Positions 1-64,000 of a DNA stretch of 64,000 nt are shown one piece after another. Within the stretch, counting starts at the first letter, position 1; each line of letters begins with the position of its first letter. Both the position numbers and the translations under genes were made by a program. The stretch is from Nitrospira sp. Lineage in GTDB: Bacteria > Nitrospirota > Nitrospiria > Nitrospirales > Nitrospiraceae. The notes below the pieces were generated by a model. That model was not told where the DNA came from. It searched no databases and was given only the letters and a program-made list of their open reading frames with translations. The stretch covers positions 1-64,000 of the forward strand of contig JADLEJ010000043.1 of assembly GCA_020846195.1 (NCBI GenBank), written 5' to 3'.

Positions 1-122
1 AACGGGTTCCCGACTTCGATGACCGGCTGCAACGCCGTCAACGCCAGGACCTTGTCGGCCACCGCCACCGCGGCCACCGTTCCCGCAGAGACTTTCAAAA
101 ACTGTCTGCGTGACAAAAACAT
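1..122 (-). CDS. nxrA: Nitrite oxidoreductase alpha subunit, N-terminus (partial)
   Basis: Only the first 40 codons are present; the gene continues past the left edge. The peptide opens MFLSRRQFLKVSAG, a twin-arginine (Tat) motif, followed by an Ala/Val-rich hydrophobic stretch and then ALTALQPVIEVGNP. This matches my memory of the NxrA N-terminus of Nitrospira, the molybdopterin catalytic subunit (DMSO reductase type II family) that oxidises nitrite to nitrate on the periplasmic side. AGGAGG lies 8 nt before the ATG and fixes the start. A sigma-54-type promoter (291-306) lies upstream and an enhancer-binding protein gene follows, which fits a regulated catabolic operon. The Tat signal is seen directly; the NxrA name rests on recalled similarity. 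Another Tat-exported molybdoenzyme is the alternative. Confidence 0.65.
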   Translation of the reverse strand, partial: MFLSRRQFLKVSAGTVAAVAVADKVLALTALQPVIEVGNP

Positions 123-629
123 TGTGCCCACCTCCTAGTAAATCTGAATTACTGCGATGACTGCTGCTCACCTATGAAGGCCAGCCGTTCACGCGTTCTT
201 CTCACCTCCTTTCTTGTTCTCTACCTTGTCTCCGGCGATGAATACATTTCGGCCAGCACGAGAACGCCACTCGTGCTCAACTGCGATATCAGCAACTCTC
301 ATGCCCTTTGCCTGTCGCATACCGCGATAGACAGAACTCACTGATGGATCACCAGAAATGTTGGAATGAGCCGGACCTGCGTGAACGTCCCGAAGGAATC
401 GCTTCGCGTTAAATCGCGAATACCGATCTAGAAACCGCGACGCCGCGCGGCGGCATCGCTGCGACAAAACTTTTGAAAAGGTGTGCGGACCTGGGGATTC
501 GACTAGGATTCAGGAATAACGAATGGGCGCAGTCGCAATGGCTTCCACGAGCGCAGTTCTTCGACTAACGACTACCAAACGGTGTTCACTCTTCTGACAT
601 CGGCGGCAATCGATTCTCTGTCCTCGCCG
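123..629. other. Intergenic region upstream of nxrA
   Basis: About 500 bases separate the nxrA start from the zinc-ribbon gene. Apart from the candidate sigma-54 promoter I see no supported gene. A 92-codon Arg-rich open frame (189-467, minus) has no recognisable domain and would itself contain the promoter, so I do not call it. Binding sites for the nearby activator would be expected between about 350 and 470, but I cannot identify a convincing inverted repeat there. Confidence 0.5.
291..306 (-). promoter_or_regulatory. Candidate sigma-54 (-24/-12) promoter of nxrA
   Basis: On the minus strand the bases read GGGCATGAGAGTTGCT. This matches the sigma-54 consensus TGGCACG-N4-TTGCW except for the first base and one base of the -24 block. 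The GG and GC dinucleotides have the required 10-base spacing. The predicted start near 280 leaves a ~158-nt leader before the nxrA ATG. A sigma-54 activator gene (1097-2653) and rpoN (45679-47187) are in the same window. The match is visible; its use is inferred. Confidence 0.5.
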
Positions 630-860
630 CTAATCGAGACAGGACTCATACAGCCTGACCCGCTCGCGCTGAGGTATCTTGCCAGGCCTTCCACGCACGG
701 CCTCTGTGCGCGGCAGGCGGTTCATCCGCATAATAGGATCGTCTCTGTAGCCGCAGTTCACACATCGATGCCCCTGCAAGGAGAGCCATGCGTGTTCGTC
801 ATAGAAGCCCGTTGTGACTTCATGGGGTATCAGCAACCCACCGCAACGTGGACAGATCAT
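630..860 (-). CDS. Small zinc-ribbon protein, function unknown
   Basis: A 76-aa protein beginning MICPRCGG, with a second cysteine pair CVNC about 30 residues later (CxxC...CxxC). This is a typical single zinc ribbon that probably binds one Zn2+. The upstream in-frame ATG at 899 is less likely, because AAGGAG lies 6-7 nt before the ATG at 860. The C-terminal half is basic and has no recognisable motif. It lies between the sigma-54 activator gene and nxrA on the same strand, so it may be co-transcribed with the activator, although the ~236-nt gap argues against tight coupling. Such ribbons bind nucleic acid or protein; no specific function is claimed. Confidence 0.7.
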   Translation of the reverse strand: MICPRCGGLLIPHEVTTGFYDEHAWLSLQGHRCVNCGYRDDPIMRMNRLPRTEAVRGRPGKIPQRERVRLYESCLD

Positions 861-1052
861 GGCCATCTCCTTTGCGACAGTGGTGTCGTTCTTGCGCATG
901 ACATGGCAAGCCCGATGCCAGGAGAGGCCGGAGCGCCGCGCTCAATTAAAGCGCGTGGAATGCGCGAGATTACGGAAACTTAGAGGCAACGGGCGATTCG
1001 CTGAAACGCCGCACCGCATTGCTGACCGCGAACGCTCGCGATTTATGCTGAA

Positions 1053-1074
1053 TCTCCGCGAAGCATCGCGGAGA
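1053..1074. other. Perfect 9-bp stem-loop downstream of the sigma-54 activator gene
   Basis: TCTCCGCGA and TCGCGGAGA flank a 4-base loop just after the stop of the 1097-2653 gene. There is no following U-run on the minus strand, so it is at best an mRNA 3'-end stabiliser or a weak terminator. Confidence 0.4.
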
Positions 1075-1096
1075 GAAGGGATGAGTGCGGCGAGAG

Positions 1097-2653
1097 TTAT
1101 GACGGATGACGCTCGTCGAGAGACGCAAGAGACGTGGGGCGAGACAGGCCTAGCTTTTTCATTCGACTGCGCAGCGTGCTGGGATTGATCCCCAATCGGC
1201 TGGCCGCCCCAAGCGGGCCGTAAATCCTCCATCCAGCCTGTTCGAGAGTCTGGCGGATATGATGCCGCGAAGAGTCGTGTGCAGGCGAGGAGCGCACCGC
1301 AGCCGCAGTCTGTCTCTGAGAGGGAGCGACCACGCGCTCGTCGATCGCGACCCGATGCGTCGGAGCGAGGATCGTCGCGCGCTCGATCACGTTTTGAAGC
1401 TCGCGGATATTTCCTGGCCAGTCATATTGCGTCAACCGATCCAGTGCCGTATCGTCGAACCTGACATTGCCGCGATTGAGCTTCACCCGGCAGAGCTGGA
1501 GAAAATGCTCCGCGAGAAGCGGGATATCCTCGCTGCGATCCCGCAAGGGGGGCAGCACGATCGGAAACACCGTCAGCCGGTAATAGAGATCGGCCCGAAA
1601 CCGGCCGTCCGCCACGGCTTGAGCCAGATCCACATTCGTCGCGGCGATGAACCGCACATCCACGGAGACCGACTTGGCTCCTCCGACCCGGTCGACTTGG
1701 TTGTCTTCCAATACGCGGAGCAGTTTGGATTGGATCTCTAACGGCATCTCTCCGATCTCATCGAGAAAAAGCGTTCCCTCATGAGCGAGCTCGAACCGGC
1801 CCTGATGCCGCTGCACCGCTCCCGTAAAGGCACCGCGCTCATGCCCGAACAATTCACTCTCCACCAGCCCGCTCGGCAGCGCCGCGCAATTGAGCCGGAC
1901 AAACGGCTTGTGGCGCCGCGAGCTGCTTTCATGGATCGCCCGCGCAACCAATTCTTTCCCGGTGCCGGTCTCCCCCATAATCAACACGGTCGTAGAGGTG
2001 GCGGCCACGGCCTGGATCTGCGCCAACACTTTGTTCAGCGCCTCGCTTTTGCCGACCAATAGTCCGAAGTTGCGATCCTGCTTAATCTCCTCGGTCAGAT
2101 AGGCGTTCTGCTTGGCCAGCTGCTGGCTCAGCCGAGTCAGTTGCTCATAGGCCTGCACATTCTCGATTGCCAGCGCCACCTGGATCGCAACCTGCCGCAG
2201 AAACTCCAGCATCTCGGCATCCAGCTCGCCTGAGTCCACACTGCCGATATTGAGGGTGCCCAAACAATTTCCACGCGCCAGCAGCGGAAGATTGACCATC
2301 CGGCCAAGCCCCTCTTCCGCATAATAGCGATCTTCGAGAAATACCTGCTGCTGTTGCAGATGCGGGCGGACATGAACTTCACGGTGGTCATAAACCCATC
2401 CCACCGCGCTGCCGGCCCTTGGAATCACGGTGCCGCGCTGAAGCACCAGCTTCGGCATGTTGGTTTCAACCGCGTGAAACTTAAATCCATCCTCCTCGGG
2501 TGCATACAACAACACGCCGGCTCGTTCCCACGACACCACCTCTTTGATGCGTTCGGTGCAGGTTTGCCACAGGCTGTCCATCTCACGCTGAGAATTCAGC
2601 ACATTCGAGACTTCAAGCAAGGCACGATATCGGCGATGGACTGCTGTCATCAC
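1097..2653 (-). CDS. Sigma-54-dependent transcriptional activator (GAF-AAA+-Fis)
   Basis: A 518-aa enhancer-binding protein. An N-terminal GAF-type sensor (about 15-165) is followed by a helical linker and an AAA+ domain (about 195-430) with Walker A GETGTGKE, the sigma-54-contacting loop GAFTGA and Walker B DEIGEMP. A Fis-type helix-turn-helix ends the protein (about 465-505). This is the FhlA/NorR-like layout with no response-regulator receiver, so it probably senses a small ligand. It should drive open-complex formation at -24/-12 promoters. The gene faces nxrA, and a good sigma-54 promoter lies before nxrA, so nxr is the obvious candidate target. GTG at 2653 and ATG at 2650 are both compatible with the GAGGG ribosome site. 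Confidence 0.93.
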   Translation of the reverse strand: MMTAVHRRYRALLEVSNVLNSQREMDSLWQTCTERIKEVVSWERAGVLLYAPEEDGFKFHAVETNMPKLVLQRGTVIPRAGSAVGWVYDHREVHVRPHLQQQQVFLEDRYYAEEGLGRMVNLPLLARGNCLGTLNIGSVDSGELDAEMLEFLRQVAIQVALAIENVQAYEQLTRLSQQLAKQNAYLTEEIKQDRNFGLLVGKSEALNKVLAQIQAVAATSTTVLIMGETGTGKELVARAIHESSSRRHKPFVRLNCAALPSGLVESELFGHERGAFTGAVQRHQGRFELAHEGTLFLDEIGEMPLEIQSKLLRVLEDNQVDRVGGAKSVSVDVRFIAATNVDLAQAVADGRFRADLYYRLTVFPIVLPPLRDRSEDIPLLAEHFLQLCRVKLNRGNVRFDDTALDRLTQYDWPGNIRELQNVIERATILAPTHRVAIDERVVAPSQRQTAAAVRSSPAHDSSRHHIRQTLEQAGWRIYGPLGAASRLGINPSTLRSRMKKLGLSRPTSLASLDERHPS

Positions 2654-3091
2654 GACCAGCCCTCACAGTGAAAATGTATGCCGCCCCCGAGGAGCGGATC
2701 GCGCAAGATCTACAAAGTTAGACAACCCCACTATGTTATGCACGCAATATTCTTGCCGCCATCGTTACTCCGTGGCTCACGGGACACCACACTTCTGTAA
2801 TAGGCGTCAATGCAGCGCTGCGCGCGTCGACACCGATAAATTCGTCCGCACACATCCATCGTAGCTGGATAGAAAAATGGACTTCTGAGCAGAGTGTCAG
2901 CGAGCGCACTGTGCGGAGTCGCTCACATTGCGCCTCCTTCGGTGGCGCAACGATTCGTGAGACAGGCCATCGACGCAGCGATCCCTTCTTGCGCTCTTGT
3001 GCAATTCCCCTCATCAATAGCCCGGTTTCCAGTTTCGTCCTATACTTCAGCTTATTCAAATCGCTCTGCTCTGTACCGGCATGAGGACAAT
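2654..3091. other. Intergenic region, divergent
   Basis: About 440 bases lie between the divergent activator gene and the DUF2157 gene, and must hold both promoters. A perfect stem (TTGCGCC/GGCGCAA) occurs near 2929-2951. An open frame on the minus strand (2736-3233) has no recognisable domain and overlaps the DUF2157 gene, so I do not call it. I see no clear -35/-10 pair. Confidence 0.4.
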
Positions 3092-4126
3092 ATGAAACTC
3101 CCGCGCAAGCAAGCCACCGTGGTCCGCGACGCCATTGAACAATGGAAACGGGACGGGGTGATCCCTGAAGCGCAGGCGGCGGCATTGGCCGCCACCATCG
3201 ATGTGCAATATTTCGATTGGCGGAAGCTGGCAAAATATTCGTTCTGGATCGCCCTGTTCTCGATCGTTTCGTCGGTGAGCGCGGCGCTCTCCGACCGCTG
3301 GCTGAGAGACCTCCTGCAACAACTGTTCGACATGCCCCCGATTGCCCGATGCACCATGCTCGCCGCCGTCTCCGCCGGGCTCTATCGATGGGGGCTCGTC
3401 AGGCGCGAACAGGCGCCCGACAAAATCTATCGCAACGAAGCCATTTTCTTTCTGGGCGTGCTGGCCACCGCCGGCGCCATCGCACAACTCGGCATCCTGT
3501 TCAATACCGGCAGCGGACACTTCTCCATCCTGCTGCTGCTTTCCTTTTTGGTCTATGCCGGCCTGGGCCTGTGGCTCGAGTCCAATCTGATCTGGATCTT
3601 TGCGCTGGCCTCCCTCGGCGGCTGGATGGGCACCGAAACCGGCTACATGTCGGGCTGGGGCGCCTATTATCTCGGCATGAACTATCCGCTGCGCTTCGTC
3701 CTCTTCGGAGGACTGCTGACCGTCTGCGCGCTTTCGATGGAAACGCACCCGCTCGGCCAGCGTTTCTTCCGCAGCACGCTGGCGATGGGATTGCTCTACC
3801 TCTTCATCGCCCTGTGGATCATGTCGATCTTCGGCAACTACGGCGACCTCCCCTCATGGGGGCGCGTGAAGCAAATCGAACTGTTTCACTGGTCGATTCT
3901 CTTCGCCGCTGTGGCAGGCTGGGCTATCTATTACGGCTTGCGGCACGATAGCGACATGACGAAAGGATTCGGGCTGACATTTCTCGGCATCAACCTCTAT
4001 ACCCGCTACTTCGAACTGTTCTGGAACTCCCTGCACAAGGCCGTCTTCTTCGCCGTCCTGGCCATGAGCTTCTGGTACATCGGCAGCAAAGCCGAGACGA
4101 TCTGGAATCTGGGAAAAAGAGACTAG
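3092..4126 (+). CDS. DUF2157-family integral membrane protein
   Basis: 344 aa from the ATG at 3092, which follows GAGGA; the frame is open further upstream, but that part is low-complexity and unsupported. A short soluble N-terminal helix region (about 1-45, RDAIEQWKRDGVIPEAQA) precedes eight or more hydrophobic segments rich in Trp, Gly and Tyr. The N-terminal pattern followed by multiple membrane spans fits DUF2157 inner-membrane proteins, whose function is not established. It stands alone on the plus strand, divergent from the sigma-54 activator and upstream of ada. Confidence 0.75.
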   Translation: MKLPRKQATVVRDAIEQWKRDGVIPEAQAAALAATIDVQYFDWRKLAKYSFWIALFSIVSSVSAALSDRWLRDLLQQLFDMPPIARCTMLAAVSAGLYRWGLVRREQAPDKIYRNEAIFFLGVLATAGAIAQLGILFNTGSGHFSILLLLSFLVYAGLGLWLESNLIWIFALASLGGWMGTETGYMSGWGAYYLGMNYPLRFVLFGGLLTVCALSMETHPLGQRFFRSTLAMGLLYLFIALWIMSIFGNYGDLPSWGRVKQIELFHWSILFAAVAGWAIYYGLRHDSDMTKGFGLTFLGINLYTRYFELFWNSLHKAVFFAVLAMSFWYIGSKAETIWNLGKRD

Positions 4127-4298
4127 CTGCACAAGCCGCTCGACGGAAGATAGAGATCACCACGTCTGCCGGTTTAAATTCAAACCCTCTTGAACCTTGT
4201 GCCTTTCCCACCGTGAAAGTTTGACCGCAAGAATCGGATAGTACCCTGCCTCATCGCGGCAGTATCATGCCCCATCGCCACTGGATCATGAGGAAACG

Positions 4299-5381
4299 AT
4301 GGCAAGGATCGATACACTGACAGCCTGGCAAGCGGTATTGGATCGTGACCGCCGGTTCGATGGACGGTTCGTCTACGCCGTCTCCTCCACCCGCGTCTAC
4401 TGCCGCCCCGTCTGCCCCTCGCGCCGCCCCGCCCGCCACCGTGTGAGCTTCTTTTTATCGGCACAGCAAGCAGAAGCGGCAGGGTTCCGCCCCTGCCTGC
4501 GCTGCCAGCCCAACTCTCCTGGCAGCTCTCCGCGAGATCGGCGGATCGAGCGCGCCCGCCAATACTTGGATGACCATCCCGGCGAGACGGTTACGCTCCA
4601 TCGACTTGCCAGCCATGCCGGACTCAGCCCGTTTCATTTGCAGCGAGCCTTTCGGCAAACCGTCGGCCTTTCCCCGAAAGCCTATCAGAATGCCAGACGC
4701 ATCGACCGGTTTACCGCTTTACTGAAAACCGGAGTCGGCGTCACGCACGCAGCCTATGAATCTGGATTCGGATCCAGCAGCCATGCCGCCGAACAGGCAT
4801 CGGACGCGCTTGGGATGACGCCATCGGCCTATCGTTCAGGCGGCAAGGGTCTGTACCTCCGCTATGCGGCAATGCGCACACCGGTTGGACAAGCGCTGAT
4901 CGCCGGAACAGAACGGGGCATTGTCTCAGTGAGCCTTGGAACCAGCGATGCCTTGCTGCTTGCCGCGCTCAAAGAGACGTACCCTCACGCATTGCTGCGC
5001 CACGACCCGCAAGGATTGAAGCCGCATCTACAGACCCTGCATCGCTACTTCGATGGGCAGGATATCTCGCGCGCATTTGCGTTGGATGTCCAGGCAACCG
5101 CGTTTCAACGAACGGTGTGGCGGGCCCTTCAGGCAATCCCGCAGGGATCGACCAAAACCTATCGAGACATCGCTTGCGAGATCGGACAACCGTCGGCCGC
5201 CCGCGCAGTGGCTAGAGCCTGCGCGACCAATCCTATCGCGGTGGTTGTCCCCTGTCATCGTGTCGTGCGGAAAGATGGCAGCCCGTCCGGCTACCGCTGG
5301 GGGCTGGAGAGAAAAACCAGCCTCCTTGCGCTCGAACGCGAGCGCAAGGAGGCTCGAGCTACGCAGTATCCCGATCCGTAA
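4299..5381 (+). CDS. ada: Ada: methylphosphotriester/O6-methylguanine-DNA methyltransferase and AraC-type activator
   Basis: A 360-aa full-length Ada. The N-terminal zinc domain has Cys35, Cys39, Cys66 and Cys69 with the E. coli Ada spacing; the first accepts methyl groups from phosphotriesters. An AraC-type helix-turn-helix region follows (about 85-185), then the methyltransferase domain with PCHRVV and active-site Cys319. It repairs alkylated DNA by suicidal methyl transfer and, once methylated, activates alkylation-response genes. The gene is monocistronic on the plus strand and overlaps the convergent CBS-domain gene by 23 bp. Gene length and all key residues look intact. Confidence 0.95.
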   Translation: MARIDTLTAWQAVLDRDRRFDGRFVYAVSSTRVYCRPVCPSRRPARHRVSFFLSAQQAEAAGFRPCLRCQPNSPGSSPRDRRIERARQYLDDHPGETVTLHRLASHAGLSPFHLQRAFRQTVGLSPKAYQNARRIDRFTALLKTGVGVTHAAYESGFGSSSHAAEQASDALGMTPSAYRSGGKGLYLRYAAMRTPVGQALIAGTERGIVSVSLGTSDALLLAALKETYPHALLRHDPQGLKPHLQTLHRYFDGQDISRAFALDVQATAFQRTVWRALQAIPQGSTKTYRDIACEIGQPSAARAVARACATNPIAVVVPCHRVVRKDGSPSGYRWGLERKTSLLALERERKEARATQYPDP

Positions 5382-6132
5382 ACGCGCGCACCAAATCAGA
5401 CACGGACAGCACGCCAATGACGGTGCTATCGGCGGTCACCGGCAAATGCCTGATGCCCTGCTTTTTCATGATGGCCACCGCCTCGGAGAGCGGCTCGTCT
5501 TCCTCGATCGCACTAAACGATTTGCTCATGCAGGCCGACACCGCCGTCGTGTTTGGATCGAGTCCTTTTGCCACGACTTTCCGGCTGAGATCGGCATCGG
5601 TGATGATCCCGATATAGCGAGACCCATCATCCACCATCAGAGACCCGACTTTATGCTTCAGCAACAACTTGCCGGCTTCCTTGACCGTTGCCGCGCGGTG
5701 GATGCTCCGCACATCGTGCGACATATAGGTTTCCACGGTCGCGCGCAGCGTCCCCTTCCCGTTTCTGCCGTTGTCCCGCTGCGCCTGCAACCGCCGGCGC
5801 AGCTCCAGATCGGCCAGACAGCCGGCCAGCACTTGCCGGCGCTGCTGAAGCGTTTCCCGCTCGACATCGTGCATGCCGCTTTCCTGCGCCTCTTCAGGAA
5901 GCATGACCGACTCCCCGCTCTTGGCGTAGAAGTAGGCCTCAGCCTCTTCCGACGCGGCGCCGAACACCTGTCCGATGAGGTCTTCAGCCGCCTCATCGAA
6001 GTCTTCCAAGGACGCCGTCCCCCGCTTGCGCGAGAGAAACGGCTGGAACTTCACCAGCATCTGCTTGACCCGCTCAATATAGCGATCGAGAATATCGGTG
6101 CGCGTAAGGCCTGTACGAACTCGTTTTGGCAT
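5359..6132 (-). CDS. CBS-pair domain protein
   Basis: 257 aa. The N-terminal ~130 residues are helical and charged, with no family I recognise. The C-terminal half (about 133-250) holds two CBS motifs (YMSHDVRSIHRAATVKEAGK...GIITDADL and CMSKSFSAIEEDEPLSEAV...GVLSVSDLV). CBS pairs bind adenosyl nucleotides and usually regulate an attached or partner protein. The 3' end overlaps ada convergently; upstream lies nirA on the same strand, separated by ~70 nt. Its role is unknown; it could act as a separate energy-sensing module. Confidence 0.85.
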   Translation of the reverse strand: MPKRVRTGLTRTDILDRYIERVKQMLVKFQPFLSRKRGTASLEDFDEAAEDLIGQVFGAASEEAEAYFYAKSGESVMLPEEAQESGMHDVERETLQQRRQVLAGCLADLELRRRLQAQRDNGRNGKGTLRATVETYMSHDVRSIHRAATVKEAGKLLLKHKVGSLMVDDGSRYIGIITDADLSRKVVAKGLDPNTTAVSACMSKSFSAIEEDEPLSEAVAIMKKQGIRHLPVTADSTVIGVLSVSDLVRAFTDRDTA

Positions 6133-6200
6133 ATGATCCCTCCTCCGTTGTAGGCCCGAGGATAGCCCATGCGCGCCTCCGCCTCAAGCGTCCCGCCTGC

Positions 6201-7763
6201 CTAGGCGGCAGGTGAGATATTCGCTTCCTTTCCCACAGCCACTTTTCTGGCGCCCCCGCCACGGACACGATGCATCTTCTCCCGCGTGTGATAGGGCAGC
6301 AGGCCTTCGAGCACCGCAGGCAGTTTGTCGCACGGCACATCTTCCATAATCTTCAGCGCCAGCTTCGGATCGGGTCCCGAGCGGCCGCCGACGTAAATAT
6401 CGACCGCCTCGACGACTTTTCCGTCGATCTTGGCTTTCTTCCCCAACAATCCCACATCGGCGACGAGATGGTTACCGCAGCTGGCCGGACAGCCGGACCA
6501 ATGCATCGTAATCGGCTTGAGCGAGCCGCCCAGCCGGCCCTCCAGCGCCTTGGCCACCGCGACCGCCCGCCCTTTGCTTTCGATGACTGCCAGATTGCAA
6601 TAATCGCTGCCGACGCAGCTCACCAACCCCCTGTAGAGAGCGGAAGGATTGTATGCGAATTGCTTTAACAGCGGCTCATTCGCCAGGTCTCCCACCGTTC
6701 GATCGCTGATATTGGAGATGATTAGAGCTTGGCCTGGAGTAATGCGAATCTCTCCAGTGCCGTACTTCTCCGACAGGCTCAGGATCTTGAGCAGATCCGC
6801 CGCCTTGATCCGCCCCACCAACACTTTGAGTCCGGCGTAGTTCATCCCTTGTTGCCGTTGACGGAAGATCCCGACATGGTCTTGCTCTCCGGCTTTCCTG
6901 GCATCGATACCGGCCGACGCGAGCCGTTTGCCGATACGAGCTTCGACCTCGGCGCGGAATCGGGCCTCGCCCCATTCCTCGATCAGGAACGCGAGCCGGG
7001 CTTGCGTGCGGCTCTCCCGCAACCCGTGATCGCGATAGACTGCGAAAATAGCGCGGCATACGTCCAACGCCTCGGCTGGAGTGACAAACACATCCAGCGG
7101 GGTGGCGATCCGGTACCCGCCCGATCCCAGCTTGCCGCCGACGAGCACATTGAATCCCGCGCAGCGATCATGGCCCAGATCGTAATGCGCCGGCACAAGC
7201 GCGAGATCCTGCGTTTCCATATGCACACAGTTGTGCGGGCAGCCGGTCACCGCCACGTTGAGTTTTCTCGGCAGATTGGAATAGGCCGGCTTGCCGAGAA
7301 TCTCCTCATTGATCGCCCGCACCAGCGCCGTCGTCTCCACGACCTCATCCGGGTTAAGCCCCGCCACTGCACAGGTCATGACGTTGCGGACGTTGTCCAT
7401 GCCCGTTTGCATGGACGTCAGCCCGACCTCATCCATGCGCGCAAACACCGCCGGCACATCCTCGATCTTGATGTTCCGGAGCTGAACTTGCTGCCTGGTC
7501 GTTAAATCCAGCACGCCGTTTCCGTACGTCGAGGCGATCTCCGCCAGCGCCCGCAGCTGATACGTGGAGGTCTGCCCACCCGGAATCCGCACCCGGACCA
7601 TAAACAGCCCAGGCGTCGGATTGCGCAGAAAGAGGCCACACCACTTGAGCCGCTGGACATCGGCCTCAGGAATCGATTCCCACCCGGTCGTCGCATAGTG
7701 GGCAATCATCTCCCGCACGGCCAATCCATCGCGCTCAGTCTTTATCGCCTCAATCTTGTTCAT
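6201..7763 (-). CDS. nirA: Ferredoxin-dependent assimilatory nitrite reductase
   Basis: 520 aa with the duplicated nitrite/sulfite reductase architecture. The N-terminal half includes GCPHNCVHMETQD; the C-terminal half carries the four siroheme/[4Fe-4S] ligand cysteines in CVGSDYC and SGCPASCGN. It reduces nitrite to ammonium with six electrons from ferredoxin in the cytoplasm. It is the last gene of nirC-cynS-orf73-nirA, so nitrite uptake and reduction are expressed together, downstream of the tandem hexaloop leader at 9461-9627. Sulfite reductase is the alternative within the family; the nitrite channel two genes upstream favours nitrite. Confidence 0.9.
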   Translation of the reverse strand: MNKIEAIKTERDGLAVREMIAHYATTGWESIPEADVQRLKWCGLFLRNPTPGLFMVRVRIPGGQTSTYQLRALAEIASTYGNGVLDLTTRQQVQLRNIKIEDVPAVFARMDEVGLTSMQTGMDNVRNVMTCAVAGLNPDEVVETTALVRAINEEILGKPAYSNLPRKLNVAVTGCPHNCVHMETQDLALVPAHYDLGHDRCAGFNVLVGGKLGSGGYRIATPLDVFVTPAEALDVCRAIFAVYRDHGLRESRTQARLAFLIEEWGEARFRAEVEARIGKRLASAGIDARKAGEQDHVGIFRQRQQGMNYAGLKVLVGRIKAADLLKILSLSEKYGTGEIRITPGQALIISNISDRTVGDLANEPLLKQFAYNPSALYRGLVSCVGSDYCNLAVIESKGRAVAVAKALEGRLGGSLKPITMHWSGCPASCGNHLVADVGLLGKKAKIDGKVVEAVDIYVGGRSGPDPKLALKIMEDVPCDKLPAVLEGLLPYHTREKMHRVRGGGARKVAVGKEANISPAA

Positions 7764-7780
7764 TCCATGCTCCTCACGGT

Positions 7781-8002
7781 CTAATGAATTAACTCGACCC
7801 GATACCCGGCTCTTCCCGGTAGCAACCGCACGATCCCCGCCCGGCTCCAGCGATCGACGGTCAGAAAAACCTGCGCGGAACAGTCTCCCTGCAGCACATC
7901 GGCGAGCTCGTCGAGCGCGAGCGGACTTCCGACGCGCAACAGGCCCAGCAACGTCTTCTCCAATTCGACGAACTCCCGGCCATCTGTTCGATGTGTAGTC
8001 AT
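7781..8002 (-). CDS. Small winged-helix-like protein in the nirA operon, function unknown
   Basis: 73 aa from the ATG at 8002, preceded by AAGGAGA at good spacing. The pattern LEKTLLGLLRVGSPLALDELADVL...VFLTVDRWSRAGIVRLL looks like a compact winged-helix fold (helix, helix, recognition helix, wing), but no family is recognised. It is tightly packed between cynS (95 nt upstream) and nirA (17 nt downstream) on the same strand. It may be a small regulator or accessory factor for nitrite or cyanate use; this is inference from position only. Confidence 0.65.
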   Translation of the reverse strand: MTTHRTDGREFVELEKTLLGLLRVGSPLALDELADVLQGDCSAQVFLTVDRWSRAGIVRLLPGRAGYRVELIH

Positions 8003-8097
8003 TGCGGTCTCCTTTCTGTTATCCCGCCGATACCATCCCATCGGCGCCCGGCACATTTCCGCTCAGGCGCTCCAGGCATCGGTGCCATGCACCGCCC

Positions 8098-8538
8098 TTA
8101 GAATGTTTTATACTCAAGCCACTTGCCGTTCAATGTGATCTTGCACCGCGCTTCGCCCTGGCTCCCCGTCACCTTTTCCATATCCAGCGTGAAATCGATC
8201 GCGCTCATAATCCCATCGCCGAACATCTCATTCGCCTGCTCTCGCATCGAGTCTCCATAGACGCCGATAATCTCCAGCAACCGGTATTTGAACGGATCCG
8301 TCGCGTTCGGGAAGTCGGCTCTGACTGGGAATTTGCTGAGCGACGCCGTCAGCTCGGCATCCAGTCCGATCAAGTCGCCGACTTTCTTCGCCTCATCGTC
8401 CGTGAACTTATGGTTTCCATTCAATGCGGCTGCAACAAAGGTGGGGTTCTTTCCGACAACCTTCGCCACCTCGGCAATCGTCACTTTTTTAGCGACCCGC
8501 TTTTCTTTGATGGCCTTCCGAATTTCATCTTTCGACAT
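8098..8538 (-). CDS. cynS: Cyanase (cyanate hydratase)
   Basis: A 146-aa protein that converts cyanate and bicarbonate to ammonium and CO2. The ATG at 8538 is preceded by AAGGAG. A helix-turn-helix-like N-terminal domain precedes the catalytic region, where Arg86, Glu89 and Ser112 have the exact spacing of the E. coli triad Arg96/Glu99/Ser122. The C-terminus NGKWLEYKTF is family-typical. The gene lies between the nitrite channel and nirA. The product can supply ammonium for assimilation or, in reciprocal feeding, for ammonia oxidisers. Confidence 0.96.
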   Translation of the reverse strand: MSKDEIRKAIKEKRVAKKVTIAEVAKVVGKNPTFVAAALNGNHKFTDDEAKKVGDLIGLDAELTASLSKFPVRADFPNATDPFKYRLLEIIGVYGDSMREQANEMFGDGIMSAIDFTLDMEKVTGSQGEARCKITLNGKWLEYKTF

Positions 8539-8587
8539 CGTCCTCGTCTCCTTGTCAGAATAGGGGGTGAGTGAACGGTCTCTCTCT

Positions 8588-9418
8588 CTACGATCTTGCC
8601 GGCACAGATACGCCAGGAACTGGAACGGTGACCGGCTCCGCTGTGTCGACACGATAGGGACTCACCAGCCAATAAAGCCCACCGACGAACAGGCCGCCGC
8701 CGACAATATTGCCCAGCACCACGAAGAGCTGGTTGTACCAAAAACCCGCCCAGCTCACGGCCGCGTCATGCGGCATGAAGAGCGCCATCCCCAGGAATGA
8801 TTGATTGGCGATGCTGTGTTCGAACCCGATTCCAATGAACGCAAACAGGCACCAGAAAATCAGCATGATCTTCGCCGCGTCGTTCGTCGTCCGCCCTGCC
8901 GTCCAGACCGCCAGGCAAATGAGCCAATTGCACAGAATACCGCGCACGAACAGTTCCCATGGCCCCAGCGACATCTTGACGCCGGCCACTTTCTGAATCA
9001 TCTCGGACGTCGGCCCCTTGGCAAACACACCGGACTCCACCACCAACCAGGCCAACGCCAGCGACCCAACCAGATTCCCGAACCATGACCAGAAATTGAG
9101 TTGGAAGACTTCTCCCCACGTCACACTGCGCGAGAGCCCGCCGATTGCGCCGACCATATTGTTGCCCGTAAACAATTCCGATCCGGCAAAGATCACCAAT
9201 GTCAGGGCAATGCCAAACGAGGCGCCCATCACCAGCTTCACCGCCGGAGACCCGGCCGCCGCGAGCGGCCCACCCACACTGAAGATCAACGCGATCCCGA
9301 ATCCCAAATAAATGCCGGCCATCGCCGATAGCACCAAATATCCGCCCAGCGACGTGTCGAGAAATCCAACCTTCTTCTTTGCGACCCCTGCAATCCGTTC
9401 ATGGTCTGCGTGATGCAT
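8588..9418 (-). CDS. nirC: Formate/nitrite transporter family channel
   Basis: 276 aa from the ATG at 9418, preceded by GGAGGGG. The protein has six hydrophobic segments and FNT-family motifs, including GSELFTGNN, FWSWFGNLVGS and FIGIGFEHSIAN. FNT pentamers conduct small monovalent anions; next to nirA and cynS the likely substrate is nitrite, with formate or cyanate possible. It is the first gene of the nirC-cynS-orf73-nirA operon, behind two consecutive hexaloop/terminator units. Confidence 0.88.
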   Translation of the reverse strand: MHHADHERIAGVAKKKVGFLDTSLGGYLVLSAMAGIYLGFGIALIFSVGGPLAAAGSPAVKLVMGASFGIALTLVIFAGSELFTGNNMVGAIGGLSRSVTWGEVFQLNFWSWFGNLVGSLALAWLVVESGVFAKGPTSEMIQKVAGVKMSLGPWELFVRGILCNWLICLAVWTAGRTTNDAAKIMLIFWCLFAFIGIGFEHSIANQSFLGMALFMPHDAAVSWAGFWYNQLFVVLGNIVGGGLFVGGLYWLVSPYRVDTAEPVTVPVPGVSVPARS

Positions 9419-9460
9419 GGTCCCCTCCAGGTTATGGTCTCCGCCGCGTTCCCCGGAAAC

Positions 9461-9504
9461 ACAAAAGGCGTCCCTCTCCCTCACGGGAGACGGGACGCCT
9501 TTGT
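9461..9504 (-). terminator. Intrinsic terminator 2 of the nirC leader (regulated)
   Basis: The arms are nearly 20 bp with one bulge and a GTGA loop, followed by a short U-run (CCTTTTGT) on the minus strand, 43 nt before the nirC ATG. The 5' arm contains the loop and 3' half of the hexaloop hairpin at 9493-9506, so the two structures are mutually exclusive. Confidence 0.75.
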
Positions 9505-9506
9505 CC
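9493..9506 (-). promoter_or_regulatory. ANTAR-type hexaloop hairpin, nirC leader unit 2
   Basis: The minus-strand RNA reads GGAC-AAAGGC-GTCC: a 4-bp stem with a six-base loop having A1 and G4, the two loop positions conserved in ANTAR target hairpins. It overlaps the terminator at 9461-9504. A second hexaloop hairpin for this unit is not certain: the stem-loop at 9545-9566 has loop TTCGTC (G4 but not A1). Confidence 0.6.
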
Positions 9507-9544
9507 ATCTCACGACAGGCCTGCCACGACCTGTCTCTATGCGC

Positions 9545-9566
9545 GAGGCTTCGACGAAGAAGCCTC
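9545..9566 (-). other. 8-bp stem with hexaloop TTCGTC in the nirC leader
   Basis: A perfect GAGGCTTC/GAAGCCTC stem encloses a six-base loop. It lies between terminator 1 and hexaloop unit 2, where the first hairpin (P1) of an ANTAR pair would be expected. The loop has G4 but U instead of A at position 1, so assignment as P1 is doubtful. Confidence 0.4.
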
Positions 9567-9579
9567 ATAGCCCACAAAT

Positions 9580-9621
9580 AAAAAGGCGCCCGCCACTCTT
9601 TGCAGAATGACGGACGCCTTT
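9580..9621 (-). terminator. Intrinsic terminator 1 of the nirC leader (regulated)
   Basis: A 14-bp stem with two G-U pairs and no mismatch, from AAAGGCGTCC to GGCGCCTTT, is followed by U5 on the minus strand. It includes the loop and 3' arm of the hexaloop hairpin at 9610-9627. Confidence 0.75.
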
Positions 9622-9627
9622 GTCCGT
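9610..9627 (-). promoter_or_regulatory. ANTAR-type hexaloop hairpin, nirC leader unit 1
   Basis: The minus-strand RNA reads ACGGAC-AAAGGC-GTCCGT: a perfect 6-bp stem and a six-base loop identical to that of unit 2, with A1 and G4. It competes with terminator 1. The nirC operon therefore appears to be gated twice in series. Confidence 0.65.
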
Positions 9628-9685
9628 TGCCTTATGTCGAATCCATCAACCGAAGCGCCGTTGCCCCAGTCAACTCACGATTCGA

Positions 9686-9715
9686 CTTGTACCACGCTCA
9701 CAACCCTACCGTCAA
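9686..9715 (-). promoter_or_regulatory. Candidate sigma-70 promoter of the nirC operon leader
   Basis: TTGACG, an 18-base spacer and TACAAG on the minus strand put the transcript start near 9679, upstream of both hexaloop/terminator units. The 18-base spacing is shared with the nadE and porin leader promoters. Confidence 0.45.
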
Positions 9716-9744
9716 CTCATACGTTCGAGTCAGCCGGCACCGCG

Positions 9745-11154
9745 CTAGATGTCGTAGTACAAGTAGAACTCATAGGGATGCGGCCGCAACCGCATGGTAT
9801 CGACTTCCTTGGTGCGCTTGTAACCGATCCAGGCCTCGATCAGGTCCTCGGTGAACACCCCGCCCTTGAGCAGGAACTGATGGTCCTTTTCCAAGGCCAC
9901 CAAGGCTTCGTCCAAGCTGCCCGGCATGGTCCGGATCTTGGCCATTTCCTTCGCTTCGAGATCGTAGAGATCCTTCTCCGCCGGCTCGCCCGGATTGATC
10001 TTGTTCTCGATCCCGTCCAATCCCGCCATCAACATCGCCGCAAACGCGAGATACGGATTCGCGCCGGGATCCGGGAAGCGCACTTCGATCCGCTTCGCCT
10101 TGGGGCTGGGCGAATACATTGGAATACGAATTCCTGCCGACCGGTTCCGGCTCGAATAGGCCAGCAACACCGGCGCTTCAAACCCAGGCGTCAGCCGCTT
10201 ATACGAGTTCGTCGTCGGATTCGTGAAGGCGGCCAGCGCCGGCGCATGCTTGAGAATGCCGCCGATGTAGTGGAGGCACATCTGCGACACACCCGCGTAT
10301 TCCTTGCCCGCGAACAACGGCTTGCCGTCTTTCCAGATGCTCTGGTGCGTATGCATGCCCGATCCATTGTCGCCAAAAATCGGCTTGGGCATGAAGGTCG
10401 CGGTCTTGCCATGGCGGCGCGCGACGTTCTTGACGATGTACTTGTACATCATCATTTTGTCGGCCGTCTTGACCAGCGAATCGAAGCGAATGTCGATTTC
10501 CGCCTGACCGGCCGTGGCGACTTCGTGGTGATGCTTTTCGACGGCGATCCCGGCCTTCTCCATTTCGAGGATCATCTCGGTGCGGATGTCCTGCTGGGTG
10601 TCGGTCGGCGCCACAGGAAAGTAGCCTTCCTTGGAGCGGATCTTGCCGCCCAGGTTGACGCCTTCCTGGCCCATGTTCCACACGCCTTCTTCGGAATCGA
10701 TGAAGTAATAGCCGCTGTGATTCGTCTGGTCGTACCGGGCTTGATCGAAAATAAAGAATTCGGCTTCCGGCCCCCAGTAGGAGGTATCGCCGATTTTGGT
10801 GCTCTGGAGATACTTCTCCGCCTTCTGGGCGATGAAGCGGGGATCGCGATTATAGGTTTCGCGGGTGATCGGATCGACGACGTTGCCGATCAGGCTCAAC
10901 GTCGGCACGGCGCAGAAGGGATCCATGCACGCCGTCGCAGGATCGGGCACCACCAACATGTCGCTGTTGTTGATCGCCTTCCAGCCGCGGATGGACGAGC
11001 CGTCCAGCCCCGAACCGTCCTTGAACAAATCTTCCGTCAGCTCTCCAAGCGGAATCGTAAAATGCTGCCAGGTGCCGATCAGGTCCACAAACTTCAGATC
11101 CACCACCTGAACCTTGTTCTTCTTCGCAAACTCCAACACTTCACGGACGTTCAT
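9745..11154 (-). CDS. glnA: Glutamine synthetase type I
   Basis: 469 aa. It forms glutamine from glutamate, ammonium and ATP as a cytoplasmic dodecamer. GSIb-type features include the [10 protein letters not shown] region, [21 protein letters not shown]-like metal/substrate motifs, and Tyr397 in DLYDLE, exactly the residue adenylylated in E. coli GlnA. No adenylyltransferase gene (glnE) is in this window. AAAGGAGGAGG precedes the ATG. It is the last gene of OMP-amtB-glnB-glnD-glnA, 54 nt after glnD, so ammonium import, PII signalling and assimilation are expressed together. Confidence 0.97.
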
Positions 11155-11208
11155 CCCCCTCCTCCTTTCAGGCTCCTCACAACAACCCGCGTGAGACCTT
11201 TTCGACGG

Positions 11209-15558
<4,350 letters not shown>

Positions 15559-15648
15559 GGTCACGATCCGCCTCCTTCGCATCGAATAGTCATACACCCG
15601 CGGGACGGGGAACCTGCTTTCCCCGCCCCGCACATCCCCTTCAGGACA

Positions 15649-16521
15649 CTAGAATGTCTTGGTGAATTTCAACTTGTAGAAATCCTCATTGTCGGAGAAA
15701 TCATGACCGGCGGTGAACCGAAACGCCATGCCGCCCGCCAGCTTCATTTCCACATAGGGCCCGAACCAGCGATAGTAATCCTGCTGCGCGCCCGGTGCGC
15801 TGTTGTCGCGCGTGCTCAACAGATGCTCGTAGTGCGCGCCTGCAGAGAACATGCTGTTGAAGCGATAACCGGCATTCGCCCACCAGTGGAGGAAGTCCCA
15901 GGTCCCGCGGCGGCCAGAAGCGCAATCTCCGAAGTCGGAGACGCAGTTTTGCCCCGTTTGATTCGCCGATCCGACGTTGCCGCCTTCGTTCCGGCCTGCC
16001 TTGTAGTAGCCCATATAGAATTCGCCCTCGAACCGGTCATCCATGTAATTCACAATGATATTCGGCACCCATCCGTCGAACGCGGTCGTGCGTTCGTTGC
16101 GGCTGCCGCCTCCTTTGGGGAATGACCCGCCCCGTGAAGACAGCAAGCTGCCATGCACAGTGCCCAACATCGGCGTCACGCTCAGGCGCTTGTCGAAAAA
16201 CGTAAAGTTCAAGCCGAGGTCTAACTCCAACCAGGGATTCGCATCGTGCACGCCCTGGCCGCTGATGTTCGTCCAATAGGTGGTGCTGAACGCCAGCGCG
16301 ATGTCTTTCGTCAATCCGTACGTTCCATACACAGAAGGATTGAATCCGAAGAAACTGTCGGCCTGCATGGCCGTGGTCACGGACACCGGATGCTTCGTCG
16401 TATCCATCAAATCGTCGGTAATGCCGGCTTGGACCTGGCCAGTTGACGTCATCATCAGACCGGCCGCCATCACTACGCCCGATACCCATTTCTGCGCATG
16501 TCGCTGCATAAACATACTCAT
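15649..16521 (-). CDS. Outer-membrane beta-barrel protein of the amt operon
   Basis: 290 aa from the ATG at 16521, which follows GGAGG. There is a signal peptide (about 1-34, cleaved near VQAG) and then alternating aromatic beta-strand patterns (FGFNPSVYGTYGL, VEMKLAGGMAFRFTAG) ending in a C-terminal Phe, as expected for an outer-membrane barrel. It is the first gene before amtB-glnB-glnD-glnA and has its own dual-hexaloop leader. I infer that it lets ammonium or another small nitrogen compound cross the outer membrane. The exact family is not recognised with confidence. Confidence 0.75.
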   Translation of the reverse strand: MSMFMQRHAQKWVSGVVMAAGLMMTSTGQVQAGITDDLMDTTKHPVSVTTAMQADSFFGFNPSVYGTYGLTKDIALAFSTTYWTNISGQGVHDANPWLELDLGLNFTFFDKRLSVTPMLGTVHGSLLSSRGGSFPKGGGSRNERTTAFDGWVPNIIVNYMDDRFEGEFYMGYYKAGRNEGGNVGSANQTGQNCVSDFGDCASGRRGTWDFLHWWANAGYRFNSMFSAGAHYEHLLSTRDNSAPGAQQDYYRWFGPYVEMKLAGGMAFRFTAGHDFSDNEDFYKLKFTKTF

Positions 16522-16528
16522 GGCACCT

Positions 16529-16592
16529 CCAGAGATTAAAAAGTCTCCACATCCGTTATCCCAGGCGGGTATAACGAGTTGACGATCTCTGG
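16529..16592 (-). promoter_or_regulatory. Anti-Shine-Dalgarno helix in the OMP-amtB leader
   Basis: In minus-strand RNA, CCAGAGAT (16585-16592) is perfectly complementary to ATCTCTGG (16529-16536), which overlaps the ribosome-binding GGAGG. The first arm overlaps the 3' arm of hexaloop P2 (16589-16604). Folding of P2 would therefore free the ribosome site. Between the arms lies a further stem (CGTTAT.CCC/GGGATAACG, 16554-16576). This points to translational rather than terminator-based control. Confidence 0.5.
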
Positions 16593-16604
16593 CGCCATTG
16601 CCAG
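16589..16604 (-). promoter_or_regulatory. ANTAR-type hexaloop hairpin P2, OMP-amtB leader
   Basis: The minus-strand RNA reads CTGGC-AATGGC-GCCAG: a perfect 5-bp stem with loop A1/G4. It is separated by only 8 nt from P1, which has the identical loop. Confidence 0.7.
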
Positions 16605-16612
16605 CAAAAATG

Positions 16613-16630
16613 ACCGACGCCATTGTCGGC
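16613..16630 (-). promoter_or_regulatory. ANTAR-type hexaloop hairpin P1, OMP-amtB leader
   Basis: The minus-strand RNA reads CCGAC-AATGGC-GTCGG with an additional G-U pair. The loop has A1 and G4 and is identical to P2. This is the clearest double-hexaloop element in the window. It lies 56 nt after the nadE stop, so read-through from nadE could supply the transcript. Confidence 0.7.
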
Positions 16631-16685
16631 CTGTGTCTGTCCATCGGAAGAAGTTCCGCGGTGCTTCTCCCCGACACTCACACGG

Positions 16686-18452
16686 CTATCGATACCCGTT
16701 CGTAATCGGCATCCGGCGGTCCTTGCCGAACGCGCGATGCGTAATCTTGATGCCGATCGGCGCCTGCCGCCGCTTGTACTCGCTGCGATCCACCAGCCCA
16801 ATCACCGCCGCCACCACCGCCCGGTCGAACCCCATGGCCGCGATCTCTTCCGGCGACCGGTCCTCCTCGACATACGCTTTCAAAATAGGGTCGAGAACCG
16901 CATAGGGCGGCAAACTATCCTCGTCTTTCTGGTCCGGCCGCAGCTCCGCCGTCGGCGCCCGGTCGATGATGCGCTTGGGAATCACCGCCGCCGGGCCGGC
17001 CGCATTCCGCAGATGCGAGAGGGCATAGACCATGGTCTTCGGCACATCCTTGATCACCGCAAACCCGCCGGCCATATCGCCGTACAACGTCGCGTACCCC
17101 ACACTCATCTCGCTCTTGTTCCCGGTAGTCAGCACGAGGTGGCCGAACTTGTTCGAGAAGGCCATCAGCAGATTGCCTCGAATGCGAGCCTGCAGATTCT
17201 CCTCAGTCGTATCCGCTGGCGCACCGGCGAACGACGCCGCAAGCGCTTGCCGGTACCGGTCGAATGTCGGCGTGATCGCAATCGTGTCGTAGGCGATGTG
17301 CAGCCGCCCGGCCAAGTCCGCCACATCCTCGCCGCTGTCCTGTGAGGTGTAGGGCGAGGGCATGAACAGGCCCCGCACATTGTCCGCGCCGAGCGCATCG
17401 GCCGCGATCACCGCAGTAATCGCCGAATCGATCCCGCCGCTTAATCCGATGACGACCTTTTTAAAACCGTTTTTCCAAACATAATCCCGCACACCGAGCA
17501 CCAGCGCGGCATACACCTCATCCAATTCTTCACGGAGCGGCTCTAGCGCGGACACGACACGCGCGCGCTTCGGAGCGGCGGGCAGTTTCACGGTCATCCG
17601 TTCGACCGCGTTCGCCAACTTGCCGCTCAGCGCTCTCGTCCGCTGCTGGGCCATTCGATGCCGCACAACGGCATCGACATTCAAATCGGCCAGCAGAAAA
17701 TCCTCTTGAAAGGCCTTGGCCCGTGCAATGACCGCCCCGGTCTGATCGAGCACCAGGCTGTTGCCATCGAACACCAGTTCGTCCTGCCCGCCGACCGTAT
17801 TGGTGTACGTCACGATCACGCCATTCTCGCGGGCGCGCGTGGCCAGCATTTGTTCGCGAATCCGGCTCTTGCCGATCTGGAAGGGAGACGCATTGATATT
17901 GATGATGACATCGGCGCCGGCCGCAGCCTGATAGCGCGTTGGGCCGTCCGGGAACCAGATGTCTTCGCAAATGTTGACGCCGATCGTGGCGCCGCGCAGC
18001 GTGATGAGAGGCAGCATGCGCCCCGGACGGAAATACCGGCTCTCGTCGAACACCCCGTAGTTCGGCAGCAGCCATTTGCTATAGCGGGCCACGACGCCGC
18101 GTTCGCTCAACACCGCCGCCGCATTCGACAACTCATGCTGCCCAGCCGGCACCACCGGCGGGCGCGACCGCTTGTCGTTCACCTGTCCCTGTCCCACGCA
18201 GCCAACCACCGCGAGCAGGCCGCGGCACTCTTTGACGATCTCGTCCAGCGCGCGCCGGTTGTCCGCCACGAAACGGGGCTTGAGCAGCAAATCCTCCGGC
18301 GGGTATCCCGTTATCGCCAGCTCCGGAAACACCACGACGTCGGCCTTGGCCTTGCGCGCCTCTTTGATCCAGCGCTTGATGAGGCGGGTATTGCCGGCGA
18401 TATCGCCCACCGTGGGATTGATCTGCGCCATGGCGACACGAAGAATACGCAT
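16686..18452 (-). CDS. nadE: Glutamine-dependent NAD+ synthetase
   Basis: 588 aa. The N-terminal nitrilase-type glutaminase domain (about 1-270) has the Glu44/Lys126/Cys162 triad, and the C-terminal ATP-pyrophosphatase domain has SGGIDS at 338-343. It releases ammonia from glutamine and uses it to amidate nicotinate adenine dinucleotide to NAD+. The ATG at 18452 (GGAGTG upstream) is preferred over the open frame running back through the palindromic repeat. Unusually, a promoter, two hexaloop hairpins and a terminator precede it, and the amt-gln genes follow after 164 nt. Confidence 0.95.
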   Translation of the reverse strand: MRILRVAMAQINPTVGDIAGNTRLIKRWIKEARKAKADVVVFPELAITGYPPEDLLLKPRFVADNRRALDEIVKECRGLLAVVGCVGQGQVNDKRSRPPVVPAGQHELSNAAAVLSERGVVARYSKWLLPNYGVFDESRYFRPGRMLPLITLRGATIGVNICEDIWFPDGPTRYQAAAGADVIININASPFQIGKSRIREQMLATRARENGVIVTYTNTVGGQDELVFDGNSLVLDQTGAVIARAKAFQEDFLLADLNVDAVVRHRMAQQRTRALSGKLANAVERMTVKLPAAPKRARVVSALEPLREELDEVYAALVLGVRDYVWKNGFKKVVIGLSGGIDSAITAVIAADALGADNVRGLFMPSPYTSQDSGEDVADLAGRLHIAYDTIAITPTFDRYRQALAASFAGAPADTTEENLQARIRGNLLMAFSNKFGHLVLTTGNKSEMSVGYATLYGDMAGGFAVIKDVPKTMVYALSHLRNAAGPAAVIPKRIIDRAPTAELRPDQKDEDSLPPYAVLDPILKAYVEEDRSPEEIAAMGFDRAVVAAVIGLVDRSEYKRRQAPIGIKITHRAFGKDRRMPITNGYR

Positions 18453-18465
18453 CTCTGTCACTCCA

Positions 18466-18587
18466 GGCTGGTCAAAATGGCCATCCAACGAGGCCGCAGG
18501 CGACGCAAAAACCGCAGGCGTACCCTCGGGGGTACGTCGAGGATTTTTGCGAGACGAGAACAAAGTTGGGGGCCATTTTCACCAGCC
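18466..18587. repeat. Palindromic intergenic repeat, copy 1
   Basis: About 122 bp bounded by inverted ends GGCTGGT(C/G)AAAATGGCC and its complement, with a central small palindrome around GTACCC/GGGTACG. It is homologous to the copy at 24855-24975 (shared AGGCCGCAGRCGACG, RGCGTACCCTC and GCGAGAACR segments). It sits between the nadE leader terminator and the nadE ribosome site, so it is transcribed as part of the 5' UTR. It has no coding capacity; a REP/MITE-like element is likely. Confidence 0.8.
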
Positions 18588-18593
18588 TAACCC

Positions 18594-18654
18594 AAAAAAA
18601 AACGCCCTCAGGCTTTTCCCACCAAGAGCCCCTTGGGGAAACGCCGGAGGACGT
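18594..18654 (-). terminator. Intrinsic terminator of the nadE leader (regulated)
   Basis: A ~19-bp stem (ACGTCCTC...TTTCCC with GGGAAA...GAGGGCGT; two mismatches) is followed by nine U on the minus strand. Its 5' arm begins inside the loop of hexaloop P2 (18646-18665), so P2 and the terminator cannot coexist. Confidence 0.8.
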
Positions 18655-18665
18655 CATTGTCCGCC
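18646..18665 (-). promoter_or_regulatory. ANTAR-type hexaloop hairpin P2, nadE leader
   Basis: The minus-strand RNA reads GGAC-AATGAC-GTCC, extended by two further pairs beyond one mismatch. The loop has A1 and G4. It overlaps the terminator's 5' arm. Confidence 0.65.
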
Positions 18666-18683
18666 TGATGCGATCACTGCGCT

Positions 18684-18701
18684 GGAGACTTCGTTGTCTC
18701 C
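18684..18701 (-). promoter_or_regulatory. ANTAR-type hexaloop hairpin P1, nadE leader
   Basis: The minus-strand RNA reads GGAGAC-AACGAA-GTCTCC: a perfect 6-bp stem with loop A1/G4. It starts about 10 nt after the predicted transcript start and 19 nt before P2. Confidence 0.7.
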
Positions 18702-18717
18702 CTAAATATCGGGGCGA

Positions 18718-18747
18718 GTTATAGCAACGCTCCGGTCCGTCTGTCAA
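18718..18747 (-). promoter_or_regulatory. Sigma-70 promoter of nadE
   Basis: A perfect TTGACA, an 18-base spacer and TATAAC on the minus strand place the transcript start near 18711, immediately before the P1 hairpin. The divergent lipoprotein promoter lies about 100 bp away. Confidence 0.75.
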
Positions 18748-18821
18748 TGGGAAGTTCAAGAACATTCGACACCTCCGCCCCCCCTACACTCCCCTCACGA
18801 AAGATTTGCCCCGGAGTCCTA

Positions 18822-18830
18822 TGCTACACT
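18822..18830 (+). promoter_or_regulatory. Extended -10 element of lipoprotein gene 1
   Basis: TGCTACACT lies 21 nt before the ATG at 18852. The same nine bases precede the paralogous lipoprotein gene at 35106-35114, so a shared promoter type is plausible. No strong -35 is seen. Confidence 0.4.
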
Positions 18831-18851
18831 GGCCACACGAAAGAGGCTGAT

Positions 18852-19694
18852 ATGTCTGTCCTGCGGTCCCTTCAACGCATTCTTGCCGTGGCGCTCCTAT
18901 CGATGGGGCTCTACTTGTCAGCGGGCTGCGGTTCCGTCGCCGATCAAACGCTGCTCACTGACAGCCCCGCAGGCGCCGTCTATCTCCAGCATCTCTCCGA
19001 GCGCGGCACAACGATGCGATACGGGGGCGCCGTGAAATCGTTCAAGGCCAGCCATCCGATCGATCTGGCACCGGACGTACTGGCCAAAGCCCTCAGCGGT
19101 CTCTCCCTCGGCATTAGCGCAACGGACGACCCGGCTCATCCTCGCGGCATCAAGCCGGCCCCGCTATTCTCCGCGCAGGAAGTGGCGTTTTTGGCGCCAG
19201 CCATCGCCGCCGCATTGAAACGGGCCCAGCCAGACCAGCGGGTCAAGTTTCAGACTGGCTCGCTCGCCGAGAACGTCGACGGCACGCTGTACGTGAACGA
19301 GAACACCTTTTACGTCACGCTGAATCATTACCATTCGCCCGCCGACAAGCGGGACGATCAAGTGGGGATCTATATTCTCTCGTTTGCCCCAGTCGAAGCT
19401 CAGGCGCGAATCGGCGGCCCGCAGACCTGGATGGAGATCGAACCGAACCAGCCGCATGTCGCCGTTTCCATTTCAGCCCTGGCCAGTCTTCCAGCGCCGA
19501 TATTGCCTGCGGTGCCGGTCGCCGCGCCAGCACCGGTGAGCGCACCGTCAGCCGGTAACGATACCCCCTCCATGAAAGCCGCAATGGATAAGCAGGCGCA
19601 GGAATTAGACTCGTTGAAAGCGGAACTCGACGCGCTCAAAAAACAGATCGGCGGGCAATCCGCTCCCGCCAAGACAAACCCTTCGCCTAAATAG
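18852..19694 (+). CDS. Lipoprotein of unknown function, paralogue 1
   Basis: 280 aa with a signal peptide and lipobox LSAGC (Cys about 25). The mature part has a globular region with SAQEVAFLAPAIAAALKRAQPDQRVKF, a Pro/Ala-rich linker and a C-terminal coiled coil (about 250-270, AQELDSLKAELDALKKQI). A paralogue with the same plan is at 35140-36072 (SDAEVAFLAPLLSDGLRQAAADQQIGF). Both genes are divergent from a promoter followed by an ANTAR-type leader. It is probably anchored to the outer membrane; function unknown. It converges with ureD with a 9-nt gap. Confidence 0.8.
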   Translation: MSVLRSLQRILAVALLSMGLYLSAGCGSVADQTLLTDSPAGAVYLQHLSERGTTMRYGGAVKSFKASHPIDLAPDVLAKALSGLSLGISATDDPAHPRGIKPAPLFSAQEVAFLAPAIAAALKRAQPDQRVKFQTGSLAENVDGTLYVNENTFYVTLNHYHSPADKRDDQVGIYILSFAPVEAQARIGGPQTWMEIEPNQPHVAVSISALASLPAPILPAVPVAAPAPVSAPSAGNDTPSMKAAMDKQAQELDSLKAELDALKKQIGGQSAPAKTNPSPK

Positions 19695-19703
19695 CCTTGT
19701 CGC

Positions 19704-20564
19704 TCAATAGCGCCGCAACGCCGGAGCGGACAGCTGCCAAAGGCTGAGTCTAATCAGCCTCCAAGCCGCGTCCAAGAATGCCGCGAGAGCCGGAGCGGAT
19801 CGCGCCACCACTTTGACGGCCAGTCCCGGAACAGCGGGACAGGACACCCCGCCGAGCAATTCGCCTGGCTGCTGTTCGCATAAGTCGACCAGCCCTGCCT
19901 CCAATACCGAAAGCCGCTCCGGCGCAATCGAATCTCCGATCACAAAAAGCGATCCGACATAGTCCCAGCGCTTCACGCTCTCCCCGATGGAGTCCAAGGT
20001 CACAATGCACCGCTCGACCGCCGATTGCCCCGACGCCGTCCGGATCACGATCTCATTCTCATACTGTGCAAAGGCCCAGCGTTCATTCCTCGCCACACGC
20101 CCGGACGCCATCGCATCCCACAACACCACCGTCGCACCCGGAGCTAGATCGACATGGATCGATTGACAGAACCGAGAACCGGCAAAGGGAATCGTCACCT
20201 CCGGCAGCCACTCCAACCGCGCATCGGCGCCGACTGTCAGACGGACCGTTTGCACCGCCGGCTCCCGTTCGCTCCGGTACACTCGATTGGCCGACGGGCT
20301 GGTCAACAACACATGTGCGCCGTCCCCTAGTTGCGCCTCGACCGTGACGCGATCGCCGCCGACCAGGCCGCCGGATGGATTCACCAGCCAGGTATAGGCG
20401 CAGCCGCTGTCATCGAGGGCGGATGGAGGGAAATAGTGCCAGGGGCTGGAACAGGACGAGCGCGTCAGCACCGTGCGCGCGCCTTGTCGCTCGAAAGCAT
20501 ACATGAGCGCGCCATGCCGGCCGACGGCATCCAGAACCGGATCGTGCTCAACCGGTGAGGTCAC
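19704..20564 (-). CDS. ureD: Urease accessory protein UreD
   Basis: 286 aa from a GTG at 20564, preceded by GAAAGG and 13 nt after ureG; the longer open frame would overlap ureG. It shows the UreD/UreH pattern NPSGGLVGGDRV, LTSPSANRVYRS and EWLPEVTIPFAGSRF. UreD is the scaffold on apo-urease that recruits UreF and UreG for nickel insertion. It lies with ureG about 4 kb from ureABC-ureF, separated by three unrelated genes. Confidence 0.9.
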   Translation of the reverse strand: MTSPVEHDPVLDAVGRHGALMYAFERQGARTVLTRSSCSSPWHYFPPSALDDSGCAYTWLVNPSGGLVGGDRVTVEAQLGDGAHVLLTSPSANRVYRSEREPAVQTVRLTVGADARLEWLPEVTIPFAGSRFCQSIHVDLAPGATVVLWDAMASGRVARNERWAFAQYENEIVIRTASGQSAVERCIVTLDSIGESVKRWDYVGSLFVIGDSIAPERLSVLEAGLVDLCEQQPGELLGGVSCPAVPGLAVKVVARSAPALAAFLDAAWRLIRLSLWQLSAPALRRY

Positions 20565-20577
20565 CGCAAGCCTTTCG

Positions 20578-21249
20578 TCAGTGGTGATGGGCCTGCCGCG
20601 GAATGAACTGCTCGACCCAGGCGGCGACCGCATCGAGGCCCTGCCCGGTCTTGAGATTGGTGAAGAGAAACGGCCGCTCGCCGCGCATCTTCCGGCTGTC
20701 CCGATCCATCACGCCCAGATCGGCGCCGACATGCGGAGCCAAATCGACCTTGTTGATGACTAGCAGATCGGAGCGCGTGATGCCGGGTCCGCCCTTGCGC
20801 GGAATCTTGTCGCCCGCCGCCACGTCGATTACATAGATGACCCTGTCCGCCAGCTCAGGGCTGAAAGTCGCGGCGAGATTATCGCCGCCGCTTTCGACAA
20901 ACATGAGCTGGATGTCGGGATGGCGCTTCAGCAGATCGTCCAGCGCCTCCTGGTTGTGCGACGCATCCTCGCGAATCGCCGTGTGCGGGCAGCCGCCGGT
21001 TTCGACGCCAAGAATCCGGTCTTGCGGAAGGGCGCCGCGCTTAGTGAGAAACTCCGCATCTTCTTTGGTGAAGATATCGTTCGTCACCACGGCGAGACTA
21101 TGGCGGTCGCGCAACTTCAAGCACAGCGCCTCGACCAGCGCCGTCTTCCCCGACCCCACCGGCCCACCGACGCCGATCACGGGAATATGGCTGGCCCGCG
21201 CCGCCGTTACCCGCCCCGTGCCGCACATCTGTTCATCCGGACGATGCAT
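20578..21249 (-). CDS. ureG: Urease accessory GTPase UreG
   Basis: 223 aa. The P-loop GPVGSGKT is at 29-36, with family motifs [11 protein letters not shown] (metal-site Cys-Pro-His), [16 protein letters not shown] and the G4 motif [13 protein letters not shown]. It delivers nickel to urease with GTP hydrolysis. It forms a pair with ureD. Upstream is a 250-nt gap with a strong stem-loop (21453-21494), suggesting its own promoter or partial termination from the hydrolase genes. Confidence 0.96.
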
Positions 21250-21452
21250 CGTCTTCCCTCAGCATAGACCGCCAGCAACAACCTCGGCCTATATAGCGTC
21301 GCCTGCAGGCCCGCGTCAACCGCCAGCGACACAGCTTCTTCGGGCGTCCGATTCGAGCGCGTGGGTTGCGCGGCCTCAGGCCGGCAGGAGAGACGCGCAC
21401 AACGCAGTTCGGTTAGGAAGTATCTCGGAGGAAGGCCAGCACAATTAGGGGG

Positions 21453-21494
21453 ATGCTCGAAGCGGGGCTGCCCAGGCAGTTCCGCTTCGAGCAT
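21453..21494 (-). terminator. Stem-loop, possible terminator after the hydrolase genes
   Basis: A perfect 13-bp stem (ATGCTCGAAGCGG/CCGCTTCGAGCAT) encloses a loop that can itself pair. It lies 12 nt after the stop of the 21507-22148 gene. There is no U-run, so Rho-independent termination is uncertain. Confidence 0.45.
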
Positions 21495-21506
21495 GAAGTC
21501 GAATCG

Positions 21507-22148
21507 CTACTCTGTTTTATCGTACCCAAACTGGAGGCCAGCAGTCCCTCCGGTTTCGATAAACAGATTCATGAACGCAGGCACCGTCTCCTTGCGCTGC
21601 CAATCGCGCTGCAATTCGCAGAAGAGCTGCGGCACGCTGATCATCTTGCCCCCCGCCTGCTCGATCCGGCGCAAGGCCATGTCGTGCGCCACGACCGACG
21701 TGCCGCCCACGGCGTCAGCCACCACATACACCTCATACCCGGCCGCGAGCGCATCGAGCGCCGGAAACGTCAGACAGGCTTCGGTCCACAACGCCGTCAT
21801 AATGAGCTTCTTACGGCCCGTCGCTTCGACCGCCTTGCGAAATTCGACATCTTCCCACGAGTTGATCGTCGTGCGGTCATAGGTCGGGAACTTGTCGAGC
21901 ACTTTCCGCAGCTGTGCGATGGGAGGCTTATTGAGGCCTGTCTTGACGTTGACCGTCGAATGCACAATCGGCAGGCCGTAGGCGACGGCGGCCTTCGCCG
22001 CGCCCACGATATTGTGGACCATGAGTTGCCGATCCATCGACGCAATCGAATTCACCTGCACCGGCTGATAGTCGATAACGATGAAGGCCGCATTCTGCGG
22101 CGCCAACAGCGGGTCCTTCTTGGGATCTCGAATGGGTTCACTTGCCAT
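21507..22148 (-). CDS. Isochorismatase-family cysteine hydrolase
   Basis: 213 aa from the ATG at 22148 (AGGAGGG upstream). The cysteine-hydrolase fold shows IVIDYQPVQVNS (acidic residue), a basic-residue region, and nucleophile Cys in WTEACLTFPALDALAAGYEVYVVADAVGG. The substrate is unknown; family members hydrolyse isochorismate, nicotinamide, biuret-like amides and hydantoin intermediates. It follows a second, divergent paralogue (22216-22893) and a pirin, and lies between ureF and ureG. A role in amide nitrogen release is possible but unproven. Confidence 0.85.
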   Translation of the reverse strand: MASEPIRDPKKDPLLAPQNAAFIVIDYQPVQVNSIASMDRQLMVHNIVGAAKAAVAYGLPIVHSTVNVKTGLNKPPIAQLRKVLDKFPTYDRTTINSWEDVEFRKAVEATGRKKLIMTALWTEACLTFPALDALAAGYEVYVVADAVGGTSVVAHDMALRRIEQAGGKMISVPQLFCELQRDWQRKETVPAFMNLFIETGGTAGLQFGYDKTE

Positions 22149-22215
22149 GATAGGCCCTCCTATGGTGAAACAGACATCCACGTTCCCACACGACAGACTC
22201 GGAAAACCGGTCCTC

Positions 22216-22893
22216 TTATCGCTGAGAGTCCAGCACTTCGTTCTTCTTGACCACTTCCTGCGCCTTGCCGTAGCTCTCGATCAGCAACTGGTAGTGCGGG
22301 AAAATCTTGGTATAGATTTCGGCCCATTGCAGGGCGTCGTCGCGGTGCCAGGTCTTTTGCAGTTCCGACGCCACGGCAGCTGTGTCGATCGGAACGACCC
22401 CAGCCTGGACAACTCGCGCGAGAGTGATTTCCTGAGCCATTTTCGAATAGGTGCCCGAAGCATCCACCACCGCGAACACTTTGTAGCCGTCATGCACCGC
22501 GCTGATCGCGGGGAATGCCATGCAGACGCTGGTGATGGTGCCGGCAAGGATCAGTGTCTTGCGGCCCGTCGCCTTAACGGCCGCGACGAAGTCGGCATTG
22601 TCCCAGGCATTGATCTCGCCTTTGCGCGCAATATACTGGGCATGCGGCGCGTTCTGGTGAATCTCGGGAATCATGGGACCGTTCGGTCCTTGCGGCACCG
22701 AGGCGGTCGTGATCACCGGAAGCTTGCACAGCGTCGCCATCTTGGCGAGCGCCGCGGCATGCGCGCGAAGTTCCGGCATCGGCATGTCTTTCACGGTCTG
22801 GAACAGACCGCTCTGATGATCGATCAACAACATGACGGCATCGGCTGGATCGATAGTCGGTTTTTTCCCGTTAAAGTTGGCCGGCAGACTCAT
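22216..22893 (-). CDS. Isochorismatase-family (YcaC-like) hydrolase
   Basis: 225 aa from the ATG at 22893. It shows [17 protein letters not shown], then [30 protein letters not shown] with the nucleophile Cys, and a C-terminal HYQLLIESY segment. This is the pattern of YcaC-type hydrolases of unknown substrate. It lies 41 nt downstream of the pirin gene and 67 nt upstream of the second hydrolase, so the three probably form one operon under the promoter at 23914-23942. Confidence 0.85.
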
Positions 22894-22934
22894 CGTGAAC
22901 ACTCCTTTCGAAAAACAGGTTGTGTTTGTTGCGC

Positions 22935-23801
22935 TTAACGAGCGATCCTCCCGAATTTGCCGCTGTTAAAGTCGGTCATCGCTTGAGCGATCTGCTCCTG
23001 AGTATTCATCACAAACGGGCCATACCCCACAATGGGCTCATCGATAGGCTGCCCGCCGAGCAACAGCACAACCGCGTCGTCATTGGCTTTGACGGACAAG
23101 CCGCTGCCGCTTGGCTCCAAGAGCACCATCTGAGCTTCCTTCGCGCTGGTGCTGCCATTCACCTCAACCGTGCCGTGCAAGACGATCAGCGCGGTATTCC
23201 ACCCTTCGGGCGCCGGCAGGTCGACTTTGGATCCAGCGCGGAGCCGGATATCCAAGACATGCAAGGGGGAAAACGTATGAGCCGGTCCCGCATGCCCATC
23301 ATAATCCCCCGCAATGACACGCATCGTGCCTGCCCCGCCCGCAAGCGCGACCTCGGGGATATCTTTATTCACAATGGCGTGAGAGTTCGGCGGAGTCATC
23401 TTGTCCTTGGCAGGCAGATTGACCCAGAGCTGCACCATATCCAGAACTCCGCCTGAGCGCATAAACGCTTCAGAGTGGAATTCCTCATGCAAGATACCCG
23501 ACGCCGCCGTCATCCACTGCACATCGCCCGGACCGATCACCCCGCCCTGGCCGGTCGAATCGCGATGCGCCACTTCACCCTTGTAGACAATCGTCACGGT
23601 CTCGAAACCCCGGTGCGGATGCTGGCCGACGCCCCGTGGGCGGTCCGTTGGCTTAAACTCGGCCGGACCGGCAAAGTCCAATAATAGAAAAGGGCTCAGC
23701 TCCTTGCCCTGGTTGTCATAGGAGAATAGCGAGCGGACCGGAAATCCATCCCCCACCCAATGCGTCTGACGATCGCCGTAGACTCCAACGATATTTTTCA
23801 T
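22935..23801 (-). CDS. Pirin family protein (bicupin)
   Basis: 288 aa. The pirin metal-site residues His61, His63, His105 and Glu107 lie in [10 protein letters not shown] and ILHEEFHS, with a second cupin domain following. Bacterial pirins include quercetin 2,3-dioxygenases and redox or stress regulators; the substrate cannot be read from sequence. It is the first gene of the pirin-hydrolase-hydrolase group. Its promoter contains a palindromic operator. Confidence 0.92.
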
Positions 23802-24135
23802 AGCAACGCCCTCCCTTGACTGTGCGATTAAAGCGATATGAATTCCATACTTTGCATACTGGCCTCATAAGACACCGTCGTCGATGCCCATGAACAAGCT
23901 TTCGCAATATATACTGATAGTACTGACTAGTACCAAAGTCAATGCTCGGGATTTCCCTAGTGGCATCGGCCGCATAGACCAGCCGCGGCTAATGACTTCC
24001 AGAAAACGGCACCGAACAAACGCGGTTATTCAACGCCTGTGGAGCGTACGTCTGAATGCTGAGAAAGAATCGAGATGACAATCGAGAGGAGGAACGAGCC
24101 AGAAGATCTGCTGGCGGACAGCCGACAGTCTACAG
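23802..24135. other. Intergenic region upstream of the pirin gene
   Basis: Apart from the promoter and operator at 23914-23942 I see no gene, RNA or strong secondary structure between ureF and the pirin gene. This ~330-bp gap breaks the urease cluster. Confidence 0.5.
23914..23942 (-). promoter_or_regulatory. Promoter of the pirin operon with palindromic operator
   Basis: TTGACT, a 17-base spacer and TATCAG on the minus strand. The spacer holds the inverted repeat GTACT-GACT-AGTAC (23920-23933). A palindrome between -35 and -10 is a typical repressor site; HxlR/YodB-type regulators bind similar sequences and often control such genes. No candidate regulator is encoded nearby. Confidence 0.55.
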
Positions 24136-24822
24136 CTACGAACGAAACAACCGCGACTCCAAGCGGCTGTGCCGCATGGCATAAATATCTTGGATGGGCG
24201 ACCAGGAGCGCAACGTTTGCTGCTCGGCCGCTTGCCGGCTGACCCGTTCGATGACGTCGATCCAGCTGTCCAATAATCGCTGGCCTTCACGTTGTCCGAT
24301 CGGCAGCAGCTTCATGGCGGCGGCAACAGCGCCTGTCGCAGCCTGATAGAGAAAGGCGGCAATCGAGTCGGCTTTCGACCAGCCGGCCGCCGCCAGCGTG
24401 AGGCCCATGGCAACAGCCACATGCCCGGGCGTCCGATCTGCCTCGACCGCCGCGACATACGCCTCGAGCAATGGATGCCGGTCGCGCTGCTCTACCGCCA
24501 GGCGAATAACCTGCCGCCCCATCTGCCGACTCGCGCCCCGCGATTCCCGCCCGAGCTTCATGGCCTCCAACTCCAGATCGGCACTCAACGCAACCTCAAG
24601 CATCCCTGCAATAATAGCGTCGTGGGCCAATCCTACCGCGACAGCCTCTCGCTCTCCCATCCCAATCGTCAGCGACTCTTGCACGAACCGCGACAACTCC
24701 TCCGAGTCCTTCACCGCCCCGCCCTGCACTGCCGCCTCCAACCCAGACGAAAAGGCATAGCCGCCAGACGGGAAAAAACTATCGACGAAGCGAAGGCCTT
24801 TCAAGAACGCAAGGGTATTCAT
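24136..24822 (-). CDS. ureF: Urease accessory protein UreF
   Basis: 228 aa from the ATG at 24822, beginning LKGLRFVDSFFPSGGYAFSSGLE, the family signature. UreF bridges UreD and UreG and gates the GTPase during nickel loading. Spacing to AGGAG is long (about 14 nt), so translation may be weak or the start slightly different. A 121-bp palindromic repeat lies between it and ureC. Confidence 0.92.
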   Translation of the reverse strand: MNTLAFLKGLRFVDSFFPSGGYAFSSGLEAAVQGGAVKDSEELSRFVQESLTIGMGEREAVAVGLAHDAIIAGMLEVALSADLELEAMKLGRESRGASRQMGRQVIRLAVEQRDRHPLLEAYVAAVEADRTPGHVAVAMGLTLAAAGWSKADSIAAFLYQAATGAVAAAMKLLPIGQREGQRLLDSWIDVIERVSRQAAEQQTLRSWSPIQDIYAMRHSRLESRLFRS

Positions 24823-24854
24823 GTGCTGCGTGCGCGCTCCTATCGCTTGCGAGA

Positions 24855-24975
24855 GGCTGCTCAAAACGTTGTCCAGCAAGGCCGCAGACGACGAACGCAC
24901 CGGAGGCGTACCCTCTCGGGTACGTTGAGGATGCGTTCAAGGCGAGAACGCTGCTGGGCGGCGTTTTCAGCAGCC
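24855..24975. repeat. Palindromic intergenic repeat, copy 2
   Basis: About 121 bp with inverted ends GGCTGCTCAAAACG and CGTTTTCAGCAGCC, and a central GTACCC/GGGTACG palindrome. It matches the copy at 18466-18587. It is inserted exactly between the ureC stop (24978) and ureF, so it interrupts ureABC-ureF. Confidence 0.8.
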
Positions 24976-24977
24976 GA

Positions 24978-26705
24978 CTAAAAAAGGAAATACCGCTGCG
25001 CCATCGGCAGCAGCGCCACCGGATCGCAGGTCAGAATCTGGCCGTCGGCCTTTACCACATAGGTCTCCGGATCGACATCGATCTGCGGCAGCGCGTCGTT
25101 GAGCTTCATGTCCCGCTTGCCGATGCCGCGGCACTTCCTCACGGCCGCCGTCCGTTTCTGCAAACCAAGTTTCTTCGCAACCTCTTGCTCCACCGCGGCC
25201 TTCGAAAGGAAGGTCAGACTGGTCTCGAACGGCGCGCGGCCGAAACTGCCGAACATCGGTCTCGTGAACACCGGCTGGGGTGTGGGGATCGACGCGTTCG
25301 GATCGCCCATGGCTGCGGACATCGGAAAGCCTCCCTTCAGAACGATTTCAGGCTTCACTCCGAAAAAGGCCGGTTTCCACAAGACAAGATCCGCCAGCTT
25401 GCCGGTTTCAACCGACCCGACTTCATGCGCGATGCCATGCGCGATCGCGGGATTGATCGTATATTTGGCCACATAGCGCCGCGCGCGGAAATTATCGTTC
25501 GCGCCGGACAGCTTGTCCGCCGCCGTTGGCGACAAATGACCGCGCTGCACTTTCATCTTATGCGCCGTCTGCCAGGTGCGGATGATGACCTCGCCCACCC
25601 GCCCCATCGCCTGCGAATCGGACGACATCATGCTGATCGCCCCCAGGTCGTGCAGAATGTCCTCGGCGGCAATCGTTTCGCGGCGGATGCGCGACTCGGC
25701 GAAGGCAATGTCCTCCGGCACGCGCGGATTCAAATGATGGCAGACCATGAGCATGTCAAGATGCTCGTCCATCGTGTTGACGGTGAACGGCATGGTGGGA
25801 TTCGTGGATGACGGCAGCACATTCGCCTCGCCGCAGACCTTGATGATGTCCGGCGCATGGCCGCCGCCAGCCCCTTCCGTATGGAAGGAGTGAATCGTCC
25901 GGCCTTTGAAGGCCTTGATCGTGTCTTCGATAAATCCGGCTTCATTCAAGGTGTCGGTGTGGATCGCCACCTGCACATCATAATCTTCCGCGACGTCGAG
26001 ACAGGTCGAGATCGCCGCCGGCGTCGTCCCCCAATCTTCGTGCAGCTTGAGTCCAATCGCGCCGGCTTCGATCTGTTCACGCAATCCCTCCGGCAGCGAC
26101 GCATTGCCCTTTCCCAGAAACCCGAGATTGATCGGGAAGCCATCCGCCGCTTCCAGCATGCGATGCAGATTCCAAGCGCCAGGGGTGCATGTCGTCGCGT
26201 TGGTCCCGGTGGCGGGGCCAGTGCCGCCGCCGATCAACGTGGTCAGCCCGTTCGCAATGGCCTCCGTAATAATTTGCGGGCAGATGAAGTGGATATGCGT
26301 GTCGATCCCGCCCGCAGTGACGATCTTTCCCTCGGCGGACAAGACTTCCGTCCCCGGCCCAATGTCCATGCCCTTCGTAACCCCATCCATGAGATCCGCA
26401 TTGCCCGCCTTGCCGATGCCAACGATGCGGCCGTCGCGAATCCCGATATCGGCCTTCACCACGCCCCACCAGTCGAGAATGATGGCGTTGGTGATCACGA
26501 GGTCGAGCGCGCCCTTTGCGCGAGTCGCTGAAGGCGATTGCCCCATCCCATCGCGAATGACTTTGCCGCCGCCGAACTTGGCTTCTTCCCCAGGCATCGT
26601 CAGGTCGCGGGTGATTTCGATGAAGAGATCGGTATCGGCGAGACGGACGCGATCGCCAACCGTCGGACCATACAGATCGTTGTACTGGCGCCGAGTGAGC
26701 TTCAT
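24978..26705 (-). CDS. ureC: Urease alpha subunit
   Basis: 575 aa. All active-site residues are present: His137 and His139 (THIH), carbamylated Lys220 (GLKLHEDW), His249, His275, flap Cys322/His323 and Asp363, each offset by 3 from the Klebsiella numbering. It hydrolyses urea to ammonia and carbamate with two Ni2+. The start overlaps the ureB stop by 4 nt, so the longer open frame is rejected. Confidence 0.98.
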
Positions 26706-27199
26706 CGCCCGGTTTCCTTCCCGATAAAGCCCAACTCTCGAGCCATGGCGAGCGCCTGCCGCTTGACGTTCGGATCGTCCAGCCGTCCATTCACGAGTCC
26801 ATTGATCCCATAGGCCACGCGATTGCCGCTGATCGCCACCAGCGTCACACGCTTGTCCTCTCCCGGCTCGAATCGCACTGCGGTTCCAGCCGGGACCTGC
26901 AAACGAAAACCGTAGGCCTGTTCGCGGTCGAACCGCAGCGCGCGGTTGGCTTCGAAGAAATGGCAATGCGACCCGACCTGAATCGGCCGGTCGCCGGTAT
27001 TCGACACGATCAGCTCGACCGTCGGACGGCCATTGAACGCCACAATGTCGCCGTCGCCGAGGATCACTTCACCGGGAATGACCGCGGCAGGCTGACGCGA
27101 GACGCTCTTCACCGCTTTCTTCACGGCGGTTCGCTTGACCGGTTTCTTCGCCATCGCCCGCTTCGACTGCGTCTTCTTTGTCTTCGACGATTGTTTCAT
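26702..27199 (-). CDS. ureB: Urease beta subunit with Lys-rich N-terminal extension
   Basis: 165 aa against the usual ~100-110. Residues from about 42 ([12 protein letters not shown]...) to the end are a normal UreB. The first ~41 residues are an added basic, Lys/Ser/Thr/Ala-rich tail (many Lys, no Asp or Glu) with no known domain. An internal ATG (MAKKPVKR, about residue 16) is an alternative start, but even that leaves an extension. ureA ends only 10 nt upstream, so the ORF start at 27199 is compatible with operon spacing. Confidence 0.93.
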
Positions 27200-27209
27200 G
27201 TGATCGTAC

Positions 27210-27512
27210 CTATCGAATCGGTTCGTGAACTGTCACCAGCTTGGTCCCGTCTGGAAACGTGCCCTCGACTTGCAACTCAGGAATCATCTCCGCCACACCG
27301 GACATCACGTCGCTCTTCTTGAGCAGCGTCGCGCCATAGCTCATCAGATCCGACACGGACCTCCCATCGCGAATTCCTTCCAGAATCGCCGCGGTGATAT
27401 AGGCCATCGCCTCCGGATGGTTCAGCTTCAATCCGCGCGCCTTCCGCTCCTTGGCCAAATTCGCTGCGACATAGATCAACAGCTTTTCTTGCTCACGTGG
27501 TGTCAGATGCAT
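27210..27512 (-). CDS. ureA: Urease gamma subunit
   Basis: 100 aa, a standard separate gamma subunit ([27 protein letters not shown]... [13 protein letters not shown]). It forms part of the (alpha-beta-gamma)3 urease assembly. It is first in ureABC, 153 nt downstream of urtE, with a long inverted repeat between them. Confidence 0.97.
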
Positions 27513-27548
27513 GATCTCCTCATTTCAACTCTCGCCCGCCCCCCAAAA

Positions 27549-27657
27549 GCTGCGGGTGTATTCTCTCCTGCGCGCATTGATCGAGCACAATCCATCATCT
27601 TGCAATCTAATGGGTCCCCTGTGCGCGAACAGCGAGCAAAGAGAACACACCCGCAGC
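27549..27657. repeat. Long inverted repeat between urtE and ureA
   Basis: 18-bp arms (GCTGCGGGTGT.TTCTCT, one mismatch) at 27549-27566 and 27640-27657 enclose 73 nt that can pair further (CTGCGCGCA with TGTGCGCG). On the minus strand the stem is followed by TTTT, so it may attenuate urt to ure read-through. It could also be a palindromic mobile remnant. Confidence 0.5.
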
Positions 27658-27665
27658 CTCAGCCC

Positions 27666-28376
27666 TCACACCACCAAATGCCGCTTAACCTCTTCAGCGC
27701 TCAATTCGCTCGTCTTCCCTGCCGCCACCACGGCGCCCTTCGCCATGATCACGTAGGCGTCGGCCAGCCTGGCGGCGAAATGCAGCCCCTGCTCGACCAG
27801 CAGGATAGCGAAACGCCTGGAGCTTTTGAAGCCGATAATCACGTCTTCGATCTGATCCACGACGGACGGCTGAATCCCTTCTGTCGGCTCATCCAATAGC
27901 AAGACTTTCGGATCGGAGAGAATCGCGCGGCCAATCGCCAGCTGTTGCTGTTCTCCGCCGCTCAGGACGCCGCCCGGCCGCTCCAGAATCTGCGTGAGCT
28001 TGGGAAAGAGGCGATAGACTTCGTCGAACGCCACTTGCTCCGACGCGCTATCGCGTTTCGTGGCGCGCGCCCAGAATCCCAACTGCAAATTCTCGCGCAC
28101 GGTCAGATGGGGAATGATCTCGCGTCCTTGCGGCACATAGGCCAGACCGTTTCGCGCCCGGCGATCCGTCGCCTCTTTCGTGATGTCCGCCCCGTTCAGC
28201 GAGACCTGCCCAGATCGCACCGGCAGCAATCCCATGATGGCCTTGAGCGTTGTGGTCTTGCCCACCCCGTTGCGCCCCATGAGACAAGCCACCTGCCCCG
28301 CGTCAATCGTGAAAGAGACATCGCGAAGAATGTGGCTTTCACCGTAATAGGCGTTGATGTTGCGCAATTGCAGCAT
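27666..28376 (-). CDS. urtE: Urea ABC transporter ATP-binding protein UrtE
   Basis: 236 aa. Walker A GRNGVGKTT, signature LSGGEQQQLAIGRA, Walker B VLLLDEPTEGIQPS and switch His in LVEQGLHF. It belongs to the LivF class of the branched-chain/urea importer family. The ATG at 28376 is 2 nt after the urtD stop, so the longer frame is rejected. Confidence 0.95.
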   Translation of the reverse strand: MLQLRNINAYYGESHILRDVSFTIDAGQVACLMGRNGVGKTTTLKAIMGLLPVRSGQVSLNGADITKEATDRRARNGLAYVPQGREIIPHLTVRENLQLGFWARATKRDSASEQVAFDEVYRLFPKLTQILERPGGVLSGGEQQQLAIGRAILSDPKVLLLDEPTEGIQPSVVDQIEDVIIGFKSSRRFAILLVEQGLHFAARLADAYVIMAKGAVVAAGKTSELSAEEVKRHLVV

Positions 28377-28378
28377 AG

Positions 28379-29143
28379 CTAGTGACCGACTTTTTGGCGG
28401 CCAAGATAAATTTCTCGCACCCGGTCGTTGGCCTGCACGACATCGACCGTCCCTTCGCAAATCACGGTGCCTTCGTGCAGAACCGTGACGGTCCTGGCAA
28501 TCTGCCGTACAAATTCCATGTCGTGCTCAATGACGATCACCGCATGCTTCTCCGCTAGCGTTTGGAGCAACACCCCGGTCTGCTCCGTCTCTTTATCTGT
28601 CATGCCGGCCACCGGCTCATCGACGAGCAAGAGCGCGGGGTCCTGCAAAATCACCATGCCGATTTCCAGCCACTGCTTTTGCCCGTGCGAAAGCAACCCG
28701 GCCCGCCGGTGCGGATCTTCGTGCAGCCCGATCATGTCCAGCGTCTTCGCGATGCGCTCCCGCTCGGCGGCAGTGGAGGTGCTCAACAGCGTCGCGATCA
28801 CCCCTTTGCTGTCCCGCTTCAACGACAAATCGAGATTCTCCCAAACTGTCAGATTGCTGTAAATCGAAGGCGCTTGGAACTTCCGGCCGATCCCCAGTTT
28901 CGTAATGTCGTCTTCTCGCTTCCCAACCAGATCCACATCCTTGCCGAAGATCACGCGGCCTTGAGCTGGCTTCGTCTTGCCGCAGATCACGTCGAGCAAC
29001 GTGGTCTTTCCCGCGCCGTTCGGCCCGATGACGACGCGCAACTCGTTATAGCCGACGATAAAGTTCAGATTGTTGAGCGCCTTGAATCCGTCGTAATCGA
29101 CGACGACGCCGTCCAGATAGATGATCGAACCCTTCTCGTTCAC
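28379..29143 (-). CDS. urtD: Urea ABC transporter ATP-binding protein UrtD
   Basis: 254 aa, LivG class. Walker [10 protein letters not shown], a LSHGQKQWLEIGM-type signature and Walker B LLLVDEPVAGMTDKE, which is typical of UrtD. The start overlaps the urtC stop by 4 nt. It pairs with UrtE to energise urea import. Confidence 0.95.
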   Translation of the reverse strand: MNEKGSIIYLDGVVVDYDGFKALNNLNFIVGYNELRVVIGPNGAGKTTLLDVICGKTKPAQGRVIFGKDVDLVGKREDDITKLGIGRKFQAPSIYSNLTVWENLDLSLKRDSKGVIATLLSTSTAAERERIAKTLDMIGLHEDPHRRAGLLSHGQKQWLEIGMVILQDPALLLVDEPVAGMTDKETEQTGVLLQTLAEKHAVIVIEHDMEFVRQIARTVTVLHEGTVICEGTVDVVQANDRVREIYLGRQKVGH

Positions 29144-30294
29144 GGCTGCACTCCCTCCGAGGCGGGCTTAGCCTTCTTGAACAGGGTCCCGACCGGCCCG
29201 GCCTTCAGGCGCCGCGTGAGTCCAACCAAGCCATCGGGGAACAGGAGCACCACCGCGATGAAAAGGCCGCCTAAAAAGAACGGCCAGAGCTCGGGAAAGT
29301 AATTCGTCAGGATGCTGCGGCCGAAGTTGACCCCGACCGCCCCGATGATCGCCCCGACCAGCGTACCGCGCCCGCCGACCGCCACCCAGATCACCATTTC
29401 AAGCGACGGCAGCACCCCGATCTGCGCCGGCGTGATAATCCCCACCTGGGGGACATACAGCAATCCAGCCAAGCCCGCGAGTCCAGCCGAGACGACGAAC
29501 ACGAAGACCTTATAATTCGACGGCGAGTAGCCGGAAAAGAGGACCCGTTGTTCGCTGTCGCGCACGGCGATCAAGACCTTGCCCGCGCGAGACTGCACGA
29601 TCCAGCGGCAGAGAAAATAGGCTCCGCCCAATGCCAGCACGGTCGCCACATACAAGGCGCGTTGCGTGCCGGGCTCACTGAGGCGAAATCCCAGCAGCTG
29701 TTTGAAATCGGTCAGCCCGTTCGTTCCGCCCAGGTTGGTTTCATTCCGATTGAAGACCAGCCAGGCCGAGAGCGCGACCGCCTGCGTGATGATCGCGAAG
29801 TAGACACCTTTGATCCGGCTGCGAAAAGCCAGGAGGCCGAAAAGCCAGGCGCAGAACATCGGCGCGAGCACCCCCAGCCCCACCGCCGCCAGGAAACTAT
29901 AGAAGGGGGTCCAGAAGAGCGGCAATTCCTTGACCTGGTTCCACACCATGAAATCCGGCAAGGCGCTGCCGTAGACGCCTTCCGATCCGATCGTTAGCAT
30001 CAGGTGCATGCCCATGCAGTAGGCCCCAATGCCGAAGAACACACCCTGCCCAAGACTCAGAATGCCGGTATAGCCCCAAATCAGATCCAGCCCCAGAGCC
30101 AGAATGGCAAACGCGAGAAATTTTCCAAACCGGTTCAGCGTAAAATCCGAGACATGCAGCCACGACTCTTCGGCCGGCAACACGTTCAACGCAGGCAGGA
30201 CGATAAGAAGAAACAGCCCGATCAGCCAGAATAGCAAACTCTCACGTTCTGCCGCCGGCTGCCCCTCGCTCGTCGTCTCGCTCATAGAGTTCAT
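29140..30294 (-). CDS. urtC: Urea ABC transporter permease UrtC
   Basis: About 384 aa and ~10 hydrophobic segments of the LivM class, with WGYTGILSLGQGVFFGIGAYCMGMHL near the N-terminus and EMVIWVAVGGRGTLVGAIIGA near the C-terminus. The ATG at 30294 is 1 nt after the urtB stop; the ATG at 30285 is an alternative. Confidence 0.94.
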   Translation of the reverse strand: MNSMSETTSEGQPAAERESLLFWLIGLFLLIVLPALNVLPAEESWLHVSDFTLNRFGKFLAFAILALGLDLIWGYTGILSLGQGVFFGIGAYCMGMHLMLTIGSEGVYGSALPDFMVWNQVKELPLFWTPFYSFLAAVGLGVLAPMFCAWLFGLLAFRSRIKGVYFAIITQAVALSAWLVFNRNETNLGGTNGLTDFKQLLGFRLSEPGTQRALYVATVLALGGAYFLCRWIVQSRAGKVLIAVRDSEQRVLFSGYSPSNYKVFVFVVSAGLAGLAGLLYVPQVGIITPAQIGVLPSLEMVIWVAVGGRGTLVGAIIGAVGVNFGRSILTNYFPELWPFFLGGLFIAVVLLFPDGLVGLTRRLKAGPVGTLFKKAKPASEGVQP

Positions 30295-30295
30295 G

Positions 30296-31882
30296 CTAGT
30301 CCGCGTGGCGCCCCTTGATGGCAAAGAGACCGGACGGACGCCGCTGCAAAAACAAAATCACCAGCACCAGGATGAAGACTTTGCCATAGACAGCGCCGAA
30401 GCTCGGCTCGAGAAATTTATTGAGGCTGCCGATGCCCAAGGCCGCCACGATGGTTCCAGCCAATTTACCGACGCCCCCAGTCACCACCACCATGAAAGAA
30501 TCGACGATATAATTCTGCCCCAGACCCGGCTCGACATTTCCGACCAGCGTGAGCGCACAACCGGCCAGCCCGGCCAAGCCCGATCCGAACGCAAAGGTAT
30601 AGGCATCGACCTGCCTGGTCGGAATGCCGAGGCAGGCGCTCATGTTCCGATTCTGCGTAACGGCGCGCACCCGCAATCCCAGGCTGGAACGGAACAGCGT
30701 TAGATAGATTCCGATGACGCAGACGATCGATAGGCCAATAATAAAGATCCGGTTGTACGGAAGGTAGACGCCGACCAGCACTTGTGCGCCGCCGCTCAGC
30801 CAGGCCGGCGCTGTCACGGCCGTTAAATCGCCGAACAGCACCCGCGCCAGCTGGATAAGCACTAGGCTGACGCCCCAGGTGGCCAGCATCGTCTCCAGAG
30901 GCCGGCCATACAGAAAGCGGATCACCGTGGCTTCCAGAAACAGACCGCAAGCCCCGGCAACCAGAAACGCCACCGGAAGCGACGCGAGGAAATAGGCATC
31001 GAACATCGACGGCGGCAGATAGGCTTTGAACAGTTCCTGCGTCATGAACGTAGCGTAGGCCCCCACCATCATGAGTTCGCCATGGGCCATATTGATGACA
31101 CCCATCAGCCCGAACACAATCGCCAGCCCCAGCGACATCATCAGGAGAATAGAACTAAGACTCACGCCTCGAAAGAGCGTCTCGAAGACACCGGCCCAGG
31201 TGCTCCAAATCTCGATGCGTTCGATCGCCTGGGACACCGCGGCGAGAACCGGCGCATCGGACTCGCGCGGGCTGGCCTCGCCAGATAACTGCTGTGCCAG
31301 CTCTTTGAGCGCCGGAAGTCCGTTCTGACTTCGCAGCTCGCCGAGCTTTGCCGCGGCGGCGTCGCGAACCGATGGATCGTCATCCGCAAGCCGGAGCATC
31401 GCGGCGCCCTCTTCCATGGCATAGCGAGCCCAATATTGCGATTCCTTGGCGGCGGCGGCTTCCAGCCATGGCGCCGCCAGCCGCTGACCGGACACACCCA
31501 GATCGCCGGCCGCCGCGCGGCGCACCGCTTCATCGTCGCTGGCAAGGTTCAGTTTATTTTTCAGCAGGGCTTTGACCGGCTTCACCGCTACGCGCGTGGC
31601 GCGATCAGCCTCTTCGAGCACCAGCTCCAAACGGCTCAGCGTCGCGGCATCGCCCGTTTCGACAAGCACCCGCACCGCCTGCTGTTGCACGGCGGGATCC
31701 TCGCTGGAGAGCTGCCCGACCAGCGTCTTCATGCCCTCTACTTCTGATCCCTGCCCCCCATCCGCCACGGAGGAGCCTGGTTCATCCAGGCCGGCTGCCC
31801 ACGCGACAGCGCTTCCGGACAGACCTAGCGCCAAGACAAAAAGAACGACTCCTGTTCGAACCAGCGATCGTGTCATCTTCAC
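30296..31882 (-). CDS. urtB: Urea ABC transporter permease UrtB
   Basis: 528 aa. A signal peptide (1-30) and a ~200-residue extracytoplasmic helical, HEAT-like region (VQQQAVRVLVETGDAATLSRLE...) precede the LivH-class membrane domain (GLAIVFGLMGVINMAHGELMMVGAYATF). The N-terminal domain distinguishes UrtB from LivH. Confidence 0.94.
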   Translation of the reverse strand: MKMTRSLVRTGVVLFVLALGLSGSAVAWAAGLDEPGSSVADGGQGSEVEGMKTLVGQLSSEDPAVQQQAVRVLVETGDAATLSRLELVLEEADRATRVAVKPVKALLKNKLNLASDDEAVRRAAAGDLGVSGQRLAAPWLEAAAAKESQYWARYAMEEGAAMLRLADDDPSVRDAAAAKLGELRSQNGLPALKELAQQLSGEASPRESDAPVLAAVSQAIERIEIWSTWAGVFETLFRGVSLSSILLMMSLGLAIVFGLMGVINMAHGELMMVGAYATFMTQELFKAYLPPSMFDAYFLASLPVAFLVAGACGLFLEATVIRFLYGRPLETMLATWGVSLVLIQLARVLFGDLTAVTAPAWLSGGAQVLVGVYLPYNRIFIIGLSIVCVIGIYLTLFRSSLGLRVRAVTQNRNMSACLGIPTRQVDAYTFAFGSGLAGLAGCALTLVGNVEPGLGQNYIVDSFMVVVTGGVGKLAGTIVAALGIGSLNKFLEPSFGAVYGKVFILVLVILFLQRRPSGLFAIKGRHAD

Positions 31883-31967
31883 TCTATCAATACCGTCTTA
31901 CAATACCGGCTTGTTTGCATCACCTTCGCACCAGACATTCTTGCCACGCACCCGAGTCCCAGCCGCT

Positions 31968-32005
31968 CCGGATTCCCCTTTCGGGGGTGGAGCGGAACGG
32001 CTGGG
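31968..32005 (-). other. Stem-loop between urtA and urtB
   Basis: 8-bp outer stem CCCAGCCG/CGGCTGGG with inner CTCC/GGAG and CCCC-GAAA-GGGG pairing, 28 nt after urtA. There is no U-run. Such structures after a binding-protein gene usually protect its mRNA and raise its level above the permeases. Confidence 0.55.
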
Positions 32006-32032
32006 CCGGTGGCTGGAGGAACGCACATCCTC

Positions 32033-33406
32033 TCAGGCCTTTTTCGAGTACGTCCCCTGATGCGTAATCCAATCGCAGCCCTTATCGGGGCTGGTGTACT
32101 CGCTCCAGGGTTCCGGTTTCACGAGTCCTTTTGAGCGCGACACGACTTTGATCTGGCCGTCCTTGAGAATCTCGCCGATCAAGACGGGCTTGTGCGTATG
32201 ATGATTCCCCGCATCCATCACGATCTCTCCGCCCGGCGCGAGGAATTTCTGCCCATAGACGGCCTTGCGCACGCTGTCCACTTCAATGGAGCCGGCTTTC
32301 TCGACCGCCTGCTTCCAGACATGCACGCCGAAGTACGCGGCCTCGATGGGATCGTCGGTGACTCGCTTGTCGCCATCGGGCAGATTGTTCTTTTTGCAGT
32401 AGGCTTTGAAATTGGCCACGAACTGCTTGTTCTGCGGCGTCTCCACGCTCTGATAGTAGTTCCAGGCCGCCAGGTGGCCGACCAGCGCCGTGGTATCCAT
32501 GCCGCGCAGCTCATCTTCCGCCACGCTGAACGCCATGATCGGCACATCGTCCGCGCGCAGCCCCTGATTGGCGAACTCCTTGTAGAACGGCACGTTGCTG
32601 TCGCCGTTGATTGTGCTGATTACCGCCGCGCCGCCGCCCGCCGAAAATTTCTTAATCTTCCCGACGATGGTCTGGTAATCCTGGTGATGGAACGGCGTGT
32701 ATTCTTCCATGATGTTCGCTTCCGGCACTTTTTTCGCCAGCAGCATGGCCCGCAGAATCTTGTTAGTCGTGCGCGGATAGACGTAGTCCGTCCCGAGCAG
32801 ATAGAACTTCTTGAATCCGCCGCCTTCCTTGCTCATCAGGTATTCCACCGCCGGCACTGCCTGCTGATTCACGGCCGCGCCGGTATAGAAGACGTTGCGC
32901 GAGCACTCTTCGCCTTCATACTGGACGGGATAGAACAACAACCCATTATTCTTCTCGAACACCGGCAAGACGGACTTGCGGCTCACCGAAGTCCAGCAGC
33001 CGAACACGACGGCGACTTTATCCTGCAATAAGAGCTGCTTCGCCTTCTCCGCGAACAGATCCCAGTTCGATGCGGGATCGACGACCACCGGCTTGATCTG
33101 GCGGCCCAGCACGCCGCCCTTGGCATTGATCTCTTCCACCGCCATCAAGACGGTATCGCGCAACGACACTTCGCTGATCGCCATGGTGCCGCTGAGAGAA
33201 TGCAGCACGCCAATCTTGATCGGCTCCTTATCGGCGGCATAGGACAGCGCCCAATTCCCGAGATTCCCGAGTAACGCCGCAATCCCGACACCGGCGGTCA
33301 TGCGCGCGCTCCGCACCAGAAAATCGCGCCGGGACGATCCTGCGTCTTCGACTGCCGCCGCGCCGCTCTCGATGACCGCTGCCTCTTTTATATTTTTATT
33401 GTCCAT
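32033..33406 (-). CDS. urtA: Urea ABC transporter substrate-binding protein UrtA
   Basis: 457 aa. The leader contains SSRRDFLVRSARMTAGVGIAAL, a twin-arginine-type signal, after a ~26-residue N-region. The mature part has IKIGVLHSLSGTMAISE, VVFGCWTSVSRKSVLPVFE and YPVQYEGEECSRNVFYTGAAVNQQ, characteristic of UrtA urea-binding proteins. AAGGAG precedes the ATG. It follows the porin gene by 31 nt. Confidence 0.95.
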   Translation of the reverse strand: MDNKNIKEAAVIESGAAAVEDAGSSRRDFLVRSARMTAGVGIAALLGNLGNWALSYAADKEPIKIGVLHSLSGTMAISEVSLRDTVLMAVEEINAKGGVLGRQIKPVVVDPASNWDLFAEKAKQLLLQDKVAVVFGCWTSVSRKSVLPVFEKNNGLLFYPVQYEGEECSRNVFYTGAAVNQQAVPAVEYLMSKEGGGFKKFYLLGTDYVYPRTTNKILRAMLLAKKVPEANIMEEYTPFHHQDYQTIVGKIKKFSAGGGAAVISTINGDSNVPFYKEFANQGLRADDVPIMAFSVAEDELRGMDTTALVGHLAAWNYYQSVETPQNKQFVANFKAYCKKNNLPDGDKRVTDDPIEAAYFGVHVWKQAVEKAGSIEVDSVRKAVYGQKFLAPGGEIVMDAGNHHTHKPVLIGEILKDGQIKVVSRSKGLVKPEPWSEYTSPDKGCDWITHQGTYSKKA

Positions 33407-33437
33407 TGTCAGGCTCCTTAGTAGCGCCGTGAGGCCG

Positions 33438-34724
33438 CTAGAAGTTGTACCAAGTTGAGACCATGAAATTGTCGCCGCTGAACCGCTCGTTCGTGCTCCA
33501 GGTCGTCATGAGATGGTTCCACTCGAATGAGCCGTACAAATCGCCCCAGATATGCCGCACCGCCGTGAGATAGGTCCGGTGGTTCACTTTGTACTGCTGA
33601 TCGGCAACTGCCGTGGTGCCTCTGATGTCGCTGTTGAGCGGATTGTCGAAACCATACCCGGCAATGAAGGTGTAGTTCTGGTCGTAGGCATAATCGAATT
33701 CCCCCCATCCAACAAGGGTCCGAATCGGCGCGCCGGTGCCGAGATTGCGCTCCTGGCCGTACCGGAAGAATTCCACGCCGAGGCCCTGGCCCCAGGCCAA
33801 TTCGCCGGAGAACTTCAGCTGTTTCGTAATCGGGATCACCAACTCGCCGCCGATCAAGTAGGACTTCACATCCTGATTGCTCGGAATAGAAGTCGTGGTC
33901 GTCGGCGCGGCGTGATAGTGCCGGAAGGCCGCATTCAATGCCGCCATGAATCCCTGCATGCTCCCCGTGCCGGTATAGCCGAATCGTGTGCCCACATAGG
34001 GCATTTGCACGGGATCGTTGAACGCCGAGGATGCCGACGCCCCCGGAGCCTGGACGCGATTTGGGGTTTGCCCGCAACAAGCGGACAGGCCGCGCTCGAA
34101 ACGCATGACGGTAATCAGCCCGTCGAAGTTTTCGCTGAATTGCTGCCGGACCGTGACTTGGGGAAGACGCTGCCAGAGATTGCCGTTGTACCCCATGATC
34201 GAAAAGTCGATCAGGTTCGGGTGCAAGCCCATGATCGGCGTCCAGTCCATGCCGACGGTGATGCTGGTCTTGTTGTTGTTCGGCGAATATTTGACGTTCG
34301 CCAACCGGAGACGCGGCGACAGGTTGCCGGCGTTGTCCGTCTGGCTATAGAAATCGGCTTCGATGACACCGGACAAAACGTGCGTCCCATCGGTGCGGTC
34401 GCCGCGAATGCCGAACGCACTATAGCGCGGGTTCAGCGTGGAGGAAGAGTTTCCTCCCTTTCCCGCTGCGGTCGCGTATCCATTGAACTGGCCGGGATCG
34501 AGTGGGTTGGTATTCCTGGTGCTGTAGATTCCGTCGAGCTCGATGCGCCCATAGGGGGTAATGCTGCCCTTCCCCTGCGAAGTATGTGTCGCACTGACGC
34601 ACCCGCCGCAAATGATACTGGGCACTTCTTCTTTCGTGTCGTCCGCTGCCGCGACGGCCTGCCCGGCCAGCAAGGCCAAAACGAAGACGCCGCCGATTCG
34701 AATATATTCCTTCAGGGGTATCAT
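33438..34724 (-). CDS. Porin-like outer-membrane protein of the urea operon
   Basis: 428 aa from the ATG at 34724 (AAGGAG upstream). A signal peptide (about 1-25) is followed by a long beta-barrel pattern (YGRIELDGIYS, YSAFGIRGDR, LSGVIEADFYS... WYNF with terminal Phe). This is the plan of a general or specific porin. As the first gene of porin-urtABCDE-ureABC it probably admits urea across the outer membrane; FmdC-type short-chain amide porins are a comparable case, but I cannot assign that family. Confidence 0.82.
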   Translation of the reverse strand: MIPLKEYIRIGGVFVLALLAGQAVAAADDTKEEVPSIICGGCVSATHTSQGKGSITPYGRIELDGIYSTRNTNPLDPGQFNGYATAAGKGGNSSSTLNPRYSAFGIRGDRTDGTHVLSGVIEADFYSQTDNAGNLSPRLRLANVKYSPNNNKTSITVGMDWTPIMGLHPNLIDFSIMGYNGNLWQRLPQVTVRQQFSENFDGLITVMRFERGLSACCGQTPNRVQAPGASASSAFNDPVQMPYVGTRFGYTGTGSMQGFMAALNAAFRHYHAAPTTTTSIPSNQDVKSYLIGGELVIPITKQLKFSGELAWGQGLGVEFFRYGQERNLGTGAPIRTLVGWGEFDYAYDQNYTFIAGYGFDNPLNSDIRGTTAVADQQYKVNHRTYLTAVRHIWGDLYGSFEWNHLMTTWSTNERFSGDNFMVSTWYNF

Positions 34725-34796
34725 CCGACGCTCCTTCTTCCCTCTTGGTCTATGCACCGTGAATGTGTAAGACGAGGATCGGAGCGACGTGCGGGC

Positions 34797-34841
34797 AAAA
34801 AAAAACGTCCTCCGGTCCAGTCAGTGGAACCAGAAGGACGT
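34797..34841 (-). terminator. Intrinsic terminator of the porin-urt leader (regulated)
   Basis: A 15-bp stem with two bulges (ACGTCCTTC...CCA/TGG...GAGGACGT) and loop CTGAC is followed by nine U on the minus strand, 72 nt before the porin ATG. The 5' arm is made from the last loop bases and 3' arm of hexaloop P2. Confidence 0.8.
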
Positions 34842-34852
34842 CTTTGTCCTTC
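34833..34852 (-). promoter_or_regulatory. ANTAR-type hexaloop hairpin P2, porin-urt leader
   Basis: The minus-strand RNA reads GAAGGAC-AAAGAC-GTCCTTC: a perfect 7-bp stem and a six-base loop with A1 and G4, overlapping the terminator. Confidence 0.7.
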
Positions 34853-34872
34853 GAAAATCTGATCGTGCGTCG

Positions 34873-34896
34873 AAAAGAGACTTCGTCGTCCCTCTT
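34873..34896 (-). promoter_or_regulatory. Hexaloop hairpin P1, porin-urt leader
   Basis: A nine-pair stem (AAGAGGGAC/GTCTCTTTT, with two G-U pairs) and six-base loop GACGAA with G4. Position 1 is G rather than A; otherwise the loop matches nadE P1 (AACGAA). It begins about 16 nt after the predicted transcript start. Confidence 0.55.
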
Positions 34897-34918
34897 CTTC
34901 GTATGCACAACGGCGCAC

Positions 34919-34948
34919 CTTATACGGTGCCCGCGACGGTTCTGTCAA
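34919..34948 (-). promoter_or_regulatory. Sigma-70 promoter of the porin-urt-ure operon
   Basis: A perfect TTGACA, an 18-base spacer and TATAAG on the minus strand. The predicted transcript start near 34912 is directly upstream of P1. The arrangement matches the nadE promoter in strength, spacing and distance to P1. Confidence 0.75.
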
Positions 34949-35105
34949 GTGCCGTCACAGAATGCCAGCTGCAAGCCCGATTCGCTCCGTGATACTGCGC
35001 TGCCCCACCACATTCATCTTCACGATACATAACCCCATGCCACGCTTTCTTGATCGAGCATTCCAGCCGCCGGATGTTCCCCTCTCCATCCACTCCGCCA
35101 AGCTG

Positions 35106-35114
35106 TGCTACACT
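35106..35114 (+). promoter_or_regulatory. Extended -10 element of lipoprotein gene 2
   Basis: TGCTACACT, identical to the element before the paralogue at 18822-18830, lies 25 nt before the GTG start at 35140. Confidence 0.4.
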
Positions 35115-35139
35115 ACGCCAACTTATCCGGAGCCGTCTT

Positions 35140-36072
35140 GTGCGCATTCAAACACCGTGGTCCACACTGTTTATCCTCCTGGCAATGGCCGCAACCGTGG
35201 CCGGCGTGACGGCATGCGCCTCCACGCCTGAATTCGATACGCCCATAGGGCGCTCTTCTCTCGGCGCTGTGTTTCTCGAACGAATTCCAGACCGGTCGTT
35301 TCAGGCAGCACATCCCGCGGTACTCAGCCCAACGCTTCTCCAAACAGCGCTGACAGGCATCTTGGTTGAAGACCCCCATGTTTCGATGAGCGCGCTGCTT
35401 TCGAACCGGCCGCAGCCATTGCGGGCCTTGTCAGACGCGGAGGTGGCGTTTCTCGCGCCTCTTCTCAGCGACGGTCTTAGGCAAGCTGCCGCGGATCAGC
35501 AGATTGGGTTCACCCTGATGCATCAGGACAACCTTTTTCCCCCCCGAGACACGACGGGAGCAGGAGTTGGATCAGGCCCCGTTGCCTCATCGTCCTCGGG
35601 CCGCGAAACAAGCTCGGGATCGGTGTTTGTTCACGGGCGATCTTTGCATATCCAATTTCATCAGTTCCGCGTGAAACCCGAACGGCCCGATGCCGTGAAC
35701 ATGCCGAACCGGCGGATTCCCGATCGCACCGGTTTGATCGACCATATCTTGTCGTTCTCGCCTCCGTCGGCCAGGCGGCCTTCGTCCTATGTTATCCGGG
35801 GCGATGCCGCCGCCACGCTTGTGCTCGACTACGAACAGATTGCTGGAGTCGCTTCGGCCCCGCTCCCTACCGTGGCGCCTGTCTCGCCGCCAGCCAAACC
35901 AGCGGCCAAGCCAATCGCCCCGAGCCCAGACCGGGAAACCGATGTGCGCGCACTTCAAGAGCAAATGCGGCAGAAAGACCGTGAGTTAGAGAATGTGAGG
36001 AAGGAATTACAGGATATCCGCCAGCAACTGAACCGCCAGCCGCCTGCCCCCGCTACCGACCGGGTTCGGTAA
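35140..36072 (+). CDS. Lipoprotein of unknown function, paralogue 2
   Basis: 310 aa from a GTG at 35140, 7 nt after GGAG; the longer frame back to 35050 would place the signal peptide internally. The lipobox is VTAC (Cys about 24). It has the same plan as the 18852-19694 protein: a globular region containing SDAEVAFLAPLLSDGLRQAAADQQIGF, a Ser/Pro-rich variable part, and a C-terminal coiled coil (MRQKDRELENVRKELQDIRQQL). It is divergent from the porin-urt promoter and converges with the ANTAR gene. Confidence 0.8.
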   Translation: MRIQTPWSTLFILLAMAATVAGVTACASTPEFDTPIGRSSLGAVFLERIPDRSFQAAHPAVLSPTLLQTALTGILVEDPHVSMSALLSNRPQPLRALSDAEVAFLAPLLSDGLRQAAADQQIGFTLMHQDNLFPPRDTTGAGVGSGPVASSSSGRETSSGSVFVHGRSLHIQFHQFRVKPERPDAVNMPNRRIPDRTGLIDHILSFSPPSARRPSSYVIRGDAAATLVLDYEQIAGVASAPLPTVAPVSPPAKPAAKPIAPSPDRETDVRALQEQMRQKDRELENVRKELQDIRQQLNRQPPAPATDRVR

Positions 36073-36083
36073 CTCCGACAGCA

Positions 36084-37346
36084 TCAGACCTGTCGTTTTT
36101 CGGCTCGTTCGTCGATGTCTCCGGCAAGGAGAATCGCTTCGGCGATCTCTCTCATGGATTTCCGCAAATCCATGCTCTGCCGTTGAATCAGCTTAAACGC
36201 TTCTTCTTCCGACAGCCTCTTTGACCGCATGAGATACCCTTTCGCGCGATCCAGCAATTTCCGCACGGCCAGGGCCTCTTGCATCTCAAACGATTTTTCC
36301 AGCAAGGTGGTGTGTTCGATGGAGATCGCTGCCTGATTGGCAATCGCCTGCATCAGACGCACTTCTTCAGATGTAAACGTATGGGGAACCGAGGTATAAC
36401 TATTGATCACGCCGACGCACTTCTCCCGCATCATCATCGGCACGGACAGCAGGGAACAGAATCCTTCCTTCGCCGCCATATCCGGATACATATAGTCCCG
36501 CTCTTTCGTCACTTCGGGAACGATGATCGGCCGCCGCTGGTGAACCGCTCGTCCACTGATGCTTTGTCCGACTTTCAGATTAGGTTTCCGCCGATACTCT
36601 TCGCTCAAGCTTTGCGTCGCCGCGATCCGCAACTCTCCGCTCGCTTCATCCAGCAACATAATCGAACAGATTTTCGACCCCAACATCTGCGCGGTCATCG
36701 TCACAATCAACTGCAAGACATCGTCGATAATTCGATTCGATGCAACGGTTTCAGACACTTGCGACAAGGTTTCCAACTGCAGCGCCTTTCGGCGCATCTG
36801 GTCGTATAGGCGCGCATTTTCAATGGCCCCGCCAACCTGATTAGCAATCGTCGTAAGGAGGGCCAGCTCGTCCTCCCGATACCGCCGAGAGCGCTTGTGC
36901 TGGACGTTGATGACGCCGCTGACTTCTTTCTTCGAAAGAATAGGCACCGACACAAACGCCTGATAGCGATCCTCCGGAAGATTGTTGAAAAATTTGAACC
37001 GCGGATCTTCACTGGCGTTGCTGGGAATGACCACGCGGGTGCGTTCGCGCGCCACCAAGCCGGTGATGCCCTCACCTAACCCGATTGTGATACGCCCGAT
37101 AAGACGCGGATGCGGATTTTTCGATGCCCGCAGAATCAATTCATCCCGCCCATCGGATAACAGATATAAGAGACAGGCATCCGCTTTCGTGACTTCGACA
37201 ACGACATCGACGATATGCCGCAGCACCGCCTCAAGATCGAGCGTGTTGCTGATCGAGTCGCTGATGCGATGCAACACGTCCACCTCGCGAGTTTTTTCCC
37301 GCAAGGCCTGCTCAAGTTGCGCGGCAGAAAGCTTTTTCGATTCCAT
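36084..37346 (-). CDS. GAF-GAF-ANTAR RNA-binding antitermination regulator
   Basis: 420 aa. A short N-terminal coiled coil (1-25) leads into two GAF sensor domains (about 35-180 and 200-345) and a C-terminal ANTAR domain (about 352-406) with the family pattern RAKGYLM (367-373), LSEEEAFKLIQRQSMD and REIAEAIL. ANTAR proteins such as NasR, AmiR and EutV bind double hexaloop hairpins in leader mRNA and prevent termination. Five or more such hairpins precede nitrogen genes in this window. GAF domains could bind a nitrogen metabolite directly; there is no receiver domain. It lies 58 nt after aroB, perhaps co-transcribed. The ATG at 37346 fits AGGAAG better than the GTG at 37355. Confidence 0.92.
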   Translation of the reverse strand: MESKKLSAAQLEQALREKTREVDVLHRISDSISNTLDLEAVLRHIVDVVVEVTKADACLLYLLSDGRDELILRASKNPHPRLIGRITIGLGEGITGLVARERTRVVIPSNASEDPRFKFFNNLPEDRYQAFVSVPILSKKEVSGVINVQHKRSRRYREDELALLTTIANQVGGAIENARLYDQMRRKALQLETLSQVSETVASNRIIDDVLQLIVTMTAQMLGSKICSIMLLDEASGELRIAATQSLSEEYRRKPNLKVGQSISGRAVHQRRPIIVPEVTKERDYMYPDMAAKEGFCSLLSVPMMMREKCVGVINSYTSVPHTFTSEEVRLMQAIANQAAISIEHTTLLEKSFEMQEALAVRKLLDRAKGYLMRSKRLSEEEAFKLIQRQSMDLRKSMREIAEAILLAGDIDERAEKRQV

Positions 37347-37404
37347 CCCGCTCACTTCCTGAAAAACATTTCGGCGCTACAACCTACGATTCTACTCGCC
37401 CTTA

Positions 37405-38520
37405 TCATGCTCCAACTCCATCTGACACTTTTCGAAACCACGCGGCAAAGGCCTTCTCTTCGACCGGCTCAATTCGAACTCGCCCAATCGCTTCAGGCCA
37501 TACTCCGACAACCTTCCCTTGCGACACCTTCTTATCATGCTGCATGGCGGACCAGACCTTCGCCCCAGAGCGGCTTGTCAGACAATCGGATAATCCAGCC
37601 GCAAGGACCAATGACCTGATTCGATCAACCGTCTTCGAATCGCAATACCCCTGCTGCCTGGCCAGATCCGCTTCCAACACAAGCCCAATGCCCACGGCTT
37701 CGCCATGAATCAATGAGCGATAACCTCCCAAAGCCTCCAGCGCATGCCCGATGGTATGCCCATAATTCAAAATTCTCCGGCGGTCCGACTCCTGTTCATC
37801 TTCTCCCACTACCTGCGCCTTGATTTCACAAGAGCGTTTCACCACCTGCATCACCGCCCGCGGATCGAGGCTGAGGAGCGCCGGCATGGCCCGCTCGAGA
37901 TACGTAAAAAACTTTCTGTCGGCGATGATGCCGTATTTGATCACTTCGGCAAGGCCAGCGACGAATTCACGCTTCGGAAGCGTGCGCAAGAGCATCGGGT
38001 CGATCCAGACGGCTTTCGGCTGATGGAAGGCGCCGATCAGGTTCTTACCCAATCGATGATCGACACCGGTCTTCCCGCCGACGCTCGAATCTACTTGCGC
38101 CACCAGAGTGGTCGGGACCTGAACGAATGGAATTCCTCGCTGATAAATCGCGGCGGCAAATCCCGTTATATCTCCGACGACTCCTCCGCCTAATGCCACC
38201 AACAACGATTTCCGCTCAAACCGCTCCTTCGCCAGCACATCCAGAATCCTCCCAACGGTCGCGAGCGTTTTATTCTTTTCCCCTGGCGGTAGCACGATCG
38301 GAGTTGCGTAAAACCCTGCTCGCTCGCACTGCGCGAGAACGACATGAAGATAATGTTTGGAGACATGTCGATCCGTCACAATGCCAATGTGCTTGGCCGA
38401 GGTGACGGAAGGGAGCCGCTTCGCAATATCGGCAATTAAACCCGGCTTAATGACGATGTTGTAGCTTCGGGCTTGAAGCGACACCGGCACTCGCTGTTCT
38501 TCTCTACCCATTACTTGCAA
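37405..38520 (-). CDS. aroB: 3-dehydroquinate synthase
   Basis: About 371 aa. It converts DAHP to 3-dehydroquinate with NAD+ and a divalent metal in the shikimate pathway. It shows PPGEKNKTL, GGGVVGDITGFAAAIYQRG, QVPTTLVAQVDSSVGGKTGVD, and the metal-site NYGHTIGHALE and HGEAVGIG. A TTG at 38520 has the better ribosome-site spacing (GGAGAG); the ATG at 38511 is the other option. It follows the pilQ terminator. Confidence 0.96.
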   Translation of the reverse strand: MQVMGREEQRVPVSLQARSYNIVIKPGLIADIAKRLPSVTSAKHIGIVTDRHVSKHYLHVVLAQCERAGFYATPIVLPPGEKNKTLATVGRILDVLAKERFERKSLLVALGGGVVGDITGFAAAIYQRGIPFVQVPTTLVAQVDSSVGGKTGVDHRLGKNLIGAFHQPKAVWIDPMLLRTLPKREFVAGLAEVIKYGIIADRKFFTYLERAMPALLSLDPRAVMQVVKRSCEIKAQVVGEDEQESDRRRILNYGHTIGHALEALGGYRSLIHGEAVGIGLVLEADLARQQGYCDSKTVDRIRSLVLAAGLSDCLTSRSGAKVWSAMQHDKKVSQGKVVGVWPEAIGRVRIEPVEEKAFAAWFRKVSDGVGA

Positions 38521-38717
38521 TGCTCTCCAGAGATGGCCTCACCCCATGAGGCGCACACTATGCCGATCATGAACGGCAGGATGCTCGCCAACGGCACGGT
38601 CGCTGCTGGCAAAATCGCGTGGATGGTAGCACAGCCTCGAAGGAACTAAAAGGTGATGGCCGCCGTCGTTGACCACAGGCGTTTTCCCCGCTGAATCCCA
38701 CAATATATCAGGGGTTC

Positions 38718-38771
38718 AAAAATGATTCGGCCCGTGTCTAGTGCAGAGCCGCACTAAGCACGGGCCGAATC
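38718..38771 (-). terminator. Intrinsic terminator after pilQ
   Basis: A ~20-bp GC-rich stem (GATTCGGCCCGTG...CACGGGCCGAATC) is followed by ATTTTTG on the minus strand, 20 nt after the pilQ stop. Confidence 0.85.
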
Positions 38772-38790
38772 AACTGTCGATGACGTTCGA

Positions 38791-40806
38791 CTATGTCGCG
38801 CGAATGATCGTCGGAGTCATGAATATCAAGAGTTCCTGCTTCGACACACTTTCCGACTTATTCTTAAATAGCCATCCCAAAACAGGAATTCTCGACAAGT
38901 ACGGAACACCCTGCACATTGTTATTCTGGGTATCGACGAATACGCCGCCAATGACCATCGTTTCACCGTCCCGCACAACAACTTGAGTCGTGGCTTCGCG
39001 CCGATCAATACTCGGACCGGCTGGATTGCTTCGCGCACCGACCGCATTTCTGGTTGCGCGAACTTTCATCAAAATCTGCTTCCCGACTTCCTTCGGATCA
39101 CGTGACGTAATTTGCGGCGTCACGTTCAACTCCAGATTGGCGTCGACAAATGTCGTCTGCGTCCCCTGCAGCGAAGTGGTCTGGAATGGGATCGACTCGC
39201 CCTGCGAGATCTTGGCTTCGCGCTTGTCCAACGTAGTGATCTTGGGAGCGGCAATGACCTTGCTTAACCCCAACAACTCTCCAGCTGACAGCCGCAAGTC
39301 CAGGGCAAATCCTGGAGCCAGCTTGCCAAATTGATACCCAATGGCGGGAACCGCAGGCAGTCCGCCAACCTGAGCGGGAAGGTTGACGATAAAGTCTCGG
39401 GGAATAGTCCCCGTCCCACTTGCACCTGCGGCCGTTCCTCCAACTGGAGCAAACGCGCCTGTGGCATTGCCGAAGAAATTGAATTTATTGTTATTAAAGT
39501 CGGCGTTTTGAATGCCCCACTGAATGCCCATCCCACGCGCATAGACGGTGTCCGCCTGAACAATGCGCGCTTCAATCTGAACCTGCGGCACCTGCAGATC
39601 CAATCCGTCGACCAATTGCTTCATGATCGCCAGCTTGCTCTCGGTCTCGCGCACGATCAGCGCATTGCTTCCCGCACTGATATTCATGACGCCACGCGGG
39701 CTCAAATACTGCCGCAGCGCCGTTTGGAGCTCTTGCGCCTGAAGATTCCTGATGTAAAACACGCGGTCGACGAGCTCTTCCGCTTTGGTCTTTGCCTCTT
39801 TTGCGCGAGCCTCTTCGTCTTGCTGCTTCGCAATGTTCGTCAGCGTATCGACCCACACGATTGTTCCCTGACGAATCATCCCCAACCCATTCATCTTGAG
39901 CAGCATATCCAGGGCTTGATCCCAGGGCACACTGACAAGCTTCATGGTGACCTTGGCCTTCACCCCCTCGCCCACCACAATATTAAATCCACTGACCTCA
40001 GCGATGAGACGGAGAATGTTGGTGATATCGGCCTGCTGAAAATCTAAGGAGATCCGGCGTCCAGCAAAGCGAGTCTGCCCGGCAACAAGATCATCCCCTC
40101 GGGAGTCGCTCTCCGGAGTTGCGCTCTCCGCAGCCATTTGAACGGTCCTGACTTTGAACTTCCCTTGAACAAGCCCCATGGCCTGCCCCTTCTTTGCTCG
40201 AATCTCTCTGGGTACCGCCTGGCCAGAATCCGCAACATCGCTCCCGCCTATCCCAACTGAATCGCCAGTACTTTCCGCGGCCGAGGAGACCATGTTCACA
40301 GGAGTAGCGCTGTCCTCCACCGTTCTAGGCTTTAACGAAACGAGAATGTCTTGCCCAACAGGAGTGACCGAAAATGAGGGGCGGCCTCGCAGCTCAAGAA
40401 CAAGGCGAACCTTATCGGCATGATAGCCGACCCGGACTTTCTTAAGCAGCTGATGCTGCCCATAGACAAGGGGTGATTTGAGCGCCGATGATACGGAGAT
40501 GAGGTCGACAACCAGCCGATTATCGTCCAAGAGCTGAGCCGCGGAGAACAACTTCCCGTCGCCCTTCACAAGAACGGCAACCTCGTCTCCTTCCGGGCGG
40601 ACTTCAACTTTAGTCACCATTTGAGCTGGAATAGCAACCGTATCCGGTGCGACAGCCGTCAGATCATGCCCCTTGCCCTCAAGGCTAGCAGCCCGAGGAG
40701 ACAGGGCTTCAGCTTGAATGCCCTGGGCACTCAGCAGAACGCCCATGATACCCAGCCACCATGCCCGGCGAAACGAATTGCCTGCCACTGTCTCTAGTCT
40801 GTTCAT
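38791..40806 (-). CDS. pilQ: Type IV pilus secretin PilQ
   Basis: 671 aa. Signal peptide (1-32), AMIN domain (about 65-155), a linker, a secretin/TonB short domain (GRRISLDFQQADITNILRLIAEVSGFNIVV), N-domains and a C-terminal secretin core (VIAAPKITTLDKREAKISQGESIPF ... MVIGGVFVDTQ ... VPYLSRIPVLGWLFKN). It forms the outer-membrane ring for pilus exit. It is last in pilMNOPQ and overlaps pilP by 4 nt. Confidence 0.96.
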   Translation of the reverse strand: MNRLETVAGNSFRRAWWLGIMGVLLSAQGIQAEALSPRAASLEGKGHDLTAVAPDTVAIPAQMVTKVEVRPEGDEVAVLVKGDGKLFSAAQLLDDNRLVVDLISVSSALKSPLVYGQHQLLKKVRVGYHADKVRLVLELRGRPSFSVTPVGQDILVSLKPRTVEDSATPVNMVSSAAESTGDSVGIGGSDVADSGQAVPREIRAKKGQAMGLVQGKFKVRTVQMAAESATPESDSRGDDLVAGQTRFAGRRISLDFQQADITNILRLIAEVSGFNIVVGEGVKAKVTMKLVSVPWDQALDMLLKMNGLGMIRQGTIVWVDTLTNIAKQQDEEARAKEAKTKAEELVDRVFYIRNLQAQELQTALRQYLSPRGVMNISAGSNALIVRETESKLAIMKQLVDGLDLQVPQVQIEARIVQADTVYARGMGIQWGIQNADFNNNKFNFFGNATGAFAPVGGTAAGASGTGTIPRDFIVNLPAQVGGLPAVPAIGYQFGKLAPGFALDLRLSAGELLGLSKVIAAPKITTLDKREAKISQGESIPFQTTSLQGTQTTFVDANLELNVTPQITSRDPKEVGKQILMKVRATRNAVGARSNPAGPSIDRREATTQVVVRDGETMVIGGVFVDTQNNNVQGVPYLSRIPVLGWLFKNKSESVSKQELLIFMTPTIIRAT

Positions 40807-41435
40807 TCTGCGCCCTCTTTCGGGTGAAGAAGCTTCACGTATTCCCGCTCCTGTTTTTTCCCATAGACATCAGTAAACCGTTCTTGCACGATAATTCCTC
40901 GCTCCGTAATCGCGCTCACGACACCATTATTCTGTCCCAGACGGGTCCCTCGCCTAACAGCATATCCATACCCCTCAGGAGTTTGAACCATTGCCGTATA
41001 CCCGTACGCCCCCCACACAATGGCGATCAAATTCAACTCCGTTAAGTTGACTCGTTGAAGTGGAGGAAGGTTGACATCCAGCTTTCCCGGTTCAAGTTGC
41101 TGCACAACCGGCGCAAACGGATCTCGGCGGCCTGATGGGTCATATCCAAATCCGCTCCCCGTATCGGAAAACGAAGATGACGGTGGGAGCGGTGCTCCTC
41201 CATCGCCAGACGGATTTGCCATCAACATTGGGGCGACAGCCTGCGGTTGAACTTCTGGAGTGGCGGGCAACTTAATCGAATCTTGCCGTAATGGGCTGAT
41301 TTGATTCGGTGGGGCCAAGGTTCCGGCGCCAACCTCCGCGCCTGCAACGACAAATAACAGTATTCCAGCAAGAGCAGAGGCACACACTGAATACCTGCCT
41401 CCACAAGCAATCCGGTCCACACTAGACATTTGCAT
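40803..41435 (-). CDS. pilP: Type IV pilus assembly protein PilP
   Basis: 210 aa. N-terminal hydrophobic segment, a Pro/Ser-rich linker, then the PilP fold with DPSGRRDPFAPVV and LTELNLIAIVWGAYGYTAMVQTPEGYGYAVRRGTRLGQNNG. It links the inner-membrane PilNO complex to PilQ. Unlike many PilP proteins it shows no obvious lipobox Cys after the hydrophobic segment. Confidence 0.92.
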   Translation of the reverse strand: MQMSSVDRIACGGRYSVCASALAGILLFVVAGAEVGAGTLAPPNQISPLRQDSIKLPATPEVQPQAVAPMLMANPSGDGGAPLPPSSSFSDTGSGFGYDPSGRRDPFAPVVQQLEPGKLDVNLPPLQRVNLTELNLIAIVWGAYGYTAMVQTPEGYGYAVRRGTRLGQNNGVVSAITERGIIVQERFTDVYGKKQEREYVKLLHPKEGAE

Positions 41436-41447
41436 AGCTCCTCAACC

Positions 41448-42089
41448 CTATTTACCGACCGGAGCTGGCTTTCCAGCATTTTCCACAGAAGTCGCGGCGG
41501 CCTGCTTTTCAGGAGGAGCCGCGTACGCCACAAGGTCAAATTGCGCCTGAGACACGATTCGTCCCTGCTCCATCTTTGGAGCTCCCATCTTGAGACCGGA
41601 AACCGTGATAATTCTCGGCAACCGATTGATACGATCGAAAAAGAGCGCCGTCGTATGATACGCTCCGCTGGCTTCAACAGCGACAGGCATCTTCACGAAA
41701 AGTTTCGACGCGTCTTCGGTCTGAGATCCCGGCCGCCACAACCTAATATCCAACCCCAGACGAACCCCGAGATCGGACACTTGCTTCAGCAACATCACCG
41801 CTTCTTCTTCCGGAGGCAGTCGTTCTTTTTTCTTTGCCAATTCGATTTCAAGCTGTTTATTGGCAGCCAACAGTTCGTCCAGATGCTTGGCCTTGATCGT
41901 GAGAGTCTGGATTTCTCCATCCAACCGTACATTGTCCGCTTGAAGCATATCGATCGACGCAGATTTTGGCTCAGCAATATAGAAGTAAAACCCAGCCAGC
42001 AACACCCCCACCAGCAAGCCAAGCAGGGCCAGCTTCTGCGGAGCAGGGATACTGCGAAGCGTTTCTAGATTGATCGAAGGCAACGCCAT
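41448..42089 (-). CDS. pilO: Type IV pilus assembly protein PilO
   Basis: 213 aa. One N-terminal membrane helix (LALLGLLVGVLLAGFYFYIA), a coiled coil (about 45-95) and a ferredoxin-like C-terminal domain. It forms the PilN-PilO alignment complex. It is 2 nt from pilN in the canonical order. Confidence 0.92.
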   Translation of the reverse strand: MALPSINLETLRSIPAPQKLALLGLLVGVLLAGFYFYIAEPKSASIDMLQADNVRLDGEIQTLTIKAKHLDELLAANKQLEIELAKKKERLPPEEEAVMLLKQVSDLGVRLGLDIRLWRPGSQTEDASKLFVKMPVAVEASGAYHTTALFFDRINRLPRIITVSGLKMGAPKMEQGRIVSQAQFDLVAYAAPPEKQAAATSVENAGKPAPVGK

Positions 42090-42091
42090 GC

Positions 42092-42643
42092 TCAGCCTTT
42101 CAGTCGAAATGCCAATTTAAACTGGTAAATATTAATCTTATTCTCTACGGTAGCCTTACTTTCCTGAAGATTGATATTGGCGAAGAAATCGGTCCGGCGC
42201 AAATTATTGACGAACTCAACCACCTCGTCATTCGTCAAGGCCTTCCCTTCCACCTCTACATTTTCAGCGGATAACTTTAAATTAGTGAGCCAAACTTTCA
42301 AGGGCTCAATGCTTTGACTGACAAAATCTAAAACTTTGACAGGTCCAACCCGCGCCGCCTCAAGCTGATCGATCACACGATTCTTATCCTCTAACAACTT
42401 CTTCTTTTGCTCAAAGTCCTGCACCTGCTTCACTTGTTCCTTGAGCTGCGCGACTTGCCTCTCTTTAGCTAGCTTCTCCTCTTGATGGGCTTCGATTGCT
42501 TCATCGAGGGAAGAAGAGTACCACCAACATCCCGCGATCGTGATCAAGAGCACACCGACACCCAGTAGAGCCTGCGCCCGAACATCGTACTGCGGCTTGG
42601 CCGTGCGCCCTTTAGGCCCAGGAAGTAGATTAATGCGAATCAT
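42092..42643 (-). CDS. pilN: Type IV pilus assembly protein PilN
   Basis: 183 aa beginning MIRINLLPG, the short cytoplasmic motif that binds PilM. A membrane helix (about 25-45), coiled coil and C-terminal domain follow. The start overlaps the pilM stop by 4 nt. Confidence 0.94.
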   Translation of the reverse strand: MIRINLLPGPKGRTAKPQYDVRAQALLGVGVLLITIAGCWWYSSSLDEAIEAHQEEKLAKERQVAQLKEQVKQVQDFEQKKKLLEDKNRVIDQLEAARVGPVKVLDFVSQSIEPLKVWLTNLKLSAENVEVEGKALTNDEVVEFVNNLRRTDFFANINLQESKATVENKINIYQFKLAFRLKG

Positions 42644-43746
42644 CGGTCCCCCACGGATCTCAAAGCCAGCCCCACTGCAACAGAGGCCAGCGGCGCCATC
42701 TCAGCGAGAGCATCTTGATCAAAGTCACTTCCCGATGTATCGATTTCACTAAATGGATTGGCAACTTCGACTGGCGTTTGCATGCGATCACCTAACTGCT
42801 GCACAAGCCCACTGACACGCGCAACTCCACCACACACTAAAACGCGATCCAGCCCCACATTTGAAGCCGATGTCTTAAAGTAATCGACCGTCCGGGCAAT
42901 CTCTGAGGCCATCTCTCCATTGACACTGTCAATCACACTGTCGATAGAGCCCGACGCATCCTTCCCGCTTCGCTCGCCTTTCTTAGTCTCTTCAGCTTCC
43001 TCGTAGGACAAGCCCATTTCCCTCTGGATCGCTTCAGTGTAACGATTGCCTCCCAACGGGATATCTCTGGTGAATAAGGATACGCCGCCGCGAATGATAT
43101 TGACGTTCATCACGCTGGCTCCCAAATTCACTAGCGCGGTCGTCTCGTCTTGCGCCAAGGGATAGTTAATCGCGTGCATATTTTCAATCGCAAACGCATC
43201 GACGTCCATCACCATCGGCGTCAATCCGGCGCCTTTAACCAACTCGGTCAGCTCGTTGATCTTGTCTTTCTTTGCCGCCACGAGAATCACGGACATCTCC
43301 CCGGAATCCTCATCTGATGGATCGGCCGGAAGCACATGAAAATCGATGTTCACTTCATTAATATCGAACGGAATATATTGTTCCGCGGCCAATTTCACTT
43401 GCCCTTCCAGCTCCTCATCGGGCATGGGCGGCAAATTGATCTTCTTCACAATGACGGCATGCCCCGATATGGACACCGCAACCTGCTTGTTCTTGACGTT
43501 CGATTCCTCAAACAACTCACGAATCGCCGAAACAACCCGTCCTTCGTCCATGACCGTTCCATCCACGATCACTTCTGGCTCCAATGGCTTCATGCCGAAT
43601 TTCTGGAGGTAGTATCGCCCCTTGCTTTCCCTCAACTGCACCAACTTGATTGCGCTCGACCCAATATCAAGCCCAACAAGCTGACGCTTAGGAGTCAGTA
43701 AAGAGACAATGTCGGTTTCAAACATGTTTTTAAATGTGCTTAGCAT
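42640..43746 (-). CDS. pilM: Type IV pilus assembly ATPase-like protein PilM
   Basis: 368 aa. An actin-like fold with LVGLDIGSSAIKLVQL near the N-terminus, LVNLGASVMNVNI and VLVCGGVARVSGL. This cytoplasmic protein binds PilN and connects the pilus machine. A GTG at 43755 is an alternative start 9 nt upstream. It is the first canonical gene of pilMNOPQ. Confidence 0.95.
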   Translation of the reverse strand: MLSTFKNMFETDIVSLLTPKRQLVGLDIGSSAIKLVQLRESKGRYYLQKFGMKPLEPEVIVDGTVMDEGRVVSAIRELFEESNVKNKQVAVSISGHAVIVKKINLPPMPDEELEGQVKLAAEQYIPFDINEVNIDFHVLPADPSDEDSGEMSVILVAAKKDKINELTELVKGAGLTPMVMDVDAFAIENMHAINYPLAQDETTALVNLGASVMNVNIIRGGVSLFTRDIPLGGNRYTEAIQREMGLSYEEAEETKKGERSGKDASGSIDSVIDSVNGEMASEIARTVDYFKTSASNVGLDRVLVCGGVARVSGLVQQLGDRMQTPVEVANPFSEIDTSGSDFDQDALAEMAPLASVAVGLALRSVGDR

Positions 43747-43789
43747 ATCCCTCACCCGCTACTCTACATGACAAGCTTTTCAGCGCGAA

Positions 43790-43957
43790 TCATTTTCTAA
43801 ATTTCAGCCGCAGTCTCTTGCATATACAGTCGCCATTTCGCGGGAACCAGCAATCAACTTTCCACACTCCCATCGAACCTTCATGAAATGGACACATCGA
43901 ACAAGTCGCACACCTGATTCGTGGCTGCACCCAGCTATCATGCGAATCGCATTTCAT
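43790..43957 (-). CDS. Possible small Cys-rich protein ahead of pilM
   Basis: 55 codons starting MKCDSHDS, with seven cysteines including CATCSMC and a later CICK, and several Trp. It begins about 46 nt after the predicted start of the pil transcript and ends 43 nt before pilM. The ribosome site is weak (GAAGAA). The cysteine spacing resembles a metal-binding or Fe-S peptide, but no family is recognised and chance is possible. Confidence 0.3.
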   Translation of the reverse strand: MKCDSHDSWVQPRIRCATCSMCPFHEGSMGVWKVDCWFPRNGDCICKRLRLKFRK

Positions 43958-44009
43958 TTCTTCACGTGAAAGACGCCCGAGGGAAGTTAGATCCTGCGAA
44001 GACAAGGTA

Positions 44010-44037
44010 AGTATAGTCAATATGCCAAACCTGTCAA
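44010..44037 (-). promoter_or_regulatory. Sigma-70 promoter of the pilMNOPQ operon
   Basis: TTGACA, a 16-base spacer and TATACT on the minus strand, near-consensus at both boxes. The transcript would start near 44003, about 260 nt before pilM. The intergenic DNA between 43747 and 44092 otherwise holds only the possible small ORF. Confidence 0.7.
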
Positions 44038-44092
44038 GCAACGAGACCGAATTGACCGGAAGCAGTTCGAGTCACAACGCTCAGAATCTTAC

Positions 44093-44959
44093 TTAGGACT
44101 TCTGCAGGTCTCGATGCTTAAGAATTACGTCGTGACCGATGGCGCCAAGACTCTCTCGAAGCCGGCCGGCAATCGCCACCGATCGATGACGCCCGCCTGT
44201 GCATCCAATCGCAATCGTAAGGTAGCTGCGCTGTTCACGCTCATAGAGTGGGATCAAGAACTTCAGCATGTTCTCCAACTGCGAGAGAAGAGCAATGGCA
44301 TCAGGATCGGACAACACAAAGGCGCGGACGCGAGGATCGTCCCCAGGAAGGAGCTTGAGGTCAGGAACGAAAAATGGATTTTTCAAAAACCGAACATCGA
44401 ATAGTAAGTCGATATCGTAGGGAACACCGAACTTATACCCAAAAGTCAGCAAGGTCACCGTCAAACGCCGTGTAGCCGGGCCGCGAGAGAACTCCTTCGT
44501 CAACACGTCTCGAAGCTCATGCACGGTCAAATCGGATGTATCGATAATCCGATCGGCATGGCGGCGCAACTCCGCAACCCGCTCCTTCTCAAACCGAACC
44601 CCCTCTAAAACTGGCAAGTGGGGCAAGAGCGGATGCGGGCGGCGCGACTCGGAAAATCGCCTGACCAGCACTTCATCCCGAGCTTCCAGAAACAGCAGGT
44701 GAATCGCATATCCAAGGGCTCTCACCCGCTCAAGCGTCCCCACCAAATCCGCGAAAAAGACTCGCTCGCGAACATCGACCCCGAGCGCGACGTTCGAGAT
44801 CTCTCCGCCTTGCTGGTTGCACAATTCCACGAACGTTGGGATTAACGCAGGAGGGAGATTGTCAATGCAGAAATAGCCGGCATCTTCGAACGCCTTCAAT
44901 GCGTGCGACTTGCCGGACCCTGAAAGTCCACTGACGATAACCAGATTGAGCTGAGCCAT
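44093..44959 (-). CDS. rapZ: RNase adapter / nucleotide-binding protein RapZ
   Basis: 288 aa. P-loop GLSGSGKSHALKAFEDAGYFCIDNLPP and the C-terminal GCTGGRHRSVAIAGRL motif, both diagnostic. In enterobacteria RapZ directs RNase E to GlmZ sRNA to control amino-sugar synthesis; the role in Nitrospirota is unknown. It follows rpoN and hpf, a widespread gene order. Confidence 0.95.
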   Translation of the reverse strand: MAQLNLVIVSGLSGSGKSHALKAFEDAGYFCIDNLPPALIPTFVELCNQQGGEISNVALGVDVRERVFFADLVGTLERVRALGYAIHLLFLEARDEVLVRRFSESRRPHPLLPHLPVLEGVRFEKERVAELRRHADRIIDTSDLTVHELRDVLTKEFSRGPATRRLTVTLLTFGYKFGVPYDIDLLFDVRFLKNPFFVPDLKLLPGDDPRVRAFVLSDPDAIALLSQLENMLKFLIPLYEREQRSYLTIAIGCTGGRHRSVAIAGRLRESLGAIGHDVILKHRDLQKS

Positions 44960-45060
44960 ACGTCCTTATCGAGAACCGCATCCCAGGCTATGCGGAGAAC
45001 CTCACTACCGTTCCAACAAAAGTCGGAACGGGTCTCTGACCTGTTCTCGGTTGTAGCCGC

Positions 45061-45624
45061 TCAGATATCCGACCCAGGAAACGAATGGCCTCGCCGACCT
45101 TCTGCAAACGGCTCAATGACAAGCACCCGTCCAGTAGTAGCCCGCTGAAGCACATGAAGATTTCCCGTCTCACTATGCGCGAACAGCAGAAACGCCTCGC
45201 TGTGGGCATCAAACCGGTCATGCGCTTCTACAAGAGACAACACCGGCACCGCTCGACGCTCCACTTTGAAAGAAGGCTCCTTGGCCAGCTCGGCAGCCAG
45301 CGACCGCACAGACTTCGCGCGCGTGCCTTTCGCAGGCTTATGGCTGACCACTCGGTCTTTGAGCTTCCTCAGTTGCCCATCGATACGATCCACTAACGCA
45401 TCGATCGTCGCATACATTTCTCGCGTCGAAGTTTTCGATTGCACACGCTTTCCATGGACAACACACACGGCTTCCGCTTTATGCTGGAGTTTCTCGACGC
45501 TCAAAACAACCTGAACAATCCCCACTTTCAAGTCATACCGGTCGAGCCGGTCGAACCGCGTCTCAAGATACCGGCGAAGGGCAGATGTCACGTCCATGTG
45601 GCGGCCAGTAATTTGCAGCTTCAT
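45061..45624 (-). CDS. hpf: Ribosome hibernation promoting factor
   Basis: 187 aa from the ATG at 45624 (AAGGAGG upstream). The S30AE domain (MKLQITGRHMDVTSALRRYLETRF...) occupies 1-100. After a basic linker, the C-terminal ~55 residues (LSLVEAHDRFDAHSEAFLLFAHSETGNLHVLQR...VLVIEP) resemble the dimerisation domain of long HPF, so 100S ribosome formation is expected. Confidence 0.92.
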   Translation of the reverse strand: MKLQITGRHMDVTSALRRYLETRFDRLDRYDLKVGIVQVVLSVEKLQHKAEAVCVVHGKRVQSKTSTREMYATIDALVDRIDGQLRKLKDRVVSHKPAKGTRAKSVRSLAAELAKEPSFKVERRAVPVLSLVEAHDRFDAHSEAFLLFAHSETGNLHVLQRATTGRVLVIEPFAEGRRGHSFPGSDI

Positions 45625-45678
45625 GCAACACACCTCCTTACATAACCCATCTCTGGGCCAGACTCAGCAGTCTGCAGA

Positions 45679-47187
45679 CTAAAAATGGCGTTTCCGCTGG
45701 CTAGCGGAGGGAATATTGTCCTCCGCACGATACTTTGCCACGGTACGGCGCGCGATTAACACTTGCTGAAGTTTCAACCGTGCCGCAATCTCCTCATCTT
45801 TCAGCGGACGCTGCGTATCCTCTTCAGCGATCATTTTCCGAATCATTTCTCGAACCGACACCGACGACATCATGTCGGACGGTTGATCCGCCCGCTGAAG
45901 TCCCGCATTGAAGAAGAACTTCAATTCAAGCATCCCTTGCGGGCAATACATGTACTTATTGGCGGTGACACGACTGATCGTCGATTCGTGCATCCCGATA
46001 TCTTCCGCCACCTGTTTGAGCACCAACGGCTTCAGATGTTCGACTCCATGCTCAAAAAACTGCTCCTGAAACTTCACAATACTCGTCACCACTTTAACGA
46101 TCGTCTTATTTCGTTGATCGATACTCCGAATCACCCACTGCGCAGCTCTGAGCTTTTCATCGAGGTACGACTTGGTTTCAGCCGTCCCGCTATCTCCCGC
46201 CGTGATGAGCTGCTTGTAATACGGACTGATCCGCATGCGAGGCAGGCCATCGTCATTCAGCAACACGACCCACTCTCCCTCGTTTTTGACGACGAACACA
46301 TCCGGGACAATCACGTAATTCTGGGTGTTCGAGAACGGGCGGCCTGGTTTGGGCTCGAGATCTCCGATCAACTTTGTCGCTTCGAAGACTTCTTCGACCG
46401 TCACATTCAGCGTCTTGGCGATTTTGGCATACTGTTTCTTTTCAAGATCCTTCAGGTGATGCAGAATAATACTTTCAACGACAGCCCCCTTGAGCGCACC
46501 AGGCCTTGCACCAAGCGATCTCGTCGAGCTCTTGCCCAGATGGCCGAGCTGAAGCAGCAGACACTCCGGCAAATCGCGCGCCCCGACACCAGTCGGATCG
46601 AAGGTCTGAATATCTGCGAGCACGGACTCTGCCTCGGCTTCAGAATACTCCGTCCCCATGATGACTTCCGCTAGAGAGATCCGCAAATATCCATCGTCGT
46701 CTAGGTTTCCAATGAGCAGCCGCCCGATGGTTTTCTGCCGATCCGAAAGACCCGAAAGCGACAACTGCCAGAGCAGATGCTCTTCCAATGACGTCGCCTT
46801 GGCCACGGTCTGCTCGTAGGAGGGAAACTCATCTTGAGAAGAAGAAGGATATTCTGAATCTCCGGCTCGGCGGTCCGAGCCAAAGTATTCCTCCCATCCA
46901 GAGGCTGAAAATTCCTCTGGGGATCCTCGCTCCTCCGGCGTGCCCGCCTCTTCTGCGTTATCTTGCGTAGCCGTCGTGGTGGCGTCTTCCGGTTTTCCTT
47001 CCGCCGCCGCCGCTTCAGCTTCCTCAACTTCAGCCTGCACTTCGTCGAGAAGCGGATTTTCGAGCAGATGCTGGGTCAAGCTTTGCTGCAATTCAAGCCG
47101 AGAGAGCTGCAACAGCTTAATCGCCTGCTGCAACTGCGGCGTCATGATCAGCTTCTGGCTCAGCCTCAAGTCGAGACGAAGTTTCAT
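45679..47187 (-). CDS. rpoN: RNA polymerase sigma-54 factor
   Basis: 502 aa. An N-terminal glutamine-rich region I (LRLSQKLIMTPQLQQAIKLLQLSRLELQQ) contacts activators, an acidic region II follows, and the C-terminal RpoN box ARRTVAKYR recognises -24. It recognises -24/-12 promoters and requires activators such as the 1097-2653 protein. It is 18 nt downstream of lptB. Confidence 0.97.
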   Translation of the reverse strand: MKLRLDLRLSQKLIMTPQLQQAIKLLQLSRLELQQSLTQHLLENPLLDEVQAEVEEAEAAAAEGKPEDATTTATQDNAEEAGTPEERGSPEEFSASGWEEYFGSDRRAGDSEYPSSSQDEFPSYEQTVAKATSLEEHLLWQLSLSGLSDRQKTIGRLLIGNLDDDGYLRISLAEVIMGTEYSEAEAESVLADIQTFDPTGVGARDLPECLLLQLGHLGKSSTRSLGARPGALKGAVVESIILHHLKDLEKKQYAKIAKTLNVTVEEVFEATKLIGDLEPKPGRPFSNTQNYVIVPDVFVVKNEGEWVVLLNDDGLPRMRISPYYKQLITAGDSGTAETKSYLDEKLRAAQWVIRSIDQRNKTIVKVVTSIVKFQEQFFEHGVEHLKPLVLKQVAEDIGMHESTISRVTANKYMYCPQGMLELKFFFNAGLQRADQPSDMMSSVSVREMIRKMIAEEDTQRPLKDEEIAARLKLQQVLIARRTVAKYRAEDNIPSASQRKRHF

Positions 47188-47205
47188 AACTAGATAACCA
47201 ACCCT

Positions 47206-47988
47206 CTACAGCTTGAATCGCTCGCCAAGATACACGGCCCGAGCGGTTTCACTTTTGACAATGGACTCCGGAGAGCCGGATTCCAAGATCAATCCTTCAT
47301 TAATAATATAGGCACGATCGGTAATGGAGAGCGTCTCTTGAACATTGTGATCGGTAATGAGAATCCCTATTCCCTTGTCCTTCAGGCGAAGAATAATTTG
47401 CTGAATATCGGCCACCGCAATCGGATCGATCCCCGCAAACGGCTCGTCCAATAACATGAAGGACGGGCTCGTAGCTAACGCCCTGGTGATTTCCAATCGG
47501 CGGCGTTCTCCTCCTGACAATGCATAGGCCATACTGCCACGAATGTGCAGGAGATCGAGGTCCTTGAGCAACTCATCGACCCGCGCCATTCGCTCACCCC
47601 GAGGATAGCCCAGGATTTCTAAAATCGCCAAGACATTCTTCTCTACGGAAAGGCGGCGAAAGACCGACGACTCCTGCGGAAGATAGCCGATCCCCCGCCT
47701 CGCCCGCTGATACATTGGCAAGTCCGTGATGGACTCGCCGTTAAAGGTAATCTCCCCCTCGTCCGGCTGGCAGAGGCCCACCACCATATCGAAGATCGTG
47801 GTTTTCCCGGCACCGTTCGGACCAAGCAGCCCGACAACTTCACCGGCACGCACTTCGATGGCCACGCCCTTCACGACTTTGCGCCCGCGAAAACTCTTCT
47901 CCAGCCCACGAGCTCTCAAGCACGATGTGCGTGAACCGGCTACTGCATCCGGCGTCCCAACCAGTTCTGATTCGGTTCCCTGAGTCAT
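47206..47988 (-). CDS. lptB: LPS export ABC transporter ATP-binding protein LptB
   Basis: 260 aa. Walker [10 protein letters not shown], signature [14 protein letters not shown] and Walker [14 protein letters not shown]. The first ~25 residues are extra compared with E. coli LptB, so the true start may be slightly downstream. It overlaps lptA by 4 nt, then rpoN follows. Confidence 0.95.
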
Positions 47989-48593
47989 TTCATTCCACCA
48001 CGATCACCGTCGATCAGGAGATGCGATCCTCCTTCAACGACACTTCGATCTTCATCGAGATAGATGATGATCTTCTCACCGCTCACCCGCGTCCCTTTTT
48101 CCCAGGCCACCGGATCGCCCGTCAGCGTCACGACCCGGCGGCTGTTGTCGAACACGGCCTTACTGGATGTCGCATTGCCGGTCTCTTTTTCGATGCGCAC
48201 ATGCCCAGTCGCTTCAATCTGCTTAACGGATCGACCAGAGGATCCCGGCATGACATCGCCGCCTTTTCCAGCCGGCTTGGCCGCAGGCAATGGATCGCTC
48301 TTTCCGACTTCACTCGGCTCTCCTTTTTTCCCATCCTCAGAAGACTGCGGGGAAAACGACACCACCATCTTGTCCGAATAGACCATCAGAGTGCCTTGAG
48401 TCAGCACGACAGATCCTTCAAAGACAGCCTGACTATCTTGGTTCCGCACCGTCATCTTTTTCGCAGTAATGGTGGTCGGAGTCTGGGCCGGCCCTGCGCT
48501 TTTGGACACCGCGCTGCCCACCGGCGCTGCAGACTCGACTGAGCCTGGCGCTACGATGCTAAGAACCAGAAACGAGATCCACATGAACATCAT
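47985..48593 (-). CDS. lptA: LPS transport periplasmic protein LptA
   Basis: 202 aa from the ATG at 48593, with GAGG at 6 nt. Signal peptide, then the OstA-type beta-jellyroll pattern ([37 protein letters not shown]...[26 protein letters not shown]). A Gly/Lys/Pro-rich insert of ~35 residues interrupts the domain. It bridges LPS from LptC to LptD and overlaps lptC by 35 nt. Confidence 0.88.
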
Positions 48594-49131
48594 CGAGTAC
48601 CTCAAACTCTTCGGACTCTGTCCGTCCCAGCAATCCCCTGCCGGTAATTTCCAATCCATTGCCCACAATACGGACCGGATCATCGGTCTGAATGATTTTA
48701 GTGGCATCGGTCCAGGCCAGATGATTGGTATAAATTGTATAGCCACTTCCCGTTGCAATGATCAGCGGATCCGTCCGATTCTCCAGCACAAAGTTTTTTG
48801 TGGCTGTGTCGAGCGCCCCTTCGTCTCCAAGAACCGTGACCTCTTTCCCTGCCTGCCCATAGAGCGTCACTTCAACGTTGCTCAGTACTGCGCGCTTTTC
48901 CTGCTCGAATAAGCGCGCTTGCTTGGCCTGCACCCGCCACTGCACCACATCCCCTTTTGTCTGAGTAAAGGTAAAATCGGAAATCTTCGCATCTGCGGTT
49001 TCAATGGCCCCTGGTGCGATAGGCTGATTTGTGGGGGCGGAATCTGCGTTCACAAACAACAGGTAAATCAGAAATGCCGCCAGCACAGCACTCAAAGTAA
49101 GCAGGCTTCGTCTGGCTAATACCCCCCACAT
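48559..49131 (-). CDS. lptC: LPS export protein LptC
   Basis: 190 aa. One N-terminal membrane anchor (LLTLSAVLAAFLIYLLFV) and a periplasmic jellyroll domain (ISDFTFTQTKGDVVQWRVQAKQARLFEQEKRAVLSNVEVTLY). It receives LPS from LptBFG. It is first of lptC-lptA-lptB-rpoN-hpf-rapZ. Confidence 0.9.
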   Translation of the reverse strand: MWGVLARRSLLTLSAVLAAFLIYLLFVNADSAPTNQPIAPGAIETADAKISDFTFTQTKGDVVQWRVQAKQARLFEQEKRAVLSNVEVTLYGQAGKEVTVLGDEGALDTATKNFVLENRTDPLIIATGSGYTIYTNHLAWTDATKIIQTDDPVRIVGNGLEITGRGLLGRTESEEFEVLDDVHVDLVSGS

Positions 49132-49227
49132 GCCTCACACTTATTAATTAAATAAACGAGATGAAACACTGGCACGATAGTAGCACTGAGGATCGGGCAA
49201 GTAAACGTCTGCGCCAGGCAGAAACAG

Positions 49228-49264
49228 AAAGAGCCCCTCGCGCATACTACGCAAGGAGCTCTTT
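49228..49264 (-). terminator. Terminator after rplQ
   Basis: Stem AAAGAGC-CCT-GCG/CGC-AGG-GCTCTTT (with a few mismatches) is followed by a U-rich CTTTCTGTTTC on the minus strand, 24 nt after rplQ. It closes the ribosomal super-operon. Confidence 0.7.
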
Positions 49265-49288
49265 CCAGCTAATACAAGAACGAGTGTG

Positions 49289-49723
49289 TTACGAGGCCGC
49301 AGCTTCGGTCGATCCGGCTGGAGCCGTGGTTGCAGGAACCGCAGCCGCCTTGGAGGAGGACTTCTCCACCATCGTCACCAGCTCGATGGCGACCATTTCA
49401 GCGCCATCGCCGATACGGCGGCGAGTCTTCACCATGCGAGTGTAGCCGCCTTGGCGATCTTTGAATCGACCCGCCACATCGCTGAACAGCTTTGAGACGA
49501 CGTCTTTGCTTCGGATAAACGCCAGTGCGCGACGGCGGGCAGGCAGCGTCCCTTCCTTGCCGAGCGTAATCATCCGATCGGTAAATCCACGGATTTCTTT
49601 GGCCTTGGCTTCGGTCGTCTCGATGCGCTCATGCTCCAAGAGCGAGGTAACGAGACTCCGGAACAACGCCCATCGATGTTTCGTCTGCCGGCCAAGTTGA
49701 CGGCCTTTTTTTCTGTGTCGCAC
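49289..49723 (-). CDS. rplQ: 50S ribosomal protein L17
   Basis: 144 aa beginning [20 protein letters not shown], the L17 signature; the core is followed by a ~30-residue Ala/Ser/Thr-rich tail. Last gene of the alpha operon after rpoA. Confidence 0.97.
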
Positions 49724-49744
49724 AGCATTCCCCTTCGCTGAAAA

Positions 49745-50746
49745 TTACTCTGCCTGCGAACCCCCGCTGCTGGAGGATCCGGCTTCCACCTTTCCTCCCA
49801 ACGTGAGCCCCATCTCCAACAAAATTTCCTTGATCTCATTCAGCGACTTCTTGCCGAAATTCTTCGTCTTGAGCATTTCGTTTTCGGTCTTCTGGACCAG
49901 ATCACGAATGGTCTTGATGTTGGCATTCTTCAAGCAATTCGCCGCCCGGACGGAGAGCTCAAGCTCATTCACGCTCCGAGAGAGATTCTTATTCTCTTCG
50001 AGTTCCGATTCATCGTATCCGGCTTCGCGCTTTCCTTCGCCCCGTTCTTCAGGATTAATGAAGATGTCGAGATGATCGCGCAAAATATTCGCCGCTGTGG
50101 ACAGGGCATCGCGAGGACTGATGGTGGCGTCCGTCCAGATCTCCATCGTCAGCTTGTCGTAATCGGTCATACGGCCGACGCGGGCATTCTCCACATGGAA
50201 ATTGACGCGCTTGATGGGCGAGAAGACCGAGTCGATCGCGATCACACCGATCGGCAATCCTTCTTCCTTGTTTCGCTCGGCCGGGACATAGCCGCGGCCA
50301 TGCTTGACGGTCATCTCAATATCGAGCGTCGCGTCTTTATCGAGCGTGGCAATGTGCAAGTCAGGTGTCAGAATAGTCACATCGGCATCGTGAATAATGT
50401 CAGACCCCTTTGCTTCTCCCGGCCCCTTCTTCCTCAAACGAATCGTCTTTGGCTTATCCGTATGCAACGCCAAGCGCAAGCTCTTGATGTTCAGAATGAT
50501 GGAGGTGACATCCTCCGTCACGCCTGGAATCGTCGAAAACTCATGCAACACGCCCTCAATCTTCACCGTCGTCACTGCCGCACCGGTCAGGGACGAGAGC
50601 AACACACGGCGCAGAGAATTACCGATCGTCGTTCCAAATCCCCGTTCAAACGCCTCGGTGGTGAATCGACCGAATACTGGGGAATTCGCATCCTTATCGA
50701 CTTCAACCCGCATCGGGATCTGAAAGTCTTTCATCGCTTTAATCAT
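49745..50746 (-). CDS. rpoA: RNA polymerase alpha subunit
   Basis: 333 aa. The N-terminal dimerisation domain ([40 protein letters not shown]) is linked to the C-terminal UP-element-binding domain ([49 protein letters not shown]). GGGGGAG precedes the ATG. Confidence 0.98.
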
Positions 50747-50831
50747 AACTCCCCCTTCACAACCATCGAGTGACCAGCATACCGAATAGGGGGGATGCAG
50801 AACGTAGACTGCCCCCTACCGGCCCACAATG

Positions 50832-51458
50832 CTATCGAGAATACAATTCGACGACCATCTGCTCGTTGACCGGCAGCGTGATCTGTTCTTTTGTCGGCAA
50901 GGCGCGGACCGTTCCCTTGAGCGTGCCTTTATCGAGTTCTAACCAATCTGGAATCCCGCGCCCATCGACGCCTTCCAACGACGATTGAATGGAAAGCAAA
51001 TTCCGGCTTCGCTCGCGCACCTGAATCACATCGCCAGTCTTGACAGTCGCCCCGGCGACATTGATTTTCTTGCCGTTCATGGTCAAGTGCCCGTGGCTGA
51101 CGATCTGACGCGCTTGCTTGCGAGAAGCGCCAAACCCGAGACGGTAAGCGACATTGTCCAACCGGCATTCCAGCAAGCGCAACAACGCATCGCCAGTGAC
51201 GCCAGACTGCCTCTCCGCCTTTTCGAACAGGCCGCGGAATTGGCACTCTTGCAATCCGTAGATTCTCCGCAATTTCTGTTTCTCGCGCAATTGCAGGCTA
51301 TAGTCTGAATTCCTAGGGCGCCCCTGACCGTGCTGGCCAGGAGGATAGCTCCGCCGCTCAATGGCACATTTTTCAGTCATGCACCGCGTGCCCTTCAAAA
51401 AGAGCTTCTCGCCTTCGCGCCGACAGAGACGGCAAACTGGACCCCGATACTTAGCCAC
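50832..51458 (-). CDS. rpsD: 30S ribosomal protein S4
   Basis: 208 aa from a GTG at 51458 (GGAGG upstream), starting AKYRGPVCRLCRREGEKLFLKG. The N-terminal cysteines indicate a zinc-binding S4. S4 is a primary 16S rRNA binder and often represses its own operon. Confidence 0.97.
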   Translation of the reverse strand: MAKYRGPVCRLCRREGEKLFLKGTRCMTEKCAIERRSYPPGQHGQGRPRNSDYSLQLREKQKLRRIYGLQECQFRGLFEKAERQSGVTGDALLRLLECRLDNVAYRLGFGASRKQARQIVSHGHLTMNGKKINVAGATVKTGDVIQVRERSRNLLSIQSSLEGVDGRGIPDWLELDKGTLKGTVRALPTKEQITLPVNEQMVVELYSR

Positions 51459-51536
51459 TGCATTACCTCCGGTTACAGGGCGCCTGAATTCTGGCGCCAA
51501 CATTGCTGCAGAATCGAACTTTAACGCGCCGCTCGG

Positions 51537-51920
51537 CTACACACGCCTGCGCTTCGGCGGACGACAGCCATTGTGAGGAATCGGGGTCACGTCGCGAATA
51601 AGGTTAATGCGCAGACCCGCGGCTTGGAGCGAGCGAATGGCTGATTCACGGCCAGCGCCAGGCCCGTTCACATACACATCAATTTGACGCATGCCGCTTT
51701 CCATCGCTTTGCGAGCCGCCGCTTCGCCGGCACGTTGCGCCGCAAACGGAGTGCTCTTGCGCGAACCCTTAAACCCCTGATTTCCAGAACTCGCCCAGAC
51801 GACCGTATTGCCGCCCATATCCGTAATGGTGACGATCGTATTATTGAAGGATGCCTGAACATGCGCCACCCCGGCTTGAACAATCCGGCGTTCCTTCTTC
51901 TTCCCCTTCTTCACACTCAT
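51537..51920 (-). CDS. rpsK: 30S ribosomal protein S11
   Basis: 127 aa from the ATG at 51920 (GGAG at 5 nt). It shows [40 protein letters not shown] and the C-terminal [18 protein letters not shown]. Part of the 30S platform. Confidence 0.97.
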
Positions 51921-51959
51921 AGACACTCCTTCACTTCAGAGCACGAGCGATCCGCTCGA

Positions 51960-52340
51960 TCATCTGGCTGTCGGTTTCGGTTTGCTTGTCACACCAGCGC
52001 GCCGGCCCTTCCGCGTTCTGGCATTGGTCTTCGTACGCTGGCCCCGTACCGGCAAGCCCTTTCGATGGCGAAGACCGCGATAGGTTCCCGTATCGATCAA
52101 TCGCTTGATATTCAGGGATGTTTCCTTGCGAAGGTCTCCCTCGACGCGGTGATCGCGATCAATAATCTCTCTGAGCTTGACGATCTTGTCTTCACTCAGA
52201 TCCTTGATCCGAATCGAGCCATCGACACCGGCCTTCCGCAAAATCTCTCGTGCGGCGGCCCGCCCAATTCCGTAGATGTAAGTGAGACCGATATCGGTCC
52301 GTTTCTCTCTTGGCAAATCGATGCCTGCGATGCGCGCCAT
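51960..52340 (-). CDS. rpsM: 30S ribosomal protein S13
   Basis: 126 aa, [26 protein letters not shown]... with the C-terminal [14 protein letters not shown]. Contacts the P-site tRNA and the subunit bridge. Confidence 0.97.
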
Positions 52341-52394
52341 GATCTCTCCTCTTTCCTAATGCTCTAAACGAGCACAAACCTGTCTTGCTCGGTA

Positions 52395-52508
52395 TTATCC
52401 CTGACGCTGCTTATGCCTGGGGTTCTCGCATAAAATCCGCACAACGCCCCGGCGGCGAACAACCATGCACTTGGCACAAATTGGCTTAACTGATGACTTT
52501 ACTTTCAT
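52395..52508 (-). CDS. rpmJ: 50S ribosomal protein L36
   Basis: 37 aa read directly from the sequence: [20 protein letters not shown]...[11 protein letters not shown]. The CxxC...C...H zinc ligands are present, so this is the zinc-containing form. It lies between infA and rpsM. Confidence 0.95.
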
Positions 52509-52526
52509 GACGCGTCAGCGCTCCTA

Positions 52527-52745
52527 CTACTTGAAACGGTAAGTGATTCGGCCTCTCGTCAAATCGTATGGAGACATCTCCACCGTGACTTTATCGCCTG
52601 GAAGAATTCGGATAAAGTGCATCCGCATCTTTCCAGAAATATGCGCGAGAAGAATATGACCATTATCAAGCTTCACACGAAACATGGCATTAGGTAAGGT
52701 CTCTGCTACCGTGCCCTGTATTTCGATAATGTCTTCTTTTCCCAC
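52527..52745 (-). CDS. infA: Translation initiation factor IF-1
   Basis: 72 aa, one S1-like OB fold: [30 protein letters not shown]...[21 protein letters not shown]...GRITYRFK. Full length and canonical. Confidence 0.98.
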
Positions 52746-52790
52746 GTACTCCCATTCCTCTATCTGTCAATGCCGAACGTAGATGGCGGC

Positions 52791-53543
52791 TTACACTCTC
52801 TGACTGAGTACCAGCGCCGGCCCTGACGGTTGAATTGCTATTGTATGCTCAAAGTGGGCTGAAAGGCTACCGTCAGCCGTCACCGCCGTCCAGCGATCCT
52901 CAAGCACACGCACCGCGCTCCCGCCCACATTGACCATCGGCTCGATCGCAAGCACCATTCCGTACTGCAACCGCGGCCCCTGCCCAGCTTTTCCGTAATT
53001 GGGAACCTGAGGCTCCTCATGAAGTTGCCGACCGATGCCATGACCGACAAACTCCGTCACAACTGAATACCCAGCTGCCTCAACGTGGCGCTGCACCGCA
53101 TGAGAAATATCGGTCAACCGATTACCGACAACCGCCTTCTCAATGCCAAGATCGAGAGCCTCTTGAGTCACCTGAATCAAGCGAACAGCTGATTCACTGG
53201 CCTCTCCAACCGATACAGTGACAGCTGAGTCGCCATAAAAACCGCCGACAATCGCACCTAGATCTAGACCGATAATATCGCCGTCCTTCAGTTTCCGCTT
53301 CGACGGAATCCCATGAACAACCTGTTCATTAACTGAGGCACACAGCGTCTTCGGATAGCTACGGTATCCCTTGAATGCTGGAATGGCCCCGCGGTCGCGA
53401 ATCGCTTGCTCTGCAATACGATCCAGATCATCCGTTGTCACACCAGGCCGCACAGCCTTCTTCACAACTTCAAGCGCTTCAGCAACCACCTTCGATGCCT
53501 GAGCCATCACATCGATTTCTGCAGGCGTCTTTAGGATGATCAT
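52791..53543 (-). CDS. map: Methionine aminopeptidase, type I
   Basis: 250 aa. Metal ligands occur in the expected order: GLDLGAIVGGFYGDSAVTV, GHGIGRQLHEEP, AIEPMV and HFEHTIAI. Removes the initiator Met. It overlaps adk by 4 nt. Confidence 0.97.
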   Translation of the reverse strand: MIILKTPAEIDVMAQASKVVAEALEVVKKAVRPGVTTDDLDRIAEQAIRDRGAIPAFKGYRSYPKTLCASVNEQVVHGIPSKRKLKDGDIIGLDLGAIVGGFYGDSAVTVSVGEASESAVRLIQVTQEALDLGIEKAVVGNRLTDISHAVQRHVEAAGYSVVTEFVGHGIGRQLHEEPQVPNYGKAGQGPRLQYGMVLAIEPMVNVGGSAVRVLEDRWTAVTADGSLSAHFEHTIAIQPSGPALVLSQRV

Positions 53544-54196
53544 GCTTTCTTATATGGGGTCAGCACTTTCGTCAAAGCCTGATACACATTTTCGACAGCG
53601 CCGCCCCCATCAAGATGGGTTAACACTCCCTGCCGATCATAGTAATCGATCAATGGCGCCGTTTGCTCTTCATAAACCTTCAAGCGAGTCTCAATGGCTT
53701 CGCGCTTGTCGTCGCTCCGCTGCACAAGCCCATCGCCACATCGATCACAGCGATCACTTGCTTTTGGTGGGGCGAAGTCTACATGAAATGTCGCCTGGCA
53801 TTTCGGACAACTGCGCCGCCCACTGAGTCGCTTCACCACATCTTCACGCGACACTTGAAAGTTAATCACCCGATCAAGACGAATACTTTTCTGCGAAAGA
53901 ACCTTTCCCAATTCCTCAGCTTGAGGCACAGTCCTCGGAAACCCATCAAGGACAAACCCTCCAGCGCAACCAGGCTCGCTCAATTTATCCCGAACCAAGC
54001 CAATCACGACGGAGTCAGGCACCAGCTTGCCTTGATCCATATAACTCTTGGCATCTTTTCCAAGAGCTGTCTGGGCTCGAACCGCTTCCCTCAAGAGATC
54101 GCCGGTTGAAATCTTGGCTATCCCATACTGAACGGCTATTTTTTCAGCCTGTGTGCCTTTCCCTACTCCTGGAGCTCCAAGAAAAACAAGCCGCAT
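53540..54196 (-). CDS. adk: Adenylate kinase
   Basis: 218 aa. P-loop GAPGVGKGTQ, DGFPRT, and a long LID with four cysteines (CPKC...CDRC), so the LID is the zinc-binding form. Balances ATP/ADP/AMP. Confidence 0.98.
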   Translation of the reverse strand: MRLVFLGAPGVGKGTQAEKIAVQYGIAKISTGDLLREAVRAQTALGKDAKSYMDQGKLVPDSVVIGLVRDKLSEPGCAGGFVLDGFPRTVPQAEELGKVLSQKSIRLDRVINFQVSREDVVKRLSGRRSCPKCQATFHVDFAPPKASDRCDRCGDGLVQRSDDKREAIETRLKVYEEQTAPLIDYYDRQGVLTHLDGGGAVENVYQALTKVLTPYKKA

Positions 54197-54202
54197 GGCC
54201 GA

Positions 54203-55522
54203 TTATCCATTCCTGCCGCGCAAAGGAGCCATTCCTTTTCCAAGGAAGCCTTCATAGTTGCGCATCAACATATGAGATTCGATCTGCTGAGCCGTGTCCA
54301 GCCCTACCCCGATAACAATCAAGAGCGACGTGCCACCGAAGTAGAACGGCACATTCATCTTATAGATCAAAAATTCTGGAATTACGCAGACAACGGCAAG
54401 ATAGATTGCCCCTGCAAATGTAATCTTCGTCAGTACATTATAAATATAGTCGGACGTCCTTTGACCAGGCCTAATTCCTGGAACAAAGCCTCCATACTTC
54501 TTCATGTTGTCCGCCATATCGACCGGGTTTAAAACCACAGCGGTATAAAAGAAGCAGAAAAACAAGATGAGCCCGACGTATATAAGCGTATATAGCAACG
54601 AGCCTGGCGCAAGCTGCGAACCGAGCGCCTTCACCCATGGCGTCTCAAAGAATCCTGCAATGGTTGCAGGGAACGCAATAATCGACGAAGCAAAAATCGG
54701 GGGAATGACGCCTGCCGTATTAATCTTCAGCGGAATATGCGTGCTCTGCCCACCAAAAACACGACGGCCAACGACACGCTTTGCGTACTGAACAGGAATC
54801 TTTCGGCGCCCGCTCTCGAGGAACACAATCGCGGCCACCACGGAGACCATCAACAGAGCCAGAGCCACCAACAGAATAATGTTGAGCTGGCCGATTTTAT
54901 ACAGATCGAATGTCTGGACAACTGCCGCAGGAAGCCGGGCGACAATGCCAGAGAAAATGATGAGCGAAATTCCATTACCGATCCCGCGCTCAGTAATTTG
55001 CTCGCCGAGCCACATGAGAAAACCAGTGCCTGCTGTCAGGGTAATCACCGTCATGAGACGAAACGCCCAGCCACCGCTCAGCACAAAGGCGCCTTGATTC
55101 ATTTGCTCAAGGCCGACCGCAATGCCGAATCCTTGAATCAAGGCAATCGCGATAGTGCCGAACCGAGTGTACTGGATAATTTTCTTACGACCGCGCTCTC
55201 CCTCTTTCGAAAGCTTCGAGAGATGCGGGACGACTACGGTCAGCAACTGAAGAATGATCGACGCGCTGATGTAGGGCATAATGCCCAAGGCGAAGATTGT
55301 CAGCCTGGAAAGCGATCCGCCAGAGAAGATATCCAGAAATCCGAGGAGAGCGCCGCCCTGTTTCGCTAAAAACTCTGAGAGTGCGTCGCCATTGATACCT
55401 GGAGTAGGAATGTGCGATCCCACTCGATACACGACGAGCATCCCCAGCGTAAACAGAACACGATTCCGTAGCTCTGGGATCTTAAAAATATTCTGAAAGC
55501 TGGTAAAAAGTCGCTCAAGCAC
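54203..55522 (-). CDS. secY: Protein translocase subunit SecY
   Basis: 439 aa from a GTG at 55522 that overlaps the rplO stop (GTGCTTGA), with GAGG upstream; this gives the usual start [21 protein letters not shown]. Ten membrane segments form the protein-conducting channel. Confidence 0.97.
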
Positions 55523-55964
55523 CGCCGATAACCTCGACGCGACCACCGGCAGCTTGGATCTTGGCTTTGGCCGACTCGCTGAACTTATGCGCCTGAATGA
55601 CTAACGGCTTGGTCAACTCCCCGTTACCCAAAATCTTAATCTGCAGACGTTTGCGCTTCACCAAACCCGCATCCACCAATGCCTGCGGAGTCACCGTTGA
55701 AGGACCAGTCCACGTCTCAAAACTCTTCAGGTTCAGAACGTTATACTCCGTCCTGAATGGATTCGTGAACCCAAACTTTGGCAAGCGGCGAACCAACGGC
55801 ATTTGACCGCCTTCAAACCCAGGCCGTTTGCCACCGCCGGAACGCGCCTTAATGCCCTTATGCCCCTTGGTCGCAGTTTTTCCATGGCCAGATCCTGGGC
55901 CACGACCGATTCGTTTCCGTCTTTTCTTCGCACCCCGTGCAGGGGATAAATCGTGCAAATTCAT
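55515..55964 (-). CDS. rplO: 50S ribosomal protein L15
   Basis: 149 aa, [37 protein letters not shown], the L15 signature. Overlaps rpmD by 4 nt and secY by 8 nt. Confidence 0.97.
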
Positions 55965-56179
55965 GGTTTCCCCACCTCAAGCAGATAGCCCACTTTTTTA
56001 ATCAACCCACGAACCTGTGGGGTATCAGGATGAACCGCTGTTTGCCGGATGTGACGGAGACCAAGCCCACGCAACGCAAGTCGATGCGTCTGCGGCGTTC
56101 CAATCGGGCTCCGCCGAAGAGTCACACGAACAGCTTGAACCGTAGATGTTGCAGTCTTATCAGTTTTTGCCGTAGCCAT
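55961..56179 (-). CDS. rpmD: 50S ribosomal protein L30
   Basis: 72 aa. The L30 core ([53 protein letters not shown]) follows a ~14-residue N-terminal extension. Shares one base with rpsE. Confidence 0.95.
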
Positions 56180-56688
56180 TACGCACTCGCCCTTTCAAGC
56201 CGCGCTCCGGCAGCTTCCCGCCGAAGCCTGAGCACTTCTTCAGGATTGCGCAGTTGAGCGAGCCCCGCCAACGTCGCCCGAACAGTGTTGAAGGGATTGC
56301 CACGGCCAAGCGTCTTAGCAATGATGTTATGCACGCCAACCGCCTCGACAACGGCTCGCACAGCGCCACCGGCAATAATACCGGTCCCATCGACGGCCGG
56401 CTTCAAGAGAACATGCTCGGCGCCGAACAACCCATGCACATCATGGGGAATCGTTCCACCCTTGAGCGACACATGAACAAGGTTTTTCTTGGCCTGCTCG
56501 ACAGCCTTGGAAATCGCCACAGGCACTTCGGCGGCCTTCCCTTTGCCAATGCCCACCCAGCCATGGCCGTCGCCGACCACTACCAGCGCGCAGAAATTAA
56601 ATCGCTTGCCGCCCTTCACCACCTTGGCCACCCGGTTGATGAAAACGACCTTGTCCTTCAGGTTCAATTCGTCTGGATTAACTCGCAC
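56179..56688 (-). CDS. rpsE: 30S ribosomal protein S5
   Basis: 169 aa, [45 protein letters not shown], with the S5 C-terminal domain. Involved in decoding fidelity. Confidence 0.97.
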
Positions 56689-56747
56689 GCAATCCCTCTC
56701 TTCTTCCTTCCCACCAGCAACGGGCAGGACTCACAGGAGTGAGCGTT

Positions 56748-57113
56748 CTAAAACTGGAGCCCACCCTCGCGCGATGCTTCGGCAAGGGCTTTAATTCGAC
56801 CATGATAGATACGTCCGCCGCGATCAAACACGACAGTCAGCACATTGGCAGCCTTTGCCCGATCTGCCAGCAGCTTGCCCACCGCCTTTGCGGCTTCCAT
56901 GCTGCCGGTAGACTTCAAGGTCTTCCTCAGATCTTTATCAAGCGACGAGGCGGCCACCAGCGTTGATCCGTTCAAATCGTTGATCACCTGCGCATAAATA
57001 TGCGCGCGGCTTCGAAACACATTGAGCCGTGGACGCTCGGTGGTTCCCATGATGCGCTTGCGAACTCGTTGTCTTCGTTGCTCGAGCTGTCTTGTTTTTT
57101 CTGCTGTGTTCAT
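56748..57113 (-). CDS. rplR: 50S ribosomal protein L18
   Basis: 121 aa, basic N-terminus, [31 protein letters not shown], and the end [19 protein letters not shown]. Binds 5S rRNA. Confidence 0.97.
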
Positions 57114-57121
57114 CGTCGCCT

Positions 57122-57658
57122 CTATTTCCCAGTCTTTCCTTCTTTCTTACGCAAGACCTCGCCCATAAACCGGACACCCTTTTGCTTATACACATCCGGT
57201 GGCTTGATCGCGCGCAAGTCTGCCGCTACCTGACCGACTAATCGCTTATCGAATCCCTTAACATTGATGAGAGTCTGCTTGTCGACCTTGACCTCAATGC
57301 CGACCGGGACTTGAAAGAGCACGGGATTGATGTACCCGACATTGAAGCTCATCGTCCGCCCCTGGAGCGCCACCTTATAACCGACACCCGTGATCTCCAA
57401 TGAACGCTCATAGCCCTTCGAGACACCCAGCACCATATTGCTCAACTCAGCGCGAGCCAAACCATGCAGAGCGCGGACATTGCGGTCATCGCTCGTACGA
57501 GTGATGAGAATCTGGCCACCCTCCACGACGGCACCAAGCCCCTCTTCAAGAGGCCAGTCCATTTTACCCAATGGCCCCTTGATCGAAACCTTGGGCCCCA
57601 CCACTTTCACTTCTACTCCCGCAGGAATAGCAATCGGCATTTTCCCAATCCGCGACAT
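57122..57658 (-). CDS. rplF: 50S ribosomal protein L6
   Basis: 178 aa from the ATG at 57658 (AAGGA upstream), [17 protein letters not shown]...; C-terminal [19 protein letters not shown]. Two repeated L6 folds near the factor-binding site. Confidence 0.97.
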
Positions 57659-57683
57659 GTTCTCTTCCTTGTCCTTTACGCTG

Positions 57684-58079
57684 CTACCAGACTGAGCACA
57701 AGACTTCACCGCCCAAGCCGTTCTTCCGAGACTCCTGGTCGGTCATGATCCCTTTAGACGTCGACAATATGGCCATCCCGATTCCGTTTCTGACTTTGGC
57801 GATATCCTTGCTGCCGACATACACACGGCGGCCGGGCTTGCTGATCCGCTGCATACCCGTAATCATCGGCTGCCCTTCGTTGACATAGCGCATTTGCACC
57901 GTAAACACCGGATGTCCGTCTTCCACGGCGTCGGCAATGTCATGGACATAGCCCTCTTGCTTGAGAAGCTCGAGAATGGCGCGCTTGAGCTTGGAAGCAG
58001 GAACAGACACTGTATCGTGACGGCGCTGCGAGCCGTTTCGGAGTCGAACAAGAAGATCGCTAATTGGATCAGTCAACAT
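57684..58079 (-). CDS. rpsH: 30S ribosomal protein S8
   Basis: 131 aa, [24 protein letters not shown]...; C-terminal [31 protein letters not shown]-type ending. Central 16S rRNA binder and, in many bacteria, an spc operon repressor. Confidence 0.97.
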   Translation of the reverse strand: [131 protein letters not shown]

Positions 58080-58125
58080 GCTATTCCCTTTTCTTTCCGG
58101 TCCTAATATCTCAGAGCTGCCGCCA

Positions 58126-58311
58126 CTACCAACTGGACTTGCGCACGCCGGGGATATCCCCGCGGAGGCTCAAGAGACGGAAACAGATTCTGCACATATG
58201 AAAGCGAGTTAAAAAGCCACGCACCCTACCACATAACGGACACCGATTGTAGGATCGGCACTCGAATTTTGGCTTTTTTGCCGCTTTATTCCGTAGCGCT
58301 AAACGTGACAC
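58126..58311 (-). CDS. rpsN: 30S ribosomal protein S14, zinc type
   Basis: 61 aa with CPLC and CRIC zinc ligand pairs ([25 protein letters not shown]). The short form, as expected for a ribosome with C+ paralogues. Confidence 0.97.
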
Positions 58312-58353
58312 ATGAACTCCTTCTGCTCAGTTACGTGCGTAAGCCTGACATCT

Positions 58354-59007
58354 CTATGCCCGGAATGGCATGCCAAGATGTTTCAGCAAGGCCTTTCCCT
58401 CGTCATTCGTTCTTGCTGTCGTGACGATCGTGATATCCATGCCATGAATGGACGCTACTTCGTCATACTTGATTTCAGGGAATATCAACTGTTCCTTGAC
58501 GCCAAGCGTATAGTTGCCACGGCCATCGAAGGCCTTCTGCGAGACGCCTCGGAAATCGCGAATACGCGGCAAGGCCAAGGTCACGAGCCTGTCGAAAAAT
58601 TCATACATGCGACGGCTTCGCAAGGTGACTTTCGCTCCGATCGGAAGCCCCTGCCTGAGCTTGAATCCAGCGATCGCCTTCTTCGCTCTCGTCACGACAG
58701 GTTTTTGTCCGGTAATGGTGCCCAGCTCAGTAACCGCGCTCTCCAGCAACTTCACGTTCTGAATGGCTTCACCCATTCCGACGTTGAGAACGATGCGCTC
58801 CAACTTAGGCACTTGCATCACGTTCTTATACCCGAACTCTTTCATGAGCGCCGGGACGACCTTCTCCTGATACGCATCACGGAGTCGCGGCTTAAAACTA
58901 GATTCATGACTGTTATCGTCTAATTGCTTAGGCGCAGCCTCAGCGTCCTTCTTCGAGGACTTCTTCTCTGACGGCTTGCCTGCTTTACCTTTTTCAACCT
59001 TCGCCAT
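58354..59007 (-). CDS. rplE: 50S ribosomal protein L5 with Lys-rich N-terminal extension
   Basis: 217 aa against the usual ~180. The L5 core starts near residue 38 ([38 protein letters not shown]). The first ~37 residues are a charged Lys/Glu/Ala tail ([20 protein letters not shown]). The rplX stop lies 15 nt upstream, leaving no better start before the core except within the tail. Confidence 0.96.
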
Positions 59008-59022
59008 TCCGTGCTCCTCAGA

Positions 59023-59352
59023 CTACTCGAACGTCTCGTTCGATTTCTTGCTAAACCGTGCCCGCCGGCCGTCTTCCAGCGTACGAATGCCAACGCGAGT
59101 CGGCTTTTGCGTCACAGGGCAGACATACATGACATTGGAGATCGGCAACGGAGCCTCTCGCTCCAATATGCCGCCCTGCTTGACCTTTTGGCTCGGCTTG
59201 GTGTGGCGCTTGATGACATTCAGCTTTTCCACAATGACCTTGCCAGCCGTCAAATCGACCGACAAGACCTTCCCGGACTTCCCGCGCTCGCGTCCAGTGA
59301 TCACCACAACCGTATCGCCTTTTCGAATTCTGCTTTTCCGAAGTGCTTGCAC
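59023..59352 (-). CDS. rplX: 50S ribosomal protein L24
   Basis: 109 aa from a GTG at 59352 ([28 protein letters not shown]), with GGTGGGGG upstream; an in-frame GTG at 59367 is possible. KOW-type RNA-binding fold that initiates 50S assembly. Confidence 0.95.
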
Positions 59353-59373
59353 GACAACCCCCACCACGTATCC

Positions 59374-59742
59374 CTACAGCACTTCAGGTGCCAGGGAGAT
59401 AATCTTCATAAATTTCTTCCAACGCAATTCGCGCGCGACCGGTCCGAAAATTCGAGTTCCGATCGGCTCGCCCTCTTTATTGATCAACACACAGGCATTG
59501 CGATCGAACTTGATGTAGGAGCCATCTTCGCGCCGCACTTCCTTGGTCGTGCGGACAATGACCGCACGGCTGACATCGCCCTTTTTCACGCTGGCATGCG
59601 GGATAGCCTCTTTCACCGCGACGACCACGATATCTCCCAATGACGCGTACCGGCGGCGCGTTCCGCCGAAGACATGGAAGCACATCGCCTGCTTCGCACC
59701 GGAGTTATCCGCCACATCCATATAACTATAGTTCTGAATCAT
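59374..59742 (-). CDS. rplN: 50S ribosomal protein L14
   Basis: 122 aa, [27 protein letters not shown]...[20 protein letters not shown]. Canonical. Confidence 0.98.
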
Positions 59743-59784
59743 GCTAGCGCTCTTTCCTTACCTTAGAGTCACAACCCGATCACA

Positions 59785-60048
59785 CTATTCCGCTTGGCCC
59801 TTCCGAATGACTTCGACCACGCGCCAATGCTTGTCCTTACTGATCGGCCGAGTCTCAACCATGAGCACACGGTCGCCGATCTTGCAGACATTCTGCTCGT
59901 CGTGCGCCTTAAACTTCGAGATTCTTCGCAGAACCTTGCGATACAGCGGGTGCGTCACCGAGCGCTCGACGGAGACTACAACGGTCTTGTTCATCTTATT
60001 GCTCAACACACGACCGACCCACTCACGCTTCTTCACAGCATCGGACAT
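59785..60048 (-). CDS. rpsQ: 30S ribosomal protein S17
   Basis: 87 aa, RVLSNKMNKTVVVSVERSVTHPLYRKVLRRISKFKAHDEQN...; OB-fold S17 of normal length. Confidence 0.97.
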   Translation of the reverse strand: MSDAVKKREWVGRVLSNKMNKTVVVSVERSVTHPLYRKVLRRISKFKAHDEQNVCKIGDRVLMVETRPISKDKHWRVVEVIRKGQAE

Positions 60049-60060
60049 AATCGAAACCCC

Positions 60061-60270
60061 CTACTTTTTCGTCTCAGCTTGAGAGACTTGCTGCAACACC
60101 GTCTTCACCCGAGCAATCTCACGCTTCGTCTTCCTGATCTGCATTGGATTTTCCAGCCGACCGGTACCCAACTGAAAGCGCAAGTTGAACAGCTCTTGCA
60201 CTAATTGCTTTTCCTTCTCGACCAGCTCAGGGGCCGTCAATAGCCGCAGCTCTTTCAAATCCAACGCCAT
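60061..60270 (-). CDS. rpmC: 50S ribosomal protein L29
   Basis: 69 aa, LKELRLLTAPELVEKEKQLVQELFNLRFQLGTGRLENPMQIRKTKREIARVKTVL; two-helix protein near the exit tunnel. Confidence 0.97.
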   Translation of the reverse strand: MALDLKELRLLTAPELVEKEKQLVQELFNLRFQLGTGRLENPMQIRKTKREIARVKTVLQQVSQAETKK

Positions 60271-60304
60271 GTCGCCTACTCCTCGGACCGCTTATGGGAC
60301 CTGA

Positions 60305-60718
60305 TTAAAATTCACCGCGGGCAACGCACTTTGTGGCCACCGGCAGCTTGTGCGACGCCAGCCTGAACGCCTCTTTCGCCACATCCAACGGCACGCCATC
60401 CATTTCATACAAAATACGGCCAGGCTTCACGACAGCCACCCAGTACTCAGGGTTTCCTTTACCTTTACCCATTCGAGTTTCAGCCGGCTTCTTCGTAATC
60501 GGCTTATCCGGGAAAATTCTCGTCCACACCTGCCCACCGCGCTTCACAAAGCGCGTAATGGCAATACGCGCAGCTTCAATTTGCCGACTCGTCACCCATC
60601 CAGGCTCGAGCGCCTTGAGACCGAACTCGCCCAAGGTGATCTGTCCGCCGCGATAGGCCTTGCCACGCATACGGCCCTTTTGCATCTTTCTAAACTTGAC
60701 TTTCTTTGGCGCTAACAC
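60305..60718 (-). CDS. rplP: 50S ribosomal protein L16
   Basis: 137 aa, [56 protein letters not shown]; binds the A-site tRNA elbow region. Confidence 0.98.
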
Positions 60719-60730
60719 AGTGCGTTCTCC

Positions 60731-61402
60731 TTACCCGAGCCGCCGTTCGAGAAATGAATCTGACTTGACCGGTTGAGCTGGCAGCAACTCTCCCTTGAAG
60801 AGCCACGTTTTCACACCGATCTGCCCCATCGTTGTATGGGCTTCAGCAAACCCGTAGTCGACATTGGCGCGAAGCGTATGGAGCGGCACTCGCCCTTCGC
60901 GATACCATTCCGTACGGGCGATTTCCGCCCCACCCAACCGTCCCGCCACCATAATCTTAATGCCTTGCGCGCCAAGCCGAAGGGCAGACTGCACACTGCG
61001 CTTCATTGCACGCCTGAACGCTACTCGCTTTTCCAGCTGGGTTGCGACATTCTCGCTCACCAACTGAGCATCCAATTCAGGCTTTTTGATTTCCTTCACC
61101 GTGATATAGACCTGCCCGCCATACTGCTTCTCAAGATCGGCTTTTAACTTATCAACCTCAGCGCCCTTCCGGCCGATAATAATGCCAGGACGAGCGGTGT
61201 GAATGATAACGCGAGTCTGGTCGCCAGAGCGCTCAATCTCAACCTTCGAGACACCGGCGTGAAAGAGCCTTGCCTTCACGACTTTTCGAATCTTGATGTC
61301 TTGATGAAGAAGCTTGGCGTAGTCCTTCCCGGCATACCACCGAGAGTTCCAGGTGACGTTATAGCCAAGTCGATACCCGATTGGATGTGTTTTCTGACCC
61401 AT
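60731..61402 (-). CDS. rpsC: 30S ribosomal protein S3
   Basis: 223 aa, [32 protein letters not shown] domain [13 protein letters not shown]. Forms the mRNA entry site. Confidence 0.98.
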
Positions 61403-61444
61403 AAAATCTTGCCTCAGTCTGCCCTAGCTAGATTGTGATCGTTG

Positions 61445-61807
61445 TTACGCTGACTTTTTGGCATCGCCGACCGATGGGGCGGCGACCACTACCGTAATGT
61501 GACTCGTGCGCTTATGGATTGAATTCGCTCGCCCCTGAGAACGAGCCCGAAAACGCTTCAAGATTGGCCCGCCGTTGACAAAGGCTTTTGAAATCACCAT
61601 CGACTCACTATCGCCCATTTCCTTCTGCTCGGCATTCGCCACCGCCGACCGAAGAATCTTCTCAACGACACGCGCGGCTTGCCGAGGCGTGAGCTTCAAC
61701 ATGGCCAGCGCCTGAGGAACCTGCTGGCCGCGAATCATGTCGATGACCGGCCGAGCCTTCCGAGGGGCCACTCGAACAAATCTAAGAATCGCACGTGCTT
61801 CAGTCAT
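61445..61807 (-). CDS. rplV: 50S ribosomal protein L22
   Basis: 120 aa, RFVRVAPRKARPVIDMIRGQQVPQALAMLKLTPRQAARVVEKILRSAVANAE; lines the exit tunnel. Confidence 0.97.
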   Translation of the reverse strand: MTEARAILRFVRVAPRKARPVIDMIRGQQVPQALAMLKLTPRQAARVVEKILRSAVANAEQKEMGDSESMVISKAFVNGGPILKRFRARSQGRANSIHKRTSHITVVVAAPSVGDAKKSA

Positions 61808-61857
61808 ATCCTTATCCTTTACCCAATCGCTGAGCGGACACTAATCAACCAGACAGG

Positions 61858-62145
61858 CTACTTGAGCGCAACCGCTTTTTCCGTCTTCGCCTGACCGTGT
61901 CCCTTGAAGAACCGAGTCGGAGCAAACTCACCGAGCTTGTGCCCAACCATGTTTTCCGTCACAAAGACCGGAATAAACTTCTTCCCATTGTGCACCGCAA
62001 GCGTGTGCCCAATCATGTCGGGAATCACGGTCGAGCGACGCGACCAGGTCTTAATAATCTTTCGCTCTTTCGTCTCATTCATATGCTCGACTTTTTTCAG
62101 CAAATGATCGTCGATAAAAGCGCCCTTACTAATCGATCTAGCCAT
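61858..62145 (-). CDS. rpsS: 30S ribosomal protein S19
   Basis: 95 aa, [23 protein letters not shown]...[46 protein letters not shown]. Overlaps rplB by 8 nt. Confidence 0.98.
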
Positions 62146-62980
62146 TGCGTACCCCTGACTTGCGTCGCGCGATAATGAACTGGTCCGTCTTCTTGTTCTG
62201 CCTTGTCTTATAACCCTTGGTCGGCTGGCCCCACGGAGAAACCGGATGAGGGTTTCCCTGACCAGACTTACCCTCTCCTCCGCCGTGCGGATGGTCGACT
62301 GGATTCATCACAACACCGCGGACGTGAGGGCGCTTTCCCTTCCATCTGGTCCGGCCGGCTTTGCCGACGCTCACATTTTCGTGATCGACGTTGCCAACCT
62401 GCCCAACTGTCGCCATGCAGGTAGACAAGACTTTTCTCATCTCGCCAGACTTCAAGCGAATCTGGACATAATCTCCGTCACGACCCATCACCTGAGCCGA
62501 ACCGCCGGCGCTGCGAATAAGCTGTCCGCCCTTTCCAGCCTTGAGCTCGATATTATGGATCGTCGTTCCCAACGGCATGCTTGAAAGCGGAAGCGCATTT
62601 CCAGGCCGCACCTCGGCATCCGCCCCTGACTGCACCGTTGCGCCAACCACCAACCCGACAGGCGCGAGAATATATCGCTTCTCGCCATCCACATAATTCA
62701 ACAGCGCAATACGAGCAGATCGGTTTGGGTCATACTCGATCGAGACCACTTTCGCAGGAATGCCAGCCTTATCCCGCTTAAAATCGATCTTCCGATAAAG
62801 CCGCTTGTGCCCACCCCCACGAAAGCGAACCGTCGTGCGACCATCGGTATTTCGCCCACCCGTGCGAAGATGGAACGACGTCAGCGACTTTTCAGGCTTC
62901 TTTTTCGTCAGCTCTTCCGTCGTGACGGCGGTCATTCCGCGGCGCCCTGCAGACGTTGGCTTATATGATTTCAATCCCAT
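62138..62980 (-). CDS. rplB: 50S ribosomal protein L2
   Basis: 280 aa. RNA-binding SH3-like and OB folds, and the C-terminal peptidyl-transferase-contact region [20 protein letters not shown]. Confidence 0.98.
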
Positions 62981-63004
62981 GCTCAGCCCTACCTTCCATC
63001 AACC

Positions 63005-63298
63005 CTATGCACTCTCGTACATTTCGAGCTTTTCGCCTTCTTTCAACGTGACAAATGCCTTCTTCCAATCAGACCGCTTTCCCGAAAACCTGCCAAGCCG
63101 CTTGACCTTTCCCAGGACATTCAGGACGTTAACCCGGGCCACCTTCACCTTCAACAGCGTTTCAACGGCCTGCTTGATCTGAAGTCGATTCGCATTTGGA
63201 TGAACGATGAAACCGACTGTATTGGTGGTCTCACGAATTCCCGTCAACTTCTCCGTCAACAACGGCTGCACCAGCACCGCATGCATATCCAGCTTCAT
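63005..63298 (-). CDS. rplW: 50S ribosomal protein L23
   Basis: 97 aa from the ATG at 63298 (GAGG at 7 nt), MKLDMHAVLVQPLLTEKLTGIRETTNTVGFIVHPNANR; docking site for trigger factor and SRP. Confidence 0.96.
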   Translation of the reverse strand: MKLDMHAVLVQPLLTEKLTGIRETTNTVGFIVHPNANRLQIKQAVETLLKVKVARVNVLNVLGKVKRLGRFSGKRSDWKKAFVTLKEGEKLEMYESA

Positions 63299-63918
63299 GA
63301 CCACACCTCTGCTACGCGGGAAAGCTCGCCTTCATGAATCACCACGACCCCAGCCCGCACAACGTCATAGACATTCAATTGGCCGGCGCTGACCACCTTC
63401 ACCGAAGAGAGATTGCGGGCGGCCTGCGACATGGCGACTTGCGTATCGGCCGCCACCACTAACGCCGTCTCGCCAAGCCCGAATTGATCCAATGCTTTCG
63501 CCAGCAACTTAGTTTTCGGCTGAGCCAAGGCGAAATCTGACACCACAATCACTTTCCCATCAGCCAGCTTCGCCGACAGCGCGCTTTGCAGCGCAGCGCG
63601 ATACTTCTTCTTCGGCATGGTGTACGAATAGTCCCTCGGCTTCGGCCCAAACACGATCCCGCCATGCCTCCATACTGGAGAGCGCAAAGATCCAGCCCGG
63701 GCGCGGCCCGTGTGCTTCTGCTTCCACGGCTTCTTGCCGGAGCCACTGACTTCGCTGCGGCGCAACGTCGACGCCGTTCCCTGCCGCTCGCACGCCCGCT
63801 GCATGACAACGGCTTCATGAACCAACGACGCGCGAGGCTCGCAACCGAACACCGCTTGAGGCAAATCGACGGTGCCAACCTTCTTACTCTGTAGATCTAC
63901 GACATCGACCGTGGGCAT
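63295..63918 (-). CDS. rplD: 50S ribosomal protein L4
   Basis: 207 aa. It shows RRSEVSGSGKKPWKQKHTGRARAGSLRSPVWRHGGIVFGPKPRDYSY, the L4 tunnel-loop signature. Overlaps rplW by 4 nt. In several bacteria L4 regulates its own operon; no evidence is visible here. Confidence 0.98.
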   Translation of the reverse strand: MPTVDVVDLQSKKVGTVDLPQAVFGCEPRASLVHEAVVMQRACERQGTASTLRRSEVSGSGKKPWKQKHTGRARAGSLRSPVWRHGGIVFGPKPRDYSYTMPKKKYRAALQSALSAKLADGKVIVVSDFALAQPKTKLLAKALDQFGLGETALVVAADTQVAMSQAARNLSSVKVVSAGQLNVYDVVRAGVVVIHEGELSRVAEVWS

Positions 63919-63921
63919 GTC

Positions 63922-64000
63922 CTAACCCTTCTTCGACTTTCTAACGACAATAAGACCATTCGTCGCACCGGGAATGGCACCGCGAACGAAAAGCAAGTTC
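63922..64000 (-). CDS. rplC: 50S ribosomal protein L3, C-terminus (partial)
   Basis: The last ~25 codons, ending NLLFVRGAIPGATNGLIVVRKSKKG, the L3 C-terminal signature. The gene continues past the right edge. The stop is 3 nt before the rplD ATG. Confidence 0.93.
   Translation of the reverse strand, partial: NLLFVRGAIPGATNGLIVVRKSKKG

Follow-up and report, generated by a model that had tools for sequence, protein, structure and literature searches.

The regulator gene and the nitrogen units of the locus

The window, i.e. the whole stretch of 64,000 nucleotides of Nitrospira sp. DNA that was analysed, is part of contig C43 of a 3.3-Mb Nitrospiraceae genome and encodes a predicted one-component RNA-binding regulator with a GAF-GAF-ANTAR architecture (36084-37346, -). 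Its gene, which has aroB upstream, starts with an ATG at 37346, a GTG at 37355 being also possible (ORF 36084-37355, -). Pfam identifies two GAF domains (E 3e-44) and an ANTAR domain at residues 358-409 (PF03861, E 2.5e-19), which scores 69.2 bits, well above the curated cut-off of 27.3. No receiver domain is found in the protein by Pfam. An earlier sequence-only reading had proposed that the window contains one ANTAR protein, with two GAF domains and no receiver; both points are confirmed by Pfam, and the protein is also the sole ANTAR protein of the 3.3-Mb genome. Alignment to EutV (PDB 6wsh), using the residue numbering and RNA-contact list of the EutV-RNA structure paper (PMC8934654), shows that six of the 11 contact residues are identical (R142, K143, K149, E160, M172, and R175), two are conservatively replaced (K147R and Y164F), and three differ (N173D, R168Q, and R177S). 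The six identical residues do not vary among 42 aligned proteins, and the Phe that replaces Y164, the residue stacking on G4 in EutV, is nearly invariant.

The GAF domains resemble those of two nitrogen regulators. In a predicted structure of the protein (mean pLDDT 78, pTM 0.44), the fold nearest to GAF1 is the GAF domain of EI-Ntr/PtsP (3ci6; 31% identity, Z 21.4, rmsd 2.2 Å over 157 residues), which is also its second-best sequence match, while the NifA profile is the best match around GAF2. We rejected membership in either family, the match being confined to the GAF parts and the whole protein scoring far below the family cut-offs (142 vs 583 bits for the PtsP model, 101 vs 529 bits for NifA). 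The EI-Ntr GAF binds glutamine (PMC4848567) and that of Azotobacter NifA binds 2-oxoglutarate (PMC8219145). By analogy, a nitrogen-status ligand for the GAF-GAF module is plausible; we go no further because GAF domains are alike among themselves and because of the pLDDT and pTM of the model, and to name glutamine and/or 2-oxoglutarate as this ligand is a guess. A NifA-like GAF-AAA-Fis sigma54 activator is encoded elsewhere in the window, beyond nirA (1097-2653, -), and a more distant homologue (46-47%) follows glnA in some other genera.

Three groups of nitrogen genes lie on the same strand. Two were identified by Pfam/NCBIfam, nirC-cynS-nirA (6201-9418, -) and glutamine-dependent nadE followed by OMP (DUF6733), amtB, glnB, glnD, and glnA (9745-18452, -). 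The third consists of a porin gene, urtABCDE, ureABC, and a further ure gene (24136-34757, -); urtA, urtB, and ureC were identified by Pfam, the rest being named from position and homology between genomes, and the further ure gene (24136-24900) is called ureF on account of position and neighbours. The only Rfam match in the window, 5_ureB_sRNA (RF02514, 89 bits, 26264-26556, +), is antisense within ureC and may reflect merely the conserved urease coding sequence.

Paired hexaloop hairpins in five leaders

Direct reading of the minus strand revealed five pairs of hairpins, each composed of P1 followed by P2, upstream of nadE, OMP-amtB, nirC (nir1 and nir2, in tandem), and the porin-urt genes. 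Four of these leaders (urt, nadE, nir1, and nir2) display the anatomy of ANTAR targets, i.e. a P1 hexaloop hairpin and then a P2 hexaloop hairpin whose 3' arm is the start of a strong terminator. In the urt leader, a sigma70-like promoter (TTGACA-N18-TATAAG; 34919-34948, -) is followed by P1 with the loop GACGAA (34873-34896, -), P2 (GAAGGAC-AAAGAC-GTCCTTC; 34833-34852, -), and the terminator that has this arm in common with it (34797-34845, -). The nadE leader, which heads the nadE-OMP-amtB-glnB-glnD-glnA unit, has the same order of promoter (TTGACA-N18-TATAAC; 18718-18747, -), P1 (GGAGAC-AACGAA-GTCTCC; 18684-18701, -), P2 (GGAC-AATGAC-GTCC; 18649-18662, -), and overlapping terminator (18593-18657, -). 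Ahead of nirC-cynS-nirA, a single promoter (TTGACG-N18-TACAAG; 9686-9715, -) precedes nir1, with P1 (loop AACGGC; 9645-9674, -), P2 (ACGGAC-AAAGGC-GTCCGT; 9610-9627, -), and a terminator of 15 bp by inspection (9578-9618, -), and then nir2, with P1 (GACAGGTC-GTGGCA-GGCCTGTC, G1/G4; 9514-9535, -), P2 (GGAC-AAAGGC-GTCC; 9493-9506, -), and a terminator (9460-9499, -), both terminators again having the 3' arm in common with P2.

The sequence-only reading had described competition between the last hairpin and a strong terminator in three units, which agrees with the overlap in nadE, urt, and both nir leaders. It had also described loops with A1 and G4: G4 is present in all ten hexaloops of the window, but A1 in eight, the P1 loops of urt and nir2 starting with G. 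The leaders fold with z-scores of -3.9 to -5.3, and forcing P2 to form costs 7.4 kcal/mol in nadE, 7.8 in urt, 13.4 in nir1, and 13.9 in nir2, which fits the expectation that something must hold P2. The promoters, of the form TTGACA/G-N18-TAYAAN, lie immediately upstream of nadE, urt, and nir1, and in relatives a promoter-like site accompanies nadE leaders in 97% of cases and urt leaders in 90%, compared with 10 and 4% in shuffled sequences, respectively. No Rfam family matched the leaders at the gathering threshold.

The fifth pair, which lies between nadE and OMP ∼55 nt downstream of nadE, is different. Its P1 (GGCCGAC-AATGGC-GTCGGTC; 16612-16631, -) and P2 (CTGGC-AATGGC-GCCAG; 16589-16604, -) lack a strong terminator like those of the other leaders, and it has no promoter-like site, the best candidate having 5 mismatches. 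Because P2-terminator exclusion is missing, we class it as ANTAR-like only. Instead, a competing helix (16520-16598, -) pairs AUGGCGCC (16598-16591) with GGUGCCAU (16527-16520), taking in part of the Shine-Dalgarno (SD) sequence GGAGG (16530-16526) as well as the first two bases (AU) of the OMP start codon, and this helix and P2 are mutually exclusive. In the window, P2 of this element costs 3.8 kcal/mol relative to the free fold. In 17 OMP leader sequences, the SD-hiding helix (AUGGCGCC/GGYGYCAU) is paired in 99.3% of cells; it is conserved with no compensatory change, so conservation of the SD, the AUG, and P2 alone could contribute to this pairing. On its sequence, the OMP-amtB element probably acts as a translational switch inside the transcript rather than heading a fourth unit under attenuation. 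For translational action PMC3369931 offers a precedent, as a proposal, in that it notes ANTAR elements close to or overlapping ribosome-binding sites. Four separate units with leaders had been counted in the sequence-only reading; the leaders are there, but since OMP-amtB has neither a promoter-like site nor a strong terminator and sits between nadE and OMP, the promoter-driven units are probably three (nir, nadE-OMP-amtB-gln, and urt-ure), with one internal element.

Conservation, covariation, and co-occurrence with the ANTAR gene

The same elements precede nadE, porin-urt, nirC/cynS (as a tandem pair), and amtB in related genomes, and more than 10 genera have such elements ahead of the same nitrogen operons. 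In other lineages, the tandem pair precedes a gene that sequence reading alone identifies as an NrtA-like transporter gene, which suggests that the leader has been kept while the type of transporter changed. Using a neutral rule (an A1/G4 hexaloop hairpin with an overlapping terminator), we found 110 elements in related loci, of which 84 lie ahead of nadE, porin/urtA, amtB, OMP, nirC, or cynS. Nearly all of their loops read AANGRC, and a C-G closing pair, a feature outside the rule, is present in 109/110. In 843 kb consisting mostly of the window locus from related genomes, plus the window, hairpins with an overlapping terminator number 71 for A1/G4 and 1-18 for the 15 other combinations of positions 1 and 4. 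The A1/G4 count in 385 kb of orthologous loci from genomes lacking ANTAR is 2, i.e. background.

The absence of covariation in related genomes would have spoken against the sequence-only reading, but compensatory changes are present in both P1 and the terminator. In alignments built from sequence alone, pairs changed on both sides number four in nadE P1 (alignment A3), five in urt P1 (alignment A4), and nine in the nadE terminator. The P2 core shows hardly any variation, as expected if two structures constrain it. Since P2 was the selection criterion, the evidence of covariation comes from P1 and, only in part, from the terminator, whose overlap with P2 was also required.

Searches of the 3.3-Mb genome point to the same four sites. 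GGACAANGNCGTCC without mismatch occurs four times, each time within one of the four terminator leaders. Raw dual hairpins were misaligned by MAFFT, and a seed covariance model (R1) was therefore built with trimmed linkers; its weak matches were set aside, and it was superseded by a model of P2 plus terminator (R2) made from 35 real P2-terminator sequences, two of them from the window. At E<=1, R2 matches the four terminator leaders (E 9.3e-7 for urt) and nothing else in the genome. Near-pattern matches elsewhere (L035-L060) were rejected as showing no dual-hairpin attenuator, as was a 21-bit R1 match on contig C63 (L303), where a terminator scan finds none. R2 has four matches in N. moscoviensis and three in N. 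defluvii, which lie next to nadE, after glnA, and close to cynS/amtB or nirC/cynS. Those of N. moscoviensis are at G263:C1 1186109-1186169, 1195196-1195346, and 1199204-1199257. One R2 leader in an 80% complete genome (G003:C87:7884, L329) lies upstream of a response-regulator-like gene, a possible further target. In phylum-level orthologues, no convincing leader was seen in stretches of 9-20 kb each; the aroB-ANTAR gene order is kept in these relatives, at 44-49% identity (L293-L297).

A covariance model and its co-occurrence with the regulator in Nitrospira genomes had been suggested as a check. Among 147 genomes of the family, 95 have both ANTAR and R2 leaders, 41 neither, four ANTAR only, and seven leaders only (Fisher p = 2e-24 with relatedness ignored, which overstates independence because the genomes without ANTAR fall in few clades; those of the same genus need two label changes on a nadE tree). 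Completeness is 72-89% in six of the genomes with leaders only. In the remaining one, G087, an initial portion of the ANTAR gene, interrupted by an in-frame stop, survives at the place (L304 7789-7953, flanked by aroB and nadE) that intact ANTAR genes occupy in relatives. Short amtB-like fragments lie near this pseudogene, and the genome has one orphan leader (G087:C17:157076, L330). Gene and leaders are also lost together: none of the 26 same-genus genomes tested that lack ANTAR and have nadE carries a leader at nadE, and one of them retains an ANTAR pseudogene. Since aroB, ANTAR, leader, and nadE are adjacent in many genomes, one deletion might remove both the gene and the nadE leader. The urt loci, tested separately, have no leader in those genomes without ANTAR that were examined, and the porin gene is likewise not found upstream of urtA there. 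One genome without ANTAR that is 99% complete (G137) has a single leader-like element, in which an ANTAR-like pair of hairpins with a terminator precedes a small lipoprotein gene (L127 8186-8290).

AMO genes (PF02461) are present in 34 same-genus genomes, 0/34 of which have ANTAR. The 12 AMO-positive genomes of genus g9 all have it (12/12), although two of these (G054 and G057) have no R2 match. These two AMO-positive groups presumably match comammox clades A and B. By our own reading of the tables, eight same-genus genomes lack both AMO and ANTAR, indicating that the regulator is not lost strictly in step with ammonia oxidation.

A probable RNA-level nitrogen regulon

Anatomy, covariation, phylogenetic co-occurrence, and co-loss support an RNA-level nitrogen regulon under the GAF-GAF-ANTAR protein, as the sequence-only reading had suggested, as the best reading of these sequences. 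We consider it highly probable that this soluble protein serves as the antiterminator for nitrogen acquisition in this Nitrospira; in addition, it would act on OMP translation. RNA polymerase would start at the sigma70-like promoter and transcribe a short leader, in which the P1 hairpin would fold early as a landing site and P2 would form only until the downstream terminator captures its 3' arm. In a nitrogen-poor state of the GAF domains, an ANTAR dimer would bind the G4-bearing hexaloops, hold P2, and block the terminator, allowing transcription of urt-ure, nadE-OMP-amtB-gln, and nirC-cynS-nirA. Otherwise, polymerase would halt at the U-tract, of which the nir leader would offer two. Within the nadE-OMP-amtB transcript, P1-P2 would compete with the helix hiding the OMP ribosome-binding site and start codon, and the protein would turn on translation.

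The direction of the response might be the reverse, with the protein binding when nitrogen is plentiful, in which case the regulon would not be a starvation response. The GAF similarity to EI-Ntr and NifA leaves the direction and the active state free, but we consider this reversal unlikely, because the targets are scavenging and uptake genes and because most of the cluster is strongly transcribed in N. moscoviensis with nitrite as the sole nitrogen source (PMC6606698). The same paper reports that urea genes are just moderately expressed on nitrite, which counts against our preferred reading. Still less probable is that the leaders are real attenuators worked by another factor (a riboswitch, an sRNA, or another RNA-binding protein) while the ANTAR protein regulates something else. 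The biochemical link between protein and leaders is predicted, and six incomplete genomes plus G137 have a leader with no ANTAR detected. However, dual A1/G4 hexaloops followed by a terminator that overlaps P2 are characteristic of ANTAR targets (PMC3369931, PMC8934654), two separate loci show leaders only at background level in relatives lacking ANTAR, the leaders match no Rfam family at the gathering threshold, and just one ANTAR protein exists to read them. Finally, although the nir leaders sit behind glnA, where a terminator is expected, ordinary terminators or chance hairpins are ruled out by the A1/G4 excess, the covariation, the background level in ANTAR-less loci, the co-occurrence, and the specificity of R2, together with upstream promoter-like sites of their own, a conserved P1-P2 order, and orthologous positions across genera.

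The nitrogen antiterminator proposed here would be of a known kind. In Geobacter sulfurreducens, ANTAR control of nitrogen genes at several loci is exerted by GnfL/GnfR, a two-component system with a receiver-ANTAR protein that acts in nitrogen fixation. EutV of Enterococcus faecalis (PMC3369931 and PMC8934654) has an ANTAR domain most of whose RNA-contact residues recur here, and its leaders likewise have P1/P2 hexaloops with G4, exclude P2 by an overlapping terminator, and occur several times per genome. EutV reportedly binds in the low micromolar range. However, it combines a receiver with ANTAR, as a response regulator under the kinase EutW, and targets ethanolamine genes, whereas the Nitrospira protein has two GAF domains, no receiver, and nitrogen acquisition targets. 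NasR of Klebsiella (PMC7496416) is, like it, a one-component sensor fused to ANTAR that acts in nitrogen assimilation by leader attenuation, but has a nitrate-binding NIT domain and one operon instead of GAF-GAF and several. That such systems mostly serve a single pathway no longer holds: PMC3369931 predicts ANTAR regulons that take in genes for PII, glutamine synthetase, nitrite reductase, and transporters of ammonium, urea, and nitrate/nitrite. One example there is Desulfotomaculum acetoxidans, of another phylum than Nitrospira, with many nitrogen-metabolism operons carrying ANTAR elements in one genome (13 predicted elements in six transcription units). As of PMC7496416, only two one-component ANTAR proteins were characterised, NasR (NIT) and PAL (PAS-LOV), so GAF-GAF would be a new input.

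A partial search found no literature joining ANTAR with Nitrospira in this sense (supplementary tables of PMC3369931 may list Ca. Nitrospira defluvii), nor a description of the regulon, the GAF-GAF sensor type, or the loss in same-genus comammox. New here are the putative GAF-GAF one-component sensor, the probably mixed outputs (antitermination and translation), and the absence from 34/34 same-genus AMO-positive genomes. It is possible, though we hold this tentatively and with more doubt than conviction, that the GAF pair senses glutamine and/or 2-oxoglutarate directly, making the protein the one RNA-level nitrogen-status protein of nitrite oxidisers, acting by antitermination at urt, nadE, and nir/cyn and by start-site uncovering at OMP-amtB, and discarded by same-genus comammox, for which ammonia is an energy source.

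Nitrospira ranks among the major nitrite oxidisers. In N. moscoviensis the nitrogen genes are clustered and were noted as largely highly transcribed on nitrite, and the accessible text of PMC6606698 does not tie them to a regulator. Our analysis provides one candidate regulator with exact predicted RNA targets, including in the sequenced species N. moscoviensis and N. defluvii. Judging from these leaders, urea, nitrite, cyanate, ammonium, and glutamine genes appear to be switched on together by one RNA-binding protein in most of the family. Its absence from the same-genus AMO-positive genomes, and retention in those of the second genus, would be a regulatory loss linked to a change in energy metabolism.
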